From assembly GCA_963575745.1 (NCBI GenBank), contig CAUYUJ010000336.1:583080-647079 (forward strand): 64,000 bases of DNA, written 5' to 3'. Of this stretch, positions 1 to 64,000 are shown piece by piece (the stretch's first letter is position 1; every line of letters begins with the position of its first letter). A program made the position numbers and the translations under genes. The stretch is from Prorocentrum cordatum. Taxonomy: Eukaryota; Sar; Dinophyceae; Prorocentrales; Prorocentraceae. The notes beneath the pieces are model-generated. The model saw only the letters and a program-made list of their open reading frames with translations. It had not been told where the DNA came from and did no database searches.

Positions 1-2
1 AG

Positions 3-2531
3 CTCGAGGCGTATGGTCATGGATTGTACGCGTACTACTTCGAGTATGTTCGCAGGTTCGTTGAGGGCAACAACGAGCTCACTCCCGTGGAACACGGGAC
101 GCTGGGAAATTACCCTTTATCCTTCTTCGACTGGATGTTCGGGAACCCAGGTAACATCATGGCCTACGAGAGTAGCGACGAGGACACCACTATAGAGGCT
201 TCGCCTTCCGAGGTTCAACGACACCTCGAACCTCCGCCCGAAATCCCGCCTGGAAACAGGCCTTCTTTGATGGGAGAATATCCCCAGACCACTGAAGACT
301 TAATCGAAATGGAGTCTCAGGCATTTGTTCAGGCCTTCATTGCAGGCGAACCAGATACTCCGTTTATACCTCCTGGTTCGCTTGCTCCAGGCTATGGACC
401 ACGCACTCTTTTGCAGACCCTCATGAGGATGCATGAGATACTTATTACTGGTTATCCTGAGAGTCAAGAACATATCGAAGCTGACATTATGATAATGCAG
501 GATACTGACGCTTGTGGTAGCTCAGAGCTGTTGTTGGCAGCTCTGACTCTCATTGACAGCGTGCATCCTCAGGACGTGCAGAGACACTTGATATACTCCC
601 GTGGTAGATGGCGTAATGCTCTAGAAATGGCTATTGCTATGCGCGGTCATGATCTTCCTCCGCCAGGATGGGGTCTCCAGGCGGTGGGAATGTGGCCAAA
701 CCATACGGCCATGCGCAACATTGCCGGGCAGCCTGTGCTCGGCAACGAGCCCGAGCCGACAACAGCGCCTCCTACCCCGGGGCAGCCGAGCGACGCACAG
801 ACGCCGGCTATGCAGGGAAACCTGCCTGTACCAGATACGCCAATGGCCATCATCATCGGTAGTTCGACATCAGAAGAAGTAGAAGGCGATGGTTGCGGGT
901 TAGATGAGGATGACGTCACCATCTTCATGATGGAGGTGAATGGTGAGGAAGAGGTTGGCTTCGATCCTGACGAGTCTGAATCATCATCACCATCGGCACA
1001 AGCGCCATTTGCGCCGAGCTCCATCCAGCAGGGAGACTTGCCTCCATCGGGCGATCCATCTGGGATCGCACAGGAGCCTCCTCAGGCGCCTCCACCGGGT
1101 GCCGCTCATGCTGCTTCGGCAGCTTCTTCTGATGAGAACACCAGAAGGTCTCGTTCCCATACGCGCGTCAGAGAAGAGCCACATCCACAGGCTCGACTTC
1201 CTCGTGAGTGGAGGCAGGCTGGCCCACAAGAACACGCTCTCAGGAGAGGTGGCCAGCTACTTCCGTACAACGACCCAAGACGCCGAAAAGGGGAACACTC
1301 GGCCTTCGGCAAGGGCAACCCTGCCTATAGGGACAGCGAGGGCAAGGCCATCCGCGGAGGCTATCAGCTTGCAACAAATATCCGCCGCCCTGAAATTCAA
1401 GAAGCGCGGACTCAGCTGCGAGACATTATCGCGGCTCGCAAGCAGTATAGGCCCCACGCAGCTTGCGGACCTTGCTCCGAGCCGTTCCAGAACCACAGGC
1501 CAGGATGCCCCGTTGGCAACAACGAAGGTCTGAGCCCCAACCGGGGCAAAACCCCTCACAAAGATGGCCATCCGCTACTTATCCCGATGACGCCAGACGA
1601 GATCGCCGCTGTGAATCGTCGTCTCGGGATCTTGAGCCACTTGGATCCGAAAGAAGAAGAGAAGCCTACTCCGGTTCCAAGGGGACTGGTAGCCACGACC
1701 CAGGAAGAGAAAGACGCGCTCTTTAGTCTTCCTAGTATGCGAGGAAACTCGCCTGGCGTTTCTAGCCAGTCCCAACAACCAGAACCGACAATCAAGGATG
1801 AGAAAAAGGCTCAACGTGTGGCGGAGGACGAGGAGCGTATGCGGACAGCAGAAGAACGCACACGCGAGGCAACTCGCAAGATGTTGGAGGATTCCAGCAA
1901 GATCTACATGAAGGGGGCTACGAAGCCCCCACTCCCACTAACTTCGAAGGCTAAGAGTGAACCCCCGACACCTGAGCCGTCCTCGGGGCCGAAACCGAAG
2001 GTGAGCTCTCAGGACCCTGGGCCAGACGTGCAGATGGAGGTGCCTCGAACTGAAACTCCGAGGCCGCCGATTGGCGCAACTCCTACACAAGCGCCTGAGC
2101 CCAAGCAGCAACCTCAGGACCCTGTGGAGGAACGAAGACGCCCGCCTAGTCGCAGCAGCTCCGTTGCGAAAAGGGCGGCAGCTTTCGAGCGCAGTGGGTA
2201 TGCCCCTGCGCCAGCTTCGCCTGTGGCGGCCCGTTCCAGGAGGTCCGATGAAGGTGCTATGTCGAGGGGTACCTGGGTGCCGAAGATCAGGGGCAGCGCC
2301 AGTCGCGCTTCACCGCGGGGAACCCGCCAGGCGCTGCCGCTGCAGCTTCATCCTCTTCAGGAGCCGCAGCCTCTGCAACGACAGAGGCTCGTACGCGGGG
2401 AAACCCGCCAGTGGATCAGCTGCACCACCCAGGTGACACGTCCTTCACTAGTGGGACTCCGAATGCGATCAGGGATAGACTTGCGCTTCGGAAGATCCCA
2501 CCGATACGCTCGGTGGAGGAGACATTCATGA
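3..2531 (+). CDS. Gag-like N-terminal polyprotein segment (partial, ends in a frame break)
   Basis: The frame is open at the window edge, so the true start lies upstream; the first ATG-like start inside the window is not meaningful. The protein is long, low in hydrophobics, and rich in P, S, E and Q with acidic patches, like a gag or disordered linker. A possible zinc-binding cluster (C-x2-C-x6-H-x3-C, within 1,460-1,512) could be a nucleocapsid-like finger. A Glu/Arg/Lys-rich stretch (about 1,795-1,905) looks coiled-coil. The motif x-G-N-x-P recurs because DNA hairpins lie in one codon phase. The informative frame ends at the hairpin 2315-2327, where one base of the GAAA loop is missing. The residues from there to 2531 are out-of-frame translation, and the real sequence continues in the frame of 2,321-2,860. 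Gag assignment is by position and composition only. Confidence 0.7.
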   Translation, partial: LEAYGHGLYAYYFEYVRRFVEGNNELTPVEHGTLGNYPLSFFDWMFGNPGNIMAYESSDEDTTIEASPSEVQRHLEPPPEIPPGNRPSLMGEYPQTTEDLIEMESQAFVQAFIAGEPDTPFIPPGSLAPGYGPRTLLQTLMRMHEILITGYPESQEHIEADIMIMQDTDACGSSELLLAALTLIDSVHPQDVQRHLIYSRGRWRNALEMAIAMRGHDLPPPGWGLQAVGMWPNHTAMRNIAGQPVLGNEPEPTTAPPTPGQPSDAQTPAMQGNLPVPDTPMAIIIGSSTSEEVEGDGCGLDEDDVTIFMMEVNGEEEVGFDPDESESSSPSAQAPFAPSSIQQGDLPPSGDPSGIAQEPPQAPPPGAAHAASAASSDENTRRSRSHTRVREEPHPQARLPREWRQAGPQEHALRRGGQLLPYNDPRRRKGEHSAFGKGNPAYRDSEGKAIRGGYQLATNIRRPEIQEARTQLRDIIAARKQYRPHAACGPCSEPFQNHRPGCPVGNNEGLSPNRGKTPHKDGHPLLIPMTPDEIAAVNRRLGILSHLDPKEEEKPTPVPRGLVATTQEEKDALFSLPSMRGNSPGVSSQSQQPEPTIKDEKKAQRVAEDEERMRTAEERTREATRKMLEDSSKIYMKGATKPPLPLTSKAKSEPPTPEPSSGPKPKVSSQDPGPDVQMEVPRTETPRPPIGATPTQAPEPKQQPQDPVEERRRPPSRSSSVAKRAAAFERSGYAPAPASPVAARSRRSDEGAMSRGTWVPKIRGSASRASPRGTRQALPLQLHPLQEPQPLQRQRLVRGETRQWISCTTQVTRPSLVGLRMRSGIDLRFGRSHRYARWRRHS

Positions 2532-2860
2532 AGGAATGCAGGAAAGCTGGAATCCTTCCCACATCCAATGATATTCTCAAACAGCTGAGTAAAGCTCTCA
2601 GCAGGATATGCAGACATGCGCCAGACAGACCACACAATCCTGTGTGGGGCCTGGAATCTTTCGATGATCATGATGGTTGGGTTAACCTAGTGGAACTTGT
2701 GAACCATTATCCGTGGAACACAGGTCAATCAAAACACGCTGGGTATAATCCAAAATACGACGAGGCCAAAGTCATCAACGAGCAGCTATATGGTCGCTCG
2801 GTTGATCAACTAGCAGCCATCATGATGGAAGTTGCTCATGTCCGTGAACCAGACGGATAA
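2321..2860 (+). CDS. Tpt1/KptA RNA 2'-phosphotransferase domain, N-terminal lobe
   Basis: This picks up the polyprotein frame after the one-base loss at 2315-2327 (first internal Met at 2411). It contains the hallmarks of the Tpt1/KptA N-lobe: LSKALSRICRHAPD (the conserved LSK..S..LRH.P block with the catalytic Arg-His pair), then DDHDGWVNLVELV (the D..GW....L block), then a long helical stretch. The TAA at 2858-2860 interrupts the domain exactly between this lobe and the C-lobe, which follows in the same frame. Family knowledge: Tpt1/KptA enzymes use NAD+ to remove an RNA 2'-phosphate left by tRNA ligation, and some ADP-ribosylate nucleic-acid ends. Finding one in a copia polyprotein is unusual. 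Homology is by motif reading only, but the match across both lobes is strong. Confidence 0.82.
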   Translation, partial: NPPGAAAAASSSSGAAASATTEARTRGNPPVDQLHHPGDTSFTSGTPNAIRDRLALRKIPPIRSVEETFMKECRKAGILPTSNDILKQLSKALSRICRHAPDRPHNPVWGLESFDDHDGWVNLVELVNHYPWNTGQSKHAGYNPKYDEAKVINEQLYGRSVDQLAAIMMEVAHVREPDG

Positions 2861-2884
2861 GAAAAACAGCGCCTACAGTTCAAG

Positions 2885-5800
2885 GTGTTGATGCGGGACT
2901 CCGGAGAGCCCGCTATCTTCATCCGCGCCTCTCAGGGGCATTCATGGACATTGAAAGCTCCATGGTCGCTGTACAGCTACATTGTGCTGTGCGACCAACC
3001 TGCCGGGAGACCGGCCCCATACCCCGAAGTCGCAATGCATGGCACTCGATGGCACGCCTTCGAAAGTATTATGTGGCACGGCCTGTCCTGTAGACCTGAG
3101 CATAACACGAAGAAAAGGTGGACAGGCCGGTCGCGCATTCATTTCGTGCCGACAGTTCGCCGCCGTGCCGTGAACAGTGGGTGGGACCCAGACTCAGACA
3201 TCATCATCTTCGTAGATTGGCGTAAGGCCATACAAGATGGTATGAAGTTCTGTTGGTCCGATAACGGAGTCCTCTTGTCCGAGGGAAATAACGGTATCAT
3301 TGAAGCGTATTACATCTCTCATGTAGAGGACCTGTCCACGGGAAGGCACTGGCGTAATCCAGAGTACCTGGGGAACCGCCATGCGCGAGTCTCTGTCGCA
3401 ATGATGTCTGCTCCTGACAGGTGGGCTGACGTTGGCACTGCTAGCGTCAAATATCAGTGGTCCCGAGACCAAGAGGGCGTCGACCCCCCCATGGTCTACC
3501 TCCACAGAGAAGTTGGGGACCACTATAGCCCCACCAAGCTGGGAAACCAGCCTGAAATCCATCGGATTTTCATGATCACCGAGAGTGAGGCCGGGAGCGC
3601 GGCTCCAAGCCGTGCCCCAAGCCAAGGGCCTAGTGCCGTGTCTTGGCAGGCCATCAGCACCTCGGACCTGGATCAGATCGCAGCCGCGCTGAACCCTGAC
3701 CAGGTAGAACAGCTGGCGGACAGGTTCTACCAGCAGGACCCCTGGGCCGCAGGCCAGGGAGCAATGTCCGCCATGGCGACGAGAAATCGTCCGGCCATGC
3801 AGGGAAACCTGCCTATAAGCGGACCCGCTCGGTTTGAGCAAATGCATGGAAGCCCTACTCAGAGCATGCACACTCCAAGGGGCATGACTCCATTGGGCAC
3901 ACCACCTGCACAATCCCCGTTCGGGACACCTGTCCGCCCTGCCACAAACGGCAATCTCATGGAGAGGATAGCTGCGGCTAGGGCTGAGCACAGCACAGCT
4001 CTCCTCAACATGATGCCGCCCGGCACGCCAACGAGTCAGCAGGGAAACCTGCCTGGCACACCAAGCCACCATAGGGCTGGTGTACCTGACGACTATCGCT
4101 CAAGAGTGGCGGCCGCGGTGCAGCAGGTGCAGAGCCATAATCTGCCTCACCCAAGTGGGCAGAGGTGGAGGCCAGCCTGGTCCTGGGAACCAGAGGGTCC
4201 CAACCCACGGGATCCTGCTCGGCAACGAGCCTTTATCCCGGCGTTCAATGCCTATCCGAGCATGTCTCAGGGCCAGAGGCCACCACCAGCGCAGATGAAC
4301 CCGCCATTATACCCTGATGGGTCAAGGGTTCCGAACAAATTTGTTCGCGAATTGGCGGATCAGATGCATAGCCTCACTAATGTGCGCTGCAGTGACCATT
4401 CCATGTACCCGCGCATGGCCTTCATGCCTTCACCGACATCACCAGAGGTGGCTGTCCAGCCCACTGCCCATTCAATATCGTCTGGCAGTAGGAGCGTGCC
4501 TGACTACATCAGGCAGACTCACCACACTCAGCAGGCATGCTTCAGGAGAAGGCAGGCGGTGCAAAGTGTACGGGATCAGTCACGCGCAGCTGCACTTGAT
4601 GTGGTGAGAAACAGGGGCTCACCTTTGCGAGGTAACTCGCCCGCCGTGGCTCCTACCACTTCCATGCCAAATGTCGAAGTGCCGGAGGTGATGGATCTAA
4701 CGGGGACTCCCCCATCAGCCTTCATGCCCTCCGAGACGGTACTGGAGAGGCAGCGGCGGGTATATCCCAGGGCAGCAGACGTAGAGGTCTTTACTGGGAT
4801 GGAAGATACCTGTGCGGTATGCCTCGAAGAATTTCAGCCCAGGGACAGTGTTTACCGCTTGAGGTGCAATCACTTGTTCCACGAGGGATGCTGGAATTCT
4901 AATGCGATGGGCCACGTTACAAACCAGCGTGAGGGAGATCCCCAGCAGCCACCATGTGCTATCTGCCGAGCACCTGGCATCATAGCGTCATCCTTCCCAT
5001 GGACCGGCTCCTTTAGTCAGACTCCTGAGCAGTCAGCGAGAGAGTTGCGGGAGCTGAGGAGCATGGTGGAGGAGATGACGGCTAGGATGCTAGTTATGCA
5101 GACAGCCCAGTCCCAACAGCAGGGACACCTGCCAGAAGAGGTAAGGCCGCCTATGGAGACGGGATACTTTGATCAGCTTATCCCGATGACGGCGCCTCAG
5201 CAGGGAAACCTGCATGGCACTCCTCAGATGTCTCCCCAGAGTGGAGACGGGGCTGAGATGGCACTGGACCCTGATCAGCTGAGTGAATTGCGTGTACGAC
5301 ATTTCCAGAATCAGATGGATAATTCGCACACAACATTTATGCTGGATGCCAACAATCCTGAAACTGATAGTCCGTCGCTAGACCTATCAGAATCCTCAGT
5401 GGCGACAGCAGCAACAGCAGCCAGGGCCGTCAACATCACAGCGACGAACGAGGAGTTCGAGGAGTGGCTGCAGTACCGGGATCACATCACGAACGAGGGG
5501 CTGCAAGACATCGCCCTTCACTCGTACTTGACGTTGACAAGGCGCACGACCCGCGAGCAGTATAAGAGCATACGTGATGAGTATGCCAACTGGCGGGAGG
5601 AGCGTGGCGATCACGCCCAGCACGTGTCGTACTTCCAGTACATCGACCTGGCGCGCATGGCCGAAAGCGAGTCGCATGCCAGTGTCACGCGGGGTAACCC
5701 GCTAGGGAGTGCGACTGCGCCGCGGGGAAACCCGCCTACCGACGCAGCCGACACTTCAGAGACTGTGCACATCAAGCAGCCGAGTAAGACGTTCCTGGAT

Positions 5801-6718
5801 GATGGTGGAAATTCCATACTCATCGATGTCGGCTCGAAGATCAACATCATGGGCGAGAACACGAGCCGTAAGTTCGTCCAGGCTGCCGAGGCACATGGCC
5901 GTACTTGTACGTTCGAGCCCCGCTCTCGTTTGAATATCAACGGAGCGGGAGAAGGGTCGGCCCCAGCGGATACCGCAGGCACATTCAGTATTGCCTGCGA
6001 GTGCCAGGGGCCGGCCCAACTCGATTCATACAAGACGAACATTGTATCAGGCTGTGGCAAGGACCTGCCAGCCATCCTAGGCCTCGATAGTATGCAAGAT
6101 AAACGCACGATCATCGTGCTTGAACGAGGCCAGGAGAAGCTGATATTCCCTGGTAAGGGGCAGGTCAAAATGGAGCTCCCTGAGGGCTCCAAGATCATGC
6201 CGACGACGAAGTTGCCATCAGGGCATCTGTCGATCAGGTGTGATTGTTTTGGAGCTGCGGGGCAACCCGCCTCGAGCTCAAGCAGCACGTCCTTCCAGAC
6301 AGTGCTGACAGGCGAGCCGACCCCGGCGCAGGAGCGCAAGCAATTGCAGGGAAACCTGCCCCAGGGGTTGATGGAAACGCTCGCCAAGGCCACCATGCGA
6401 GGCGACAACATCGACGATCTTGAGACGTTCGATTGTTTTGTTGCCAGGACACTGGCCCAGCACGGTGGAAGTGTACCCATGGACGCTGTACAGTCCCGCC
6501 GGAAGATAGTGATGGGATACACTAATCGTGAATTGCATACGGTCAGCGACGCTAGGTCCAAAGGCGCGCTGAAACAGCTGATGGATAATCCATCGATGCT
6601 GACAGCATTTGCGGAGCAATCCGCCTCTGAGGCCACGGCGCGCTGCAGTGCTGAGCTCCAGCATCTGAGGGAAGCCCAGATGCTGGCAGATATTGTAGGC
6701 ACATCTTCTTCATCTTGA
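2885..6718 (+). CDS. Polyprotein segment: Tpt1 C-lobe, RING-H2 finger, retropepsin-like protease
   Basis: The frame is the same as 2,321-2,860 and is open from the TAA onwards (EKQRLQFKV before the first Met). Residues 1-150 carry the Tpt1 C-lobe: IRASQGHS (family R-x-x-QGHS), MHGTRWHAFESIMWHGL (HGT...I...GL), SRIHF (H-x-HF) and a final NGVLLSEG block. Residues about 640-700 are a RING-H2 finger: CAVC, RCNHLFHEGC, CAIC. Residues about 970-1,080 have a retroviral-type aspartic protease signature, ILIDVGSKINIMG, followed by LPAILGLDSM; the usual DTGA/DSGA is DVGS here. The linkers are P/Q/S-rich and hold 13 of the hairpins. RING fingers usually recruit ubiquitin-conjugating enzymes; a role in element assembly or host-protein turnover is inference. 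The frame ends at TGA 6716-6718 and continues in the same frame. Confidence 0.85.
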   Translation: MLMRDSGEPAIFIRASQGHSWTLKAPWSLYSYIVLCDQPAGRPAPYPEVAMHGTRWHAFESIMWHGLSCRPEHNTKKRWTGRSRIHFVPTVRRRAVNSGWDPDSDIIIFVDWRKAIQDGMKFCWSDNGVLLSEGNNGIIEAYYISHVEDLSTGRHWRNPEYLGNRHARVSVAMMSAPDRWADVGTASVKYQWSRDQEGVDPPMVYLHREVGDHYSPTKLGNQPEIHRIFMITESEAGSAAPSRAPSQGPSAVSWQAISTSDLDQIAAALNPDQVEQLADRFYQQDPWAAGQGAMSAMATRNRPAMQGNLPISGPARFEQMHGSPTQSMHTPRGMTPLGTPPAQSPFGTPVRPATNGNLMERIAAARAEHSTALLNMMPPGTPTSQQGNLPGTPSHHRAGVPDDYRSRVAAAVQQVQSHNLPHPSGQRWRPAWSWEPEGPNPRDPARQRAFIPAFNAYPSMSQGQRPPPAQMNPPLYPDGSRVPNKFVRELADQMHSLTNVRCSDHSMYPRMAFMPSPTSPEVAVQPTAHSISSGSRSVPDYIRQTHHTQQACFRRRQAVQSVRDQSRAAALDVVRNRGSPLRGNSPAVAPTTSMPNVEVPEVMDLTGTPPSAFMPSETVLERQRRVYPRAADVEVFTGMEDTCAVCLEEFQPRDSVYRLRCNHLFHEGCWNSNAMGHVTNQREGDPQQPPCAICRAPGIIASSFPWTGSFSQTPEQSARELRELRSMVEEMTARMLVMQTAQSQQQGHLPEEVRPPMETGYFDQLIPMTAPQQGNLHGTPQMSPQSGDGAEMALDPDQLSELRVRHFQNQMDNSHTTFMLDANNPETDSPSLDLSESSVATAATAARAVNITATNEEFEEWLQYRDHITNEGLQDIALHSYLTLTRRTTREQYKSIRDEYANWREERGDHAQHVSYFQYIDLARMAESESHASVTRGNPLGSATAPRGNPPTDAADTSETVHIKQPSKTFLDDGGNSILIDVGSKINIMGENTSRKFVQAAEAHGRTCTFEPRSRLNINGAGEGSAPADTAGTFSIACECQGPAQLDSYKTNIVSGCGKDLPAILGLDSMQDKRTIIVLERGQEKLIFPGKGQVKMELPEGSKIMPTTKLPSGHLSIRCDCFGAAGQPASSSSSTSFQTVLTGEPTPAQERKQLQGNLPQGLMETLAKATMRGDNIDDLETFDCFVARTLAQHGGSVPMDAVQSRRKIVMGYTNRELHTVSDARSKGALKQLMDNPSMLTAFAEQSASEATARCSAELQHLREAQMLADIVGTSSSS

Positions 6719-6757
6719 AGATGGCAGGGCGACGTCGCCCCCTCGTCGTCTTGCCTG

Positions 6758-8938
6758 TTGGCTGAAAAGCCGGGGGGTAACAAGGACAGCGGGGTAACCT
6801 GCCTTAGTAAGAGGGCTTTTGTCATTGAAGATACGAGGGAGGCCTGTGCCGACCTTCGCACCCGAGTCTATATTTGTGATCGTATTTCCCACAACGAACT
6901 TATGACAAGCGTGGGCACAAACTACCTAGGTGCGGTGATCAGTGGAGATTACACTCTTATATGGATCAGTACTCCGGGTGACTGGTACGTACGAACTCCA
7001 GGAAAGAGAGTGGCCCCACATTGGTCACGTATCCAAAACCTGTTGATAAAAGCCAAGAAACTCCGCATGAAGATCATAATATTTGGTCCCCCAGGATATG
7101 TTTGGAAGTTATCTCCAATACGTGATACCCTGGAAGATCTAAAGTTGTCAGTAATACGGATGCGTTTGTGTCATTTCGGTATTCGGTTCAATCTGCAAGA
7201 CAGTACACCAAGCGGTACTTATACGCAGGTAGCATCATCAATACCGATTAGCTCGAAGCTGTGGGCATGTACCTGCAAGCAGGCAATACCACAACATGTG
7301 TTGGATTGGTACGGCCATACAGTACGGCATGCTGAATGGCGAGCTCAGACACGTACTACACTCATCCGTCATTTAAACGACAACATCCTGGGGAGCACCA
7401 CCACGCACGGAAACGTGCCTGTATACTTAAATACGTATACACGTACAGACCATAACACCCGTCACTACGTGACGACTAATAAGGGAGGACCAAAATGGTC
7501 TGAAGTCATCCGACGTGTAACAATCAACCTGGATAGCAATGCGGTTATTCAGGATATCTCAGTTAGCGATCAACCAACAGGATATGATTGGCATGCACCA
7601 TTACCTGCAGGGGTTGCCAACATCAGTACTCGGTTGCATTGGCAACCCGAGGAACCGGTCTTGCTCGGAAACGAGCCGACTCAATCACCACAGAAACATC
7701 GACGCGTCATCATAGATGACTGTTCTCTCCCCCTCCCGACTCTGGCGATTGACGCATGTACCCATTCAACCACGACAATGAGTACACAGACCGACGAACA
7801 AGACGAGCAAGCTTTACCCACTGAATCGCGTATAAAGCAGAAGGAGAGGCTCAAAGCCGAAAAGGAAGCAGGCATCAAGCCTCGCCGCATTAAAAAGCAC
7901 GTTGAAGACGGAAACGATGATTGCGGCGACGACTTGTCAGGACTCGGACAGGATCTTATGGCAACCTGGAGTACTGACGTCCCTGTTGAGCTGATAAGCT
8001 CCGACGAGGACGACGACTTGTTCCTTGCCCTCCCCGCATCCATGCCCGACGCACACGCTGACATATACAGCATAGTCGCTACACTATGCTATGGTCATAA
8101 CAACTGCGTGGATATGTTGGAGCTTTGTGGCGGTGAGGGTGGCATCTCAGAGCTTGCCTTCTCAAGGGGGCTCTCCTCAGGCGGCAACTTGGACAAGACT
8201 GCATATGTCGACCTGGGAGACCCCTCGGTGCAGCAGGTTATAGATCATTACTTTGCTATATGCTACGTACGAGTTGCCATACTGCAACCCAGCTGCCGCA
8301 CCACGGGACCACCATCCTACTACAACTACAAAGTCAACTACAACACTTGGGAACAGCACCACAAAGAAGACTTACCACACATAACTTATTGTGGTAAAAC
8401 TGCTGTAACCCAAGATGACGCTCGGAGGTGGTTTATACGCGAACAACCTACAGGAACATGGGTGGATGATATTTCTCCATGGAAGAAGCTTGCCAACCGA
8501 CCGCACATTACAACCGTACGCATTGACCAATGCGCTACGGGACTTAAAGACACGACTGGTGACTATATTAAGAAGCCGACAAATATCACCAGCAACGACG
8601 AGACAATTCTTAAACCCTGTGAGCGACTCAAGTGCAACGGTCAGCATGTGCACGCACAACCGTGCAATACAGAGTTTTCACTGGCACAAAAATACACCCG
8701 ACGACTGCAGTCTGCCTTCGTGGAAGCCGTATATCTGGCGAAAACCATTGACACCACGCGCGGAAACGCGCCTATAAGTACCGCACATGCTTATCCTACA
8801 GACCTTCCCGATCAAGCTGAACCAGGCGAAGGTATGAGACGCATCGGTGATCGTATCATCCCAAGGGTGGCCACTTGCCCGGCATGCATCGACAACGTCC
8901 GAAAGGACAGTCCTAGCCATAACAGAGACCCTACGTAG
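6758..8938 (+). CDS. Polyprotein segment with methyltransferase-like region
   Basis: Same frame as the preceding segment, separated only by TGA 6716-6718; the nominal start at 6758 is TTG and probably not a real initiation site. Residues about 450-515 read VDMLELCGGEGGISE ... ILQPSCRTTGPPS. This resembles cytosine-methyltransferase motif I (D/E-L-x-G-G-x-G-G) and a degraded motif IV (PCQ replaced by PSC), so catalysis by that route is doubtful. It is followed by a Cys/His-rich block (VRIDQCATGLKD ... RLKCNGQHVHAQ) and a terminal C-x2-C (TCPACIDNV). The first 200 residues, with WISTPGDWYVR, IIIFGPP and DWYGHTVRHAEWRAQTR, are similar in style and may be a second copy of the fold. Between the two regions is a charged linker with KQKERLKAEKEAG. 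It ends at TAG 8936-8938; the meaningful frame then shifts by +1 into the next segment. Confidence 0.65.
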   Translation: MAEKPGGNKDSGVTCLSKRAFVIEDTREACADLRTRVYICDRISHNELMTSVGTNYLGAVISGDYTLIWISTPGDWYVRTPGKRVAPHWSRIQNLLIKAKKLRMKIIIFGPPGYVWKLSPIRDTLEDLKLSVIRMRLCHFGIRFNLQDSTPSGTYTQVASSIPISSKLWACTCKQAIPQHVLDWYGHTVRHAEWRAQTRTTLIRHLNDNILGSTTTHGNVPVYLNTYTRTDHNTRHYVTTNKGGPKWSEVIRRVTINLDSNAVIQDISVSDQPTGYDWHAPLPAGVANISTRLHWQPEEPVLLGNEPTQSPQKHRRVIIDDCSLPLPTLAIDACTHSTTTMSTQTDEQDEQALPTESRIKQKERLKAEKEAGIKPRRIKKHVEDGNDDCGDDLSGLGQDLMATWSTDVPVELISSDEDDDLFLALPASMPDAHADIYSIVATLCYGHNNCVDMLELCGGEGGISELAFSRGLSSGGNLDKTAYVDLGDPSVQQVIDHYFAICYVRVAILQPSCRTTGPPSYYNYKVNYNTWEQHHKEDLPHITYCGKTAVTQDDARRWFIREQPTGTWVDDISPWKKLANRPHITTVRIDQCATGLKDTTGDYIKKPTNITSNDETILKPCERLKCNGQHVHAQPCNTEFSLAQKYTRRLQSAFVEAVYLAKTIDTTRGNAPISTAHAYPTDLPDQAEPGEGMRRIGDRIIPRVATCPACIDNVRKDSPSHNRDPT

Positions 8939-11900
8939 TGTAAATATCATGATTCCATCTGTATATTGGCCACGTCCAGCATGTCAGAGGGATCTTACGA
9001 GAAGCAAGGGTGTTAAGAACCACCTCGATACCGAACCTGGTAAATGTCGTTTTGCTGAACCATTTAAACTACCAGACGACCACGACCCCGAAGGCAAAAC
9101 CGTGCCAGCTTGGTGGGAACCCTTCCCTAAACCTGGTGAGGGCCAAGCTTCAGCTTCAGGTGGCCGTCAAGGCGCACACGCCAGGCCACCACGACCACGA
9201 TCCTTCGGCAACGTCGATCCGACATCTGGTGCCAGCAGCTACGACATGCTACGAGACGCCCCCGAGCGTGGAAACACGCCTTCTGCGTCTTCTAGCGAAG
9301 CGCCACAGGTAGCGGCCCGCCGCGGCCGTCTACAAGGCGTACCACCACCTCCAGACGCAGTTAACACAGGGGACCAACTACGGAGAGCTACAAGGAACCC
9401 TCTTGCCTCCACCGGCTCTGGGGCTCCACGACTACCCGACTGGACGAGATTCGACATCCAACACAGTCTACAGAGTCTCCGTAGTCACGAACCCCATGTC
9501 GTGAAAAAGGAACTCCGGAAACTGCATCTGCGATGGTATCATGCGGAGGAGCCAAAGATGAGGCTAATCCTCGAAAAGGTGGGGCTTGATAACGTTCGAC
9601 TGAACATGATCAAGGAAGTTTGCGATACCTGTCGGGAATGCAGAGCATGGGAACGTCCAGGAAACTCAACACTACCATCGGTGAGCCTTCCTGGCAACTG
9701 GCTCGATGAAGGGGAAATGGACCTCATGTTTTACAAGAAACGGACCATATTTCATATTATGGATCGTTGTATTCGCCTGGCAGCAGGCCTAGAAATTTCC
9801 GACAGAGAACGTGACGCTATCATCGACGCCTACCACTATTGCTGGATTGCCTATCACGGACCCTTCAAAGTTTTATACTCAGACGGAGAAGGCGCCCTGA
9901 ATAACGATGCCGCTAAAACCATGATGGCCAATAAGGGCACGGAACTTCGTATCCGAGCACCTGGCCAACACGCGACTTCAATTGAGTCACGAAGCGGCAT
10001 TCTCAGAGGCGTCCTCCACATGATTGAGGAAGAATTGAATAGACACAACATCCCTGTTGTATTCACTAGAGTATTGGCGGAAGGCATCTTCGTTACTAAT
10101 GCGTTTACGTTTTATAACGGAGTATCGCCATATCAGGCACACACAGGACGTCAGCCCTCTTTCCTCCCTGATCTCGATACCCTTGACTTTCCCAAGGGAC
10201 CCGAGACTTCAGGACACGAACGAGAACGTCGTGTAAGGGAAGTCAGCCTAGAAGCTATAACTCAGGCTACTGCTGTGGCCAAGACAAATCGGGCTCTTAG
10301 GGCTAAGACGACTCCTGATGGTGCTCGCCTCTACTCATCAGGGGATATGGTCGATTACCACCGACCTACTGCCACCAAGGACGACCATGGAGGTTGGAAT
10401 GGCCCATTCCAGGTGCTCCGTAATGTACCTGAAAGAGGACATATTGTTGTCAAGGCAGGATCTCGTGAGGTAATTGTGATGTATCCTGATGCTCGTCACA
10501 CACTATACATTGAATGTCTCCTCACACGGGAACTTGGCATGGATAGTATGGCCATGCAAACCGTCCTTGCTTATGTGGCACACCTCAGCGCAGGGAAACC
10601 TGCCAAAGTTTCCGGTTATATCCCCGATTACAAGGGAAACCTTAATCTGTCAGACGACAGCAAGTTCCACCCGCGCGTGCACTTAGCACTACAGTATCTC
10701 GTACAAAATTACTTCCGAGTAGAACATGTTGTAGCAGTTCGACTGGCTAAGAGTGTGTCAAGTCTACCTGCAGTAAAGTACGCCACCGGGTCTACGCTGA
10801 TCCACTATGACAACGACATCAGCCCGGCGTTCCACTATTACGAATGTGTGGGCACCGGCTTAAACATTTCTCAGATCACTGGTAGCACTCACTCCAGACT
10901 TATTCAATGCTTGACTTCACGTGTCCCTTCCTTAGGATTTCACGACGATTTGGTTAAATATCAGCATTCAAGCAACACGTCTGGAGAACACGATTCGCCT
11001 GGAAACAGGCCTTCTCCAGACAAACCAGATGCTTCATCGCCGAGTGAAGGCCGCCTGTCGACAATCTATGAGGAGAATGAGGAACACAATATCGAAGCTA
11101 TGATGCTGGAAGAGTGGTACGACGAGCTACGTATGGACCTTCATCCTACGACGATTACCGATGGTTATCTCTATTGCGTCCCAACAACTATGCTGCCCGA
11201 CCAATGTGTTTTGGTTTCAGCATTTGTGGACGAGGATGATACTATATCATCAGATATGCTCGGAGACGAGCCGAAATCACGTGAGTCCTGTCTAGTCTCT
11301 CTTTGTTCAACCACAACCGACGAGAGCTACTCTCTTGACAGTGATGAATATGGTCTTTACGTTGAATTATGCTTTACATCAGAAATGTCAAAAATAGTGT
11401 TGGATCAGACTCAATTTGCACAGCTCGATACCGATATGGTCGCAACGATGAGAGTATATGTATCCTCTGCTGCTAAACGTGCTGTGGTTGTCAAAGAAGA
11501 CGATCTACTGACCAAAGCCGACATAGCAGCACATCCAAAGGAGGTTAGTGAAGCTTTGTATACTGAGCTCAAAATCTGGATTGATAACCGATGCTTTGAG
11601 ATGTATGATTTATCCAAAGCTTCCAACATCATGACATCCAGGTATGTATACAATTGGAAGTTCGTAAAGATGGGTACCGAGAACGTTAAAACCACTCGTC
11701 TCAGACTGGTCCTTCGTGGATTTATGGATACTGAGGCTTTTGATGTGGAAACATTCTCGGGAACCGCCCGAAGGCAGTCCCAACGACTCCTGGCAAGTGA
11801 AGCGGCATGCCATCCAGAGTGGATCTTAGCATCCATGGATATCGATAAGGCGTTCCTCAAGGGTTTGACCTATGAGGAACTTGCCCATGCCACCGGCGAG

Positions 11901-12590
11901 GAAACTCGCATGGTTTGCTTTACTCTTCCACCAGGAAGTGCTCAGGTACTTCGTACATTACCCGGCTTCTCATCCTACGACGAAAGTCGACACTGTCTTA
12001 GATGCCTCAAACCAGGAACGGGTACAAAGGACGCTCCAAGAGCGTTCTCTCTCAAACTTCGTACGACCACACGAGCTATAGGACTTACACCGACCAGCTA
12101 CGATCCTGAATTTGAATTCAGCCAAGACCTGCTGACGGCAAAACATGTCGATGATATTAACATGACAGGTCTAGAGAAAAATATAGACGACTATGTACAG
12201 CGTGTCGAAAAGGTGTTTGGCAAATGCAAGCTCAACAAGCACACACATACGAACTGCGCCGTTCGCTACACTAAGAATGATCAAGGATATGTGATCATGG
12301 ACCAGGACGAGTATATCAAACAACTACGTCCTATTACACACACAGAACTTACAGGAGCGGCGGCCGATGCCAAAGCCACGAAACTCATTACCGACATGTT
12401 CGTCAGCCTGCGAGGAAGGAGCCCTCGCCTATGCCCTTCTTACCCAAATCTGGCTCATGGTATACGTGGACTCTCTTCAGAAAATCCAAGAGCCCACCAA
12501 TCTGCAAGTCAGACGTTTGAATGCTGTGACGCGAAAGCTGATCACCAGCCCGAAACGTATCACCTTCCCTCGGATGAAGCCGACGAATGA
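8847..12590 (+). CDS. Integrase and copia-type reverse transcriptase segment
   Basis: Meaningful coding starts at about 8,950; the first 30 residues overlap the previous frame. A pre-integrase zinc region is seen at about 9,500-9,650 (LHLRWYHAEEPKM, then CDTCREC). The integrase core follows, with Asp in EGEMDLMFYKK, Asp in VLYSDGEGAL and Glu in IESRSGILRG, in D-D-E order. An extended linker contains acidic DEDDTISSD stretches. The RVT_2 reverse transcriptase spans about 11,540-12,420: MDIDKAFLKG carries the first catalytic Asp, and KHVDDI replaces the usual YVDD. Family function: copying element RNA and inserting the cDNA. The last roughly 55 residues (after 12,412) are out of frame because AGGA is duplicated at 12,413-12,420; the RT tail and RNase H continue in the next frame. 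Confidence 0.9.
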   Translation: MIVSSQGWPLARHASTTSERTVLAITETLRSVNIMIPSVYWPRPACQRDLTRSKGVKNHLDTEPGKCRFAEPFKLPDDHDPEGKTVPAWWEPFPKPGEGQASASGGRQGAHARPPRPRSFGNVDPTSGASSYDMLRDAPERGNTPSASSSEAPQVAARRGRLQGVPPPPDAVNTGDQLRRATRNPLASTGSGAPRLPDWTRFDIQHSLQSLRSHEPHVVKKELRKLHLRWYHAEEPKMRLILEKVGLDNVRLNMIKEVCDTCRECRAWERPGNSTLPSVSLPGNWLDEGEMDLMFYKKRTIFHIMDRCIRLAAGLEISDRERDAIIDAYHYCWIAYHGPFKVLYSDGEGALNNDAAKTMMANKGTELRIRAPGQHATSIESRSGILRGVLHMIEEELNRHNIPVVFTRVLAEGIFVTNAFTFYNGVSPYQAHTGRQPSFLPDLDTLDFPKGPETSGHERERRVREVSLEAITQATAVAKTNRALRAKTTPDGARLYSSGDMVDYHRPTATKDDHGGWNGPFQVLRNVPERGHIVVKAGSREVIVMYPDARHTLYIECLLTRELGMDSMAMQTVLAYVAHLSAGKPAKVSGYIPDYKGNLNLSDDSKFHPRVHLALQYLVQNYFRVEHVVAVRLAKSVSSLPAVKYATGSTLIHYDNDISPAFHYYECVGTGLNISQITGSTHSRLIQCLTSRVPSLGFHDDLVKYQHSSNTSGEHDSPGNRPSPDKPDASSPSEGRLSTIYEENEEHNIEAMMLEEWYDELRMDLHPTTITDGYLYCVPTTMLPDQCVLVSAFVDEDDTISSDMLGDEPKSRESCLVSLCSTTTDESYSLDSDEYGLYVELCFTSEMSKIVLDQTQFAQLDTDMVATMRVYVSSAAKRAVVVKEDDLLTKADIAAHPKEVSEALYTELKIWIDNRCFEMYDLSKASNIMTSRYVYNWKFVKMGTENVKTTRLRLVLRGFMDTEAFDVETFSGTARRQSQRLLASEAACHPEWILASMDIDKAFLKGLTYEELAHATGEETRMVCFTLPPGSAQVLRTLPGFSSYDESRHCLRCLKPGTGTKDAPRAFSLKLRTTTRAIGLTPTSYDPEFEFSQDLLTAKHVDDINMTGLEKNIDDYVQRVEKVFGKCKLNKHTHTNCAVRYTKNDQGYVIMDQDEYIKQLRPITHTELTGAAADAKATKLITDMFVSLRGRSPRLCPSYPNLAHGIRGLSSENPRAHQSASQTFECCDAKADHQPETYHLPSDEADE
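10980..11020 (+). repeat. Nested double hairpin around a GNRA hairpin
   Basis: The GCCTG-GAAA-CAGGC hairpin (10,997-11,010) sits inside a second perfect 9-bp inverted repeat, TCTGGAGAA (10,980-10,988) and TTCTCCAGA (11,012-11,020). The two stems would stack with an 8-nt left bulge and a 1-nt right bulge. It lies in the linker between integrase and reverse transcriptase. Confidence 0.8.
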
Positions 12591-13224
12591 AGTTGACATC
12601 CATAGCGATTCGGGGTATCGGAAGCTTACCGGGGAGGAGGATGACGAGACCAAGGGCTACGGCATACGCGGGGCCAATGTACTACGGCGAGGAAACTCGC
12701 CTCAAGGCAAGTCCGTCGTTCACCTCTGTGACGGACTATGCAAATCACACCGATTACAGGTGAGGTCCAGTTATGCTGCGGAGGCACTTGCAGCCGCACA
12801 TAACCTTGATGAGTGTTACCCTACGCTCATTACTCTCCACGAGCTTAAGGCAGGAGCTTTGACTCCACGACAACTACGAGACATGCGTGAAGTTGGAGGC
12901 CTAGCTATCAAAGTCTCTCTTACCATAGACGCCGAGTCCGTCTACAAATCTTTATCAAGCAGGGATCTCAAGATACCTACAGAACGGACTCTGCTTGGAC
13001 GTATCAGCTGGATACGTGAGCTCATGGATATAGGTATAGTACACAATGTTCAACGGTGTGATACTAGGGATATGACCGCAGATGGGCATACAAAGGGAAG
13101 CATCGATCGGGAGCTGCTTCTGGAAGTGATGTCAGGCACTCAGTCATTTAAGTATGACGTGAAGCAATGTGTTCCCTTTCGGGGTCCCGAGGACAGAGAC
13201 AAACCTAAGTCTAATCAATTTTAG
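12367..13224 (+). CDS. Reverse transcriptase tail and RNase H, end of polyprotein
   Basis: Meaningful sequence begins at about 12,420 with ALAYALLTQIWLMVYVDSL, the copia block after the RT catalytic core that normally reads like GALLYLA-TRPDI. The RNase H active-site acids appear in order: Asp in VDIHSDSGY (about 12,595), Glu in SSYAAEALAAAH (about 12,775), Asp in LTIDAESVYKSL (about 12,925), and the terminal DMTADGHTKGSID (about 13,070), which matches the ADxLTKG signature of copia RNase H. It ends at TAG 13,222-13,224. One GNRA hairpin (12,687-12,700) lies in frame as RGNSP. RNase H would remove genomic RNA during cDNA synthesis. The domain itself shows no stop; the only defect is the upstream 4-base duplication. 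Confidence 0.9.
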   Translation: MPKPRNSLPTCSSACEEGALAYALLTQIWLMVYVDSLQKIQEPTNLQVRRLNAVTRKLITSPKRITFPRMKPTNEVDIHSDSGYRKLTGEEDDETKGYGIRGANVLRRGNSPQGKSVVHLCDGLCKSHRLQVRSSYAAEALAAAHNLDECYPTLITLHELKAGALTPRQLRDMREVGGLAIKVSLTIDAESVYKSLSSRDLKIPTERTLLGRISWIRELMDIGIVHNVQRCDTRDMTADGHTKGSIDRELLLEVMSGTQSFKYDVKQCVPFRGPEDRDKPKSNQF

Positions 13225-13262
13225 TCTGTCCTTGTTGCCCTCGCGGTCCACTTTGCCAGCTC

Positions 13263-13285
13263 GGGCGCCTAGTATAAAGGCGCCC
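13263..13285 (+). promoter_or_regulatory. Perfect 7-bp inverted repeat with TATAAA in the loop
   Basis: GGGCGCC (13,263-13,269), loop TAGTATAAA, then GGCGCCC (13,279-13,285), 40 bp after the last stop codon. It could be an LTR promoter element, an RNA processing or terminator hairpin, or both. Dinoflagellate promoters usually lack a canonical TATA box, so the promoter reading is speculative. Confidence 0.35.
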
Positions 13286-13487
13286 CTCTAGTTGCTCGGA
13301 AACGAGCCTTATGTGTCACGCCTGGCAATGAGCCAGCTTCGTACAACTCAGGCCCTTCGCCATAATACACATTTGCTTGGTGAGGTATGGCCTGTTTGGC
13401 TTACCTCTAACTGAGCCGATAGCCCTTCATTGTTTGAAGGGGCTGTCTTGTATTTGCGTGAAATACTTTGCGAGGAAACTCGCCTTG

Positions 13488-13510
13488 CAGTCTGGTGTTA
13501 GGCCAGACTG
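13488..13510 (+). repeat. 8-bp stem-loop in the element 3' tail
   Basis: CAGTCTGG (13,488-13,495), a 7-base loop, then CCAGACTG (13,503-13,510). It begins 5 bases after the GNRA hairpin at 13,470-13,483, so the two would form a tandem pair in RNA. Confidence 0.6.
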
Positions 13511-13869
13511 TACGCACTGTTTTCTTTTTTGCAAACAGTCGTGCGCGCGACCTTTGCGTGCGACTATGCTCTCCGTCTCCTCCCCTCCCGACTTTAAGGG
13601 TAGGTCTTTGGGAGATGTTACAGTATCGGGAGCATAGCTCGCGCGCGCCGTTGCCTTTGGCCCAAGGCACGCGCGCCCTATTTGCCCGGACACCGCGAGC
13701 GTTCGCTATGTGCTGGAAAGACCGATACATCGATCTTATCTTATCTTATCCGCCCATTCCTTCCTCATACTGTACTATCACAGCAGAGCGATGGACGCGA
13801 TTTGCCATCCGATGTCTATCATGGAACCGGATGCTATTTGAGTTACCAGGCTCACTTTCGACTAAGGCG

Positions 13870-15045
13870 TCGTCGAGCTAGAGTTGAGCTCGCACCCTTT
13901 GCGGACAAGCCTAACGACATGGCCAAGCATCTGGGAGGAATGATCAGGGCGGACGGTTCTTTTTTCCACGGGGCTCGGGAAGAGGCTAGAGGCGGTTGAT
14001 TCCGGATACGCTAGTATGGGTCGTTACTGGTATCAAAGCAACATCCCTTACGTTAAAAAGAGAGCGGTGTTCTTGAGCAAGGCACTGGGGCCCGTTGTCT
14101 CTGGGCTCGATTTTCACGTTTTTAACCCTTGCCCAAGTGGCCAAACTTCAGTCGCGCATCATCGTGCATGGGCGAAAAGCAATGAGGGGTGCTGCTACCT
14201 TTGAAGCGGGGGGTCATAAGCAGTCTATTCCGAATGAAGTTGTCTTTAAACACTGGCGAATCGGCCCTCTGGAACTTGAGCTGCGGTCTAGGCGCATCCG
14301 CTGGCATCAGCGCTGGGTCGAGGACCCAGAAGCGCACGTCTCTCAGTGGGGGGCTCTGCTCGGCACCGCGCGTGTGGGGGGGGGCAACAACCTGACCATC
14401 GTTGGCGAGGGTCAGAGGCTCACCGAAGCTGCTTGTCCATGGGCGCGTAGGTTTGCGTCAGACATATAGTCCTTAGCGGATGAAGATGACCAGGCGTGTT
14501 CCATGGTCCAGGACTTTAACAGCTCCCCGCTCAACCTTTTCCAGGACCCTGACATCGTTGACTGGTTCCTACGGTTTGCTGTCAAGCGTAGTAGGGCACG
14601 ATGGTTAAGTGTTATAATTCCACCGCCGGGCCTCTCATCGGTGAGCACAGGTCATAACACGGTCCTGTCTTCTGGCTGGGGGCTTACTAACATTGGCACT
14701 CATGTTTGCGAAGTTCCGGGGCGTGAGCGGGCATTCAACACTATGAGACAGTTACCCGTCCATCTACGTAATCATCACGGGCTAAAGGCACTTCTTGCGA
14801 GGGCTGTCCTTATTAATCAGTGCTTGAACTGCGAGTCGGCATTCGAGTTTCGAATTTCGGCCCATCACCATGCATGCGATGTTTTCCAGGCAGGGGTTTG
14901 TTCAGCAGCGAGAAACTCGACCGCTCGTGAAATACACCAGCCAGATGCAACAACATGTCCTTTGTGCGAGTCCCAAATCTTGAACCTGAACACTTCGGCT
15001 TCCTGCGCCCACATCCGAAGCCACTTCGGCGCCCTCCCGCTTGTG
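13870..15045 (+). pseudogene. LINE-type ORF2 C-terminal remnant
   Basis: One frame, cut by several stops (for example at 14,467-14,469), carries recognisable pieces. AKHLGGMIRADGSFF and MGRYWYQSN are like the post-RT region of dinoflagellate LINEs that precedes the thumb. ELELRSRRIRWHQRWVEDP is the Arg-rich basic block followed by an Ala/Gly tail. Near the end, CLNCESAF, HHACDVFQAGVC and CPLCESQ are followed by CAHIRSHF, forming a terminal zinc-finger cluster. No catalytic RT motif remains, so this is a 5'-truncated dead copy. It abuts the copia element tail on the left and a different ORF on the right. The assignment rests on style and motif order, not on an alignment. Confidence 0.6.
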
Positions 15046-15049
15046 CAGA

Positions 15050-15891
15050 ATGGCGGCGGCAGCAGACACCCAGATGGCAGGGGCTCCGGCGCGGGCGCTG
15101 GCAGGACCCAGGCGCAAGGGCGGCGCGTCCGCAGAAGGCGAGAAGGAGGCCAAGAGCAAGAAGTTGGAGGCCATCGAGCAGGAGACCTTGAAGCTCCATG
15201 GCAATAAGGGCGGAGTACTGACGGCCCTCATTGCAGCGCTGGCTCGCCCTTCGCTGGCGAACTGAACTCTCGCGAACTCGCAGATCTGACGGGCGCCTGC
15301 TTCGCCTGCTGGATCGCCCCCATCGGCGCGGGCATGGTCGTCGCCACGAAGCAGGCGGGCAAGGCTTACTCGGAAGCCTGCAGGGAAGCAGGCAAGAACC
15401 AGAACTTCGGCAATCCGTGGCCACACATTTTCCTAGCGATGCTCAAGCACCTTGCCAATCTCGGCGCCCTGAGCGAGAAGCACTCGGCCACCCTCAAGCT
15501 GCACTGGAACCACCTGCTGGGGCAGCCCAGGGAAACGGCGATCACGCAGCTCCAGGACCCGGTGCGGCACTGCAGAGTCAGGGACTGCTGGCACGACAAG
15601 AAGAAGGAGGGTGCCGAGGCCACGCACTGCAAGGTGCAGCTCATGATGTCCCCCCATATGCAATCGGTGACCACCAAGCACCACAGTGCGGAGGGGGCGA
15701 CAGTGAGCGACGCAGTCCAGGCGGCAATCCTCAAGGAGAACGGGGTCCTGAAGCCAGGATCAGCCCCGCGCGGGGCGCTCGAGAGGGGCGCGGAGAAACT
15801 CCTTCGCAAGCTCGGCATGACCTCCGACAGAATATCCAAGGCGAAGGGATCCCAGGACCTGGACGAAGACGAAGACGAAGTGGAGATGTGA
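15050..15891 (+). pseudogene. Multicopy dinoflagellate ORF of unknown function, one frameshift
   Basis: ATG at 15,050 opens an Ala/Lys-rich N-terminus. The frame shifts near 15,240, after which it runs as LNSRELADLTGACFACWIAP, KQAGKAYSEACREAGKN, NPWPHIFLAMLKHL and a Lys/Glu/Asp-rich C-terminus ending in TGA 15,889-15,891. The middle (NPWPH.......L........HWN......V.HCRV) is the type of ORF found in many copies beside dinoflagellate retroelements. I do not know its function. About 280 residues would be encoded if the frame were continuous. It begins directly where the LINE remnant ends, so the two may be parts of one composite insertion. Confidence 0.5.
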
Positions 15892-15896
15892 GCCAC

Positions 15897-16485
15897 CCCC
15901 CAGGAATGCGGCCTTCAGTTTTTACTTGTATAAACGGTTCTGAGAGGATGTGCCAACTTTTTAGACAGGGTACAGTGGGCGAGACAGCTTTGCTTAACCT
16001 ACATAATAAGGTAGGTAAACCAATTCTTGAATATCGAGATGGAGACTTAGTTTTTCACGAGTACCCAGTCAGATGCAATGCGACCTGCAGCAGCTGCAGG
16101 CACGTGCACGCCAGGTACGCTCGCTCTCTATTGATATTGTCACTCTTGCTGCTTCCTCTCGGGCGTCTAGTGTTCTCATCGCACCTGCTCCTTTTTCACC
16201 CTGACCCCCCAGCCGAGAGGGCTGACGGACAGGAGGAATTATCATTAATGATTGTGCTGCTGAGGAGGCCTCACGACCCTTTTCAGCGCAGCGTCGCAAG
16301 GGACGGTGCTGCTAGTGGGCCCTCGGTTTCCGCCATTTCCGGGGCCCCACCGTCAGCCAGTGGTGTCCCCCAGCGGGGTTGCAAGGCAGGCTCTCCTTAC
16401 AGTCGCACGGGCGTCACATATCCATGACGATTTGGATGTAGCATTGCAGCAAATTTGTTGCAGTTGCTAGACAGGGATCGTAAGT
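15897..16485. other. No supported gene
   Basis: Unique-looking sequence between a broken ORF and a microsatellite. Only short frames without recognisable motifs; nothing supported. Confidence 0.5.
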
Positions 16486-16489
16486 GTGT

Positions 16490-16725
16490 CGGGTCGAGTC
16501 TTCCTCCTCCCTCCTCCTCCTCCTCCTCCTCCTCCTCCTCCTCCTCCTCCTCCTCCTCCCCCGCCTCCTCCTCCTCCTTCCTCCTCCTCCTCCTCCTCCT
16601 CCTCCTCCTCCTCCTCCCTCCTCCTCCTCCTCCCTCCTCCTCCTCCCTCCCTCCTCCTCCCTCCTCCTCCTCCTCCTCCTCCTCCTCCTCTTCCTCCCCC
16701 TCATACTCCTCCCCCTCCTCCCACG
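16490..16725. repeat. (TCC)n microsatellite
   Basis: About 230 bases of near-pure TCC with occasional extra C or TTCC. The poly-Ser, poly-Pro and poly-Leu frames here are consequences of the repeat and are not genes. Confidence 0.97.
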
Positions 16726-16907
16726 ATTGTCGTTTTCGCCGTCGTCCTCCTCATGCGGAGGAGCGAGGAGGATAACCAGGAAGATGTTTGTAAACGTTCG
16801 GGGGGCGCGTGTCCATATGTATCCTTTGTGAGCGTTCGAAAAGCTCGCCTATATCACATTTGACCACGATGATGCTGCAAGTTCTTGCGCAACGCTTCCT
16901 TTTTTCA

Positions 16908-18045
16908 CGCGCTTCCCGTTCATGCCAGGAAAGGTTCCCAACATGAGCGTTTCGCTCGAGACATCCTCACAACACACAGATATTGGAGGTTTTCGTTTAA
17001 GACGTGTTATGTTAAAAAATAAGCGTTTCGCTCGAGACATCCTCGGAACATGGGGATGGTGAAATCGTTGGTCTAATTCGCGGACGTCCAAAAATGGGTG
17101 TGTCGCCTGAGACATGTTCGAAACAATTGGATGCGCAAAGAGCTCTTGTAAGGCATCTTTTCGGAGCGATCTCGGATGACCTCCAAGATGGCCCAAGACG
17201 CGAAAGTATTGAAAAACACATGGGTGTTTAACAGTTTTGTTCAAAACAAACCGTTTCGCCCGAGACATCCTCCAAAACTTACCTTCGGACGGGTCCCCGA
17301 AGGCGAAATTATTGAAAAACCGATGGGTTCTCAGCAGTTTTGTTAAAAACAAGACATTTCGCTCGAGACGTCCTCCAACAAGTTTTGAAGTCGAGCGGAA
17401 AGTGAACTCCACCTGATCTCTTTCGTGGATGTTCGGGGTAAAAGCAATGTGAATTCCATGTGGTATCTCTTGTGGACGTTCGGAGTGAGCGGCACGTCCG
17501 AGTTTGCGCGGATCGTGAACTCAATCTGGTTGTGTTTGCGGACGTTCGGGGTCAGCGGCACGCCTGAATTGGCGCGGATAGCGAAGTCCACTTGGTACCC
17601 CTTGTGGACGTCCGGGAAGAGCGCCTACGCGACATGCGAACTTGATGTTGGTGCACGTTCTTGCCAAGCTTTTTGATTTCACGCGCTTCCCGTTCATGTC
17701 AAGAAAGGTTCCCCAACACAGCGATGTCGCTCGAGATTTCCTCCGAAAATAGAGATGCTGGAGGATATCGGTTAAGACGTGGTCTGTTAAAAATGACTTT
17801 TTCGCCTGAGACATCCTCAGAACATCAGGATGCTGGAAAATGTCAGAGATTATGTTGCGCATGACATATGAGCGTTTCGCCCGAGACATCCTCGAACAAA
17901 TGATATGTTGGAAAAGATTGTGGTACTACCTCTCATATAAAGAATGGCGCTCTCGCTAGGGACATCCTCGGAAAATCGGGAGGGGCGCGGCAGACCGAAA
18001 AAAGGAGCACGGCAGAAAATTGCCGTTTCGCTCGAGACATCCTCA
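16908..18045 (+). repeat. Degenerate ~75-bp repeats with core CGTTTCGCTCGAGACATCCTC-like motif
   Basis: The core TTTCGCTCGAGACATCCTC recurs at 16,947, 17,023, 17,251, 17,354, 17,721, 17,798, 17,872, 17,947 and 18,023, with spacing of 74-76 bp in the regular stretches. It is followed by a looser GGATGCTGGAAAAT-like segment. CTCGAG gives each core a small palindrome. A second motif, GCGCTTCCCGTTCATG, occurs at about 16,908 and 17,682. Another copy of the core is at 23,702. No coding function is evident. Confidence 0.8.
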
Positions 18046-18059
18046 AACAATCGATTCTG

Positions 18060-18345
18060 GAGCGGACTCCGAACCAGCATTATTCTGGAATCGCTCACGG
18101 AGGGCTTCAAAACGGCCCAAGAGAGCTTCCGAGGGCCCCCCAGGGGTCCCCCAAAGCGGCCATTGAGACCCGCAAGAGGCCCCCAAGAGGCACCCAGAGG
18201 GCCCCCAGAACGCCCGAAGAGGCCCCGAGATTGGCCAAGAGAGCCCCAAGACAGTCAAAGAGAACGCTCATACAGGCCAAGAGAGACCCCACAGACGCTC
18301 GAAACACGCCCGGACAGCCCCCCAAAACAATTAGGTGGTTAACAT
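18060..18345 (+). repeat. Short-period CCCAAGAGGCC-type repeat block
   Basis: A run of imperfect 9-12 base units such as GGCCCCCAAGAGG and CCCAAGACAG. It directly follows the 75-bp repeat core and a linker (GGACTCCGAA...GGAATCGCTC...GGAGGGCTT) that recurs in the same order at 23,700-23,800. The open frames (PKRPxRPA-like) are repeat artefacts. Confidence 0.7.
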
Positions 18346-18479
18346 CGCATTGTAATGACTTGGGAGGGCATCAAGACGGTCCAAAAGGGCCCCAAACGAG
18401 CCCCAATATGACCCTCAGGATCGCCCTCGACATTGATATGTTCGTAACATCAAAGTTATAGAAAATACGCGTTAGCTCT

Positions 18480-20480
18480 TAGGGTGTGTTATGCCGTGTT
18501 CCTGGTCTTTTTCTGTTTTGCTCCTTCGCTCTTGGGGCTTCTTCTGCCGTGCTCCTTAGCTCTTGGGGTCTATTCTCCCGCGCTCCTGGTTTTTGTTCTG
18601 ACGTGCTCCTTCGCTCATGGGGCCTATTCTGCCGTGCTCCTGTTTTTTTTCTGCCGTGCTCCTTCGCTCTTCGGGTATGCCGTGCTCCTGGTCTTTTTCT
18701 GCCGTGCTCCTGAGCTCTGGGGGTCTATTCTGCAGTGTTCATGGTCTTTTTCTGTCGTGCTCCTTCGCTCTTGGGGTCTAGTCTGCCGTGCTCATGGTTT
18801 TTTTCTGGCGTCGTTTTCGCTCCTGGGCCTATTATGTCGTAGGCCTTGGCTCTTCTGGCCTATTATGCCGGGCTTCGGTCTTGGCAGCTCTTCGGGCCTA
18901 TTCTGCCGTGCTCCTTCGCTCTTCGGGCCTATTCTGCTGTGCTCCTGAGCTCTGGGGGCCTATTCTGCCGTGTTCCTCAGCTCTTGGGGTGTATGTTGCC
19001 GTGCTCCTGGTCTTTTTATGCCGTGCTCTTTAGCTCTTGGGGTTTGTTCTGCCGTGCTCCTGGTCTTCTTCTACCGTGCTCCTTCGCTCTTGGGGCCTAT
19101 TCTGCCGTGTTCCTTCGCTCGTGGGGTCCAGTTTGCCGTGTTCCTGGTCTTTCTCTGGTTTGCTCTTTCGCTCTTGGGGCCTCTTCGGCCGTGCTCTTTG
19201 GCTCTTGGGGTCTGCTCTGCCGTGCTCCTGTTTTTTCTGCCTTGCTCCTTCGCTCTTGGGGTCTATTCTGCCGAGCTCCTTTCCTCTTCGGGCCTATTAT
19301 GCCGTGCTCCTGATCTTGTTCTGCCGTGCTCCTTCGCTCTTCGGGTCTATTATGTTGTGCTCCTTCGCTCTTGGGGTCTATTCTGACGTGCTCCTGGTCT
19401 TGTTCTGCCGTGCTCCTGAGCTCTTGGGGCCGATTATGCCGTGCTCCTGGTCTTTTTCTGTCGTGCTCCTTCGCTCTTGGGGTCTATTATGCCCTGCCCC
19501 TTCACTCTTCGGGGCTATTATGCCGTGCTCCTGGTCTTGTTCTGTCGTACTCCTGGGCTCGTCTGGCCTCTTCTGCCGTGCTTCGGTCTTTGTCTGGCGT
19601 CTGTTTCGCTCTTGGGGTCTATTATGCCGTGCTCATGTGTTTTTCTTGCGTCTTTTTCGCTCTTGGGACCTATTCGGCCGTGCTCCTTAGCTCTTGGGGT
19701 CTAGTATGCCGTGCTCCTGGTCTTTTTTCTGCCGTGCTCGGCAGCTCTTGGGGCCTATTCTGCCGTGCTCCTGTGTTTTTGTTCTACCGTGCTCCTTAGC
19801 TCTTCGGGCCTATTCTGCCTTGCTCCTGGTCTTGTTCTGCCGTGCTCCTTAGCTCCTGGTGTCTATTTTGCCGTGTTCTTGGTCTTTTTTTTCTGCCGTG
19901 CTCCTTACTTTGGGGTCTATTCTGCCGTGTTCCTTAGCTCTTGGGGTTTATTATGCCGTGCTCCTTTTTTTTTCTGCCGTGCTCCGTCGCTCTTCGGGTC
20001 TCGTCTGCCGTGCTCCTGGTCTTTTTGTTATGCCGTGCTCTTTAGCTCTTGAGGTTTGCTCTGCCGTGTACCTGGTCTTTTTTCTGCCGTGCTCCTTAGC
20101 TCTTGGGGTCTATTCTGCCGTGCTATTGGTCTTTTTCTGCCGTGCTCCTTCGCTCTTGGGTCTAGTCTGCCGTGATCCTTGGCTCTCGGGGTATATGTTG
20201 CCATGTTCCTGGTATTTTTCTGCCGCACTACGTCGCTCTTCGGGTCTGTTCTGCCGTGCTCCTGCTCTTTTTCTGCCGTATTATTTAGCTCTTGGGATTT
20301 GTTTTTCCGTGCTCCTGGTCTTGTTCTGCCGTGTTCCTGAGCTCTTGGTGTCTATTATGCCGTACTTCTTAGCTCTTGGGGTCTACTTTGCCGTGTTCCT
20401 GGTCTTTTTCTGCCTTGCTCCTTCGCTCTTGGGGCATCTTCTGCCGTGGTCCTGATCTTTTTCTGCCGTGCGCGCCCAGA
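18480..20480 (+). repeat. 2-kb degenerate tandem array, CTGCCGTGCTCC family
   Basis: Alternating blocks of CTGCCGTGCTCC, TTCGCTCTTGGGG and TCTATT, or GGTCTTTTT, repeated scores of times with unit length around 20-30 bases. Long frames in all directions come from the repeat. It ends at about 20,480, where the same motif appears in reverse orientation. Confidence 0.9.
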
Positions 20481-20519
20481 AGCTCCGCCAAAACGACCAC
20501 CGCGACGATCCGCACGGCA

Positions 20520-20660
20520 TAATACAGGAGCACGGCAGAACACACAGAGCACACAGAGGCACGGCAGAACACAGAAGCACGGCAGAACAGGAGCACGGCA
20601 GAACACACACGAGCACAGCAAAACACACCCCGCACACACGCCGACACGCGCGCCACGGCA
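20520..20660 (-). repeat. Inverted continuation of the CTGCCGTGCTCC array
   Basis: GGAGCACGGCAGAA, the reverse complement of the preceding motif, repeats about seven times with CACA-rich spacers. With the left array it forms a large imperfect inverted repeat separated by about 50 bases. Confidence 0.8.
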
Positions 20661-20701
20661 GACCTGCGCGGCGTAGCAACAACATATCATAATGTTTGGT
20701 G

Positions 20702-21600
20702 GACTAAAGCGACGCTTCCCGTTCTTGTCCGGTCAGGTTCCCCTTTTCGAACCCAAGACGGCCCAAGAGGCCTCCAAGACGGCGAAAGATCCCCCCAAGC
20801 ACCCCTAAAACGACCCAAAGAGACCCAAGAGGGCTCCAAGACGGCACAAAAGCGTTCCAAGACGGCCCAAGAAGCTCTCGAGGTGCCCAAGAGAGCCCCA
20901 AGAGCCCTCCCAAGAGGTCCCCGACATGCACAAATTCTTGATTTCTATTATTGTTGTCAATGTTTTGGGGGTCGTCGCCTTTTCCGAGCTTCCGACGTCC
21001 CTCGACGGCCCAAGAGGCCCCAATATTGCCCCAAGGTGGCCCAACAGGCCCGCAAGAGGGCCCCAAGACGGCCCCAGAGGGCCCCAAGACGGCCCAAGAG
21101 GCCTCCAAGACGGCGAAAGATCCCCCAAGCACCCCTAGAACGACCCAAGAGAGACCCAAGAGGGCTCCAAGACGGCCCAAAAGCGTTCCAAGACGGCCCA
21201 AGAAGCTCTCGAGGTGCCCAAGAGAGCCCCAAGAGCCCTCCCAAGAGGTCCCCGACATGCACAAATTCTTGATTTCTATTATTGTTGTCAATGTTTTTTG
21301 GGTCGTCGCCTTTTCCGAGCTTTCGACGGCCCAAGAGGCCCCAAGATTGCCCCAAGGTGGCCCAACAGGCCCGCAAGAGGGCCCCAAGACGGCCCGCAAG
21401 AGGGCCCCAAGACGGCCCCAGAGGGCCCCAAGACGGCCCAAGAGGCCTCCAAGACGGCGAAAGATCCCCCAAGCACCCCTAAAACGACCCAAGAGAGACC
21501 CAAGAGGGCTCCAAGACGGCCCAAAAGCGTTCCAAGACGGCCCAAGAAGCTCTCGAGGTGCCCAAGAGAGCCCCAAGAGCCCTCCCAAGAGGGCCCCGAC
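20702..21600 (+). repeat. CCAAGACGGCC repeat block with ~335-bp higher-order copies
   Basis: Short units (CCCAAGACGG, CCAAGAGGCC) are organised into larger copies. The sequence beginning GGCCTCCAAGACGGCGAAAG occurs at about 20,768, 21,100 and 21,444, each followed by the same roughly 190 bases. Between copies lies a non-repetitive TTCTATTATTGTTGTCAATG insert. The block starts with GACTAAAGCGACGCTTCCCG (20,702), a motif found again at 24,394. Confidence 0.85.
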
Positions 21601-21604
21601 ATGC

Positions 21605-22592
21605 AAAAGTAATTGATCCGTAAGGGCTTCGCCCTCTGCCGCCGGCCCCCTCTCGGATATTGGGCGATGCAAAAGCGAAATCATAAGGTCTGGGCGCCGC
21701 CGTGAAGCAGTGTCGCGACCTGTTTGTTTTTGGACCCTGACCCTACGGATCTGCGTGAGGGGTGCCGCCGAATTTCAGAAATGTTGCGAATTTCATGTGT
21801 TTTTGGACCCTGACCCCGCCGATCTGCGTGAGGGGTGCCGCCGAATGTCAGAAATGCGGCAAATCCCATGTGTTTGAACCTTGACCCTGCCGATGTGCGT
21901 GAGGGGTGCCACCGAATTTCAGAAATGTGGCAAATCCCATGTGTTCTTGGACCCTGACCTCGCCGATCTGCGTGAGGGGTGCCGCCGAATTTCAGAAATG
22001 TTGCAAATCCCAGATGTTTTCGGACCCTGAACCCGCCGATCTGCGTGAGGGGTGCAGCCGAATTTCAGAAATGTTGCAAATCCCAGATGTTTTCGGACCC
22101 TGAACCCGCCGATCTGCGTGAGGGGGCCACCGAAAGTCAGAAATGTGGTAAATCCTGTGTGTTTTTGGACCCTGACCCCGCCGATCTGAGTGAGGGGTGC
22201 CGCCGAATTTCAGAAATGTTGCGAATTTCATGTGTTTTTGGACCCTGACCCCGCCGATCTGCGTGAGGGGCGCTACCGAATTTCAGAAATGTTGCAAATC
22301 CCATGTGTTTTTGGACCCTGACCCCGCCGATCTGCGTGAGGGGTGTTGATTTTTACCCACCCCAGCAATTTAGACAATACGATTTCTCCTTCGTGAAAAT
22401 GTCTGTTTCGGGCCTCCCCCCCTCGCGCGGTCCATCAACAAGCAACAGGAAGCAGCAAGAAGTCAACAAGGAACAGTAAGCAGCAAGAAGCAGAATTGTA
22501 ACAGTGGAAACTGGAAGCTGCAACTGGCACAGGAAACTGCGAAACTCCGGCCTACCTGGTGGCCCCACAAGGGGGCCGCCGGATTTTCTATA
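21605..22592 (+). mobile_element. Array-carrying element, copy 1 (73-bp internal satellite)
   Basis: The left flank (TCCGTAAGGGCTTC, GCCGCCGGCCCCC, GTGAAGCAGTGT) and right flank (CAGTAAGCAG, TGTAACAGTGGAAACTGGAA, GGCACAGG, TGGCCCCACAAGGGGGC) match those of 47,962-48,836 in the same order and orientation. The interior is a satellite unrelated to the one in the other copy. No coding capacity is seen. It resembles a non-autonomous dispersed element whose middle is occupied by different tandem arrays. Ends are approximate, and target-site duplications could not be fixed. Confidence 0.65.
21730..22350 (+). repeat. 73-bp tandem satellite, nine units
   Basis: GATCTGCGTGAGGGG and variants recur at 21,748, 21,821, 21,892, 21,965, 22,038, 22,111, 22,183, 22,256 and 22,329, i.e. 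steps of 73 with two small slips. Each unit also contains GCCGAATTTCAGAAATGTTG and a TGTTTTTGGACCCTGA segment. The period is not a multiple of three, so this is not a coding repeat. Confidence 0.95.
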
Positions 22593-22619
22593 TTAGTTTT
22601 TCAATGTTTTTGGGGTTGT

Positions 22620-23245
22620 CGCATTCCCGCGCTTCCGACGTCCCAAGACGGTCCAAGAGGCCCGAATATTGCCCCAAGATGGCCCAAAAGGCCCGCAAGA
22701 GGGCCCCAAGACGACCCCAGAGGGCCCCAAGACGGCGCAAGAGGCCTCCAAGACTGCGAAAGATCCCCCCAAGCACCCCTAAAACGACCCAAGAGAGACC
22801 CAAGAGGGCTCCAAGACGGCCCAAAAGCGTTCCAAGACGGCCCAAGAAGCTCTCGAGGTGCCCAAGAGAGCCCCAAGAGCCCTCCCAAGAGGGCTCCGAC
22901 ATGCAAAAATCATTTTTTTGTTTAATAGTTTGTCAATGTTTTTGGGGTCGTCGCCTTTCCGAGCTTCCGACGTCCCTCGACGGCCCAAGAGACCCCAATA
23001 TTGCCCCAAGATGGCCCAAGAGGCCCGCAAGAGGGCCCCAAGACGGCCCAAGAGGCGCCCAAGACGGCCCAAGAGGGCCCCAAGACGGCCCCAAGAGGGG
23101 CCCAAGAGGGGGACCACGCACCGACAATTCGAGCCTTCCGCCCCAAGAGGCCCCCAGAAGGCCCCAAGAGGCCCAAAAGAACCCCCCAAACGGCCCAGAA
23201 GAGGCCCCAAGAGGCTCCCACGAGGCTTGTCTTCTTTAGGGGGGC
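22620..23245 (+). repeat. Second block of the CCAAGACGGCC repeat
   Basis: This continues the higher-order copies seen at 20.7-21.6 kb (a fourth GGCCTCCAAGACTGCGAAAG at about 22,744). The array-carrying element at 21.6-22.6 kb therefore appears inserted within, or has split, this block. Confidence 0.8.
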
Positions 23246-23329
23246 CTTGAAGCAACATCGCCCGTCTGTGGGTTCTCTTGGGCCATCTTGGGGCGATCTT
23301 GGGCCGTCTTGGGGCTCTCTCGGGCAACG

Positions 23330-23450
23330 GCGGCCCACGTGCGATGACGACGACGACGACGGCGAGTGACGAACGATGACGCGCGACTGCGACGACGACG
23401 ACGATGACGCCGACGGACGACGACGACGACGACGAGCTCCAAAACAGCGC
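23330..23450. repeat. (GAC)n-type trinucleotide tracts
   Basis: Interrupted GAC/GAT repeats; the Asp- or Arg-rich frames are artefacts. Confidence 0.85.
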
Positions 23451-23649
23451 CCAAGAGGCTTGTGCTCTTTCCGACGGGCATTCAAACAACATCGCCTGTC
23501 TTGGGGTTCTCTTCGGCCATTTTGGAGCGATCTTGGGCCGTCAAAACAGTGCCGAGGACGACGAAGGACGCCATTTCGGCGACAACGACGACAACGCCCG
23601 TCTTGGAGTGCTGTTGGGGTTCTCTACGGGACGTTCCCAGATAAATTTC

Positions 23650-24175
23650 GTGGACGAAACGGCGTTTCCCGTTCTTGTCCGATCAGGTTGTTTGAAAAAT
23701 GGCCGTTTCGCTCGAGACATCCTCCAAACATCGGCCCAAGAGGGGACTCCGAATCGACGTCGTGTTCGAATCGCTCTTGGAGGGCTTTCCAACGGCCCAA
23801 GGGAGGCCCCAAAAGACGCCCCGGAGAGCCCCAGGAGCGCCCAAGAGCGCCCCAAGAAGACCCCAAGAGACCCCCAAGAGCGCTCTAGGAGCCACCCAGA
23901 CAGCTCACAAGAACCCCAAGACGGCCCGAGAAGGGCCAAGAAGGCCCCAAGAGACTCCCGGGAGCGCCCCAGGAGGCCCCCAAACGACCCAAGAAAGCTG
24001 CAAGACGGCCCAAGATGGCGCCGAGACGGCCTAAGAAAGCTCCCACAGAACCCCACGACGCGCCCAGACAGCCCAAGAAGACCCCAGAAGCCCATAAGAG
24101 GACCCAAGGGGCCCCCAAGAAGCCCCCAACAGGCCCCAAGACAACCCCGCGCGGCGCCCGGAGCAACGTCTTTCT
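23650..24175 (+). repeat. Third module copy: CGCTTCCCG motif, CTCGAG core, CCCAAGAGG block
   Basis: GCGTTTCCCGTTCTTGTCCG, then CGTTTCGCTCGAGACATCC (23,702), then GGACTCCGAATCGACG and TCGCTCTTGGAGGGCTT, then CCCAAGAG-type short repeats. The order equals that at 18,010-18,345, showing one mobile or duplicated compound repeat rather than independent satellites. Confidence 0.75.
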
Positions 24176-24439
24176 CCAATTGCCTCTTATTGTCCTCTGT
24201 CGTCGTCGTCGTCATCGCCCTCCGCATTCCTCCTCGTACTCCCCTCGTTCTCTTCGTCCTCGTCCTTATGCTTCTCTTCCTCCTCGTTGTCCTCATGCTC
24301 CTCCTCGCTATCCTCACGTTCGCCACGTCGTCCTCGTCATCGACTCCTCGTTGCCCTCGCCTTCCTTTTCTTCTTCGCCCAATAGGCCCATTAGACTAAA
24401 GCGGCGCTTCCCGTTCTTGTCCGATCAGGTTTGCTTGAC

Positions 24440-24930
24440 ATGTTGTTCGACGACGACAAAGACGACGACGAAGAGGACCCTGACGGCGACGGCGACGACG
24501 ACGACAACGAAGCTGCCGGCCCCCATGACGACGACCCGATGACGATCACGACGACGAGCCAGACTCGATGGACAGGGTGCTCGCGGCAGGGAGAGCGCCC
24601 CCCCGAAGCCGCCGCCGAGGTGTGCGGCTCGCAGATCAGCTGGCGCGCGCTGGAGGCGAACCGCGCTCGCCGTCTGGGGCCCTCATCCCTTTCCCGGCGC
24701 TCCCTCGGAGATGGGAGGAGGAGGAGGAGGAGGAGGAGGAGGAGGAGGAGGAGGAGGAGGAGGAGGAGGGGGGAGAAGGAGACGACGAGGAGGAAGGGGG
24801 AAGGGACGAGGAGGAGGAGGAGGAGGAGGAGGGAACAGCGGGAAGGGAGGAAAGGAGGAGGGGGGGAGGAAGTGAGGAAATAGAAGCGTCGCCGACGACG
24901 TCGTCAGCGCCGACGTCGTCACGTCGTCGT
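24440..24930. repeat. GAC/GAG trinucleotide tracts
   Basis: GACGAC-rich stretch (24,445-24,560), then GC-rich sequence, then (GAG)n at about 24,713-24,865 and GTCGTC tracts after it. Glu- and Arg-rich frames here are not supported as genes. GACTAAAGCGGCGCTTCCCG precedes it at 24,394. Confidence 0.85.
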
Positions 24931-25194
24931 CGGCTACGTCGCCGCCGCGAGGAGCTGGACGCCCGCGCGAGGGGCCGCCCGCACCCGCACGAGATGGGTG
25001 CCTGGCACGCCCGCCCCGCAGACTGGGCTGCCGCCGCCGCGGCCGGGCACCGCTAACGTCGTCCTCGTTATCGCCGTTGTCCTAGTCCTCGTCGTCCAGC
25101 TGCTCCTCGTCCCGCCCCCTCCGCCGCCTGCTCCATGCCCCTCGCCGCCTGTTCGATTGGGCGGACTTCAATCGGCGGATGCAGCGTTTGGACC

Positions 25195-25470
25195 CCCTCA
25201 CCGCCTCCTCCTCCTCCTCCTCCTCCTCCTCCTCGTCTCCGTCCTACCTCCTCTGCCGCCTCTTCTTTCCGCCTCGTCCTCGCCGTCCTCCCCGTCCTGG
25301 CCCCTGCTCCGCCCGCCCCCCTCTCTTTCCACCTGCACCTCGTCCTGCTTCTTCCTTTGCCTCCTCTCTTCGCCTCCGCATTGTCCTCACTCATCGTCGT
25401 CGTCATCAGATGTGTTATTCGCCTCGTTCTCATCATCACCATCAGCATCACCACCACCATCATTGATGTG
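25195..25470. repeat. (TCC)n and ATC-rich microsatellite
   Basis: TCCTCC tract at 25,200-25,240, then degenerate TCC/CTC sequence and a short CATCAC tract near 25,437-25,464. Confidence 0.85.
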
Positions 25471-25684
25471 CGTGCACAGGTTTGCTTGGAATCGTCCCAG
25501 GTCGTTTGTTACTTGGCGTTTCTCTGCAGCTGCTTACTCTCAAGTTTCTCGCGGGATGGATCCCGGCCAGGCTGCCAGCACAAGGGCAGTGTTTGTGGCC
25601 TTCTTGGAAACAGTGGTGAGGCATCTCCTCACTCAGCCGCCGCAGTTCCACTGCCCTGGCGGGGGTGAGCCCTGGCCCGAGTGC

Positions 25685-26100
25685 CCGCCGTGTCCGTCGT
25701 GTGTGCGTGTGTGTCTGTGTGTGTTTGTGTCTGTGTGTCTGTGTGTCTGTGTGGTGTCTGTGTGGTGTCTGTGTGGTGTCTGTGTGGTGCCTGTGTGGTG
25801 CCTGTGTGGTGCCTGTGTGTGTGTCTGTGTTGTGTCTGTGTTGTGTCTGTGTTGTGTATGTGTGTCTGTGTGTCTGGCTGTCTGTCTGTCTGTCTGTGTG
25901 TCTGTGTGTGTGTCTGTCTGTCTCTGTCTCTGTCTCCGTATCCGTCTCTGTCTCTGTCTCTGTCTCTGTCTCTGTCTGTGTCTGTGTCTGTGTCTGTCTG
26001 TGTGTCTGTCTGTCTGTGTGTCAGTGTGTCTCTGTGTCTGTGTGTCTGTGTGTCTGTGTGTTTGTGTGTGTGTGTGTCTGTCTGTGTGTGTGTGCGGAAT
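25685..26100. repeat. (TGTGTC)n / (CTGT)n minisatellite
   Basis: About 410 bases of GTGTCTGTG variants: GGTGTCTGTGT units, then GTCTGTCT, then TCTCTGTC, then TGTGTC again. Pure repeat, with Cys/Val/Ser or Thr/His frames as by-products. Confidence 0.95.
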
Positions 26101-26464
26101 GGAGCAAGGGATCTGGTGGAGGGCGCGCGGGATTGCATGCGCTTGATGACGACGATGATGACGGTGATGGAAGTGGGAATTGGAATGGACAGAGAAGGCG
26201 ATGGCGCTGTTGGCGGCGATGGCAGTCAGCGCGGGCGCACATCGGTTCCGGACCGGGGTGTCCGGATGAAGCAGAGACGAGGACACGCGCAAGGGGAAGC
26301 GTTTTGAGGGGCGCGGAGAAAAGCGCGCGAGCGGGGATGATGCACGCAACGAACGAGAAATAAGAAAGAATCCGGAAAGCGGTTCCGTCGGGGGAGGGCG
26401 CGTGAGAAACATCGAAGAAACGAATCATAGACATGATTTACATTCACGCGTGTTTAAATTCGCC

Positions 26465-26640
26465 AAAGTTGGAGCTCGCTCGGTTCCGAACTCACTGGCG
26501 ATTGCAGTCGCTCGGATTGAAAATTGCTCGAGTTTACACTTGCTCTGGTTTACATATTCTCGAGTTTAATTTCGCTCGGGTTTAAATTCGCTCGGGTTCC
26601 AACTCGCTCGGCTCTGACATCGCCCAGTGGCAACTCCCTC
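26465..26640 (+). repeat. ~22-bp degenerate repeat, TCGCTCGGGTTTAAAT type
   Basis: Units such as CTCGCTCGGTTCCGAA, CTCGAGTTTACACTTG and TTCGCTCGGGTTTAAA follow each other about eight times. Adjacent sequence to 26,900 is rich in GCGAAAACGAGC-like purine stretches that look like a decayed reverse-oriented relative. Confidence 0.7.
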
Positions 26641-27370
26641 GAGCAGACGCCCGCGCGGGAAGCAGCCTTTTGAAAAGCACCAGCGCAACCAGAGTGAAAA
26701 CCAAGAGGCGAAACCGAGCGAATCGAAGCCACGCAAGCAAAAACGAGCTAACCGAAACCAAGCGAAAAACAGTTCGCGCGAAAAAAGCAAGGGGGAAACG
26801 CGCGAAAACAAATCTGAACGAAAGAAAATTCGAATGGAAAAAACAGCGGACAAAAAATGAAACGATCGAAAATACAGCGAGCGAGCAAAAAAAGCGAGCG
26901 AAAGAGAAAGCCACCGTTCTGGCCGCGCAGAAGATCAAGGCACGCATCGCACGTCCAGCGATGGAGCGCGCCAGGCGACTCAGCGCGCATAGCGACGGGC
27001 CATTCACAAGGGAGAAGGAGTCAGGGTACGGCACCAGAGGAGCCGTGTACATGCGTCTCGGCAAGTGCCGCGGCACCTGCAAACAGTTCGGCCACCTGCT
27101 GGGGCAGTGAGCCGATCGCACCAGTTTGCGCGCAGATCCCCACTCGGTTCCGAGCTGCTCGCAGCATGCGGCGCAGCAGACGGCCTGTAGGTGCACCTCC
27201 TCGCGCTGCGAGACGGCGGCGGCCCGGCCTCTGCCGAGGAGATCAAAGGCTGAGGGGGGTAGGGGGTGCGCGGCCCCTGCTGACCTCGTCATGGACGGCG
27301 CGTCTGTCTCGAGCGCCCTGCCCATAACCCGGCCCGGCCGCCGTCCGAGGACAGCACGGCTGGCCGCCCG
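26640..27370. other. No supported gene
   Basis: Lys/Arg/Glu-rich frames on the + strand here (for example 26,627-26,860) come from GCGAAA-type low complexity. The part after 27,000 may be older sequence of the copia fragment at 27,371, but I see no intact motif. Confidence 0.4.
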
Positions 27371-27544
27371 CGGTGGCTAGCCGACCAGCTGCGCACCAAG
27401 CAGGTCGACGACTTGCACTGGCGCGACACCCGGGACACGCGGGCCGACCCCATGACCAGGGGCAGCACGGGCGGAGAGCCAACCTTCAGCGTGATGCACG
27501 GCCAGATAAGCCATGACCACGCCACGGTCAAGTTCGGCGACTAG
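27371..27544 (+). pseudogene. Copia-type RNase H C-terminal fragment
   Basis: Frame beginning WLADQLRTKQVDDLHWRDTRD and continuing through TRADPMTRGSTGG to a TAG at 27,542-27,544. W-x-DTRD-x-x-ADP-x-T-x-G is the C-terminal signature of copia RNase H (compare DMTADGHTKG in the large element). No upstream RT motif survives in the same frame. It is a scrap of a different copia lineage, since its sequence is not close to the 13-kb element. Confidence 0.65.
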
Positions 27545-28185
27545 AAGCTGAAGGAGCCCGCTCCGAGCTCAGCCCATAGCTCACTCACGCGGAAGCAAGG
27601 AGATGAGCGTCGTGATTGTGACACGAGGCCCCACGGAGCCGGAAAAAGCGGATATGCAACATCTAACGGGCGAGACCGATGCGCAGGCACTCTGATGAAC
27701 GGGTTTGCCCGGACTGTGTCCGGGCAGTTTGCGGTTGCTCGGCAGAGTTCTCATTCAAATAGCCTTGCATTTTTCAGGTCGGGATCGATTAGCTTGTCTC
27801 GGCTAGTCTCACGGGCTCTGGCGGGAGTATTTCTATTCTTGCCACTGGCGCCGTGAAACATTTTTGAGGTTGGCGGCGCGGGGGGTCAATGCACCGTTGG
27901 AATGTAGTGAAGTCCGCCAACCCAGGGACCTGCCGAAATCAGGTGAACCTGCCCTCTTACGGCTAGGCACCTGTTGTGTGACGGGCCGGTTAGTAGAGCC
28001 CCCTTTTGCATTGCTTCCCCGAGTGCACGACGGAAAGGGCTTGAGCACCAGACTCGAAACGTAGCCCCCCGGTCCTTTTTCACTTCTGCCTGCTGCAATG
28101 GTCCCCCTTTCCGCTGCCATATGTGATTGCCCACCTTACTCGCGCCTTGTTCACCCTTGCACCTTTTACATGTTTTTGTTTTTCC
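27545..28185. other. No supported gene
   Basis: Moderate-complexity sequence with short frames only; no motif or repeat family recognised. Confidence 0.4.
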
Positions 28186-28189
28186 CATG

Positions 28190-28360
28190 TCCTCCCTCTC
28201 CTCCTGCTCCTCTCCTCCTCTTCCTCCTCCTCCTCCTCCTCCTCCTCCTCCTCCTCCCCCTCCTCTTCTCCCTCCTCTTCTTCCTCCTCATCCTCCTCCT
28301 CTTCCTCCTCCTCCTCGTCCTCCTTTCCCTCCTCCTCCCCTTTCTCCTCCTCCCCCTCTT
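28190..28360. repeat. (TCC)n microsatellite
   Basis: TCC/TCT-rich tract with interruptions. Confidence 0.93.
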
Positions 28361-29124
28361 TCCCATTATCTCCCCTTTCTGTGTCCATGGTTCCTCCTCC
28401 TGCGTTTTCCCCCCTGCGTCCCTCCATCCTCCCTTCTCCTTGTCTGGGCAGAATTCCGCACCGCAGCACTTGTGTGCCGTAGGCGAAAAAATCGTCGCAC
28501 AATCGCCCGCCCAGCAGCTAGAGTGCAGCGGCCAGCAATTCTCAGTAGTTTTAGGTGTCACATAGTGCCCTCAGGGGGCCAACTATCCGTTCTCAGCGTG
28601 TCGTTGGGAACTGGGCCTGCGCGTCCAGCTCAACTCGGTTCGCCCCGCGTTCGCGGGGCGCGGGGGCGGGGAAAAGAAAGGAGGGAGGGACACATAGATT
28701 TGGAACATAAGAAGAACGGGGGCTCAGGAAGAGCAGGAGGCATGGAGGCAGGAAGGAGGGGAGGAGGGAGGGGAGACATGGATGCGCCCTTTTCACATCT
28801 CCTCCCATGTTCCCTCTTCCGCGCGGCGCGCCGCAGGCACGTCGGGTGGGCCCGCGTCCGCAGCGCCCTGGAGACCGTGGACGAGGCCATCAAGGCCGGC
28901 GGCGCCCCCCAAGAGAGCTCGGGCCTCCGACCGGCAGGCTCTTGCGCGCCCGCTTGCGTGGGCCAAAGACCACTTGACTACTGCGGGTCGCATCGTTGGC
29001 AGGTTTTGAATCCATGGAGATTGCGGTTGGCAGTTCGGCCACGGTGTTCCAGTTCTTGCGCACATCTATACAGTGTTGCGCACGGCCTCGTCCGGCCTGG
29101 CTGCGCAATGGCCTGCCGTCTCCT

Positions 29125-29580
29125 GGTTCCCTGGGGTCCACAGGATCTAAAAATCAGATCCAGGGCCGGTGGAGCAGATCCACTGCGTTGGATCAGATTC
29201 GGGCTTCTGGCCCGAGGTGGATCAGATCCGACCCTTTGGATCTGACCCGCTATGTCGGATCAGATCCGTGTGCAATACAAAATGTTGTGTAACTTATATA
29301 AGCATAGTAATACATCATATATAAGTATATAAAAGTGTGTATGTATACGCGTTATGTCAATATACATATATAGTTGTGCGTGTATAGCTATATATATATA
29401 TATGTGTGCGTATGAGTATGTAAATGTATATGTATGTAAAGATGTGTGTATGCATAACGTGTATATATACACACCTATATATATACATATATATATATAT
29501 ATACATATGTGCATATATATATATATTTATATATACGTATATATTTGCATATATAAATCGATTTAGATGTATATGTAATG
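29125..29580 (+). repeat. GGATCAGATC repeat with TA-rich tail, copy 1
   Basis: It starts with CCCTGGGGTCCACAGGATCT (about 29,132) and has several GATCAGATCC or GATCTGACCC words to 29,270, then about 300 bases of TATATA/TGTATG-rich sequence. The same arrangement occurs inverted at 41,560-41,925. Each GGATCAGATCC word is nearly palindromic. Confidence 0.7.
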
Positions 29581-29895
29581 GATACGCGCGCGCGTCCGAG
29601 TTCTGTGTTTGAGTTCTGCATGGTCCACAAAACAGAAAATCTACATGTAATTCCAAAAACTGAATTCAAGAATCCTGTGGCTCTGTAAGGAGGCCGACGG
29701 ACGCATCGATTTATTTGTAGTGGGCAATACGGAACTGCGACGCGCGCGCGCGTCTGAGTTCTGTACTGTCCAATAGAAATCGCTACGTAATTCCAAAAAC
29801 TGAATTCAAAACTTCTGTGGTTTATTAAGGAGGCCGACGGACGCGTTCACTTAGTTGTATTGTGGGCGATACAGATCTCAGGCGCGCGCGCGCGC
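29580..29895 (+). repeat. ~155-bp tandem duplication
   Basis: Two successive copies share CGCGCGCGTC, GAGTTCTG, ACGTAATTCCAAAAACTGAA and AAGGAGGCCGACGGACGC (at 29,689 and 29,827). A third partial copy starts with (GC)n at 29,881. Confidence 0.85.
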
Positions 29896-29904
29896 GACCC
29901 CTGA

Positions 29905-29985
29905 ACGTGTGTGTGTGTGTGTTGCGTTGTGGTGTGTGTGTGTGTGTGTTGTGTGCTGTGTTGTGCTGTGCTGTGCTGTGCCATG
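29905..29985. repeat. (TG)n microsatellite
   Basis: GTGTGT runs interrupted by TTGCGTTGTGG, then GCTGT repeats. Confidence 0.9.
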
Positions 29986-29999
29986 TCGCTCCTGGTCCA

Positions 30000-31370
30000 T
30001 AGGCGCTTACTTCAGAAGGCTGGCGGGATGGCGCAAGCCGAGCACCAGAATCAGCGGAGCGGCGGAAGCCATCGGAAAACAGTATCCGCGGAACGGCGGA
30101 AGCCATCGGAATACAGTGGTTATCTAGATCGGAAGCGGCCCAAACAAGATGGCCCCGTTTTAAGGCGACCAAGGCAGCCTCCAAGACATCCAGCGTAAGA
30201 CGGACAAGACGGTTTCCAAGACGGCGGTCTCAACACAGGCAATACGGCATGAATGTTTGTCTTGGCAGGATTGCTTGACACGGCGGGACAGCCAAGGGGC
30301 CCAATACGGCTTATCCTCCTCCTCGTTGTCCCCCTCGCTTATGTATTGTTCGTTTTCCGCACCCTCATTTTCCTCCTCCCTTTTGTCGTTTATACGTCTT
30401 CTCTTGCATTGTGTTTGTCCTTATTCGTTTCCTTGTTTCCCGTTGTTTTATTCACCCTTAGCATCATATGTGGTTTTATGTTTGTCGTATTACCATCCTA
30501 TGTCTTATGGTTGTCACCTTTCTTCTCCCCTTTCCCTTCTACTTTCCTTGGTCCCCTTCTCATTTGAGTTTTGAGTTTTGGGCGAGATATCGGGACCGCT
30601 GGCATCCAGAGGGAAAGTATTCTAAGACAGCGTGTGAGCACGTGTGTGCTGGAGCTCACCGATCCAATAGTCTTTCGGAGATCGCAACAGGTCGGATTCA
30701 GACAGTGTCTGTTTGAGCTCGTGAATGCTGGAGCTCATCGGTCTTCGCATCCCTCGGATATTCCAAAAGGGTTGGGTTCCTTCTCTGAAGGGTGCGACGG
30801 ACGTTGACCTCAAGCATTATCTTGCTCAAACGGTGTGTCTGACATGGCCATGGTGAGTATGACGATGTTGATGGTGTTGATGATGATGCCGTCTCCGCAA
30901 CCATCGATCTGACAGATGCGACACGTGCACTCGCAGCGAATCGTCTTGCACCGATCGGCCAGGAGCGAACTGCGTATCACCCGCGAGGAAGTTCAATCAC
31001 CCCTTTCAGAGTCGGTTGGAATATCGTGCCGCATTTGTTCAACGAGATCGGTGTCTCGATCCTTACGGCATTCATCACAATCATAGGTTGCTTGCGCAAG
31101 GCTCACGATCGAAGACACCCGCTTCTTTAGCACACGGAGCCTTACCCCTTGCCTGAAATTCTTCATCCTCAACAAGCGCACCAGTTTGAGCAATGAACGG
31201 AAGCGCCTCTTCACGATGGGGTTCGATTTGGTGATGTACACGGGAACTTTGGTCGGCTGCCATTTCAGATTCTTTGTTTGGCCATCAGGTGGTGTATGTT
31301 GGAGTTGAAAATCGAGGGAGTTGAACACCGCCCAAATGGCTCGAGCACGAACTGCCTACGGAATTGTTGT
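30000..31370. other. No supported gene; a short ~100-bp duplication at 30,630-30,780
   Basis: GTGCTGGAGCTCACCGATC (30,646) and ATGCTGGAGCTCATCGGTC (30,724), with similar flanks, mark a short duplication. A CCAAGACGG-type patch lies at 30,140-30,230. Remaining frames have no recognisable motif. Confidence 0.45.
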
Positions 31371-31379
31371 GCCCAGGGT

Positions 31380-31530
31380 GGTTGCCAAGTGTTGCATAGC
31401 ATTGCGTAGCATTGCATCGTATTGCCACGCCCAGCATAGCATAGCGTTGCGCAGCCTGTTTTGTTACGTCCAACGTAGCATTGCATAGCGTTGCTTGTTG
31501 CATCCAACGTAGCATCGCACAGCGTTCCAG
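31380..31530. repeat. GCATAGCATTGC-type degenerate short repeat
   Basis: About 150 bases built of GCATTGC, GCATAGC and GCGTTGC words. Confidence 0.8.
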
Positions 31531-31689
31531 AACCTAGGATAGCCGGCCATGCAGATTCATTCGCATAGCATGCGCAAGCTCCCGATGCATCAGTCAGTAT
31601 ACTTATTGTCTCTATGCCGTCCGAGCCGCGCTAGGTCACACCCACCCGCAGGGGAAAACCAGATGCACTTGGTCGCCACGGTTGGGACT

Positions 31690-31925
31690 CCTCCCCCATC
31701 TTCCTCCTCTTCCTCCTCCTCCTCCTCCTCCCGCTTCTCCCCCTCACCCTCGTCCTCCTCCTCCTCCTCCTCGTCCCCCTCCCCCTCCTCCTCCCCCTCC
31801 CCCTCCTTCTTCTCCGCCACGAATGGATTCGGCTCGAATTCTTTGTCAGAGCTGGCTCCCAACAAAGGGAGAGAAAGACAGAGAGAGAGAGAGAGGGATA
31901 GCAAGAGCGAGAGAGAGAGAGAGCG
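31690..31925. repeat. (TCC)n tract followed by (GA)n tract
   Basis: TCC-rich 31,690-31,810, then GAGAGA 31,878-31,925. Confidence 0.9.
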
Positions 31926-32204
31926 GGTCAGGTGGATGAAGGGTGATGCATCTTCTCTTACTCAAGGTCAAAGACGCTTCGGCGTGTAAATCCGAGAGTC
32001 CAATCCGAGATCGGCGATGATGTGAAACGACTTAAACACTCGATGCGCGAACTTGTTGGCATGCACGTGCTCCGCAACGGTTCTGAATATCAAATTAAGT
32101 GCCTCATCTTTCCACACAGCATACCAAGTTGGATTTCCGTGCCATTGGATCCTGTGGGAATTTCTCGGGCAACCGACCGACGACGGGCACGAGGACGAGG
32201 AGCA

Positions 32205-32330
32205 GGAGCATCCGAGGAAGAGGAGGACAGGGAGAGGAAAGGAGAGGAGGAGGAGGAGGCGGAGGAGGAGGCGGAGGAGGAGGAGGAGACGAGGAGGAGG
32301 ATGAGGAGGAGGAGGGCTAGTAGCCCCTCG
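32205..32330. repeat. (GGA)n microsatellite
   Basis: GGAGGAGGC and GAGGAG tract. It lies just beyond the C-terminal side of the minus-strand broken ORF and may have disrupted it. Confidence 0.9.
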
Positions 32331-32389
32331 CCTCCTCGTCCTGCCTCCTCCTCCTCTCTACCTCGTCCTCGTGCCCTCAGTCGGTCGGG

Positions 32390-34318
32390 TGTGCGAAGCC
32401 CCGCTCCTCTCCGCAAGGTGGGCGCTGAAATGAAACTCAGGAACGAAGTGCACGTGGGCGCGTCCACACCGTAGCAGACAGGATTGCATCAGGTCGAACA
32501 GTTTTTGAATGCTAGGGCGTGGCACGGCGATTGGCTCATCCTTCAGCGCAGTGTAGAAATCCCAGACAGGCATGGCATCTGCCAACACGTGTTTGTGGTA
32601 TGGGATGTTGCGAAACTTGTCTTGATCGGCCAAATAAATAGCAAACTGAAGCATTCACCCTCATTGTGCCACCAGTGAAAACCCCGTCGTCGTTGTGCTC
32701 CGACTCCACAGGCTCCCCACCCAATGTAGATAGAGTAAGGTCCCCAATTCTATCCCCCCAAGGAATTTCAGCTTTGACTTGCAACTCCATCAACATGTCC
32801 CTCATGTGCTTGCATCCCATGTCGAGTCTCGCTTCTTTGGTCACATGGAGATTCCAGGGGTTCGATATCATTATCCTCCAGAGAATCGTGCTCGCAATTC
32901 TCATAATTGGCCCACCGCAAAGCGTGTGCATTGTATCTACTGCGCAGCCTGTTGCAGGATCAATACCTAAACCTGAAAACAATGAATTTCTATGAACTAC
33001 AGGGCCACACCTCTTATTTGTCTCGTCCTTCTGAAATCTCCACATCACAGCTTTGAAATGTGGCTTTGCATGGAACACTTGCTGTGGATTTTGGAGCGTG
33101 TCCGACTGCGTTAGCACGTCTCCTGTTTTCAAGGATAGGTGATCGAACTCGAGATCACTGTGCAGCGTTGGGCCATATCCCGGTTTGCCTGTGTTGAGCG
33201 ATATCTTGTTGACACGTTTTTGTAGGGTTGCGTCGTCATCCACATCCAAAGTGAATTCACACACCTTGCACAAATCTTCATAGTCCCCTTCTAACACGGG
33301 TTCCCAAGGGATCTCGTTCAAGCCCATTTCGGCATACCCATCATGCATGCTATGCTTCGTGCAGCAACAGACGGGGCAAGGATTGTTTTTAGAATTGACG
33401 CTGGGCAACGCGTGCGTGGACCCTACGTCCGACCAATCCCCCATTAAGCCAACACACTTGGGCGTTGAAGGCTAAATCCTCACCGAAATCGTTCAATGCA
33501 GTTTTCATGGTATGATTGGCTGGTCACGCATTGCCATTCACATCATGCAGAGGCCGTCGTCCATTGGCAAGAGCTTTGAAACAATAGTGTAGATATCTCA
33601 ATATCGCCCACATCGAATGCCAGCCCCTGCAACCGCACCTGCAAGACTGACTGTGGCGCCAAATCGCCCCGAGGTGTCGTTTTCCAGTTGCGACGTTTAC
33701 TACCCAAAACCCCGTCATAGAGTCGACGTTGCTTGCCAATGGACTCTGGTATCTGACACCGTCCGTGTACAGTGCCAGAGGGATCGGCGCGCGGCGCTCG
33801 CTCCTCTCGCACTCCTTAAACACAGGGTGGCGGTGATAGCACTCTGGCCATTCCATCGCCGCAGCTTTATCTAAAAGCCCAGGCGGTGATGCAACCTCAT
33901 CTGCCAGGCTCTCGAATACAAGGAGGACCTGAAGATCAACACTCAACTCTAAACCCTTTTGCGGAGGTGCCGAAGGAACGTTGATCATATCATACAAACG
34001 TGTGTCCGAAAAAGCTGAGTCAAGCTTTGTCTGGTATTTTCCGCTTTGGAGGTCTGGTGGCAAGGCGTATTTTGCAAACTCTCCTCCCACGCAACTCGCC
34101 GCATCAGCGTGATGACACGCGATTGCAAAGTCTCGAGCTGGGATCTTCCCCACGGCGTATAATGACTTCAGATGGTGCAACAAATTCCAACCAGCAATCC
34201 GAAGATCATGCATCATATCATTGTAGTCTTGTTTTTCGTACGCAGGTACGTAAGATTCAAGATCAATGAAACGGCGCCGTCGTTTGAAACTTTGGCCATG
34301 GGCAGGTGTGGGCATCAT
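32390..34318 (-). pseudogene. Multicopy mobile-element-like ORF, transposase-derived?, broken
   Basis: Read on the minus strand from 34,318. First part: FIDLESYVPAYEKQ, LALYTDGVRYQSPL, DSMTGFWVVNVATGKRHL and CRCGCRGWHSMWAILRYL, ending at TGA 33,526-33,524. The same frame continues with KTALNDFGEDLAF and shifts near 33,440. Second part: a Cys-rich NPCPVCC block, GIDPATGCAVDTMHTL and GDLTLSTLGGEPVESEHND. It shifts again near 32,640. Third part: HFVPEFHFSAHLAERSG. The series (TDGV...GFW....TG.RHL, CRCGCxGWC..., P-C-x2-C, VPKFH..HH-like end) matches a very abundant dinoflagellate ORF family of unknown function that looks transposase-derived. One stop and two frameshifts show decay. Length is about 620 residues if rejoined. 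Confidence 0.6.
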
Positions 34319-34319
34319 G

Positions 34320-34990
34320 GCGCATAAACCTGAGGCGAAATGCTTGCGGAAAATGTCAGTGGGGTTCCGTCTTCTCTCTCATTCTCTCAAGGGCCCCCCA
34401 TGCTAGTCCTCAAGGTTTCTAGGGTGGATCGTTCAGGGGGCTGAGATACTTAAGAGGCAACCTCAGAACCCTTTGGATTTGCCCTCCCCCCCTTCCCCCA
34501 CCGAAGACAGCCCTCCTAGACATGCCCCAAGACCCCAACAGCCTAAGCTCGCCAAGACCGTAAGACTCCCACACCAAGACCACCAAGACTTTAAGACCCC
34601 ACAACCTTAAGGACTGCACATCTCCCAAGAACCTCGAACCCCAGGGCCCCAAGACTTCCCCAATCCGAATCGCCAGGACCCCAAGATCCCCAAGACCCCA
34701 TGTCTCCGATCCCCAACAGATCCCCAAACAACACAATCCCAAAGAGACCCCAGGACCCCCAAAGAGACCCCAGGACCCCTAACGCCGTATCCTCCCGCCC
34801 CCCCGAGCCAATCGACTTACCGCGAGGCATCCCGCCTGCGGTCTCGAGTCGGCCCGAGGGGTCATGGAGTATATGGCGATGGGGAGGGTGAGGCGGGGCG
34901 TCCATGAGCCTGTCCAGACGCGCCGATTCGCGAAGCACGATCAATCGGCACTCACAGCCGCAATTCTGCATGATCCCGAGGCTGGCAGTA
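34320..34990. other. No supported gene; CCAAGACCCC-type low complexity
   Basis: 34,440-34,790 is rich in CCCCAAGACC and CCAAGACTT words, a distant relative of the CCAAGACGG repeat. Nothing else is supported. Confidence 0.5.
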
Positions 34991-35019
34991 CCCAATCCCT
35001 GTAGGACAGGGGGTGAAGG

Positions 35020-35330
35020 GACGATGAGGATCAGGTAGGGAGGAGATGGCTGGGAGGAGGAAGAGGAGGTAGGCAGGGAGGAGGAGGAGGTAGGGGGAGG
35101 AGGAGGTGGGCAGGGGGAGGCAGAGAGGAAGGAGGTATGGAGGAGGAGGAGGAGGAGGTAGGAGGGAGCAGGCATGGAGGAGGAGGAGGTAGGCAGGGAG
35201 GAGGGAGCTGGCAGGGAGCAGGCAGGCAGGGATCAGAGAGGGAGCAGGCAGGCAGGGAGAAGGGCAGTCCGAAGCGGTTCGGAGGAGGATCAGGTGAGGG
35301 AGCAGGCAGGGATTTGGTAGGTCAACAGAG
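35020..35330. repeat. (GGA)n / GGCAGGGA low-complexity tract
   Basis: GGAGGAGGAGGTAGG units, then GGCAGGGAGCA units. Confidence 0.9.
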
Positions 35331-35449
35331 ATTGCCGAGATAACGGCCTGATCCGCCCGATCAGTGTAGGAAAATTTGGTTGGTCACGGCCCCCAGCGGT
35401 TCTGATCAGTCAATCTCGGGCCAGCCCCGACTCAACGGACCTCACCGGG

Positions 35450-35470
35450 TCTCAACGCGTCGCGTTGAGA
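35450..35470. repeat. Perfect palindrome, 10-bp arms
   Basis: TCTCAACGCG, one central T, CGCGTTGAGA. It is followed by a further CGCGTTGAG. It occurs again in extended form at 35,535-35,561. Confidence 0.9.
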
Positions 35471-35534
35471 CGCGTTGAGTCTCACCATCCCTGTAAAAAC
35501 ACAGGGTCCCAGGGCCCACTCAACGCGAATCACC

Positions 35535-35561
35535 GGGTCTCAACGCGTCGCGTTGAGACCC
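35535..35561. repeat. Perfect palindrome, 13-bp arms
   Basis: GGGTCTCAACGCG, one central T, CGCGTTGAGACCC. It is nested inside a second pair, ACTCAACG (about 35,518) and CGTTGAGT (about 35,561). Confidence 0.9.
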
Positions 35562-35590
35562 GTTGAGTCCAGCTTTTTCCGTCACAGGAA

Positions 35591-35765
35591 GGGTGATTCC
35601 AGGTTTTTCCGTCCCAGTCCAGGTTTTTCCGTCCCAGTCCAGGTTTTTCCGTCCCAGTCAAGGTTTTTCCGTCCCAGTCCAGGTTTTTCCGTCCCAGTCA
35701 AGGTTTTTCCGTCCCAGTCAGAGTTTTTCCGTCCCAGGAAGGGTGAGTCCAGGTTTTTCCGTCGG
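35591..35765 (+). repeat. 20-bp tandem repeat AGGTTTTTCCGTCCCAGTCC
   Basis: Units start exactly every 20 bases at 35,601, 35,621, 35,641, 35,661, 35,681, 35,701 and 35,721 (the last as GAGTTTTTCC), with a related unit at 35,751. Most differ by one base (TCC or TCA at the end). The open frame across it (FSVPVQVFPSQS-like) is a by-product. Confidence 0.97.
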
Positions 35766-35939
35766 TTGAGGTGTCGGTTGAGGGATCAGGGCCTGCCAGC
35801 AGCGCTCAGCATGCTCTCGGCGTGCTCCCCACACGCCCGCATGCCTGACCAGGGGCTGGAGGCCTCCCCCCACCTCTTCCTCCTGGTCCTCAGGGTCCGT
35901 CCTTCCCTCGAGCCCTGGGGTCCTGAGACGTTTCCGAGC

Positions 35940-36070
35940 TCCTCCTCCTCCTCCACCTCCTCCTCCTCCTCCTCTCTCCTTTCCCTCCTCATCTTCCTCC
36001 TCCTGTTTCCATCTTTCCCCCTCCTCTCTCCTCCTCCTCCTCCTCCTCCTCCTCCTCCTCCTCATCATCA

Positions 36071-36118
<48 letters not shown>

Positions 36119-36215
36119 TCATCATTCTCATCCTCATTTCCTCATCCTCATCCTCCTCATCCTCATCCTCCTCATCCTCTTCCTTCCTCCTCCTCCTCCT
36201 CCTCCTCCTCCTCCT
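35940..36215. repeat. (TCC)n and (ATC)n microsatellites
   Basis: TCC tract to 36,060, CATCAT tract 36,062-36,120, TCCTCATCC tract to 36,215. Confidence 0.95.
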
Positions 36216-36302
36216 AGTTGCGCCTCCCGTACGCAGCACCCCGCGTGCTGCCCATCTCCGTGACGCCGAGGCCCACGGAGTGCACGATCGTCGCGAGGAC
36301 GA

Positions 36303-38251
36303 TCAGGCCGCAGACGAGCTCCGCATGCGCTTCTGGCCATCTGACTTGTTCGCGAGCTTCGCGCTCTCGGTGACCCACGTGTCGTGCATTGACACAATCA
36401 TACGCGTCGCCTTCACGAGCTTGTTGCTTCCAGGGTTCACCTTCTCGCTGAAGTTCTGCAGCCAGCGCTCGAACTGCGAGACGGCATCCTCGTCCTTCTT
36501 CGCCTTGATCTTCTGGAGCATCTCCGCGACGTCGCCGCTGATGAACTTCGAGAAGTTCGCATTGCTCTTCAGCTCCTTGTCGAGATTCTCCCTGGCTTTC
36601 AACACCTTGCCGATGAGGCCTGGCGTGTCGAACACGGTCCAGCTTTCGTCGGTACCTTTCACGTCGGAGATCAACGCCTCTGTTGCGGTGATGGCCATGA
36701 TGTAGGAGAGCTTGGCAGCCTTGGCATCGCTGATCAGAGAGTTCGCCTTCCTCTTCTTGGGTGGCTCTTCTGGAGTTGGAGGCTCTGCAGCTGGCTGCTC
36801 AGGACCCTTGCGCCTCCTCCTGCGACCCTCAGGCTCTGTGGGAGGCTATGGCTGCGTCTCATCCTCGGCTTTCCGCTCTGCCGTCTCCTCTGCCTTCTCC
36901 TCTGCCGTCACCTCGGGCTTCTCCTCGGGCTCCACCTGCGCCTCTGCAGGCGGTGCAGGCGGCGCAGGAGCCGCCGTATTCTGCAACGTTGCAGCCCTCG
37001 TGCCGATGCTCAGCCAGGAGTCCGTGTTCTTGATATCGGTGTTGCCCGAGTTGTTGGCCGTCTTCGTCATCTGCCAGCGCTCCTCGTACGATTCCTCGAT
37101 GTCGTCGATCCTGTAAAGGTACCGCCAGTCCTTGCGCCACGTGCACCACTTGTAGAACGGCGGCCCCATCGCAACGCATTTCAACGTGTAGTTGATCGCG
37201 TTTTGTTCTCCTCTCTTGCCCCCGCCCTCCGCCGTGATGATGCGGTTCAGCACGTAGTAGCGCTCGTCAGAGAAGGTCCTCCTCGACAAGCGCTCCATCT
37301 TGACCTTCTCCTGCTTCCACTCCGTGAACTGCTTCTTCATCCACCTCGCGCGGAAGTCGCGCTGCGCATCGGGGTTGCGGCCAAGTGCTTTGTAGTTCTT
37401 TTTCTCTTGGATGCTCTCCTCGTTCTTGCCGTTGATGAATATGTCCCACTGGTTGCCCGCTGGATTGCCAGCGGCACCCCGAGCATCGAACTTCCAATCC
37501 TGCGCCATCATCTGCTTGAAAAATTTCGCCCTCGGCTCATTCAAGTTCAAGACATCCATATCCGACAACTAGCTATCATTGCTGGTGGCCTTGTGGGGGT
37601 CGGCCATGAGCTTGTCCATACTCTCTGGACGGTCGCGACCTGCGCTCATCAGGTTGTTGGCCTCATCCGCAAGCATGGCCTCCAAGTCGCGTGCTCGACC
37701 AACGTCACCATCCGCGCCTACCCAAGATGACGCAGCTGTCGATGGCACGGCTGTCGAGGCCTCGACCTCCGTCTCCTTCATCGCATACATCTTCATGCTG
37801 ACCTCCGTCACCCTCTTGGCGAAATCCAGATCCACGTCCTCGCTATCCTCGGCGCAGGCGTCTAGCAGCCCGTCGGCGTCCTCCACCTCTTGCTCCTCAA
37901 TCTTCATGCTGAGCTGGTGGAGGTAGTCCTGCCCCTCGCCATCATCGGAGCTGACCTCCACCATGTCGGCATACGGATCCTCCAGGACCTGGCTGGTGAA
38001 CGCTTGGTCCATCGATGCCTCAGCCATCGTTGCATCGATCTCAGTCTGAGTAGCTGGCTGGGTGTCGGAGCTATCGTCCTCGGGCTCGGTGCCGCCGTTG
38101 CCCTCACAGGGCGGCATGAGGGCCAAGGGCTCGGCGGGCTGCTCGCTGTCGGCCTCGGCTCCGAGCGGCTGGGTCTCGACGGGGGAGCTGGGCACAGTCT
38201 CGACTGGACCCTGTTGCTGTCAGGCAACGACTCTGGCTCCTGAGACGCCAT
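36303..38251 (-). pseudogene. Multicopy ORF of unknown function with two in-frame TAG stops
   Basis: On the minus strand, ATG at 38,251 opens MASQEPESLP; the frame changes within the next 40 bases. From 38,195 to 36,303 a single frame runs on, broken only by TAG at 37,571-37,569 and TAG at 36,848-36,846. The first part is acidic (PYADMVEVSSDDGEGQDYL). The second contains NYKALGRNPDAQRDFRARWM, KKQFTEWKQEK, NYTLKCVAMGPPFYKWCTWR and a KRKA-type nuclear-localisation-like patch after the second TAG. The third has TATEALISDV and MIVSMHDTWV. This AxGRNPDAQRxFRxRW type of protein occurs in many dinoflagellate copies; its function is unknown to me. About 640 residues in total. It might be a dead copy, or TAG could be read through in this family. 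Confidence 0.6.
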
Positions 38252-38759
38252 GGTCCCGCGCTGCGCAGGTCTGTGTCCTTCGGGCCAGGGCGCCGCTCGG
38301 GCACCAGGACTTGGGCCAGAAACTGGCTGAGGATTGGGTTTGATTTGATTCGTGTCTGAGTGCTTCGAATGTTATCTGAAAAAAAACTTGTCCTCTCACG
38401 CTTCCCCGTTCTCTCTCTCCTCTCGCCCTCTCCTCTCCCTCCTGTCCCTCTCCCTCCCCTCTCGTTCCTTCGTCCGTCCCTCCTCCGTCCTCCTCGGGGC
38501 CTCCTCTTCCTGCCAGTCCATCGGCTCCCAACTTGGGCCTCCCCGAGGCCCTGCCCCGTACGTTCAGTCGTGTTCTGTTTTTTTTTCTGGGGCCCCACTT
38601 GGTTGGCAACAGCCTCGAGTCTAGCGGACGGCGTCCCTCAGATCGAGCTGGTTCAGGAAGTTATCTGGCGGCGAGTCCATGTCGGACATCTCTGCCTTTC
38701 GAGGGGAGCGATGATGGGCAAAGGAGGGACAGGTGGGGGAGAGGTGCAGGATTGGCGGC

Positions 38760-39044
38760 CTAGTGCGACGAGAGGTTCTTGTCGAGCTGTGCCCTCAGCT
38801 TAATGTACTCGGAGACTTCCTTAATGGAACAGTTTAAGATCGGTTTGAAAATGGGAGGGGGGCGAGTAGGACCAGGCGGTCCTGTTAAGTTGCTGTTCTC
38901 CCTCCAGCGGCAGATGAAATCGACCCTGGCCCGCTGTATCCTGGCACGACACACCGCTTTAGTTTTGGGGTCCATCAAGCTGCACTGTTCTGGCCTCAGT
39001 CTGTCAGACACGACCTCGGGCATGACGATGGGAGCGGGTTCCAT
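38760..39044 (-). CDS. Short hypothetical ORF (94 codons)
   Basis: Moderately complex protein beginning MEPAPIVMPEVVSDRLRPEQ and ending AQLDKNLSSH. It includes CRARIQRARVDFICRWREN and a Pro-rich centre. No recognised domain. It lies between two broken multicopy ORFs on the same strand and may be a displaced fragment of either. Confidence 0.25.
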   Translation of the reverse strand: MEPAPIVMPEVVSDRLRPEQCSLMDPKTKAVCRARIQRARVDFICRWRENSNLTGPPGPTRPPPIFKPILNCSIKEVSEYIKLRAQLDKNLSSH

Positions 39045-39099
39045 GTCCTCGATTCGCAGCCGAATGACCGAGAGGAAGAGAAGAAAGGCGAGGAGTCAG

Positions 39100-39600
39100 A
39101 GGAGGCAGACTAGGATGATGAAGAGCAGGAGGAGGAGGATGAGGAGGAGGAGGAGGAGCGGCAGCAGCAGCAGACGTTTGAGGATGACCTCGGTTTCGAA
39201 CTGCAGGTTTTCGATGTGATACTTGCCGTGGGCCGCCAGGAACCCATGTCTGTCGTACGTGGGGGGGTCGCAGCTGTGGTCGACGAAGTGCTGCGGTTTC
39301 GGTTCGACCGATATCGAGGGAGCTGGATGAGGATGTGAGGATACATCAGGAGAAGGAAGAGTAGGACGTCGACCTCTGCGTCTTCCCCGATAGTGCATAG
39401 GTAATACACAAGCCGTCGATATTCTGGCGGGATCTGAGGGGCAGGAGGTGAGGATAACACGGCGAGGATGAGGAGGAGAATGCGGGAGGGGAGGTGGATG
39501 AGCAGGATGAGCAGGAAGGGGAGGAGGAGAAGCAGGAGGAGGAGGGGGAGGAGGAGAAGAGGGAGGAGGAGGAGGAGGAGGAGGAGGAGGAGGAGGAGGA
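39100..39600. repeat. (GGA)n tracts flanking 39.2-39.45 kb
   Basis: AGGAGG-rich at 39,115-39,160 and 39,465-39,602. Poly-Glu/Arg or poly-Ser frames result. Confidence 0.85.
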
Positions 39601-40811
39601 TATTACCCTTTCCATTCCCAACGCCTCCGTTGTCGCAGCAAGCGGCGCTGGCGACGTAGCCGTCGGTGCTGAAGTAGACTTCGGTGTTGGTGAAGTAGCC
39701 TTCGGTGGTGGCGAAGTAGCCTTCGGTGCTGAAGTAGCCTTCGGTGTTGAAGTAGCCGTCGGTGCTGAATTAGCCGTCGGTGTTGAAGTAGCCTTCGGTG
39801 GTGACGTAGCCGTCGGTGCTGAAGTAGCTCTCGCTGCTTTGGCAGCTGGGCCCGCTGGCGAAGCCGCTGCGGGTCGCTTCATACCCGCTGGTTGGTTAGC
39901 AGCATTCCCGTCACCGCTGTCATCGCTGTCAGAGAACTCGTCCACGGGCTCGGCCTCCTCAACCTACTCCTCCTCGTCCCCCTTCAGCGTGTTCGGTGTC
40001 CTCCTCGGCGGCGTCGTCCATGTTCTGAGCCTCCACGCCCGATGGCCGTTTGGCAACAGCGTACATTCTTGGCTTGCTCCGCCTCTGATTTATTCATCTC
40101 TCCACGGGCCATCTGCTCGACGAACCCCTTCATCGCCTCGGTCGCTTCCTCCCTTGCTGATGGCCCGTGGTGTGTAATAACAAGTTGAAGGCGCGCGACC
40201 TCGTCCTTGGCCCCTTCTCCCCTCATCTTGATCCGCAACATGTTGACGACGTTGTCCTTATGGGCCTCGTTCTGCTCCAGCAGCCTCCACGTAGTGCCCT
40301 TGTACTCGTACCTGTGTAGCTCACGACATCTACTTCCCTTTCGAGCTGCATGGTGCCTTTGTTGATTGAGCTCGGCGTATGTTAAGGATGGAATCTCCCA
40401 TGTCCCACCGTCTGTCCACTTCGCAACCACGCAATCTGTATCATCTGCGGCGTCGTCTTTTACTAGGGGCAAAGACGGTTGCCTGACGCCGAGGCCGCCC
40501 CTAGATAAAATCTCGCAGCAGTAGGCCAACATCTCGTCCTTCTCAAACTTGTACTCGTAGTTGCGGCATGCTGAGCTTCCTGAGTTACCACTTGTCGGGG
40601 CGTCCTCCCGGAAAAACACAAGCCAACCTGGTGGCGCATCCGATTGTGCGGCCTTGTGTTTTATGATTGCTTGGTCGACGTCGCGCCGTAGCGCGCGCAT
40701 TCTGTGCGCCATCTTGCCGCTGTATGCGTCAATCTCTGCTCCGAGTTTCCAATCCTTCTCCTTGTCACGAGCTGCAGCGGCCACTGCTCTAGCCATCGCT
40801 TGTTGGGCCAT
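39346..40811 (-). pseudogene. Broken multicopy ORF with Ser/Thr/Ala/Pro repeat tail
   Basis: On the minus strand from 40,811: an Ala/Arg/Lys-rich N-terminus, PPGWLVFFREDAP, CRNYEYKFEKDEMLAYCCEI and a Trp-containing TTWRLLEQN block. The frame shifts near 39,990. A short acidic stretch contains one TAG. It then continues as DEFSDSDDSGDGNAANQPAG into a tail of 6-residue repeats (ATSAPT, ATSTPK and so on; DNA at 39,640-39,840) and a poly-Ser run produced by a (GGA)n tract. No domain recognised. The style, with acidic, low-complexity, repeat-fed tails, is shared with the ORF at 36.3-38.3 kb. Confidence 0.45.
39640..39840 (-). repeat. 18-bp tandem repeat encoding six-residue units
   Basis: GAAGTAGCCTTCGGTGCT and one-base variants (CGTCGG, GGTGTT, GGTGGT) follow in 18-base steps about ten times. 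On the minus strand they encode ATSAPT-like hexapeptides. The exact multiple of three suits expansion within a once-coding region. Confidence 0.85.
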
Positions 40812-41159
40812 CCCATGAGGTATGCATCGGATTCAGTCTTGGTAGCGTGTAATCATCGACGTGTCCCGCGGTCCGCACAACTGGTCTCTGTAGGCGATCA
40901 GCGAAGAGCTGTCCAGGACATCCAAACAACCTTGCTTGACAGCCTCCTGGTCTTCGCTCAAAGACATCGTGCGCAGAGCGTGTGACCAGCACGCCAACGC
41001 AAGAGATATGGAGTGAAACAACTTCATATATACACAACTTCGTCGAAGAAATGCACCTATCGCGCCAAAACGGCTACACACGGAGGAGGACAGGCGGGGG
41101 GGGGAGGACGGGGCGACATTCGTATCAATTCTTGTTTTCTAACAGGGGAACCGTACGTG

Positions 41160-41312
41160 TGAGGGGTGTTCCGAAATGAATGGTGTTTGCGCGTGCGGTT
41201 TGTGCCACTGGAGTCATCGGTGGAGTTGCCTTAGGGATGTGCCGAAATGGGTGCCGTTGACGCATGTGGCCTGTGCTGCTGAGGCTTTCGGTGGAGCTGC
41301 CGAGGGGTATCT
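41160..41312 (+). repeat. ~74-bp tandem duplication
   Basis: GAGGGGTGTTCCGAAATG ... CATCGGTGGAGTTGCC, then GGGATGTGCCGAAATG ... TTTCGGTGGAGCTGCC. Two diverged units and a partial third. The GAGGGGTG...CCGAA...AAATG words recall the 73-bp satellite at 21.7-22.35 kb. Confidence 0.7.
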
Positions 41313-41559
41313 GTCAAAAGAAATACCGCCGACCCCTTTCAGACGGCCGCCAAGCACGTGATAAAAATGGGCTCGCCGACCTGGGGAGGTCGCTAGGAGT
41401 GTGAGGCTTACGCTGAATAAGGAATTTACCGACCTCATAAGAGGCCTCCAGGCGTGTAAGAACTACCATATGGGTATCGTACGAATGCTACGCAGCAAAG
41501 CGCACATACACGTTAGTGCAATATCTAACATATGTTGCACAATTGTATGTTCTCGTAAC

Positions 41560-41925
41560 ACAGCTAGAATATAAATAATATATACATATATGTATATATG
41601 GATCATAATATACCATATGTATACATACTATACGTACACTGTTTCACACGTACACTATGTATTAATGTATACACAGATGTACATGTTGTGCACTACAGAA
41701 TATATATATATATGCATGTGATAATAAACAGTACATGTATATGACTCGTACTACACACTTGTTGGTCGCGCGGATCAGATTTGATCGTTCGGAACAGATT
41801 TTGTAGTTTGGATCTATGTTGTCCTCGTGGATCAGATCCGACCTCTTGGATCTGATCTGAGCCGCTCGGAAACGCAGGATCTGAACATCAGATCCTGTGG
41901 ACCCCAGGGTTCTCCCCTGCTCTCT
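41560..41925 (-). repeat. GGATCAGATC repeat with TA-rich tail, copy 2 (inverted)
   Basis: Reading the minus strand from about 41,915, the sequence starts ACCCTGGGGTCCACAGGATC, has several GATCAGATCC-like words to 41,770, and ends in TATATA/TGTATA-rich sequence to about 41,560. This mirrors 29,125-29,580. Confidence 0.7.
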
Positions 41926-42129
41926 CCTCGTTTTCCCCCTCTTCGTCCGCGACCGTGCTTTCAATTGCGTTTTATGTGATAGAGCAGGGGGGGAACGGGA
42001 GGGATTTGGAGCCTCACAGTGGACACAGCAGTTGTCCGGGCTGATCCAGAGGGACCTGGGTATCACGGCGAAGGCTTGCTGAGTGGTGCGTAGAGGATTG
42101 AAGGCTTGATTGCATGATAAGGAAGCACA

Positions 42130-43780
42130 AGTGTCGCCCCCAAGACGACCCAGGAGGCTCCAAAACGGTCCCCAAGAGGCTTCAAAATTGCCTCCACGAG
42201 GCCCCCGAGAGGTTTCCCGCGACCGCCAAGACGGCCACAAAGCAGGCTCACGAGCACCCATCCCACGACAGCAAGGATTGCCAAGGACTGCCACAGATCA
42301 ATATTATATCGAAGACGCCTACGGCGAATCACCGCCGCCCCCTGCCCCTTTGGAAGCGCCTATGTGGCCGACAGCTGGGCTAGAGCTTGGCCAAGCTATC
42401 GAGCCAGTTGTTCCCCGAGTCGGTTTGGAAAGCCTTAGGGGAACGCGTGGGGGAGCAATAGGAGGAGGATCAGGAGAGGGAGGATGATGATGATTAGGAG
42501 GAGGAGGATGAGGATGAGGATGGAGACCTCTTGGGAACCGTCTTGCGAGGCCTTTTGGGAGGCCTATGCGGAGCTTCCTGGGAGCCTTTTGGAGGCCTCT
42601 TGGGAGCCTCCCTGGGCCTCTCGGGGGCTTCTTGGGGGCCTTTGGGGACTTCTTGGGGGCCTCTCTGGCCGTCTTACGGCTTTCCCGACCCGTCTGATAT
42701 CGTCGGAAACCGTCTTGGGGGCCTCTCTGAACCGATTTGGGGCTCTCTTGGGGCGCATCAGGGCCGTCTTGGAGAGTATCTTTGACGTCTTGGAGGTCGC
42801 CATCTTGGGGGCCTTTTGGGCCGTCACGCGGCCATCTTGGAGGCCTCTTGGGCGATCTTGGGGCGACCTTGGGGACCTCTTCGGCCGTCTTGGGCCGTTT
42901 GGGAGGCCTTTAGGGGCCCCTTGGCCCGTCTTGGGCCATCCTGAGGCTATCTTAGACCGTCTTGGGTGCATCTTGGACCATCTTGAAGGCATCTTGGGGC
43001 CATCTTAGCCGTCTTGGAGGCCATCTTGGCCGTCTCGGAGGCGTGTTGGGGCCCTCTTGGGGCCGTCTTGGGGGCCTCTTGGGCCGTCATGGGGTCATCT
43101 TGGAGCCCTCGTGGGCGATCTTGGGGGCCTCTTGGGCTGGCCGTCGGAATGCCGAGAAAAAAGCACATGCCAAAACCCTTCAACCTAAGGAAAATCAATG
43201 ATGTTGGTCACTTCGGGTCCCCTTGGAGAACCTCTTGGAGGCCTCTTGGGTCGGCTTGGAGGCCTCTTAGGGGACTCTTGGGCCATCTTGAGGCCAACTT
43301 AGGCAGTCTTGGGTGCATCTTGGGCCGTCTTGAAGGCATCTTTGGGCCATCTTAGCCGTCTTGGAGGCCTTCTTGGTCGTCTCGGACGCGTGTTGGGGCC
43401 CTCTTGGGGCCGTCTTGGGGCCTCTTGGGCCGTCATGGGGCCATCATGGAGCCCTCGTGGGCGATCTTGGGGCGATCTTGGGGGCCTCTTGGGCTGTCTT
43501 CAGCCGTCGGAATGCCGAGAAGAAGCAAATGCCAAAATCCTTCAAAAACCTAAGGAAAACCAATTATTTTGGCCTCTTCGGGCCCTCCTGGAGGACCTCT
43601 TGGAGGCCTCTTGGGCCGTCTTGGGCTGCCTTGGACGCTTTTGGGCGTACTTGGAGGCATCTTGGACTCTCTTGGGCCGTCTTCGAGGCCACTTTGGACC
43701 ATCTTAGGCGAACTTGGAGGCCATCTTTGGCCATCTTGACCATCTTGGAGGCCATCTTGGAGCAGTCTGGAGCAGAAAAG
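42130..43780 (-). repeat. CCAAGACGGCC repeat block, inverted, with ~360-bp higher-order copies
   Basis: CTTGGGGGCCTCTTGGGCCG and similar words are the reverse complement of the 18-24 kb family. CCGTCGGAATGCCGAG occurs at 43,141 and 43,504, and about 250 bases before each copy align well, giving a period near 360. Each copy carries a non-repetitive insert (CACATGCCAAAACCCTTCAA and variant). It also includes a (GAG)-rich patch at 42,460-42,520. Trp/Gly/Leu-rich frames are artefacts. Confidence 0.85.
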
Positions 43781-44131
43781 CCCTTTGCAACGCGCCCCAC
43801 AGCCCGCCCGCGAGGAATGCGACGAGGGCCAGCGCGTGGGCTCGGGCGGCGGGAAGCCGGCGCGGGAGGCGCCGAGCACGACGGGGCTCCGAGGCGGGGA
43901 AGCCGTCAAGGACCGCGGCAGCCGAGGCGGCGAGGCTGAAGGAAGAACAAATTCTAGGCCCCCCAGATAGGGTCGGAGTACAGTCGAGGGTGATCAGTCG
44001 GTCGACCATGCCAAATCATAGCGACCTATGCCTTTACATTCGTATGGCAATGTGGCCCTCGGAAGGGTCTTGCGTCCTCTCGCGTGTCCTCTTCAATCAA
44101 CCCCGACTGTAGATGGGGACGTAGGATCGCG

Positions 44132-44159
44132 CCGCATCGCCGATGCATCGGCGATGCGG
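44132..44159. repeat. Perfect 28-bp palindrome
   Basis: CCGCATCGCCGATG followed by its exact complement CATCGGCGATGCGG, with no spacer. Further partial copies (GCATCGCCGATGCG, GATGCATCGACTATGCGG) follow to 44,228. Confidence 0.95.
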
Positions 44160-44284
44160 TTCGATGTAGAGCCCGATCTCGTCATGCATCGCCGATGCGT
44201 CAGTGATGCATCGACTATGCGGCGCGATGCTCCGACCCGATCTAATCCGACCCCATCTGGGAGGCCTCTTATTGCATGGACTTA

Positions 44285-44415
44285 AACTTTCTGAGGTCCG
44301 CGCGGGTTTCTTGGATCGGCGCTGGACCCCCCTCCCCCCATCCCTGGCGCGCCAAGGGCGGCGCTGGAGGCGCCTGGGACCCGATCCAAGAAATCCGCGC
44401 GGACCTCCGAAAGTT
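44285..44415. mobile_element. Foldback (MITE-like) element, copy 1
   Basis: 35-base terminal inverted repeats, 44,285-44,319 and 44,381-44,415, beginning AACTTTCTGAGGTCCGCGCG and differing at two positions. Total about 131 bp. The centre is GC-rich with a GGCGCGCCAAGG-type secondary hairpin. No coding capacity. A relative lies at 45,381-45,600, on the other side of the lysine-rich ORF. Confidence 0.85.
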
Positions 44416-44476
44416 GAATTACATTTGTGCGGTTTTTATTTCCCTTCGAGAGGCTGGCGACGACCGCAGTAAGGCC

Positions 44477-45307
44477 ATGGGCGCAAACGAGGCTTTCGAA
44501 GGGGAGGCCTCCAAGGAGCGCAGGAGGAGTCGCGGCAAGAGCAGGCAGCGGAGCAAGGTGAAACGCGGCATGCGGAGCAGCTGCAGCGAGAGTGGCCAGC
44601 GAAAGGCGGAGGCAGAGGCCGAGGAGGTGAAGGCTACTAAGAGGAGGAAGGCCAAGGAGGCGAGCTCCAGCCCAGAGGCTGCCAAGGGCAAGCGGCGGAA
44701 GGCCAAGGAGGCGAGCTCCAGCCCAGAGGCTGCCAAGGGCAAGGGGCAGAAGGCCAAGGAGGCGAAGGACTCCAGCCCAGAGGCGGCCAAGGGCAAGAGG
44801 CGGAAGGCCAAGGAGGCGGACTCCAGCCCAGAGCCCAGAGGCGGCCAAGGCAAGAGGCGGAAGGCCAAGGAGGCGGACTCCAGCCCAGAGGCGGCCAAGG
44901 GCAAGAGGCGGAAGGCCAAGGAGGCGAAGGACTCCAGCCCAAAGGCGGCCAAGGGCAAGGGGCAGAAGGCCAAGGAGGCGAAGGACTCCAGCCCAGAGGC
45001 GGCCAAGGGCAAGAGGCGGAAGGCCAAGGAGGCGAAGGACTCCAGCCCAGAGGCGGCCAAGGGCAAGAGGCGGAAGGCCAAGGAGGCGGACTCCAGCCCG
45101 GAAAGTGCCCAGCAGAAAAAGAGGTCGGCAAAGAGGCAGAGAAGGTCGTCGTCTTCCAGTTCCGTGCGATCTCTACGGAAGGGAAGGGTCAAGGATACAA
45201 AGAGGGAAGGCAAGGCCCAGCGACAAGTGAATGGCGACGACGGCCCCAGAAAGAAAAACAAGAAGGGCGGCAAATTGAAGAAGAAGGAGGACACATCTTC
45301 AGGCTGA
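44477..45307 (+). CDS. Lysine-rich repeat protein with nine KRRKAKEA-SSPE units, nuclear?
   Basis: Intact frame of 276 codons from ATG 44,477 to TGA 45,305-45,307. An in-frame upstream extension to 44,276 exists but runs through the foldback element, so I prefer the later start. The N-terminus is Arg/Ser-rich (ERRRSRGKSRQRSKVKRG). The centre (about residues 50-210) has nine tandem 17-19-residue units of the type KRRKAKEADSSPEAAKG, some with KGQKAKEAKDSSPEAAKG. The tail is basic (SAKRQRRSSSSSS, KKKNKKGG). KRRK patches suggest nuclear import and the repeated S-S-P suggests proline-directed phosphorylation. It resembles histone-H1-like or SR-like disordered proteins by composition only. In unit 4 a 7-base duplication and a 1-base loss cancel each other, leaving five out-of-frame residues (PRGGQ). 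It could still be a repeat-derived chance frame. Confidence 0.55.
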   Translation: MGANEAFEGEASKERRRSRGKSRQRSKVKRGMRSSCSESGQRKAEAEAEEVKATKRRKAKEASSSPEAAKGKRRKAKEASSSPEAAKGKGQKAKEAKDSSPEAAKGKRRKAKEADSSPEPRGGQGKRRKAKEADSSPEAAKGKRRKAKEAKDSSPKAAKGKGQKAKEAKDSSPEAAKGKRRKAKEAKDSSPEAAKGKRRKAKEADSSPESAQQKKRSAKRQRRSSSSSSVRSLRKGRVKDTKREGKAQRQVNGDDGPRKKNKKGGKLKKKEDTSSG

Positions 45308-45380
45308 TGGTCGACGTCTGCACGCGCTCTCGGAGGGCAACGACGCGAGAGGGGAACTCCACTGGCGACGGCGCTGGCGG

Positions 45381-45600
45381 CAGCAGCAGTCGGGGAACAA
45401 ACAATGACACAAGCATAAAACTTTTGAGGTCCGCGCGAATTTCTCGAATCGGCGCGGGGCCCCCTCCCTGGCGCGGGGAGCGCGCCAGGGGCGGCGCCAG
45501 AGGCGCCGCCGGGGGGCCCCAGCGCCGATCCGAGGAATCCGCGCAGACCTCCGAGGTTTTATGTTTATGCCATCACTGGTTCCCCATACAGCAGCAGCGG
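45381..45600. mobile_element. Foldback (MITE-like) element, copy 2
   Basis: Core inverted repeats 45,417-45,455 and 45,522-45,560 (39 bases, 7 mismatches) share AGGTCCGCGCG...TTTCT.G.ATCGGCGC with copy 1. The arms extend outward through GGGGAAC and GCAGCAGCAG-like sequence to about 45,381 and 45,600. The centre has nested GC-rich hairpins (GCGCCAGGGGCGGCGCC). Noncoding. Confidence 0.8.
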
Positions 45601-45604
45601 AGGC

Positions 45605-46400
45605 CGAGGTCCTCGTTTGCCGCGGCGGCGTCCAGCCAGCCGCGGGGCGCGCGCGGCGCCGCGCGCTCGTGCAGCGTACTCGTGCAGCGCGCTCATGTGC
45701 GGACCTCGCTGCCGGCCGCCACGCCGCAGGCTGGCGCTGCGTCGCCGCGGCTCGCGGAGGCTGGCGGCGGGGGCAGGCAGGACCGCGGAGGGCCGCGCTC
45801 GCCGTGCTCTGCAAAAGGCGTTCCTTGCCCCCCTCCGCAGCAGGTCCGCGCCGCGGGTGGCGCGGCGGCTGCCCTGGCGCGGGCGTTCAAGTTGGAGCGC
45901 CTCCGGCCTGGAAGTTGCCGACATCGAGCGATGGGCCCAGGCTCTTGGCGTTCTCCACCTACTGCCCAGCGACGGCCGACGATGTCGGTGGGCGGCGTCG
46001 GCGGCGACGACACCGACATCCGGCGACGATGGAGACAGACTGCCGACGGCGGCGGAGGCGACGGCGAAGGCGGCGGCAAATGCGACGGCGGTGGGGCCGC
46101 GACCACTCAAGGATTAGAAGGGTCCACGCGGTCTCAGAGACCAACGCACAAGACGTCACGACACGAAGTTGCCGTACTCCTTCGAGCGGGTTGCCCTCCC
46201 CGCGGCCAAACGTTTCTTAGATGCTGCGACATCCAAATGACTCACAGAAGCATGGACTTCTTGACGCCTCACGCATCCCCACCAGCGCATCCAGAAACGA
46301 TCTCTCCGGGCAAGGTGTCCTGATCACGGAAGCTTAGGAAATCAGAGCAATGCAGAGAGGCACAGCTGCCGCCCTCTCTCGTTTGCCCATTCCCAGTTTG
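45605..46400. other. No supported gene
   Basis: Very GC-rich, so all frames are long by composition (Ala/Arg/Gly-rich); no motif recognised. A GGCGGCGG/GACGGCG tract lies at 45,990-46,095. Confidence 0.4.
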
Positions 46401-46404
46401 CACG

Positions 46405-47960
46405 TTGTCCGGCAAGCCGACCGTCCTCCCTACTGGTCTGTTCCTGGTTCTCTACCCTGTGACAGCGGAGAGGCGCGAAGAAAGACCTGATGACAACCAC
46501 GGCCTCCGATTCTTGGGCATATTTGGGGGCTCGCTTGCGGCCTCTTTTGGGCCGTCGTGGACAAATTCGGGGTACCGTCGATGTAAAAAGTGGATCTTGA
46601 GTGGCCGGCGCCCTCCGGATGCTTTCTCGAGTCCCTCTCGGGATGTTTTCGGGTCCTCGTCCTCCCCGTCTTCCTCCTCATTCCTCGCTCCCTCCTTATC
46701 ACGTTGCTTCGTCTCACTTGAGACGTGCGCACGACTTACTTGTGATTTTGAAACGTGACAATCGCAACAAATTGTTCTGTCTGGGTATAGCGCCGCGCGT
46801 ATTCGTCTTAAGAGTCCGTATTCAGAAATATGTTTTTTTTCATTACCTCATATTCGTTTGACAGTGTTGCAGCGAATTCAGGGATGGAGGACGGTTGATT
46901 TTTGACATTTGGTTATCGCGCCCATTTTTGTCAAAAACCGAAACAGATGATGGGTTGATGGGTTAGAAAAGGGATGATGTGCTCCAATATTTGCAATAGT
47001 TTTGCGGAGGGAGGTCGGCTCGTACGTTCGTCGGACAAAGCTACAGCAGTTCAAGGATCCATATTTTTAAGTCCCAGACAGGGTCTTTGGCATGATTTGA
47101 CGCTATCAGAAAATAGCAACCACGTTGGTTCGCATCGTTGGAATCGTTCAAACTGATTTCTGACACGTTTTAGATATTGTCAAGACGCAATGCATGAATC
47201 ACGTTGATCCGGGGCGTTTAGAATCCGTGAACGATGTTTGGGCGCGATGGGAGGTTCCCAATGGTTGTAGAATAGAGCAGGGTATGTCTCTATGAAAATG
47301 CATGCACGCGCAGCGGCGAGCCTCCACTTTAGAAACATATTGAATACGTAGTGCCAGGATCGTTGGATTCAGACTCTCTCCGCGCGCTTCAGACTTCCGC
47401 CCTTGGGGTGTATCGGGCGCCCTTCTCGCCGTCATCCGTCGTCTATTGGGGTCAATTTGGAGCCATCGCGGGGTCGCATTGGAATGGCAGGATCTCAAAA
47501 TCGGTCCGCGGACTCCCCCAAGTGTCCAAATGCACAAATTTCCCGAGCTGCGTCCAGCCATGGCGACGAGGAGGCCCCTCGATGGCCACCTGCCGTTGCC
47601 TCAGTTGGCCCGTCTCTGACCATCCTTCAACCTCAGCATTGTCGACAACAGCTCCGACGGCGGCTACCAGCACTGTCGACAACGGTTCCAACAACGGCTC
47701 CGAAGGCGGGCCGTGGTTGAAAGACTTGGAGCTTATTTGGGTATGGCTCTGCTGGGTCTGTTGGTCCGCGTTGCGGGCCCGAGAATTGTATCAAAGCCGC
47801 ATTGGTGCCAAGTGCATTCCCAGGAGATGTCAATGTCCGATTTGCGTGGTTGAGTCCCTCTTCAAGTCGAGTCGTGCCATGCGCCGGACCGCGTGGACAC
47901 AAGGCCAAACAGTGCGCCTGTTCTGTCCGCTTTGCGGGGGCGGCGTTGCGCCAGCACGAT
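46405..47960. other. No supported gene; relics of a ~75-bp repeat at 47,060-47,260
   Basis: GCACGTTGGTTCGCATCGTTGG-like and CGTTGATCCGGGGCG words at 47,110-47,240 resemble 49,840-49,990 (TACGTTGATTCACAGCGTTGG, GTTGATCCAGGGCGATGG). The frame at 47,351-47,962 has no recognisable domain. Confidence 0.45.
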
Positions 47961-47961
47961 G

Positions 47962-48836
47962 ATTAATCCGTAAGGGCTTCTCCCCCATGCCGCCGGCCCC
48001 CCTCTCTTAGAACGGGACTTGCCAGAGCTGTAATGTCTGGACGCTAACGTGAAGCAGTGTTGGGACTTCACGCGAGGGCCAATATTAATTTACGAGGGTT
48101 TATGGCTTCGGTGGCGCGAATATGAGGTAATCTACGATTGTGTATGGCTTCGGCGACGCGAGTATTGCGTACGCAAAGATTGCATAATGTACGACGGTCT
48201 ATGGCCTTGGGGGCGCAAATATTGTATAATTTACAAAGGCGTATGGCCTCGGGGACGCGAACATTGTTTAATTTGCAAGGGTTTGTGGCCTCGGGGACGC
48301 AAGCATCGCATAATTTACGACGGTTTATGGTCCTGGGGACGCGAATATCGATTAATGTTCTAGGGTTTCTGGTTTCGGGGGCGCGAATATTCTGTAATGC
48401 ACAAGGGCTTATGGCTTCAGGGGCGCGAGCGCGGTGTAATTTACACGGGTGTATGGCTTCGGGGGCGCGAACATTGAGTAATTTACGAGGGATCGTGGCT
48501 TCGGTGACACGAATATCGTATAAGTTACGATAGTTTATGGCCTCGGGGACGCGAATATGGCGTAATATACTATGGATTATGGCCTCGGGCGCGCGAATAT
48601 CTTGTATTTTTACTTGTCCCACGACCCCCATCGGGAATTCAGACGACGCGATTCGGGGACGCTAGCCAGGACGTTTTTCGGTTACCAGCCCTCGCGCGTT
48701 CAGCAGTAATTAACAGTAAGGGAGCCGAAAGCAGGACTGTAACAGTGGAAACTGGAAACTGCAATTGGCACAGGGAGCTGCACGCCTAATCATCGCAGCC
48801 TGATGGCCCCGCAAGGGAGCCGACGGTTTTACATCG
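47962..48836 (+). mobile_element. Array-carrying element, copy 2 (42-bp internal satellite)
   Basis: The flanks match copy 1 at 21,605-22,592: TCCGTAAGGGCTTC, TGCCGCCGGCCCCC, GTGAAGCAGTGTTGGGAC on the left; CAGTAAGG, TGTAACAGTGGAAACTGGAA, GGCACAGGGAGCTGC, TGGCCCCGCAAGGGAGCCG on the right. The satellite inside is different (42 bp, not 73 bp). Same orientation. The boundaries are where similarity fades. Confidence 0.65.
48095..48600 (-). repeat. 42-bp tandem satellite, twelve or more units, open on the minus strand
   Basis: TATGGCTTCGGGGACGCGAA-like units step by exactly 42 bases: 48,102, 48,144, then (with one 15-base insertion) 48,201, 48,243, 48,285, 48,327, 48,369, 48,411, 48,453, 48,495, 48,537 and 48,579. 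The minus strand is open from 48,631 to 48,068 (187 codons) as a 14-residue repeat, IRAPEAINPRKLxN type. Units differ at up to a third of positions, yet length is strictly kept and the single insertion is a multiple of three. Two plus-strand frames are also long, so coding is not established. Confidence 0.8.
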
Positions 48837-48839
48837 TTT

Positions 48840-49510
48840 GCTTCTGGGTGGAGGCGAAGGACAAGGAAAGGGGGAAGGCTGAGTTCCCCTGCTTCTGCGA
48901 GTTGATTCCCTTGTCGCATCATCATCAATAGTATGTCTCTTATATTGCCGATTACTTTACTGACGCCTTTCTTCGTAAAGTGTTCGTTTGTTGGTAGACC
49001 AGAAGAATATCGAATTCCCCACGGTCAGAAGTAACAACATATTTCTTGAGCTTTTGCATTGCCGCATCTCCTCTGGGTGACATGCGCAGGAGAAACATCC
49101 GGGTAGACGCATGAAAAAGTTCGACTCAACGATGCAAACCCGCTCCCAAACCTAATTTCAGGATGTGTACGTGGTTCACGGAAACGAATGCAATGTGATT
49201 GCAAATAGAATTGCAGCATGTTTGAAATACGGTGGTGTTGAGTGGTAAGGGGGCGATGGCACCCACGAAAGTTTTATATCCACGATGGGGAGTCCCGGTA
49301 CTACTTCCGACGACCACAGCATCTCCGACAATAGTCCCGACAACGTACAATACATGGGAGTTCCCCAAGTCAGCAGGCGTCAATCACCGCACGGGGCTTT
49401 TTTCCTTATGAATAGTTTCTCCCTGTCGCACCCCAGAGCAAGTTTTTAGGGCGGGCCGGGCGTTTCGCCTGAGGCTTTTCCACCATGTACGGCCCTGAAG
49501 CTGAAAAGTT
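48840..49510. other. No supported gene
   Basis: Mixed-complexity sequence with short frames only. Nothing recognised. Confidence 0.4.
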
Positions 49511-49519
49511 GGCAACGGC

Positions 49520-49995
49520 TTCGCAGATGGAGGACGGGTCGTTTTCAAAATATGGTTTTCGCTTCAACGCGCTGCGCACATTCGTTCTCAGAATTTGCTA
49601 GAATTTCACGGGTTGAGGGCGGGCCGTTTTCAAAATGTGGGTCTCGCATTAGCGCCGCGTACATTCGTTTAAAAATGTAAGAGCTTCAAGAATTGAGAGC
49701 GGCTCCTTTTTCAAAATGTGGTTTCCACCCCAACACCGCGCATATTCATGTTGCTCCTTTGCAAGAATTTTACGGATTTCCAGGATAAACGTACCAGAGA
49801 GGGCGTTTTGGACGGATTTGGGGCCCTGAGGGCGCAACAGCTACGTTGATTCACAGCGTTGGATCCCGAGAATGGCGTTATGGCACGATTCAGGATCTTC
49901 AAAACGCATTAGTCCAGTTGATCCAGGGCGATGGAATCCCGAGAACAATATTCTGGCATGCGTCAGGGTCTTCGAACGGTTGTCTTCCAACGAGG
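49520..49995 (+). repeat. ~85-bp triplicate followed by ~75-bp duplicate
   Basis: GAGGACGGGTCGTTTTCAAAAT, GAGGGCGGGCCGTTTTCAAA and GAGAGCGGCTCCTTTTTCAA begin three diverged units (49,530-49,775). Then CGTTGATTCACAGCGTTGG...CCCGAGAA and AGTTGATCCAGGGCGATGG...CCCGAGAA form a duplicate at 49,850-49,985. Confidence 0.7.
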
Positions 49996-50139
49996 CATAT
50001 CCCGCAGTGAATATATGAACCGAGGGAGCTTGGAGGGAAGGTCCATGCTAACATCGTTGATGACTCTTGGGTTCACTCTGGATATCCTCTTCCTCATCCT
50101 CTTCCTCCGACGTTTCGCGGCGGCTGCGCAGGCGGCACC

Positions 50140-53100
50140 ACGGCGAGCACATGGCGAACAGGTCGCCCGTGGCTGGAGGCGATGCAGGCGGCGGCGCGGG
50201 TGCAGCCCCCTGGCGCCAGCCGCAGGAAACGCCTGCAGGACCGTGGGCACGTTTCGCCACCAAGGCGCGCGGCTTCAAGAACAACTTCGCCAGGCGGACG
50301 ACCTGCTTCAAATGTGGGCGCGCCGAGGACGGGAGGCGGTTTCAGAACAGGACACCGTCGAAGACCCCGCGTGGTCATAGCGCTCGTCCTGTACGTGACG
50401 GGGCTGGCGAGGCCGCCGTTCAGGCCTGCCCTCAGAGGTCGGGCGCTGCAGGAGGGCGGTGCAGTCCTCGTCGCCTCCACTACGACGACCCCCACGAGCT
50501 CATGCGCATGGCCGTGGAGGAGATCCGCCGGGCAGCGGGGGCGAGAGGTCATGGAGCTCGACGACATTTTGCGCAGCGCGTCCGACAGGCTGACATAAAA
50601 GAGGGTGGGGCAAGAGAAGCTGGCGCAGCATATCAGCAATCTCGAACAGCAGTTGGCAGAGGCCAAGACCAAGCATGAGACCGTCGGCAAGGCGATCTCG
50701 ATGCTCAACGCGGAGGTGGCGAGGGCGAAGGCAGCCGTGGCCAGTGCAGCACCCGCAAACCATATTCAGACCATGTCGGCAGCAGTTCAAGGGCCCCAGG
50801 ACAACATCATGGCGGCGCAGCAGTCCCTGGATGGAGGCCTGTCGATTGGAGTTCGTCGGGTGCCAGATCCTGCAGACCCTGGTGACCAACATCCAGCAGC
50901 TGGGGCCCCTCATCGGACTGTCAGCGGCGGGTGCTAAGGGCTGGGGCACAGGAGAAATTGCCCGCCCACCAGCGCCAGCAGCTGACCACACAGCAACACA
51001 GCAGACGGCAGCACCAGCCTCCAACAGCGCAGCCACAGCCGCAGCCGGCATGGACACTGAGAGCGCCGAGGCTGGGGGGGCATTATTCCTAGCAGAGGGC
51101 GCGCTCCCAGGGGCGCGCGCAGACACGGCTCGGGCGCGATTGCTTTCAATGAGTCGCGTTACGTTCCAGCAGTTTTCGCTTGAAGGCGCGGGGGAAGCTC
51201 AGATAGCGCGCGCGCAGGAGCTGAAGCTAGACGGCGAGGCCCTCGACAGTGCACAGAAGTGGGCTGCGCAACGCGGGCGGCAACCATTTCTACGCGCAGA
51301 AGGCCCCGGCCTAAGCTGCCGCCAGCAGGAGTAGCAGTTCTCGTGAAGGCGTGCATCTCAGTCACTAAGCTCACGGGCTGCCAGGTGATAGACAGTTTTG
51401 GTATCTCGCCAGCCTGGCCGCTGGCCTTGCATGCGCGCGCGGGGCAGGCGGCTTCTTCGGCCCAGTGTACATGGAGTCGGTTGGCGCGACGGACTATTTT
51501 ATTTGCCCATCAGCTACGGCAGTTTCAGGCGGTTGGCCACTTGCCTCAGGCACTTCGCGGCGCCGTTCTCGTTCGGTGGCGACAGGAACGCGGCCCCCGG
51601 GGTACCCCGCGCCATAGGGATCATGAACATCATGCAGGCGGCCATCGTCACTCCACAGCGGTGCGAGGGCACGTGCAGGAGTGCCCAGGGGCGCTACAGT
51701 ATGATCGACTATTCTATGGCATGCGCCGACCTGGCGCAGGCGCGCGAGAGGCCCCGCATTCTCGAGAGATGGGCGCCGCGACCTCGTCGCCCAGTTCGGT
51801 TCGACTTCGCGGCGCAGCCCAAGCGCCACGAGCAGCCCACGCGGGCGGCGCCCCAGGCTTTCCCGCGGGCGCGCCCTGCCGTCGCGGGCGGCCACCCGCT
51901 CGCGGGCCCGCCAGCTGATCGATGGCATCTGGATCGCGTTCGGGACGATGCCCAGCACGGCTTGCCAGAAGGCGGCACGGAGGCGCAGATAAGGATTGAC
52001 AGTCCGCAAATAGACACGCTGGATTTAGAGGGGCGGACCTCTGCCACATTTACTTGGAAACCAAGCCAGAGCGCCACCGTGGGCGAGGCCAGGGCCCACG
52101 CTACGCCCGGCGGCCCATCGGGGGCCCAGCCCGAGGCGGCCGCCCCGCAGCTGGGGCAGATCCCCGCTCGTCGCCGCGGCGAGCAAGGACCTCCTCAGGC
52201 AAGCTGGGGCTTGCCAGCAGCCGCAGGCGAGATCGGCGAGGACTGGGCGCGCCCTCAGGCCAGGCCACGCCCGAGACGTCCACAGTGACAATGGCAAGAC
52301 CCTCAGCTGGGCGTGGGTCGCGACACGCAAGGCCTTCGCGTGCTCGGACGCCGTGCCAAGCCCGATCGCGCAGGCGCGCGCCGACCTGCCCGAGCAGCAC
52401 GCGGCCCGCCTGAACGGCGTCGCAGCCAGGCAGCGCATTCAGGCTTTTCAAACGTGGACTGGGGGCGCGCCGGCATCGGACCGATCACCTCTGTTCGCCG
52501 TGACGGAGCCGAAGGGGGGAACGCGACAGAAGACCGACCGGTTTGGCATCAAGACGTCGCTCCACCAGGCTACAGTTGATGCGCAGATGGCTTATTGGAA
52601 TGGAATATGGGGCGGCACCCCTCCTACCTCCATGGCCACAGAGAGGGGGGTCTTCGGCGCAGCGCCCACGAGCTCGACAGGGTCGAGTACAGCGTCGACA
52701 GGTGCACTCACTGGTCCCGCGGAGGCCGCGGCCCCCAAGCGGGCGCGTCGCCCAGGAGACTCGGGCGGGAGACCCCGTTCTCCACCCTCGCAGCCCCAGG
52801 AAGGACCCGCGACAGGGTCGCGCTGGAGGAGCAGCCGATGTCGCCGCATGCAGATGCGGATGCACGTGCCTGTCGGGTACCTGGCCATGTGGCTTTAAGA
52901 TCATCATAGAACGCAAGTCCCTGCCCCTCCACGCCGGGGCAGGGCTCGGTCGCCCGACGCTTTGCCGCCAGGGCCACTGCCTGAAGCACCTCGAGCGAGA
53001 GAACCAGGCGCGCCCAGAACGCAAATCCCTGCCCCCCCCCCCCCCCCCCTACGTTAGGGCAGGGCTCGGTCGCCTCACGTTTTGCTGCCAGGGCCCCAAC

Positions 53101-53865
53101 CTGAAGCACCTCAAGGGAGAGAGCCAGATCACCGGGGGCACAGCGGGGAGGAGGCGGTCGGGTTGCCCGCTGGCCCCCGAGCGCCGGGAGCCCTGGCCCA
53201 AGGGTTGCTGCTGGCGCGAGGTGGGAGAAGCGCGCCGCCGTTGGAGAGGTAGCGCGGGTGGAGCTCGACATCTTCGAGGGACGGCGCGATGGACAGGGCG
53301 GGTCGAGGGGGGGCAGCTTCGCGAGCACCTCGGGGCCCTGCCCCCGAGCCAGGGGCACCCGCGCGACCGCTCCGCGCGGGGGAATAGCAGACAGCAAAGG
53401 AGACACGGGCTCGGTGACGGGCGAGGACGACGACACGCTTTGCGACAACGATCAGAGGCTCAAGGTCGACCACCTGATCGATCAGGACAGCGACGCGGCC
53501 GACTTCTTGCGCGGCCTCCCGCGCGAGATTTTCGAGATGCCTAGGGTGGGGGACCTCAGGAGAGCAGCCGCCCCATTCCCTTGGCGAACTGGCACTGGCG
53601 CTAATGGGCTCTCACCGAGGGCTTCCTCTATACAATCGGACGACGCGCTCGCGCTGGTGATCTACGTGATGCGGGCGGAGACCTGGTCACGATGGCCGAC
53701 GGGAGTCATGTTGGTGCGCGTCGCGTTGCTGGGAAAGCCTACAGGGGGCTTCAGGCCCATCACCCTCTTGCCCGCCATTTACAGGCTCTACGCAAAGGTG
53801 CGAGTCGTGCACATCAGGGGGTGGGCGGTAGCCACGCTGCTGATGCTCCCATTGTTAATGCAGCA
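50140..53865 (+). pseudogene. Decayed LINE retroelement
   Basis: Pieces in different frames follow LINE order on the plus strand. 50,152 onwards: Pro/Gly-rich start, then NNFARRTTCFKCGR, a RanBP2-like or ORF1-type zinc finger. 50,605-50,937: coiled coil (EKLAQHISNLEQQLAEAKTK). 51,480-51,760: FGGDRNAAPG ... GRYSMIDYSMACADL, resembling the endonuclease GGDFN...SxIDFF motifs. 53,640-53,800: LLGKPTGGFRPITLLPAIYR, the start of a reverse transcriptase. At least five frame changes and no catalytic RT box survive; from about 53,865 the sequence switches to a different, minus-strand element. The endonuclease assignment is tentative; the RT start is clearer. Confidence 0.6.
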
Positions 53866-54262
53866 GGAAAGAAGGTTCGGCGCACCACCCTACATCGTTA
53901 GTTTCTTTCTGATCACGTCGACGCGGCGCATCCGCAGTATTTCGCCACGTTTTCTGAATCGCATACCACATACGCATCGTCCCAATGCGCTGCAATCTCC
54001 GCACCGGCAGGATGTCGCGGACCCGGCCACGGCACAAAATTAAACGCAACAAGTCCGGTGTGAAGGCATTTCTCTGTTCCCCACCGCCGCTTTGAAGAAT
54101 TGCATGCGCCTCCCCGCGCGGTCTTGCCCCCACTCCCTGTTTAGGTTTGCTTCTGACGCGTACGCAAAAGTAATGGATTCCAGCATCGGCACCACTGCAT
54201 TAGCATCGGTACCACTGGCATTGCATAAACCGTTTTTAAACGGCCAAATTGAACCCCGCAAG
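53855..54262 (-). pseudogene. Reverse-transcriptase fragment of the 58-61 kb family
   Basis: Minus-strand pieces NGLCNASGTDAN and QRNAFTPDLLRLILCRGRVRDILP correspond to FGLCNASGTDAA and QGDALMPTLFCLALHATLCR...LPPG of the element at 58.1-61 kb, with many changes and frame breaks. It lacks both ends, so it is an internal remnant that interrupts the plus-strand LINE. Confidence 0.6.
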
Positions 54263-54519
54263 AGTATACCAAATTATCGTTCCAGCGTCTTCGCAACCAA
54301 TAATTAGCCAGAAGTTATTATCCAGCTGAAACATTTGTTATCCGATTGGTTCGTTTCTTCAGCGGTGAAAAACAGATACGCGGAGCATCTTGGATGACGG
54401 TGGGTAGTTGGGTTGTTGCGAAACGTTTTGCTACATTGGCCAGAAGGTCGGGAACCGCGCTACATCCCAGTCAAGTTTTGGCGTGCTCGTACCAAGGCCA
54501 CCCTGTTTTGCTTTCTCGT

Positions 54520-55640
54520 TTTCTTGTTCTCTCGGCCCTTGGGTCGTGGTCCAGTTTTCTCGGACCCTGGTTTGTATGATCGTGTTCGCAGTATCTCTGT
54601 CCCTTGGTTGGTCTCGTTTTCTCGGACCCCGTATCGTGTTCTCATTGTTTTGTTTTCTCGGTTCCTGAGTCGTGGTCTCAGTTTGTTGGGGTTTTAGTTT
54701 ATTTTTGTCGTTTCCTCTGCCCCTGGGTCGTGGTTTGGCATTATCGGCCCATGGTTCGTTGTATTGTTTGTTCGTTGTTTTTTCTGTGTTTTTGGGTCGC
54801 GGACTCGTTGTTTCTGACCTTGGTTCGTTGTCTATCTCCTTGGATCGTAGTCTCGTTTTCGTTGGCCCTGGTTCGCGTGGTTGTTCATTGGTTTCTCGGC
54901 GTTTGGGTCGTCGTTTATTTTTCTCGGACGTTGGGTTGTTGTCTCGGTGTTTCGTTTTCTCGGCCTTTGGTTCGTAGTCTTGTGTTTTCGGGTCCTGATT
55001 CTGTTTATCGTTTTCACATTGTCGCTGCCTTTGGGTCGTAGCTTCGTTTTCTAGGACCGATATTCGCGTGTTCTCTGCCTTTGGGTCGTGGTCTCGTTTG
55101 TTCGGACATTGGTGTGTTGCATTGTTTTCTCGTGTTCTCGGCCTTTGAATCGTTATCGTGTTTTCTCGGACCTTCGTCATTGTCTTGCTTTTTCGTGTTC
55201 GTGGTTTCTGGGTTGTTGTTTTGTTATCTCGGGTTGTTGTTTGTTGTCTCCTTGTTCTTATTCTCTAAACCTTGGGGTTGCGTTCTCTTTTTGTGCGGCC
55301 TTCGCTCGTTTTCTCTTTTCTCAGCCCTTGGGCCGTGCTCTCGGTTTCTTGGGCCCTGGATTATTTTCTCGTTTTGTCGGCTTTTGGGTCGCAGTCTCGT
55401 GTTATCGGATTTTGGATTGTTTGCTTGTTTTCTCGGTTTATGTGTCGTAGTCCAGTTGTTCTCCGACTTTGATTTGCTTTTTGATTGAGTTTGCTTTGTT
55501 TACGCGGCTCATGGGCCGTCGTCTCGTTTTTCGTTTCGTTTCCCCATTTTCTCAGCCGTTTGGTCGTTCGCCAGTCTTTTTCGGCTGTGGGTCGTCATCC
55601 TGGTTAGTCGTCGGTCGTGTGTCGTCCGTAAGGGTCTTCG
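54520..55640. repeat. Degenerate TTTCTCGG/GGGTCGTGGTCTCG tandem array
   Basis: Blocks of TTTTCTCGGCCTTTGGGTCG, GTGGTCTCG and TTGTTCTCGG repeat irregularly every 40-60 bases for about 1.1 kb. In style it resembles the 18.5-20.5 kb array but the words differ. The 249-codon minus-strand frame (Glu/Arg/Thr/Asn-rich) is a repeat artefact. Confidence 0.75.
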
Positions 55641-55784
55641 CATGGTTTCGTCCTCCTCGTCGCGAGAACAACAAGGTCATGCGAAAACGGCGACAATGAC
55701 GGCGACGGCGGCGATAACGAGGACGAGGGAAAAAATATAGGGAGGATCTAATTTCAATAAAAAACGGCAGATTTGTTGTGGTTT

Positions 55785-57255
55785 CCCTTGTCATCCTCCA
55801 GCTTCGAACCCCAGACTGCAGGCGGGCATGGGGTGAAATTCCCGAGGCAATCAGCATCGCGGGTGAGACAGCGTTGCCTTAGGCAGAGCAAGACGAGGAG
55901 AGGAGGAGGAGGAGGAAGAGGAGGAGGAGGAGGACTCTACACCATTGGGAGATCAGCAACTGGTGGTGTGGGCTCTAACTGTACGGTGGGAAGGTCTGCT
56001 TCTTCGCGGAGCACTGCTCGTGCTACGGCGGATTGCAGACCTATCCCCAGAAGTCCCCACCACCTGTGTTGCAGACTCAAATTTATCCCCTTCTGGATCC
56101 TAGCGTTATAGCCTCTGGAGCGCTCCCGGGCAAGGTCGGGGACAAGGCGGGCGCTTTGTCCTCCCCATCTCCCAAAATTTCAGCCCCTAGGCAAAGCAAA
56201 GAACCTAAACCCGTCTCAAGAACTTCACGGTACGTCGCATTGTTGTCGCATTCAGCCCGTGACAGCAATGTGCCGCCTTTGTTGCTAGTACCTGCGCGCG
56301 GTTGACCAACCCTGGTAATGGGGCTCAATATAGTTACTTCACAAAATAGCGGTAAGCCTCGATCGATGTTTAGCCCCGGGATCGCCAGGTCTAAACGTCG
56401 TAAGTCGTGTGGTGGTACCGGCACATTTGCTCGGGCCAACAGTCGTTCCACATTTTTGTCAGGGACGTTTCTTCCTGCTTGCTGGAACACCTGCCTCCAG
56501 ACTGCTACCATTTCTTTGTGTCGTGTATGCAATCTTCCACCAAGCCCATCCGCCAATCTACTGTGACCATGTGGGTCTGGCCCATCAAACGAACATGCAA
56601 TACCCAACCGACGGCGCACGACACATTGTAGCAAGTCGTTTGCCATGGTAAGCCCGTTGGTAGTAGGATTGACTAGTAACTAAACGGCGGCAAATGGCCC
56701 CATGCACGAATGGATCCGCGATTTCCCCCATGATATTGCGTTGCGCCGGGCTCCAGCCGGCGCGAGATCTCGTAGTAGCTGTCCAAGTGTTGCGGTTTCC
56801 AGTGGCCGTGATGCGTAATATTGCCATCTATGCTGGAATTCTCCACATGATATGTTGTGTTCTTCAAGTTGTGGCGGTCGTAACCCGAGCGCTAGATCTG
56901 TCCAGGTGGGACGGTCCATGCCCGCCGTTGCACAGGTGCCCTCTTTTTTTTGCATTTCGTAAACAAGATGATCCCACCAGAGGTTGCCCCTGCGCAGTGA
57001 TGTGCAACCGCGTAAGGCGACGTAATATTTCGTGGCCTGGATCAGGAAATCGACGGAGAAGTTCGGATTGCACGTTTGCCCAGCTAATCCAATATGCCCA
57101 AGCAATGACTAAGAAAGGATTCTCGTTTATGTTGTCAGTTTCGCGCGCATGCGTTTTAGCAGAATTGTTCTTTCCAAATCGTTCCAACCGGACCGTACGG
57201 CCAGAGATGCAACCAAGCCCCCACGAAACGAACATGCAAAATAATATCATTGCCT
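55785..57255 (-). pseudogene. 5'-truncated copy of the reverse-transcriptase element
   Basis: Minus strand. From about 57,250 AYWISWANVQSELLRRFPD (frame-shifted), then DRPTWTDLALGLRPPQLEEH, ARIHSCMGPFA-like, MANDLLQCVVRRRLGIAC, HKEMVAVWRQVFQQAGRNVP and GLGSLLCLGAEI. These align along their length with the C-terminal half of the copy at 58.1-60.2 kb. The 3' end (55,785-55,905) also matches. No RT core is present. 5' truncation at about 57,255 fits incomplete target-primed reverse transcription. Confidence 0.75.
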
Positions 57256-57259
57256 GTTG

Positions 57260-58100
57260 GCATCGCCCGACTCCCCAACGGGTGGCACCATCTCAGGGGT
57301 ATCAATTTACAAGAGTGCAGAGACCAACATTCATATTCTCGAAATTGTGCCGCGATGTGTTCGTGATTCTAACCTCCACATTCTTATTCAGTGTTCAGTT
57401 CACAGTGTCACGGTGCGTTGGATGGAATAACGGAGCAGCGAAGATGATTGTGCAACGGCATGGGCTGTACGAATCTTCTTATCTCGATTTCTCTTGCACC
57501 ACACCTCACACGGCGGAGAAGCAGGTGAACGAGAACTCGAGCAATGCATTGTTCTCTTTGATGGAGGTATTTGAGATAAATTGATCATTGCCAGAAACAA
57601 CGCAGTGAATCCTCAGTGGAAGTTTTGTTCACAACCGATGTCTGATGAGCAACGTCTAGAATGAGCTACAGCGTTGGTGGCATCGAATGAACTGAGCGAC
57701 GCGGCGAGGGAGCTCATTTCTCCAGGACTCGTTCCAGGCACGGATACGACGCCACAACAACCGTAATACCTTGAATTGCGGCCAGAATTTCTTCCTGAAA
57801 AGTTTAATTCTCGGAATTCCAATCCCGTCAATTGTCTTGAATACGCTTCTCTTTGCATGTTTTAACGTAGGTCAAGGCGGACATTGACTGAGCTCAAGCA
57901 TGTGGGGAGCAGGTGCAAATATTCCGAATTATCTGGGAAATTCCCGTTATTTCGATTGTTTGCGCGCGGCGGCGGACCACGATAAATCGTAGATGAAGTA
58001 CGCAATGTTTCCATTACAAGTTTGCGTAAAGAAGGTGACCGCACACATGGGGATTATTGTTGGCGACGTAATGGACCATTTTTTTTGTTTTGTTTTGTTC
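57260..58100. other. No supported gene
   Basis: AT-richer spacer between two copies of the same reverse-transcriptase element; no motif recognised. A T-rich run at 58,078-58,100 is the A-rich 3' tail of the next minus-strand element. Confidence 0.5.
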
Positions 58101-58104
58101 GGCC

Positions 58105-58262
58105 CCCCCGGGTTTAGCCTCCAGCTTCGGACCCAAGACTGCAGGCTGGCCTGGGGTGAAACACCTGACACAAACAGCGTCGCCGGTGAGACAGCGCTGC
58201 CTTAAGCAGAGCCAGGGGAAGAAGGGGAGGGGGGGAGGAGGAGGTGGAGGTGGAGGTGGGGG
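58105..58262 (-). other. Conserved 3' end of the reverse-transcriptase element
   Basis: On the plus strand CCTCCAGCTTCGGACCCAAG, ACTGCAGGCTGGCCTGGGGT, GGTGAGACAGCGCTGCCTTA recur at 55,797-55,905 with few differences. On the element strand this is the 3' untranslated region, ending in an A-rich tail (AACAAAACAAAAC). Such ends are where LINE reverse transcriptases start copying. Confidence 0.7.
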
Positions 58263-58266
58263 AGGT

Positions 58267-61007
58267 TCACACGACCTCTAAGTCTGCCAGTGGTGGTGCG
58301 GGCTCGAGCCGCACTTCTGGCAAGTCAGCCACGTCGCGCAAAACAGCCCTAGCTACGGCTGACTGCAGGCCGATCCCCAGAAGCCCCCACCAACGGTGTA
58401 GAAGACTGTAGGTCGTGCCCCGCCGGATCCTTCGATGCAACCCCCGGGAGTGCTCTCGAGCAAGCTGTGGGACAATCTGCATGCTTTGGGCCCCCCATCG
58501 GCCAAAGACTTCCGACCCCAAGCATAGTAATGATCCCAATCCATTCTCCCGTACTTCGTGGTAATCTTCATTGTTTCTGCGTTCTGCTTGCTCTAATAAT
58601 GCTCCCCCGCGATTGCTCGTTCCAGATCTCGGTTGCCCATTCCGTGAAATAGGGCTGACGATTGTCACATCACCAAATATCGGAAGCCCCCGATGAACAT
58701 TCAGTCCAGGAGTGACCAAATCCAGTCGCCGAAGGTCTTCGGGAGGTATTGGGATGTTAGTGCGCACGAGTAACCGTTCGACATTCCTATCTGGAACGCT
58801 CCCTCCCGCTTTTTGGAAAATCTGTCGCCAAGCCGCTACCATTTCCTTATGTCGTGAAAATGTGCGGCCTTCAGTCGCAACTGCCAACCGGGCGTGCCCA
58901 TGCGGATCGCGCCCATCGATAATACATGCCACACCCAACCGTCGACGCACAGCGCATTGTAGCAAATCGTTTGCAATAGTTAGCCCTTGTGTAGTTGGAC
59001 ATACGAGGAGCCAAACCGAGGCAAACGCACCCATGCACGAATGGATTCGGGCCTTCCCAGTGGATATTGCATTCCGCCGCCGCGTCCCCAGAGGTGCCAA
59101 GTCGCGTAGTAGTTTTGCATGGGTTGCACGCTCAAGCGGCGCAGACGCATGATATTGCCATCCGTGCCGATGTTCGCCGAGGGACACCTCGTGAGACTGG
59201 ATTTCGGGCGGTCGTGTTCCAGAGGCTAAGGCAGCCCACGTAGGGCGATCCTTCCACCCCGTAGCTTCGCTTAGCCGACCTCCGTGTTCTGCACTTCGCA
59301 GACATAGCGGGCCCACCATTGTCTCATCAGGTGCCGTGGCGTGGAGCATAGTAAGCCGATGCAGTATTTGATTCCCCATTTCCGGAAATCGTTGGATAAG
59401 TTCCGGCATCACATCAGCCCAACTTCCCCAGTAAGCCGCCGTGCTCGTGCGGACCGCACTCCGTAATCCCATCCCGGCCATCCTCAATGGCAGAGTTGTT
59501 TGTAATACCATTGTCTCGTAACGTATCCCATGTAACCTCACATCCCACGTCGTGTGCGATGGAATTGCGAATATGGACCGAAGTGTCGCTAAGATGTCTG
59601 CGTCATGAGTTTCTGCCAGTGGGCGGACCAATTCGGGTGGCGTGGTGCGTAGGATATGGTGAAGCCTGGACACAGCACAATAGTACAGTAGTAACCAAGC
59701 CACTTGCAGATCGGAGAGCTTCGTAATGTAGGTCAGCAGCTTCGTCCGTTCTGCAGTTAGCTTAGCACCAAAGGTAGTAATGTACTCAGGGCTGCCAAAT
59801 GGGGCTCCTAGCACCCGAATGCCCCGCTCTTCCAGTGGTTTGTCGGACCGCCAAGCGTCTGGAGCCTCAGCAGCAAGCGCTTCTGGACACGCACTGGCCG
59901 TATGGCCCCACAATGCCAATTTCCCCATGCTGACATCAATACAGCATGTTCGCAACAATTCTTCCGTGACATCCTGGAGTATGGGTGATCTCATCTGGGT
60001 CGCACACCACATAGATGTCGTCCAAATATGCAAAAATCTCCGCCCCTGGTGGGAGATTGTCCCGTATCCGGCATAATGTTGCATGCAGTGCCAGGCAGAA
60101 TAGCGTTGGCATGAGTGCATCCCCCTGTTCCCCTCCGTCCCTTTGCAAAATCGTGTGCGCATGTCCGTTGTCATCCCGCCACAGAAGCTTAGATTGGATG
60201 CCGTACTATTGTCTGACGAAGGGTAATAATCCATGCAACGATGGGTCGCCCATTAGTTGTTCGAACATCTGGGCTCTACTTACATGATCGAACGTTCCGA
60301 CCCCATCGATGATCATAATAACCATGTGTGGGTAAGCCTCCGCAACATATCGTAGGTAGTGAATAGCTGCGTCCGTGCCGCTCGCATTGCATAGTCCGAA
60401 ATTGAGCGGCCACACAGCAGTTTGAAGATTCTGGCCATGTTGTCTTGCAAGCGTCTTCGCCACCAATCGGCGGAATGTATCTCCAGCTGAGATCCCCCCT
60501 GACCCAATTGTTTGGTTTGGTTCGAGCTGCGAGGGACGACCAGTGCAGAGCATCACGGATAGTATTCGGAATTTGCGCCTGAGCCAGCCGTTCCGCCATG
60601 TCACAAAGTGCCTCGAAAGCAGTATCGTTTTCAAGACAGATTTTGTAGTGTTCGTATCGTGCTCCCCAGAGCCTTGCTGATAACCCGCGCCGCGTCTGCC
60701 GGAGGACGTCTCCGAATAAATCTCTGTCCAAGGTGAGTGGCGACGATGGCTGAAAATATCGGAAGCCATCCGGGAAAGGTATTGTCGGAGTTTCTGGTCG
60801 TAGTTGAGAGTTTTTGAGTTCGCCAAGCGTTGTGTCATTTCCTGATGCCGAGCCCGATGACGACAGCACGCGTGCAGCGTGGCTCAATTCTCCCATTTTA
60901 GCTAACCGTTGTGTTTGCTGGAGTTTGCGGCTTCTGTGTCTTGAGTGGGTTTCTTGGCCGTGCGTTGTATTGTCGTATTGTGTGTTGAAGTCAATAACTT
61001 GTCCCAC
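58267..61007 (-). pseudogene. Non-LTR reverse transcriptase, frameshifted
   Basis: Minus strand. 61,007 onwards: RLAKMGELSHAARVLSSSGS, then SARLWGARYEHYKICLEN, DALHWSSLAARTKPN. The frame shifts near 60,480. Then NFGLCNASGTDAA and MIIDGVGTFDHVSR (motif A Asp). It shifts near 60,210. Then QRDGGEQGDALMPTLFCLAL and FAYLDDIYVVCD (the YxDD box). It shifts near 60,000, and a 600-codon C-terminal part follows to TAG/TAA at 58,267 (ALWGHTASACPEALAAEAP, RVLGAPFGSPEYI, ARIHSCMGAFASVWLL, RDPHGHARLA, HKEMVAAWRQIFQKAG, GLGSLLCLGSEVF). All catalytic RT residues expected in motifs A and C are present, so only a few frame lesions separate it from an intact enzyme. Function: copying element RNA into DNA. Confidence 0.85.
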
Positions 61008-61867
61008 TGCCCAGTGTCAAACCATGCAATGCGTTGTCGTCGCTCTCGCTCCCCAGCTTCGCCGCCCCGGCTTGCGTGGTGTAGCAAGAGCCGGGGCAAG
61101 AGGATAAATAAGATCCATGCTGTAGTAGGGGAGGGACCGTCGGAATTGTTTGTGGTATACGACATATCCACCGCCACCGAAATTTCTGTTAAGATGCGTA
61201 GATACTGCGCCCGTATGCACCACGGAATTTTCTGCATGGTCCGTATTGGTGTACGTATCTCCACAGCGAGGTCAATGATCGACATGTGTGCCCATCCCAT
61301 TACCAATGGTGCAATTCCTGCTGGTCGGTGCTGTCGTCTTTCCCGGGGAAGGTCCAGAGGGGGCGGTTGTCCTGGTACGTTGCCAGCGGATCGAGGCGGT
61401 AGAAGTCGGTGCGACGGTGTGCGATGAGCAATCCGATCATGTAGCGCATGCGGAAGATAGAATCTGATCTCTGGGAGTTTGAACAAAGCGATACACCCAC
61501 CTACAAATGCCGATCCGAATCCACCCACAATGGTCTCGTGCGTTGTAGCTCGATCCATTATTTGTTCTTGCATCTCTCTTGTCACGTATCCTCCCGCATC
61601 CCTCCCCGTCAGATCGAAATTTGCGTTCCGCAACCATTCGTGCACGTCGTTGTAGTCGTTAATGCCCATAAGCCTCAGCGATCCACCGAGTGCAACAAAC
61701 ATATCTTGGAGTGCCGTCGGAGTGAGTATCCCATTTGGTGTGGTGAGGTTGGGGCCATATTGAGTAAATAGGGTGGCTTTCGTCGTCCCCCGCAGCTGTC
61801 CAGATAATCGGTAATACCGCAAATGACCCCTGTTCTTGACGACGTAGATCCACAATTGCATCTTCAT
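60902..61867 (-). pseudogene. N-terminal segment preceding the reverse transcriptase
   Basis: Minus strand, 321 codons. It contains LQDMFVALGGSLRLMGINDY, YVTREMQEQIMDRATTHETI and ILFILLPRLLLHHASRGGEA, ending just before the RLAKMGEL start of the RT region in another frame. This LLPR.LL...RGG-then-RT arrangement is usual in dinoflagellate RT proteins. A frame change near 60,960-61,000 separates the two. Role unknown. Confidence 0.6.
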
Positions 61868-61889
61868 CGTCCGTCACTGGCGCAATCTT

Positions 61890-62890
61890 ATCAAGTAGCG
61901 GCAGTAGTCTGTAGTCTGTGCACAAATGACCAAGCTTGCTGTGCAAGCATTAGGTGATGATAATCGGGGAGCTGTCCAGGCTGGTGGGGTTGATCTGCGG
62001 AAGGGACAAGAGGAGGTAGTGCGTGGGGCAGTTGCGGAGTTCGTAGAGCGCATTGGAAATGTAGAGCCGTACCCTCGGAGCCCGGAACAAAATCACAATT
62101 GCAGCTGCAAATGCGGTTTGAAATCGCGTGGCACTTGGCCGTAAGTCGGTGCATCTATTTATGATGTGTTGCTCCATTTCCGAAGGAAAACCCCCTCCAG
62201 CATACACTCCCGTTACATCAAATCCTTCGTTTTGTAAGCAAGCGAGGAGATGTTCTGGACCATGTACTCCCAATGCTTGCAATGTTTCGTACGTACAAGG
62301 CATCGTAAGTTTCTTGGAGCTTGATTGTGGTGAAGTTTTCCGAATATGTGGCGTCCACGAACGCATTTCCAGAGACCAACAATAAATATACAATCCAATC
62401 CAATATTGATTATCTTGCGTCTTCCGCGACGGCTGACCAAATTATAGGCACCATAAGTGTTGACCATCGGTATCGTCGACATTGTGTAAATACCACATTT
62501 ACGTATGCAAATCCATTGGGTAGTCCGTCCAACAATTGAAACACTTCCAATGCAAATTGTCGGGAATCCCCAATAGGTACAAAATGAACATATCCGCATG
62601 GGAAGCGGTGCTTTCATGACGGACGCCTACCATTTGGATGCCTTTGCCGTCGCTATCGTTGTCAATGTCGCTCATACCCCCTATGTCACAAAGTAGTATA
62701 CCATCAAATTGGTGTGCGCCGGTATGACATCTTGGACTGCCAGGTGGCGTAGGCCAACCTGTAACCGGAATTGGAGATCTCGGAGGTGCAAAACCCAGTA
62801 CATCCAAAGCATGCTTAATTTGCGATGGAACCTCTCCAACACCGCCTGCCAGTGGTCCGTCGTGTCGGGCGCCACATGGCGGTCCCAATG
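61890..62890 (-). pseudogene. Further N-terminal region, homologous to 61.4-61.7 kb
   Basis: Minus-strand segments in several frames. YETLQALGVHGPEHLLACLQ, GGGFPSEMEQHIINRCTDLR and VILFRAPRVRLYISNALYEL parallel TALQDMFVALGG, GGYVTREMQEQIMDRATTHE and IALFKLPEIRFYLPHALHDR of the neighbouring segment. Either the protein has a duplicated domain or a second, diverged copy of the element lies here. A far N-terminal part (62,499-62,888) has VPSQIKHALDVLGFAPPRSP and ILLCDIGGMSDID. Confidence 0.5.
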
Positions 62891-62899
62891 CTCTAAGAA

Positions 62900-63560
62900 T
62901 AATTGATGGTAATTATGGCAGTCCGTGGGTTTGGGCGTCGTGTGGGTGCAGAGGTAGAAGCCCGTTAGTTCTCGTCGGGTCGTCGGGCCCGGGATGCCCA
63001 GGTAGAAGGGTGGGCATCAGTGCAGGCGCGTCAGAAAGTTCTTCCGTGGAACTCGGGCCGTCTGGGATAGCGGGCTCGTCAAGAAGCACTGAACGCGGGG
63101 AATGGTCCGTACGTCGTGGAGGCGGAGGTCCAGGGGAGGAAAAGGGGGTTGTATATTCGTCTGAGGATCGCCCTGTGGAGGCTCAGGGGCAGAGGTGTGA
63201 GCAAGATTGAATTGCATTCGGAGCCCGCCTGAAGGCAGAGGTGGTTCAAAAAGATCATCGGGTTCCCTTGGGGCTTGTGCGGTCCTGGGAAGAGAAGCTC
63301 GTAATCAGCTTTGCTTGGAGATAATGGTTCAGCTCCACAAGGTTCTCCCCAAGAAATGCTCGGGTCTAGCGCGGAAATGCGCCTGTGCCTGATGAGGTAG
63401 TAGATATTGCAGAGAAAAATTATTTTTGCACGCATGCTTTGGGTTTGCCAGTCCGAAGTCCCCAAAATTGCAGCCTTTAGTCGAACCCGTGCGGTTTTGG
63501 GTTCGAAGATTTTCCGATGCGTTGTCCAGCAAATGGTGTTAGGCAGTACAGCAGTTTGTG
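62900..63560. other. No supported gene
   Basis: Short frames only; nothing recognised. Confidence 0.4.
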
Positions 63561-63567
63561 ATATCGT

Positions 63568-63569
<2 letters not shown>

Positions 63570-63611
<42 letters not shown>

Positions 63612-63762
63612 CATAAAAAACAAAAAAAAAAAAAAAAAACCCAAAATATACTAAAAAAAAACACAAAACAAAAAAAAAAAAAACAAAAGAAAAAATCAAC
63701 TAAGAAAATTAACAAAAACAAAAAAACGAAAAATTATAAACGCAAATAACAATATATATATG
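63570..63762. repeat. (TA)n followed by A-rich tract
   Basis: TATATA at 63,571-63,608, then AAAAAACAAAA-type sequence to about 63,745, then a short TATATATAT. The A-rich part could be the tail of a plus-strand retroposed sequence, but no body is recognisable upstream. Confidence 0.85.
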
Positions 63763-64000
63763 TCAAGCACACCATCTCGTACCGCCAATGCAAACATTAA
63801 TATTGCAATGTATGGCCGTTTACGCAAACGCCGAATCTTACGTTGGCTTTATAAATTGCACCCAGCATAATCGAACCAAACCGAAGCGCATATTTTTGGT
63901 GGTACATTGTTGGAATTCTTGCCGCAAATGGTGTAGTCGGAGTTGGTGTCGGTCTGAATCCTGCCGGACTTGTTGTAATGTTTCAAATCGCCAGAGCACC

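Follow-up and report, generated by a model that had tools for sequence, protein, structure and literature searches.

Scattered stem-loops that share a loop motif within a coding genome are known from MS2, STNV, parechovirus and the HBV pregenomic RNA, the last with RGAG loops (PMC6281560; PMC4751978, PMC3593212, PMC5431903, PMC7612645), and such dispersed viral stem-loops have been proposed to serve as joint binding sites for capsid protein (PMC6281560). For Ty1 and Ty3, packaging signals are described close to the ends of the RNA, and most of its interior can be deleted, up to 5 kb in Ty1, although sites scattered beyond the major regions may contribute to packaging (PMC4974528). The terms GNRA, tetraloop and covariation are absent from the main text of a paper on Ty3 structure (PMC11381356), and among the literature matches listed we found no described retroelement with a hairpin array of the kind reported below. 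Hairpins can also be mobile within genes, as with mitochondrial byp elements, double-hairpin elements and Rickettsia palindromic elements.

Here, we describe an array of hairpins in E336, a 16.0-kb copia-type LTR retrotransposon in the 4.13-Gb genome of Prorocentrum cordatum. Like dispersed viral packaging signals, the array comprises many short stem-loops with a common loop motif, spread over genomic RNA and conserved between relatives. Unlike them, its carrier is an LTR retrotransposon and its hairpins vary very little in form (GC ends, 5 bp, one tetraloop class), about 40 of them being perfect; they are known here from sequence alone, in which stem conservation and covariation are visible. 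With Ty1, Ty3 and retroviral packaging and dimerisation signals E336 shares an LTR-retroelement genomic RNA bearing structural signals, but the known ones are few in number and lie close to the ends of the RNA. As the Ty1 and Ty3 signals are end-located, an array running through pol is unlike the studied relatives. Mobile hairpin elements likewise place many similar hairpins in coding sequence, yet they are inserted units, whereas E336 sites are mostly orthologous, 14 nt long, variable inside and compensated.

Positions below are those of the window, the whole 64-kb stretch of DNA that was analysed, and all element features lie on its plus strand. The 3' ~13.9 kb of E336 occupies 1..13863, as delimited by the LTR pair, the target duplication and the RVT_2 domain; the element's start, at C336:580951, precedes the window. 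Comparison of the LTR pair places the 3' LTR (273 bp, ACTTTAA...TTTCGACT) at 13591..13863 and the 5' LTR, outside the window, at C336:580951-581219; the latter is followed by TGGTAGCGGAGCTGG, which, judged against the initiator-tRNA sequence, we take to be primer-binding-site-like. The LTRs are 273 bp long and 96% identical, and a 5-bp target duplication, AAGGC, lies on either flank. A Gag-region ORF occupies 24..2531; its stop-free frame runs on upstream of the window, and that upstream part includes a CCHC zinc knuckle, CHECGSTDHLVRDC. By domain search, a second Gag-region ORF (2885..6718) carries a Tpt1/KptA RNA 2'-phosphotransferase domain and a RING finger; it stops at a TGA (6716-6718) that has a counterpart at the aligned place in the relatives C1 and C2c. 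Past this TGA, the ORF list gives an ORF in the same frame at the start of the pol region (6758..8938). The pol ORF (8847..12590) encodes a copia reverse transcriptase (RVT_2; PF07727, 1.7e-9 in the domain search) and, upstream of it, as in C1 and C2c, an HHCC-like integrase motif, recognised by pattern only with no integrase Pfam match. An ORF in another frame (12367..13224) overlaps the pol ORF and then extends past it. The RVT_2 domain, LTRs and 5-bp duplication are those of copia-type elements, as the putative integrase motif may be, while the 16-kb length, the very large Gag region with its Tpt1/KptA and RING domains, the TGA separating Gag and pol regions and the hairpin array set E336 apart from the usual ones.

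Across the whole window, the plus strand holds 31 hairpins in which a perfect Watson-Crick stem of 5 bp carries a GNRA loop, all within 248-13483 and with 13 distinct 5' arms. Two of them (1511 and 3778) lack GC ends, pair in none of three sister copies and are probably chance matches. The remaining 29, together with two hairpins with one G.T pair (1028, 6789) and two with GACA loops (5119, 6443), make up a GC...GC-ended class that reproduces the 33 hairpins, 29 of them perfect GNRA, of the original prediction. Several recur in identical form: GCCTG-GAAA-CAGGC (248..261, 10997..11010), GCTCG-GCAA-CGAGC (737..750, 4217..4230), GCAGG-GAAA-CCTGC (812..825, 3799..3812, 4039..4052, 5200..5213, 6346..6359, 10590..10603), GCGGG-GAAA-CCCGC (2395..2408, 5722..5735), GCGAG-GAAA-CTCGC (1739..1752, 12687..12700 in the ORF that overlaps pol, 11896..11909 within the reverse-transcriptase domain, and 13470..13483 past the last long ORF) and GCTCG-GAAA-CGAGC (7663..7676 and, also past the last long ORF, 13294..13307). 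The hairpin scan finds the others once each: GCGAG-GCAA-CTCGC (1864..1877), GCCGG-GAGA-CCGGC (3002..3015), GCTGG-GAAA-CCAGC (3538..3551), GCGAG-GTAA-CTCGC (4627..4640), GCGGG-GTAA-CCCGC (5689..5702), GCGGG-GCAA-CCCGC (6257..6270), GCGGA-GCAA-TCCGC (6611..6624), GCACG-GAAA-CGTGC (7405..7418), GCGCG-GAAA-CGCGC (8758..8771), GCGTG-GAAA-CACGC (9266..9279), GCTCG-GAGA-CGAGC (11258..11271), the GACA-loop hairpins GCAGG-GACA-CCTGC (5119..5132) and GCCAG-GACA-CTGGC (6443..6456), and the G.T-containing GCAGG-GAGA-CTTGC (1028..1041) and GCGGG-GTAA-CCTGC (6789..6802). The array goes on upstream, where the 2,080 bases preceding window base 1 contain five perfect GNRA hairpins and one with a G.T pair. The E336 consensus is GC-NN-G-GNRA-C-NN-GC, with about 40 hairpins in the array; flanks are variable except for a frequent C just after the hairpin.

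This number is far above chance, as originally proposed. Sequence simulated from Markov models of order 1-4 averages 0.52-0.64 hairpins per 13.6 kb, with a maximum of 5 (200 runs each), the minus strand of the whole window holds 2 perfect GNRA hairpins (29540, 10046), about the chance level, and the remaining 50.4 kb holds none on the plus and one on the minus strand. With any tetraloop allowed, 1-13600 contains 52 perfect hairpins, of which 31 are GNRA and 2 GACA. Genome-wide, GCGAGGNAACTCGC occurs 6,014 times versus 112 for its reversed control, and GCGGGGNCACCCGC 16,925 times versus 995 for its control. No Rfam family matched the window at gathering score.

As most hairpins lie in reading frames, they could reflect protein-level selection for a repeated xGNxP peptide, with pairing as a by-product of codon use. 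One phase is indeed common: among the 41 GC...GC hairpins of the E336 stretch (G.U allowed), the first G falls at codon position 3 in 26, the main phase of the original prediction, but at position 1 in 9, at position 2 in 4 and outside long frames in 2, so that every phase is represented. In C1 and C2c another phase and another peptide predominate, two hairpins lie past the last long ORF, and the signal collapses when synonymous codons are shuffled without changing the protein (the four long ORFs hold 28 hairpins, the shuffles 1.7 on average and at most 6 in 200 runs). Together with the conservation of third codon positions described next, the codon shuffle and the variety of phases rule out this explanation for practical purposes.

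If the stems matter as RNA, then related copies should keep them. The sister copies of E336 (C15, C70 and C200) are 77-82% identical to it. Stem bases at third codon positions, whose base composition was unmatched to that of other third positions, are identical in 93-96% of cases (109/114 in C15, 104/110 in C70, 105/113 in C200), versus 57-64% of other third positions (2637/4132, 2182/3837 and 2509/4095); the least conserved flanking columns stand at 0.53, 0.50 and 0.47, respectively. Of the 31 sites in the window, 27 pair in all copies that align there without gaps and a further two in some copies, and the two that never pair are those without GC ends. In C70, 30 of 34 aligned sites pair, yet the GNNA loop is kept in just 26. 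Single pairs are broken in C15 at 3538 and 10997, and a length difference disrupts 13470 there. Other sites change in step: 1739 reads GCGGG/CCCGC in C15, C70 (with loop AAAA) and C200; 5119 reads the same in C15 and C200 and in C70 is a G.T form whose loop is GAAG. The G.T pair of 1028 is Watson-Crick in C15 and C70, and that of 6789 in C70. Further away, 10590 is GCGGG/CCCGC in C1 and GCGGG/CCTGC in C2a and C2b, 11258 aligns with GCGGG-GTCA-CCCGC in C1, and 12687 has a two-sided change to GCGTG/CACGC in C1, C2a, C2b and C2c.

Counted over overlapping and hence non-independent copy pairs, two-sided stem changes among E336-type copies preserve pairing in 12 cases and lose it in 3 (control hairpins, 14 versus 18), one-sided changes give 43 G.U and 19 A.C (control, 76 and 75), and between families 57 of 174 aligned sites with at least two stem substitutions still pair, versus 16 of 195 control hairpins. 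The excess of G.U over A.C points to the sense RNA. This bias is clear in E336-type copies, modest in C2a/b/d (19 versus 12; control, 40 versus 58), weak between groups (54 versus 36; control, 92 versus 70) and absent in C1/C2c (2 and 2); thus, where RNA or single-stranded DNA had been envisaged, RNA is favoured. Paired changes could also arise by mutation, since reverse transcriptases make inverted repeats and snap-back copying might keep the arms alike without selection. However, the stems do not merely change together but are far more constant than neighbouring synonymous sites, the ends are GC and the loops mainly GNRA or GNCA, and the loop base N of the E336 hairpins (29 A, 9 C, 2 T, 0 G) is biased to A unlike GGN codons elsewhere (92 C, 73 A, 60 T, 48 G), which makes such a process very improbable. 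Collectively, the excess over nulls, the conservation of stems and the pairing changes in sister copies support the proposed selection for RNA structure: judged from these comparisons, the stems are almost certainly maintained by selection acting atop the protein code. The refuting outcomes named in the original prediction did not arise: the motif is at chance level in antisense and shuffled sequence, and hairpin positions as well as pairing persist in sister copies.

The original prediction had also allowed for proliferation of a structure-defined unit, as by a byp- or double-hairpin-like mobile miniature hairpin. There are some tandem gains: relative to C1, C2c has an additional copy within a 30-nt array and two more within a 24-nt array. 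Conversely, one site of C1 is absent from C2c. Most hairpins, however, show no empty sites or insertion polymorphism; the sites are mostly old and common to copies that are 77-82% identical, several even across families, their stems have changed in step, their flanks are not constant and the inner stem pairs vary from site to site. This orthology between diverged copies leaves spread of a mobile unit improbable.

In folding predictions, a mean pair probability of at least 0.5 is reached in E336 by 30/40 sites as against 7/16 control hairpins, in C15 by 23/31 (control, 7/20), and in C2c by 29/46, hardly better than its control (18/33); the antisense strand of E336 folds well too (25/40). By simulation, the sites of E336 and C15 are spaced slightly more evenly than expected at random (3.7% and 2.2% of runs were as even); the departure is less clear in C70 (5.6%) and C200 (15%), and spacing is random in C1 (51%) and C2c (84%).

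The loops are less strict than GNRA, as which they had been described. Although most loops in E336 are GAAA or GCAA, 4 of its 40 perfect GNVA sites are GNCA, and the family of C1 and C2c combines the same kind of stems with mainly GNCA loops, about as densely (39 perfect GNVA hairpins in C1 and 46 in C2c). There, fully paired frames number 36 on the plus versus 4 on the minus strand (C1) and 43 versus 3 (C2c), and a coding-strand excess is seen in all eight copies other than E336. One relative known from protein alone fits a GNGA loop. Some public protein relatives show the reverse-complement codon signature: such pairs occur at the column of 9266 in P0001 and P0005, and at that of 11258 in 12 of 36 aligned proteins, including E336 and C2c. 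Sequence comparison indicates that the hairpins act on the sense strand, have family-specific loops and are spread over the region between the LTRs.

GAAA and GCAA are classic docking loops, and the hairpins might form a tertiary scaffold or dimer by docking in receptors elsewhere in the RNA, with no protein reader. The GNCA loops of C1 and C2c speak against this, as does a crude word count in E336 of 20 TATGG but 2 CCTAAG, the two halves of the 11-nt tetraloop receptor. We therefore consider docking unlikely, and less likely than that the loops are read by an RNA-binding protein which has diverged along with the family.

Retroviral zinc-knuckle nucleocapsids bind G-containing tetraloops, and E336, C1 and C2c each have a CCHC knuckle in the Gag region; by analogy, this knuckle may be linked to the hairpins. 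In the model we prefer, many individually weak sites would be recognised by a protein that the element itself encodes, most likely its zinc-knuckle Gag. Holding many hairpins at once, this RNA-binding protein would select and condense the genomic RNA, unusually long at about 16 kb, and assemble it into particles, each family's loop (GNRA or GNCA) having drifted together with its Gag. We put this whole explanation, an RNA-selected hairpin array serving as Gag docking sites, a little short of even, and the role in packaging itself, argued from analogy, marginally lower. Weighing against it are the end-located signals of Ty1 and Ty3, the random spacing in C1 and C2c, the slight folding advantage in C2c and the good antisense folding in E336, the fainter G.U bias outside E336-type copies, the loops lost in C70 and the few paired minus-strand frames of C1 and C2c. 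Considerably less probable, but the most serious competitor, is binding by another protein, of the host or of the element, for RNA export, stability, localisation or translation control. It draws on the same sequence evidence; the sites run through pol and past the last long ORF (13294, 13470), and the element encodes Tpt1/KptA, an RNA-acting enzyme domain, so RNA handling may belong to its biology. A shared host reader, however, would not be expected to face different main loop classes, GNRA and GNCA, in the same nucleus.

Dispersed weak assembly signals in long RNA genomes have been hard to test, partly as the proposed sites are degenerate. The hairpins described here are near-perfect, numerous, with thousands of matches in one genome, and readable from sequence alone, making the idea directly testable, and they offer matched RNA sites together with candidate readers of different loop preferences. 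They also place strong RNA-structure selection over coding sequence in an LTR retrotransposon, for which the literature matches listed gave no precedent. More tentatively than the Gag-docking model, we suggest a giant algal copia clade with a genome-long, family-specific loop code that co-evolves with an element-encoded reader, such that a family would recognise no RNA but its own; the code may extend to other species, as reverse-complement codon pairs in P0001, P0005, P0010 and P0032 suggest. If true, the loop code would give a retrotransposon a second code, one of assembly and identity.

We scanned the 64-kb window for perfect 5-bp stems capped by GNRA loops: the plus strand has 31, all within 248-13483, and the minus strand 2. 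Markov models of order 1-4 predict 0.5-0.6 GNRA hairpins against these 31; when synonymous codons in the four long ORFs are shuffled, 1.7 are expected against 28 observed, and chance or base composition was set aside as their source. The original prediction had held that such hairpins would be rarer on the antisense strand and in shuffled sequence, and both comparisons bear it out. Among all 52 perfect tetraloop hairpins in window 1-13600, the loops that stand out are GAAA (21), GCAA (6), GAGA (2) and GTAA (2); for loops of 3 or 5-8 bases in the same interval, none occurs more than twice among the matches listed (top eight per length). The class consensus is GC-NN-G-GNRA-C-NN-GC, with fixed ends, the next base usually being C. 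Requiring only the frame GC...GNVA...GC in an 18,080-base stretch made up of window 1-16000 and the 2,080 bases before it, we counted 50 frames on the plus strand, 37 fully paired and 4 with a single G.T, of which one lies beyond the element; the minus strand holds 5, none fully paired. No known RNA family matched in the window. Outside the element (window 13601-64000), perfect 5-bp hairpins carry the seven-base loop CCAAGAC 7 times, perhaps from another repeat family.

The hairpins are enclosed by LTRs, 96% identical and with AAGGC on either side, of a 16.0-kb copia-type retrotransposon, E336. Just before window base 1 the element codes for a CCHC knuckle; its further domains are Tpt1/KptA (PF01885, 6.1e-18), a RING finger, an HHCC-like integrase motif (by pattern) and a copia reverse transcriptase. 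The Gag region holds the Tpt1/KptA RNA 2'-phosphotransferase domain, at window 2885-3400 in E336 and at about 6857-7555 of stretch L017 in C2c, a copy of a second family; the only solved relatives found were two tRNA 2'-phosphotransferase 1 chains, 7yw3_A (1.7e-10) and 7yw2_A. The RING finger, also in the Gag region (window 4805-4969), is present in C2c too. A single TGA precedes pol at an aligned place in three elements (window 6716-6718; L022:1814-1816 in C1, the other second-family copy; L018:1246-1248 in C2c) and may allow readthrough or a restart between Gag and pol; the frame ahead of it in C2c runs for 3,131 codons without a stop. A named P. cordatum protein, P0070, shows 86% identity over 7% of the Gag-region query. 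Across the 4.13 Gb and 21,875 contigs covered, in which the window occupies C336:583080-647079 (the genome is put at ~4.15 Gb in an excerpt of PMC10449503), the E336 LTR has 40 scored matches of at least 95%, out of 1,620 first-look candidates, and eight further LTR pairs lie 15.5-15.7 kb apart, so full-length copies are present in numbers. Downstream of the element, window 16478-16749 is a short-period tandem repeat, mostly of 9 bases, and window 18439-19973 holds arrayed repeats of 31 and 53 bases that are related to one another and GCTCTTGGGGTCTATTCTGCCGT-like, the largest family having 32 copies.

Three sister copies, C15, C70 and C200, are 82%, 77% and 80% identical to E336 in their aligned parts. 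Of 43 E336 sites, 36, 34 and 33, respectively, align without gaps (7, 9 and 10 being unaligned or gapped); among these, 32, 30 and 30 pair, and 34, 26 and 30 retain a GNNA loop. Per-column identity is 0.91-1.0 in the stems, 0.86, 0.74 and 0.82 at loop base N, and 0.53, 0.50 and 0.47 in the weakest flanking columns. Third codon positions are identical at 109/114, 104/110 and 105/113 positions in stems, 34/39, 29/38 and 31/38 in loops, and 2637/4132, 2182/3837 and 2509/4095 in the remaining ORF sequence. As had been predicted, site and pairing are conserved: 27 of the 31 window sites pair in every copy aligned without gaps. Sites 3538 and 10997 each fail to pair in one copy; the perfect GNRA matches at 1511 and 3778 lack the GC ends and pair in none, which fits the chance rate. 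The conserved third positions in stems, together with synonymous shuffling and differing codon phases, rule out a repeated peptide as the cause. Comparison of sites between related copies led us to set aside mobile hairpins.

Among the four E336-type copies, with gapped sites excluded and non-independent counts taken over overlapping copy pairs here and below, GNVA stem pairs are unchanged in 1,629 of 1,725 cells; two-sided changes number 12 pairing and 3 not, and one-sided changes 43 G.U, 19 A.C and 19 other. Control hairpins with other loops (950 cells) have 694 unchanged, two-sided changes of 14 pairing and 18 not, and one-sided changes of 76 G.U, 75 A.C and 73 other. Since a sense-strand G.U is an antisense A.C, the G.U bias indicates folding of the sense RNA; the predicted compensatory change and sense bias are both seen, and action as ssDNA or antisense was set aside. 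The bias is weaker in three further copies, C2a, C2b and C2d (19 to 12; control 40 to 58), and between groups (54 to 36; control 92 to 70), and is 2 to 2 in C1/C2c. Between groups, 36 two-sided changes keep pairing and 7 do not (control 37 and 28). Clear two-sided changes occur at 1739 and 5119 (both A-T to G-C) and, between families, at 12687 (A-T to T-A). Where sites have at least two stem substitutions, all five pairs hold in 57/174 between families versus 16/195 in controls. In the copies with reading frames interrupted by many stops, C2a, C2b and C2d, this holds in 2/10 (control 5/61).

C1 and C2c, 16.4-kb relatives 94% identical to each other, mainly use GNCA loops. Perfect GNVA hairpins number 39 and 46 in them, and 21 and 23 of their sites are exactly GCGGGGNCACCCGC; in 20-kb stretches, the plus strand has 36 and 43 fully paired frames, the minus strand 4 and 3. 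Between the two, stems are mostly conserved and loop base N is variable. The first G falls mainly at codon position 1 (37/45 and 39/49); in E336, it falls at codon position 3 in 26/41 sites, the main phase originally described. These loop classes, with a crude receptor-word count in E336, led us to set aside docking into GNRA receptors. Genome-wide, GCGGGGNCACCCGC has 8,142 + 8,783 matches versus 506 + 489 for its reversed control, GCGAGGNAACTCGC 2,971 + 3,043 versus 58 + 54, and the looser GCNNGGNAACNNGC 48,928 + 51,129 versus 20,251 + 20,645. Eight of 12 isolated GCGAGGNAACTCGC sites belong to elements of the E336 clade. The other 4 (stretches L029-L032) have no protein match to elements, and may reflect chance or further element families; in L029, two short DNA segments away from the hairpin match the C2a and C2b stretches. 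The hairpins are likely confined to the clade.

In the main phase, GGN AAC (or GAC) separates a codon CNN from its reverse complement NNG downstream, which restricts the residue pairs that can occur. The public protein P0001, 72% identical in pol, fits at 7/7 GD motifs and misfits at one GH motif, which suggests that its element, known as protein only, uses GNGA loops. In the column of hairpin 11258, fitting pairs (LE, RP, HV, RS, HM) occur in 12 of the 36 sequences aligned. Two of the 12 are E336 and C2c, which leaves 10 fitting among 31 public proteins, whose sources may include the same species. Among 68 hits, the 32 of the near clade, which we chose by identity, fit at GN 20/41, GD 14/23 and GH 0/5 versus 39/145 at other residues, with the control residue GT also high (16/23). 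The 36 distant homologs show no enrichment (GN 1/4, GD 0/9, GH 1/5, other residues 43/297). Given the high GT and the hand-chosen clade, we take the protein evidence as supporting only. Neither the pol protein nor a second protein, P0005, had a relative in a search of viral contigs.

Collectively, the array counts, host-element context, sister conservation, covariation with its strand bias and second loop class argue, at the level of sequence, that the hairpins are almost certainly under RNA-level selection. With local folding taken as a mean pair probability of at least 0.5 with 100-base flanks, 30/40 hairpins fold in E336 (control hairpins 7/16) and 23/31 in C15 (control 7/20), but only 29/46 versus 18/33 in C2c. 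In open-licence literature on dinoflagellate retrotransposons, hairpins, GNRA, packaging, covariation and KptA, the titles and abstract openings among the matches listed held no comparable array in a retroelement, and the words retrotransposon, LTR and hairpin are absent from the main text of the P. cordatum genome paper PMC10666404. The packaging, dimerisation or scaffold signal first proposed could take the form of many weak docking sites for Gag. Against this stand the irregular spacing in C1 and C2c and the Ty1 and Ty3 packaging signals, which are situated near the RNA ends (PMC4974528, in excerpt). Hairpin sites over the whole RNA, including past the last long ORF, a zinc-knuckle Gag, a very long RNA and a family-specific loop would all fit a model in which the hairpins serve as many weak Gag docking sites.
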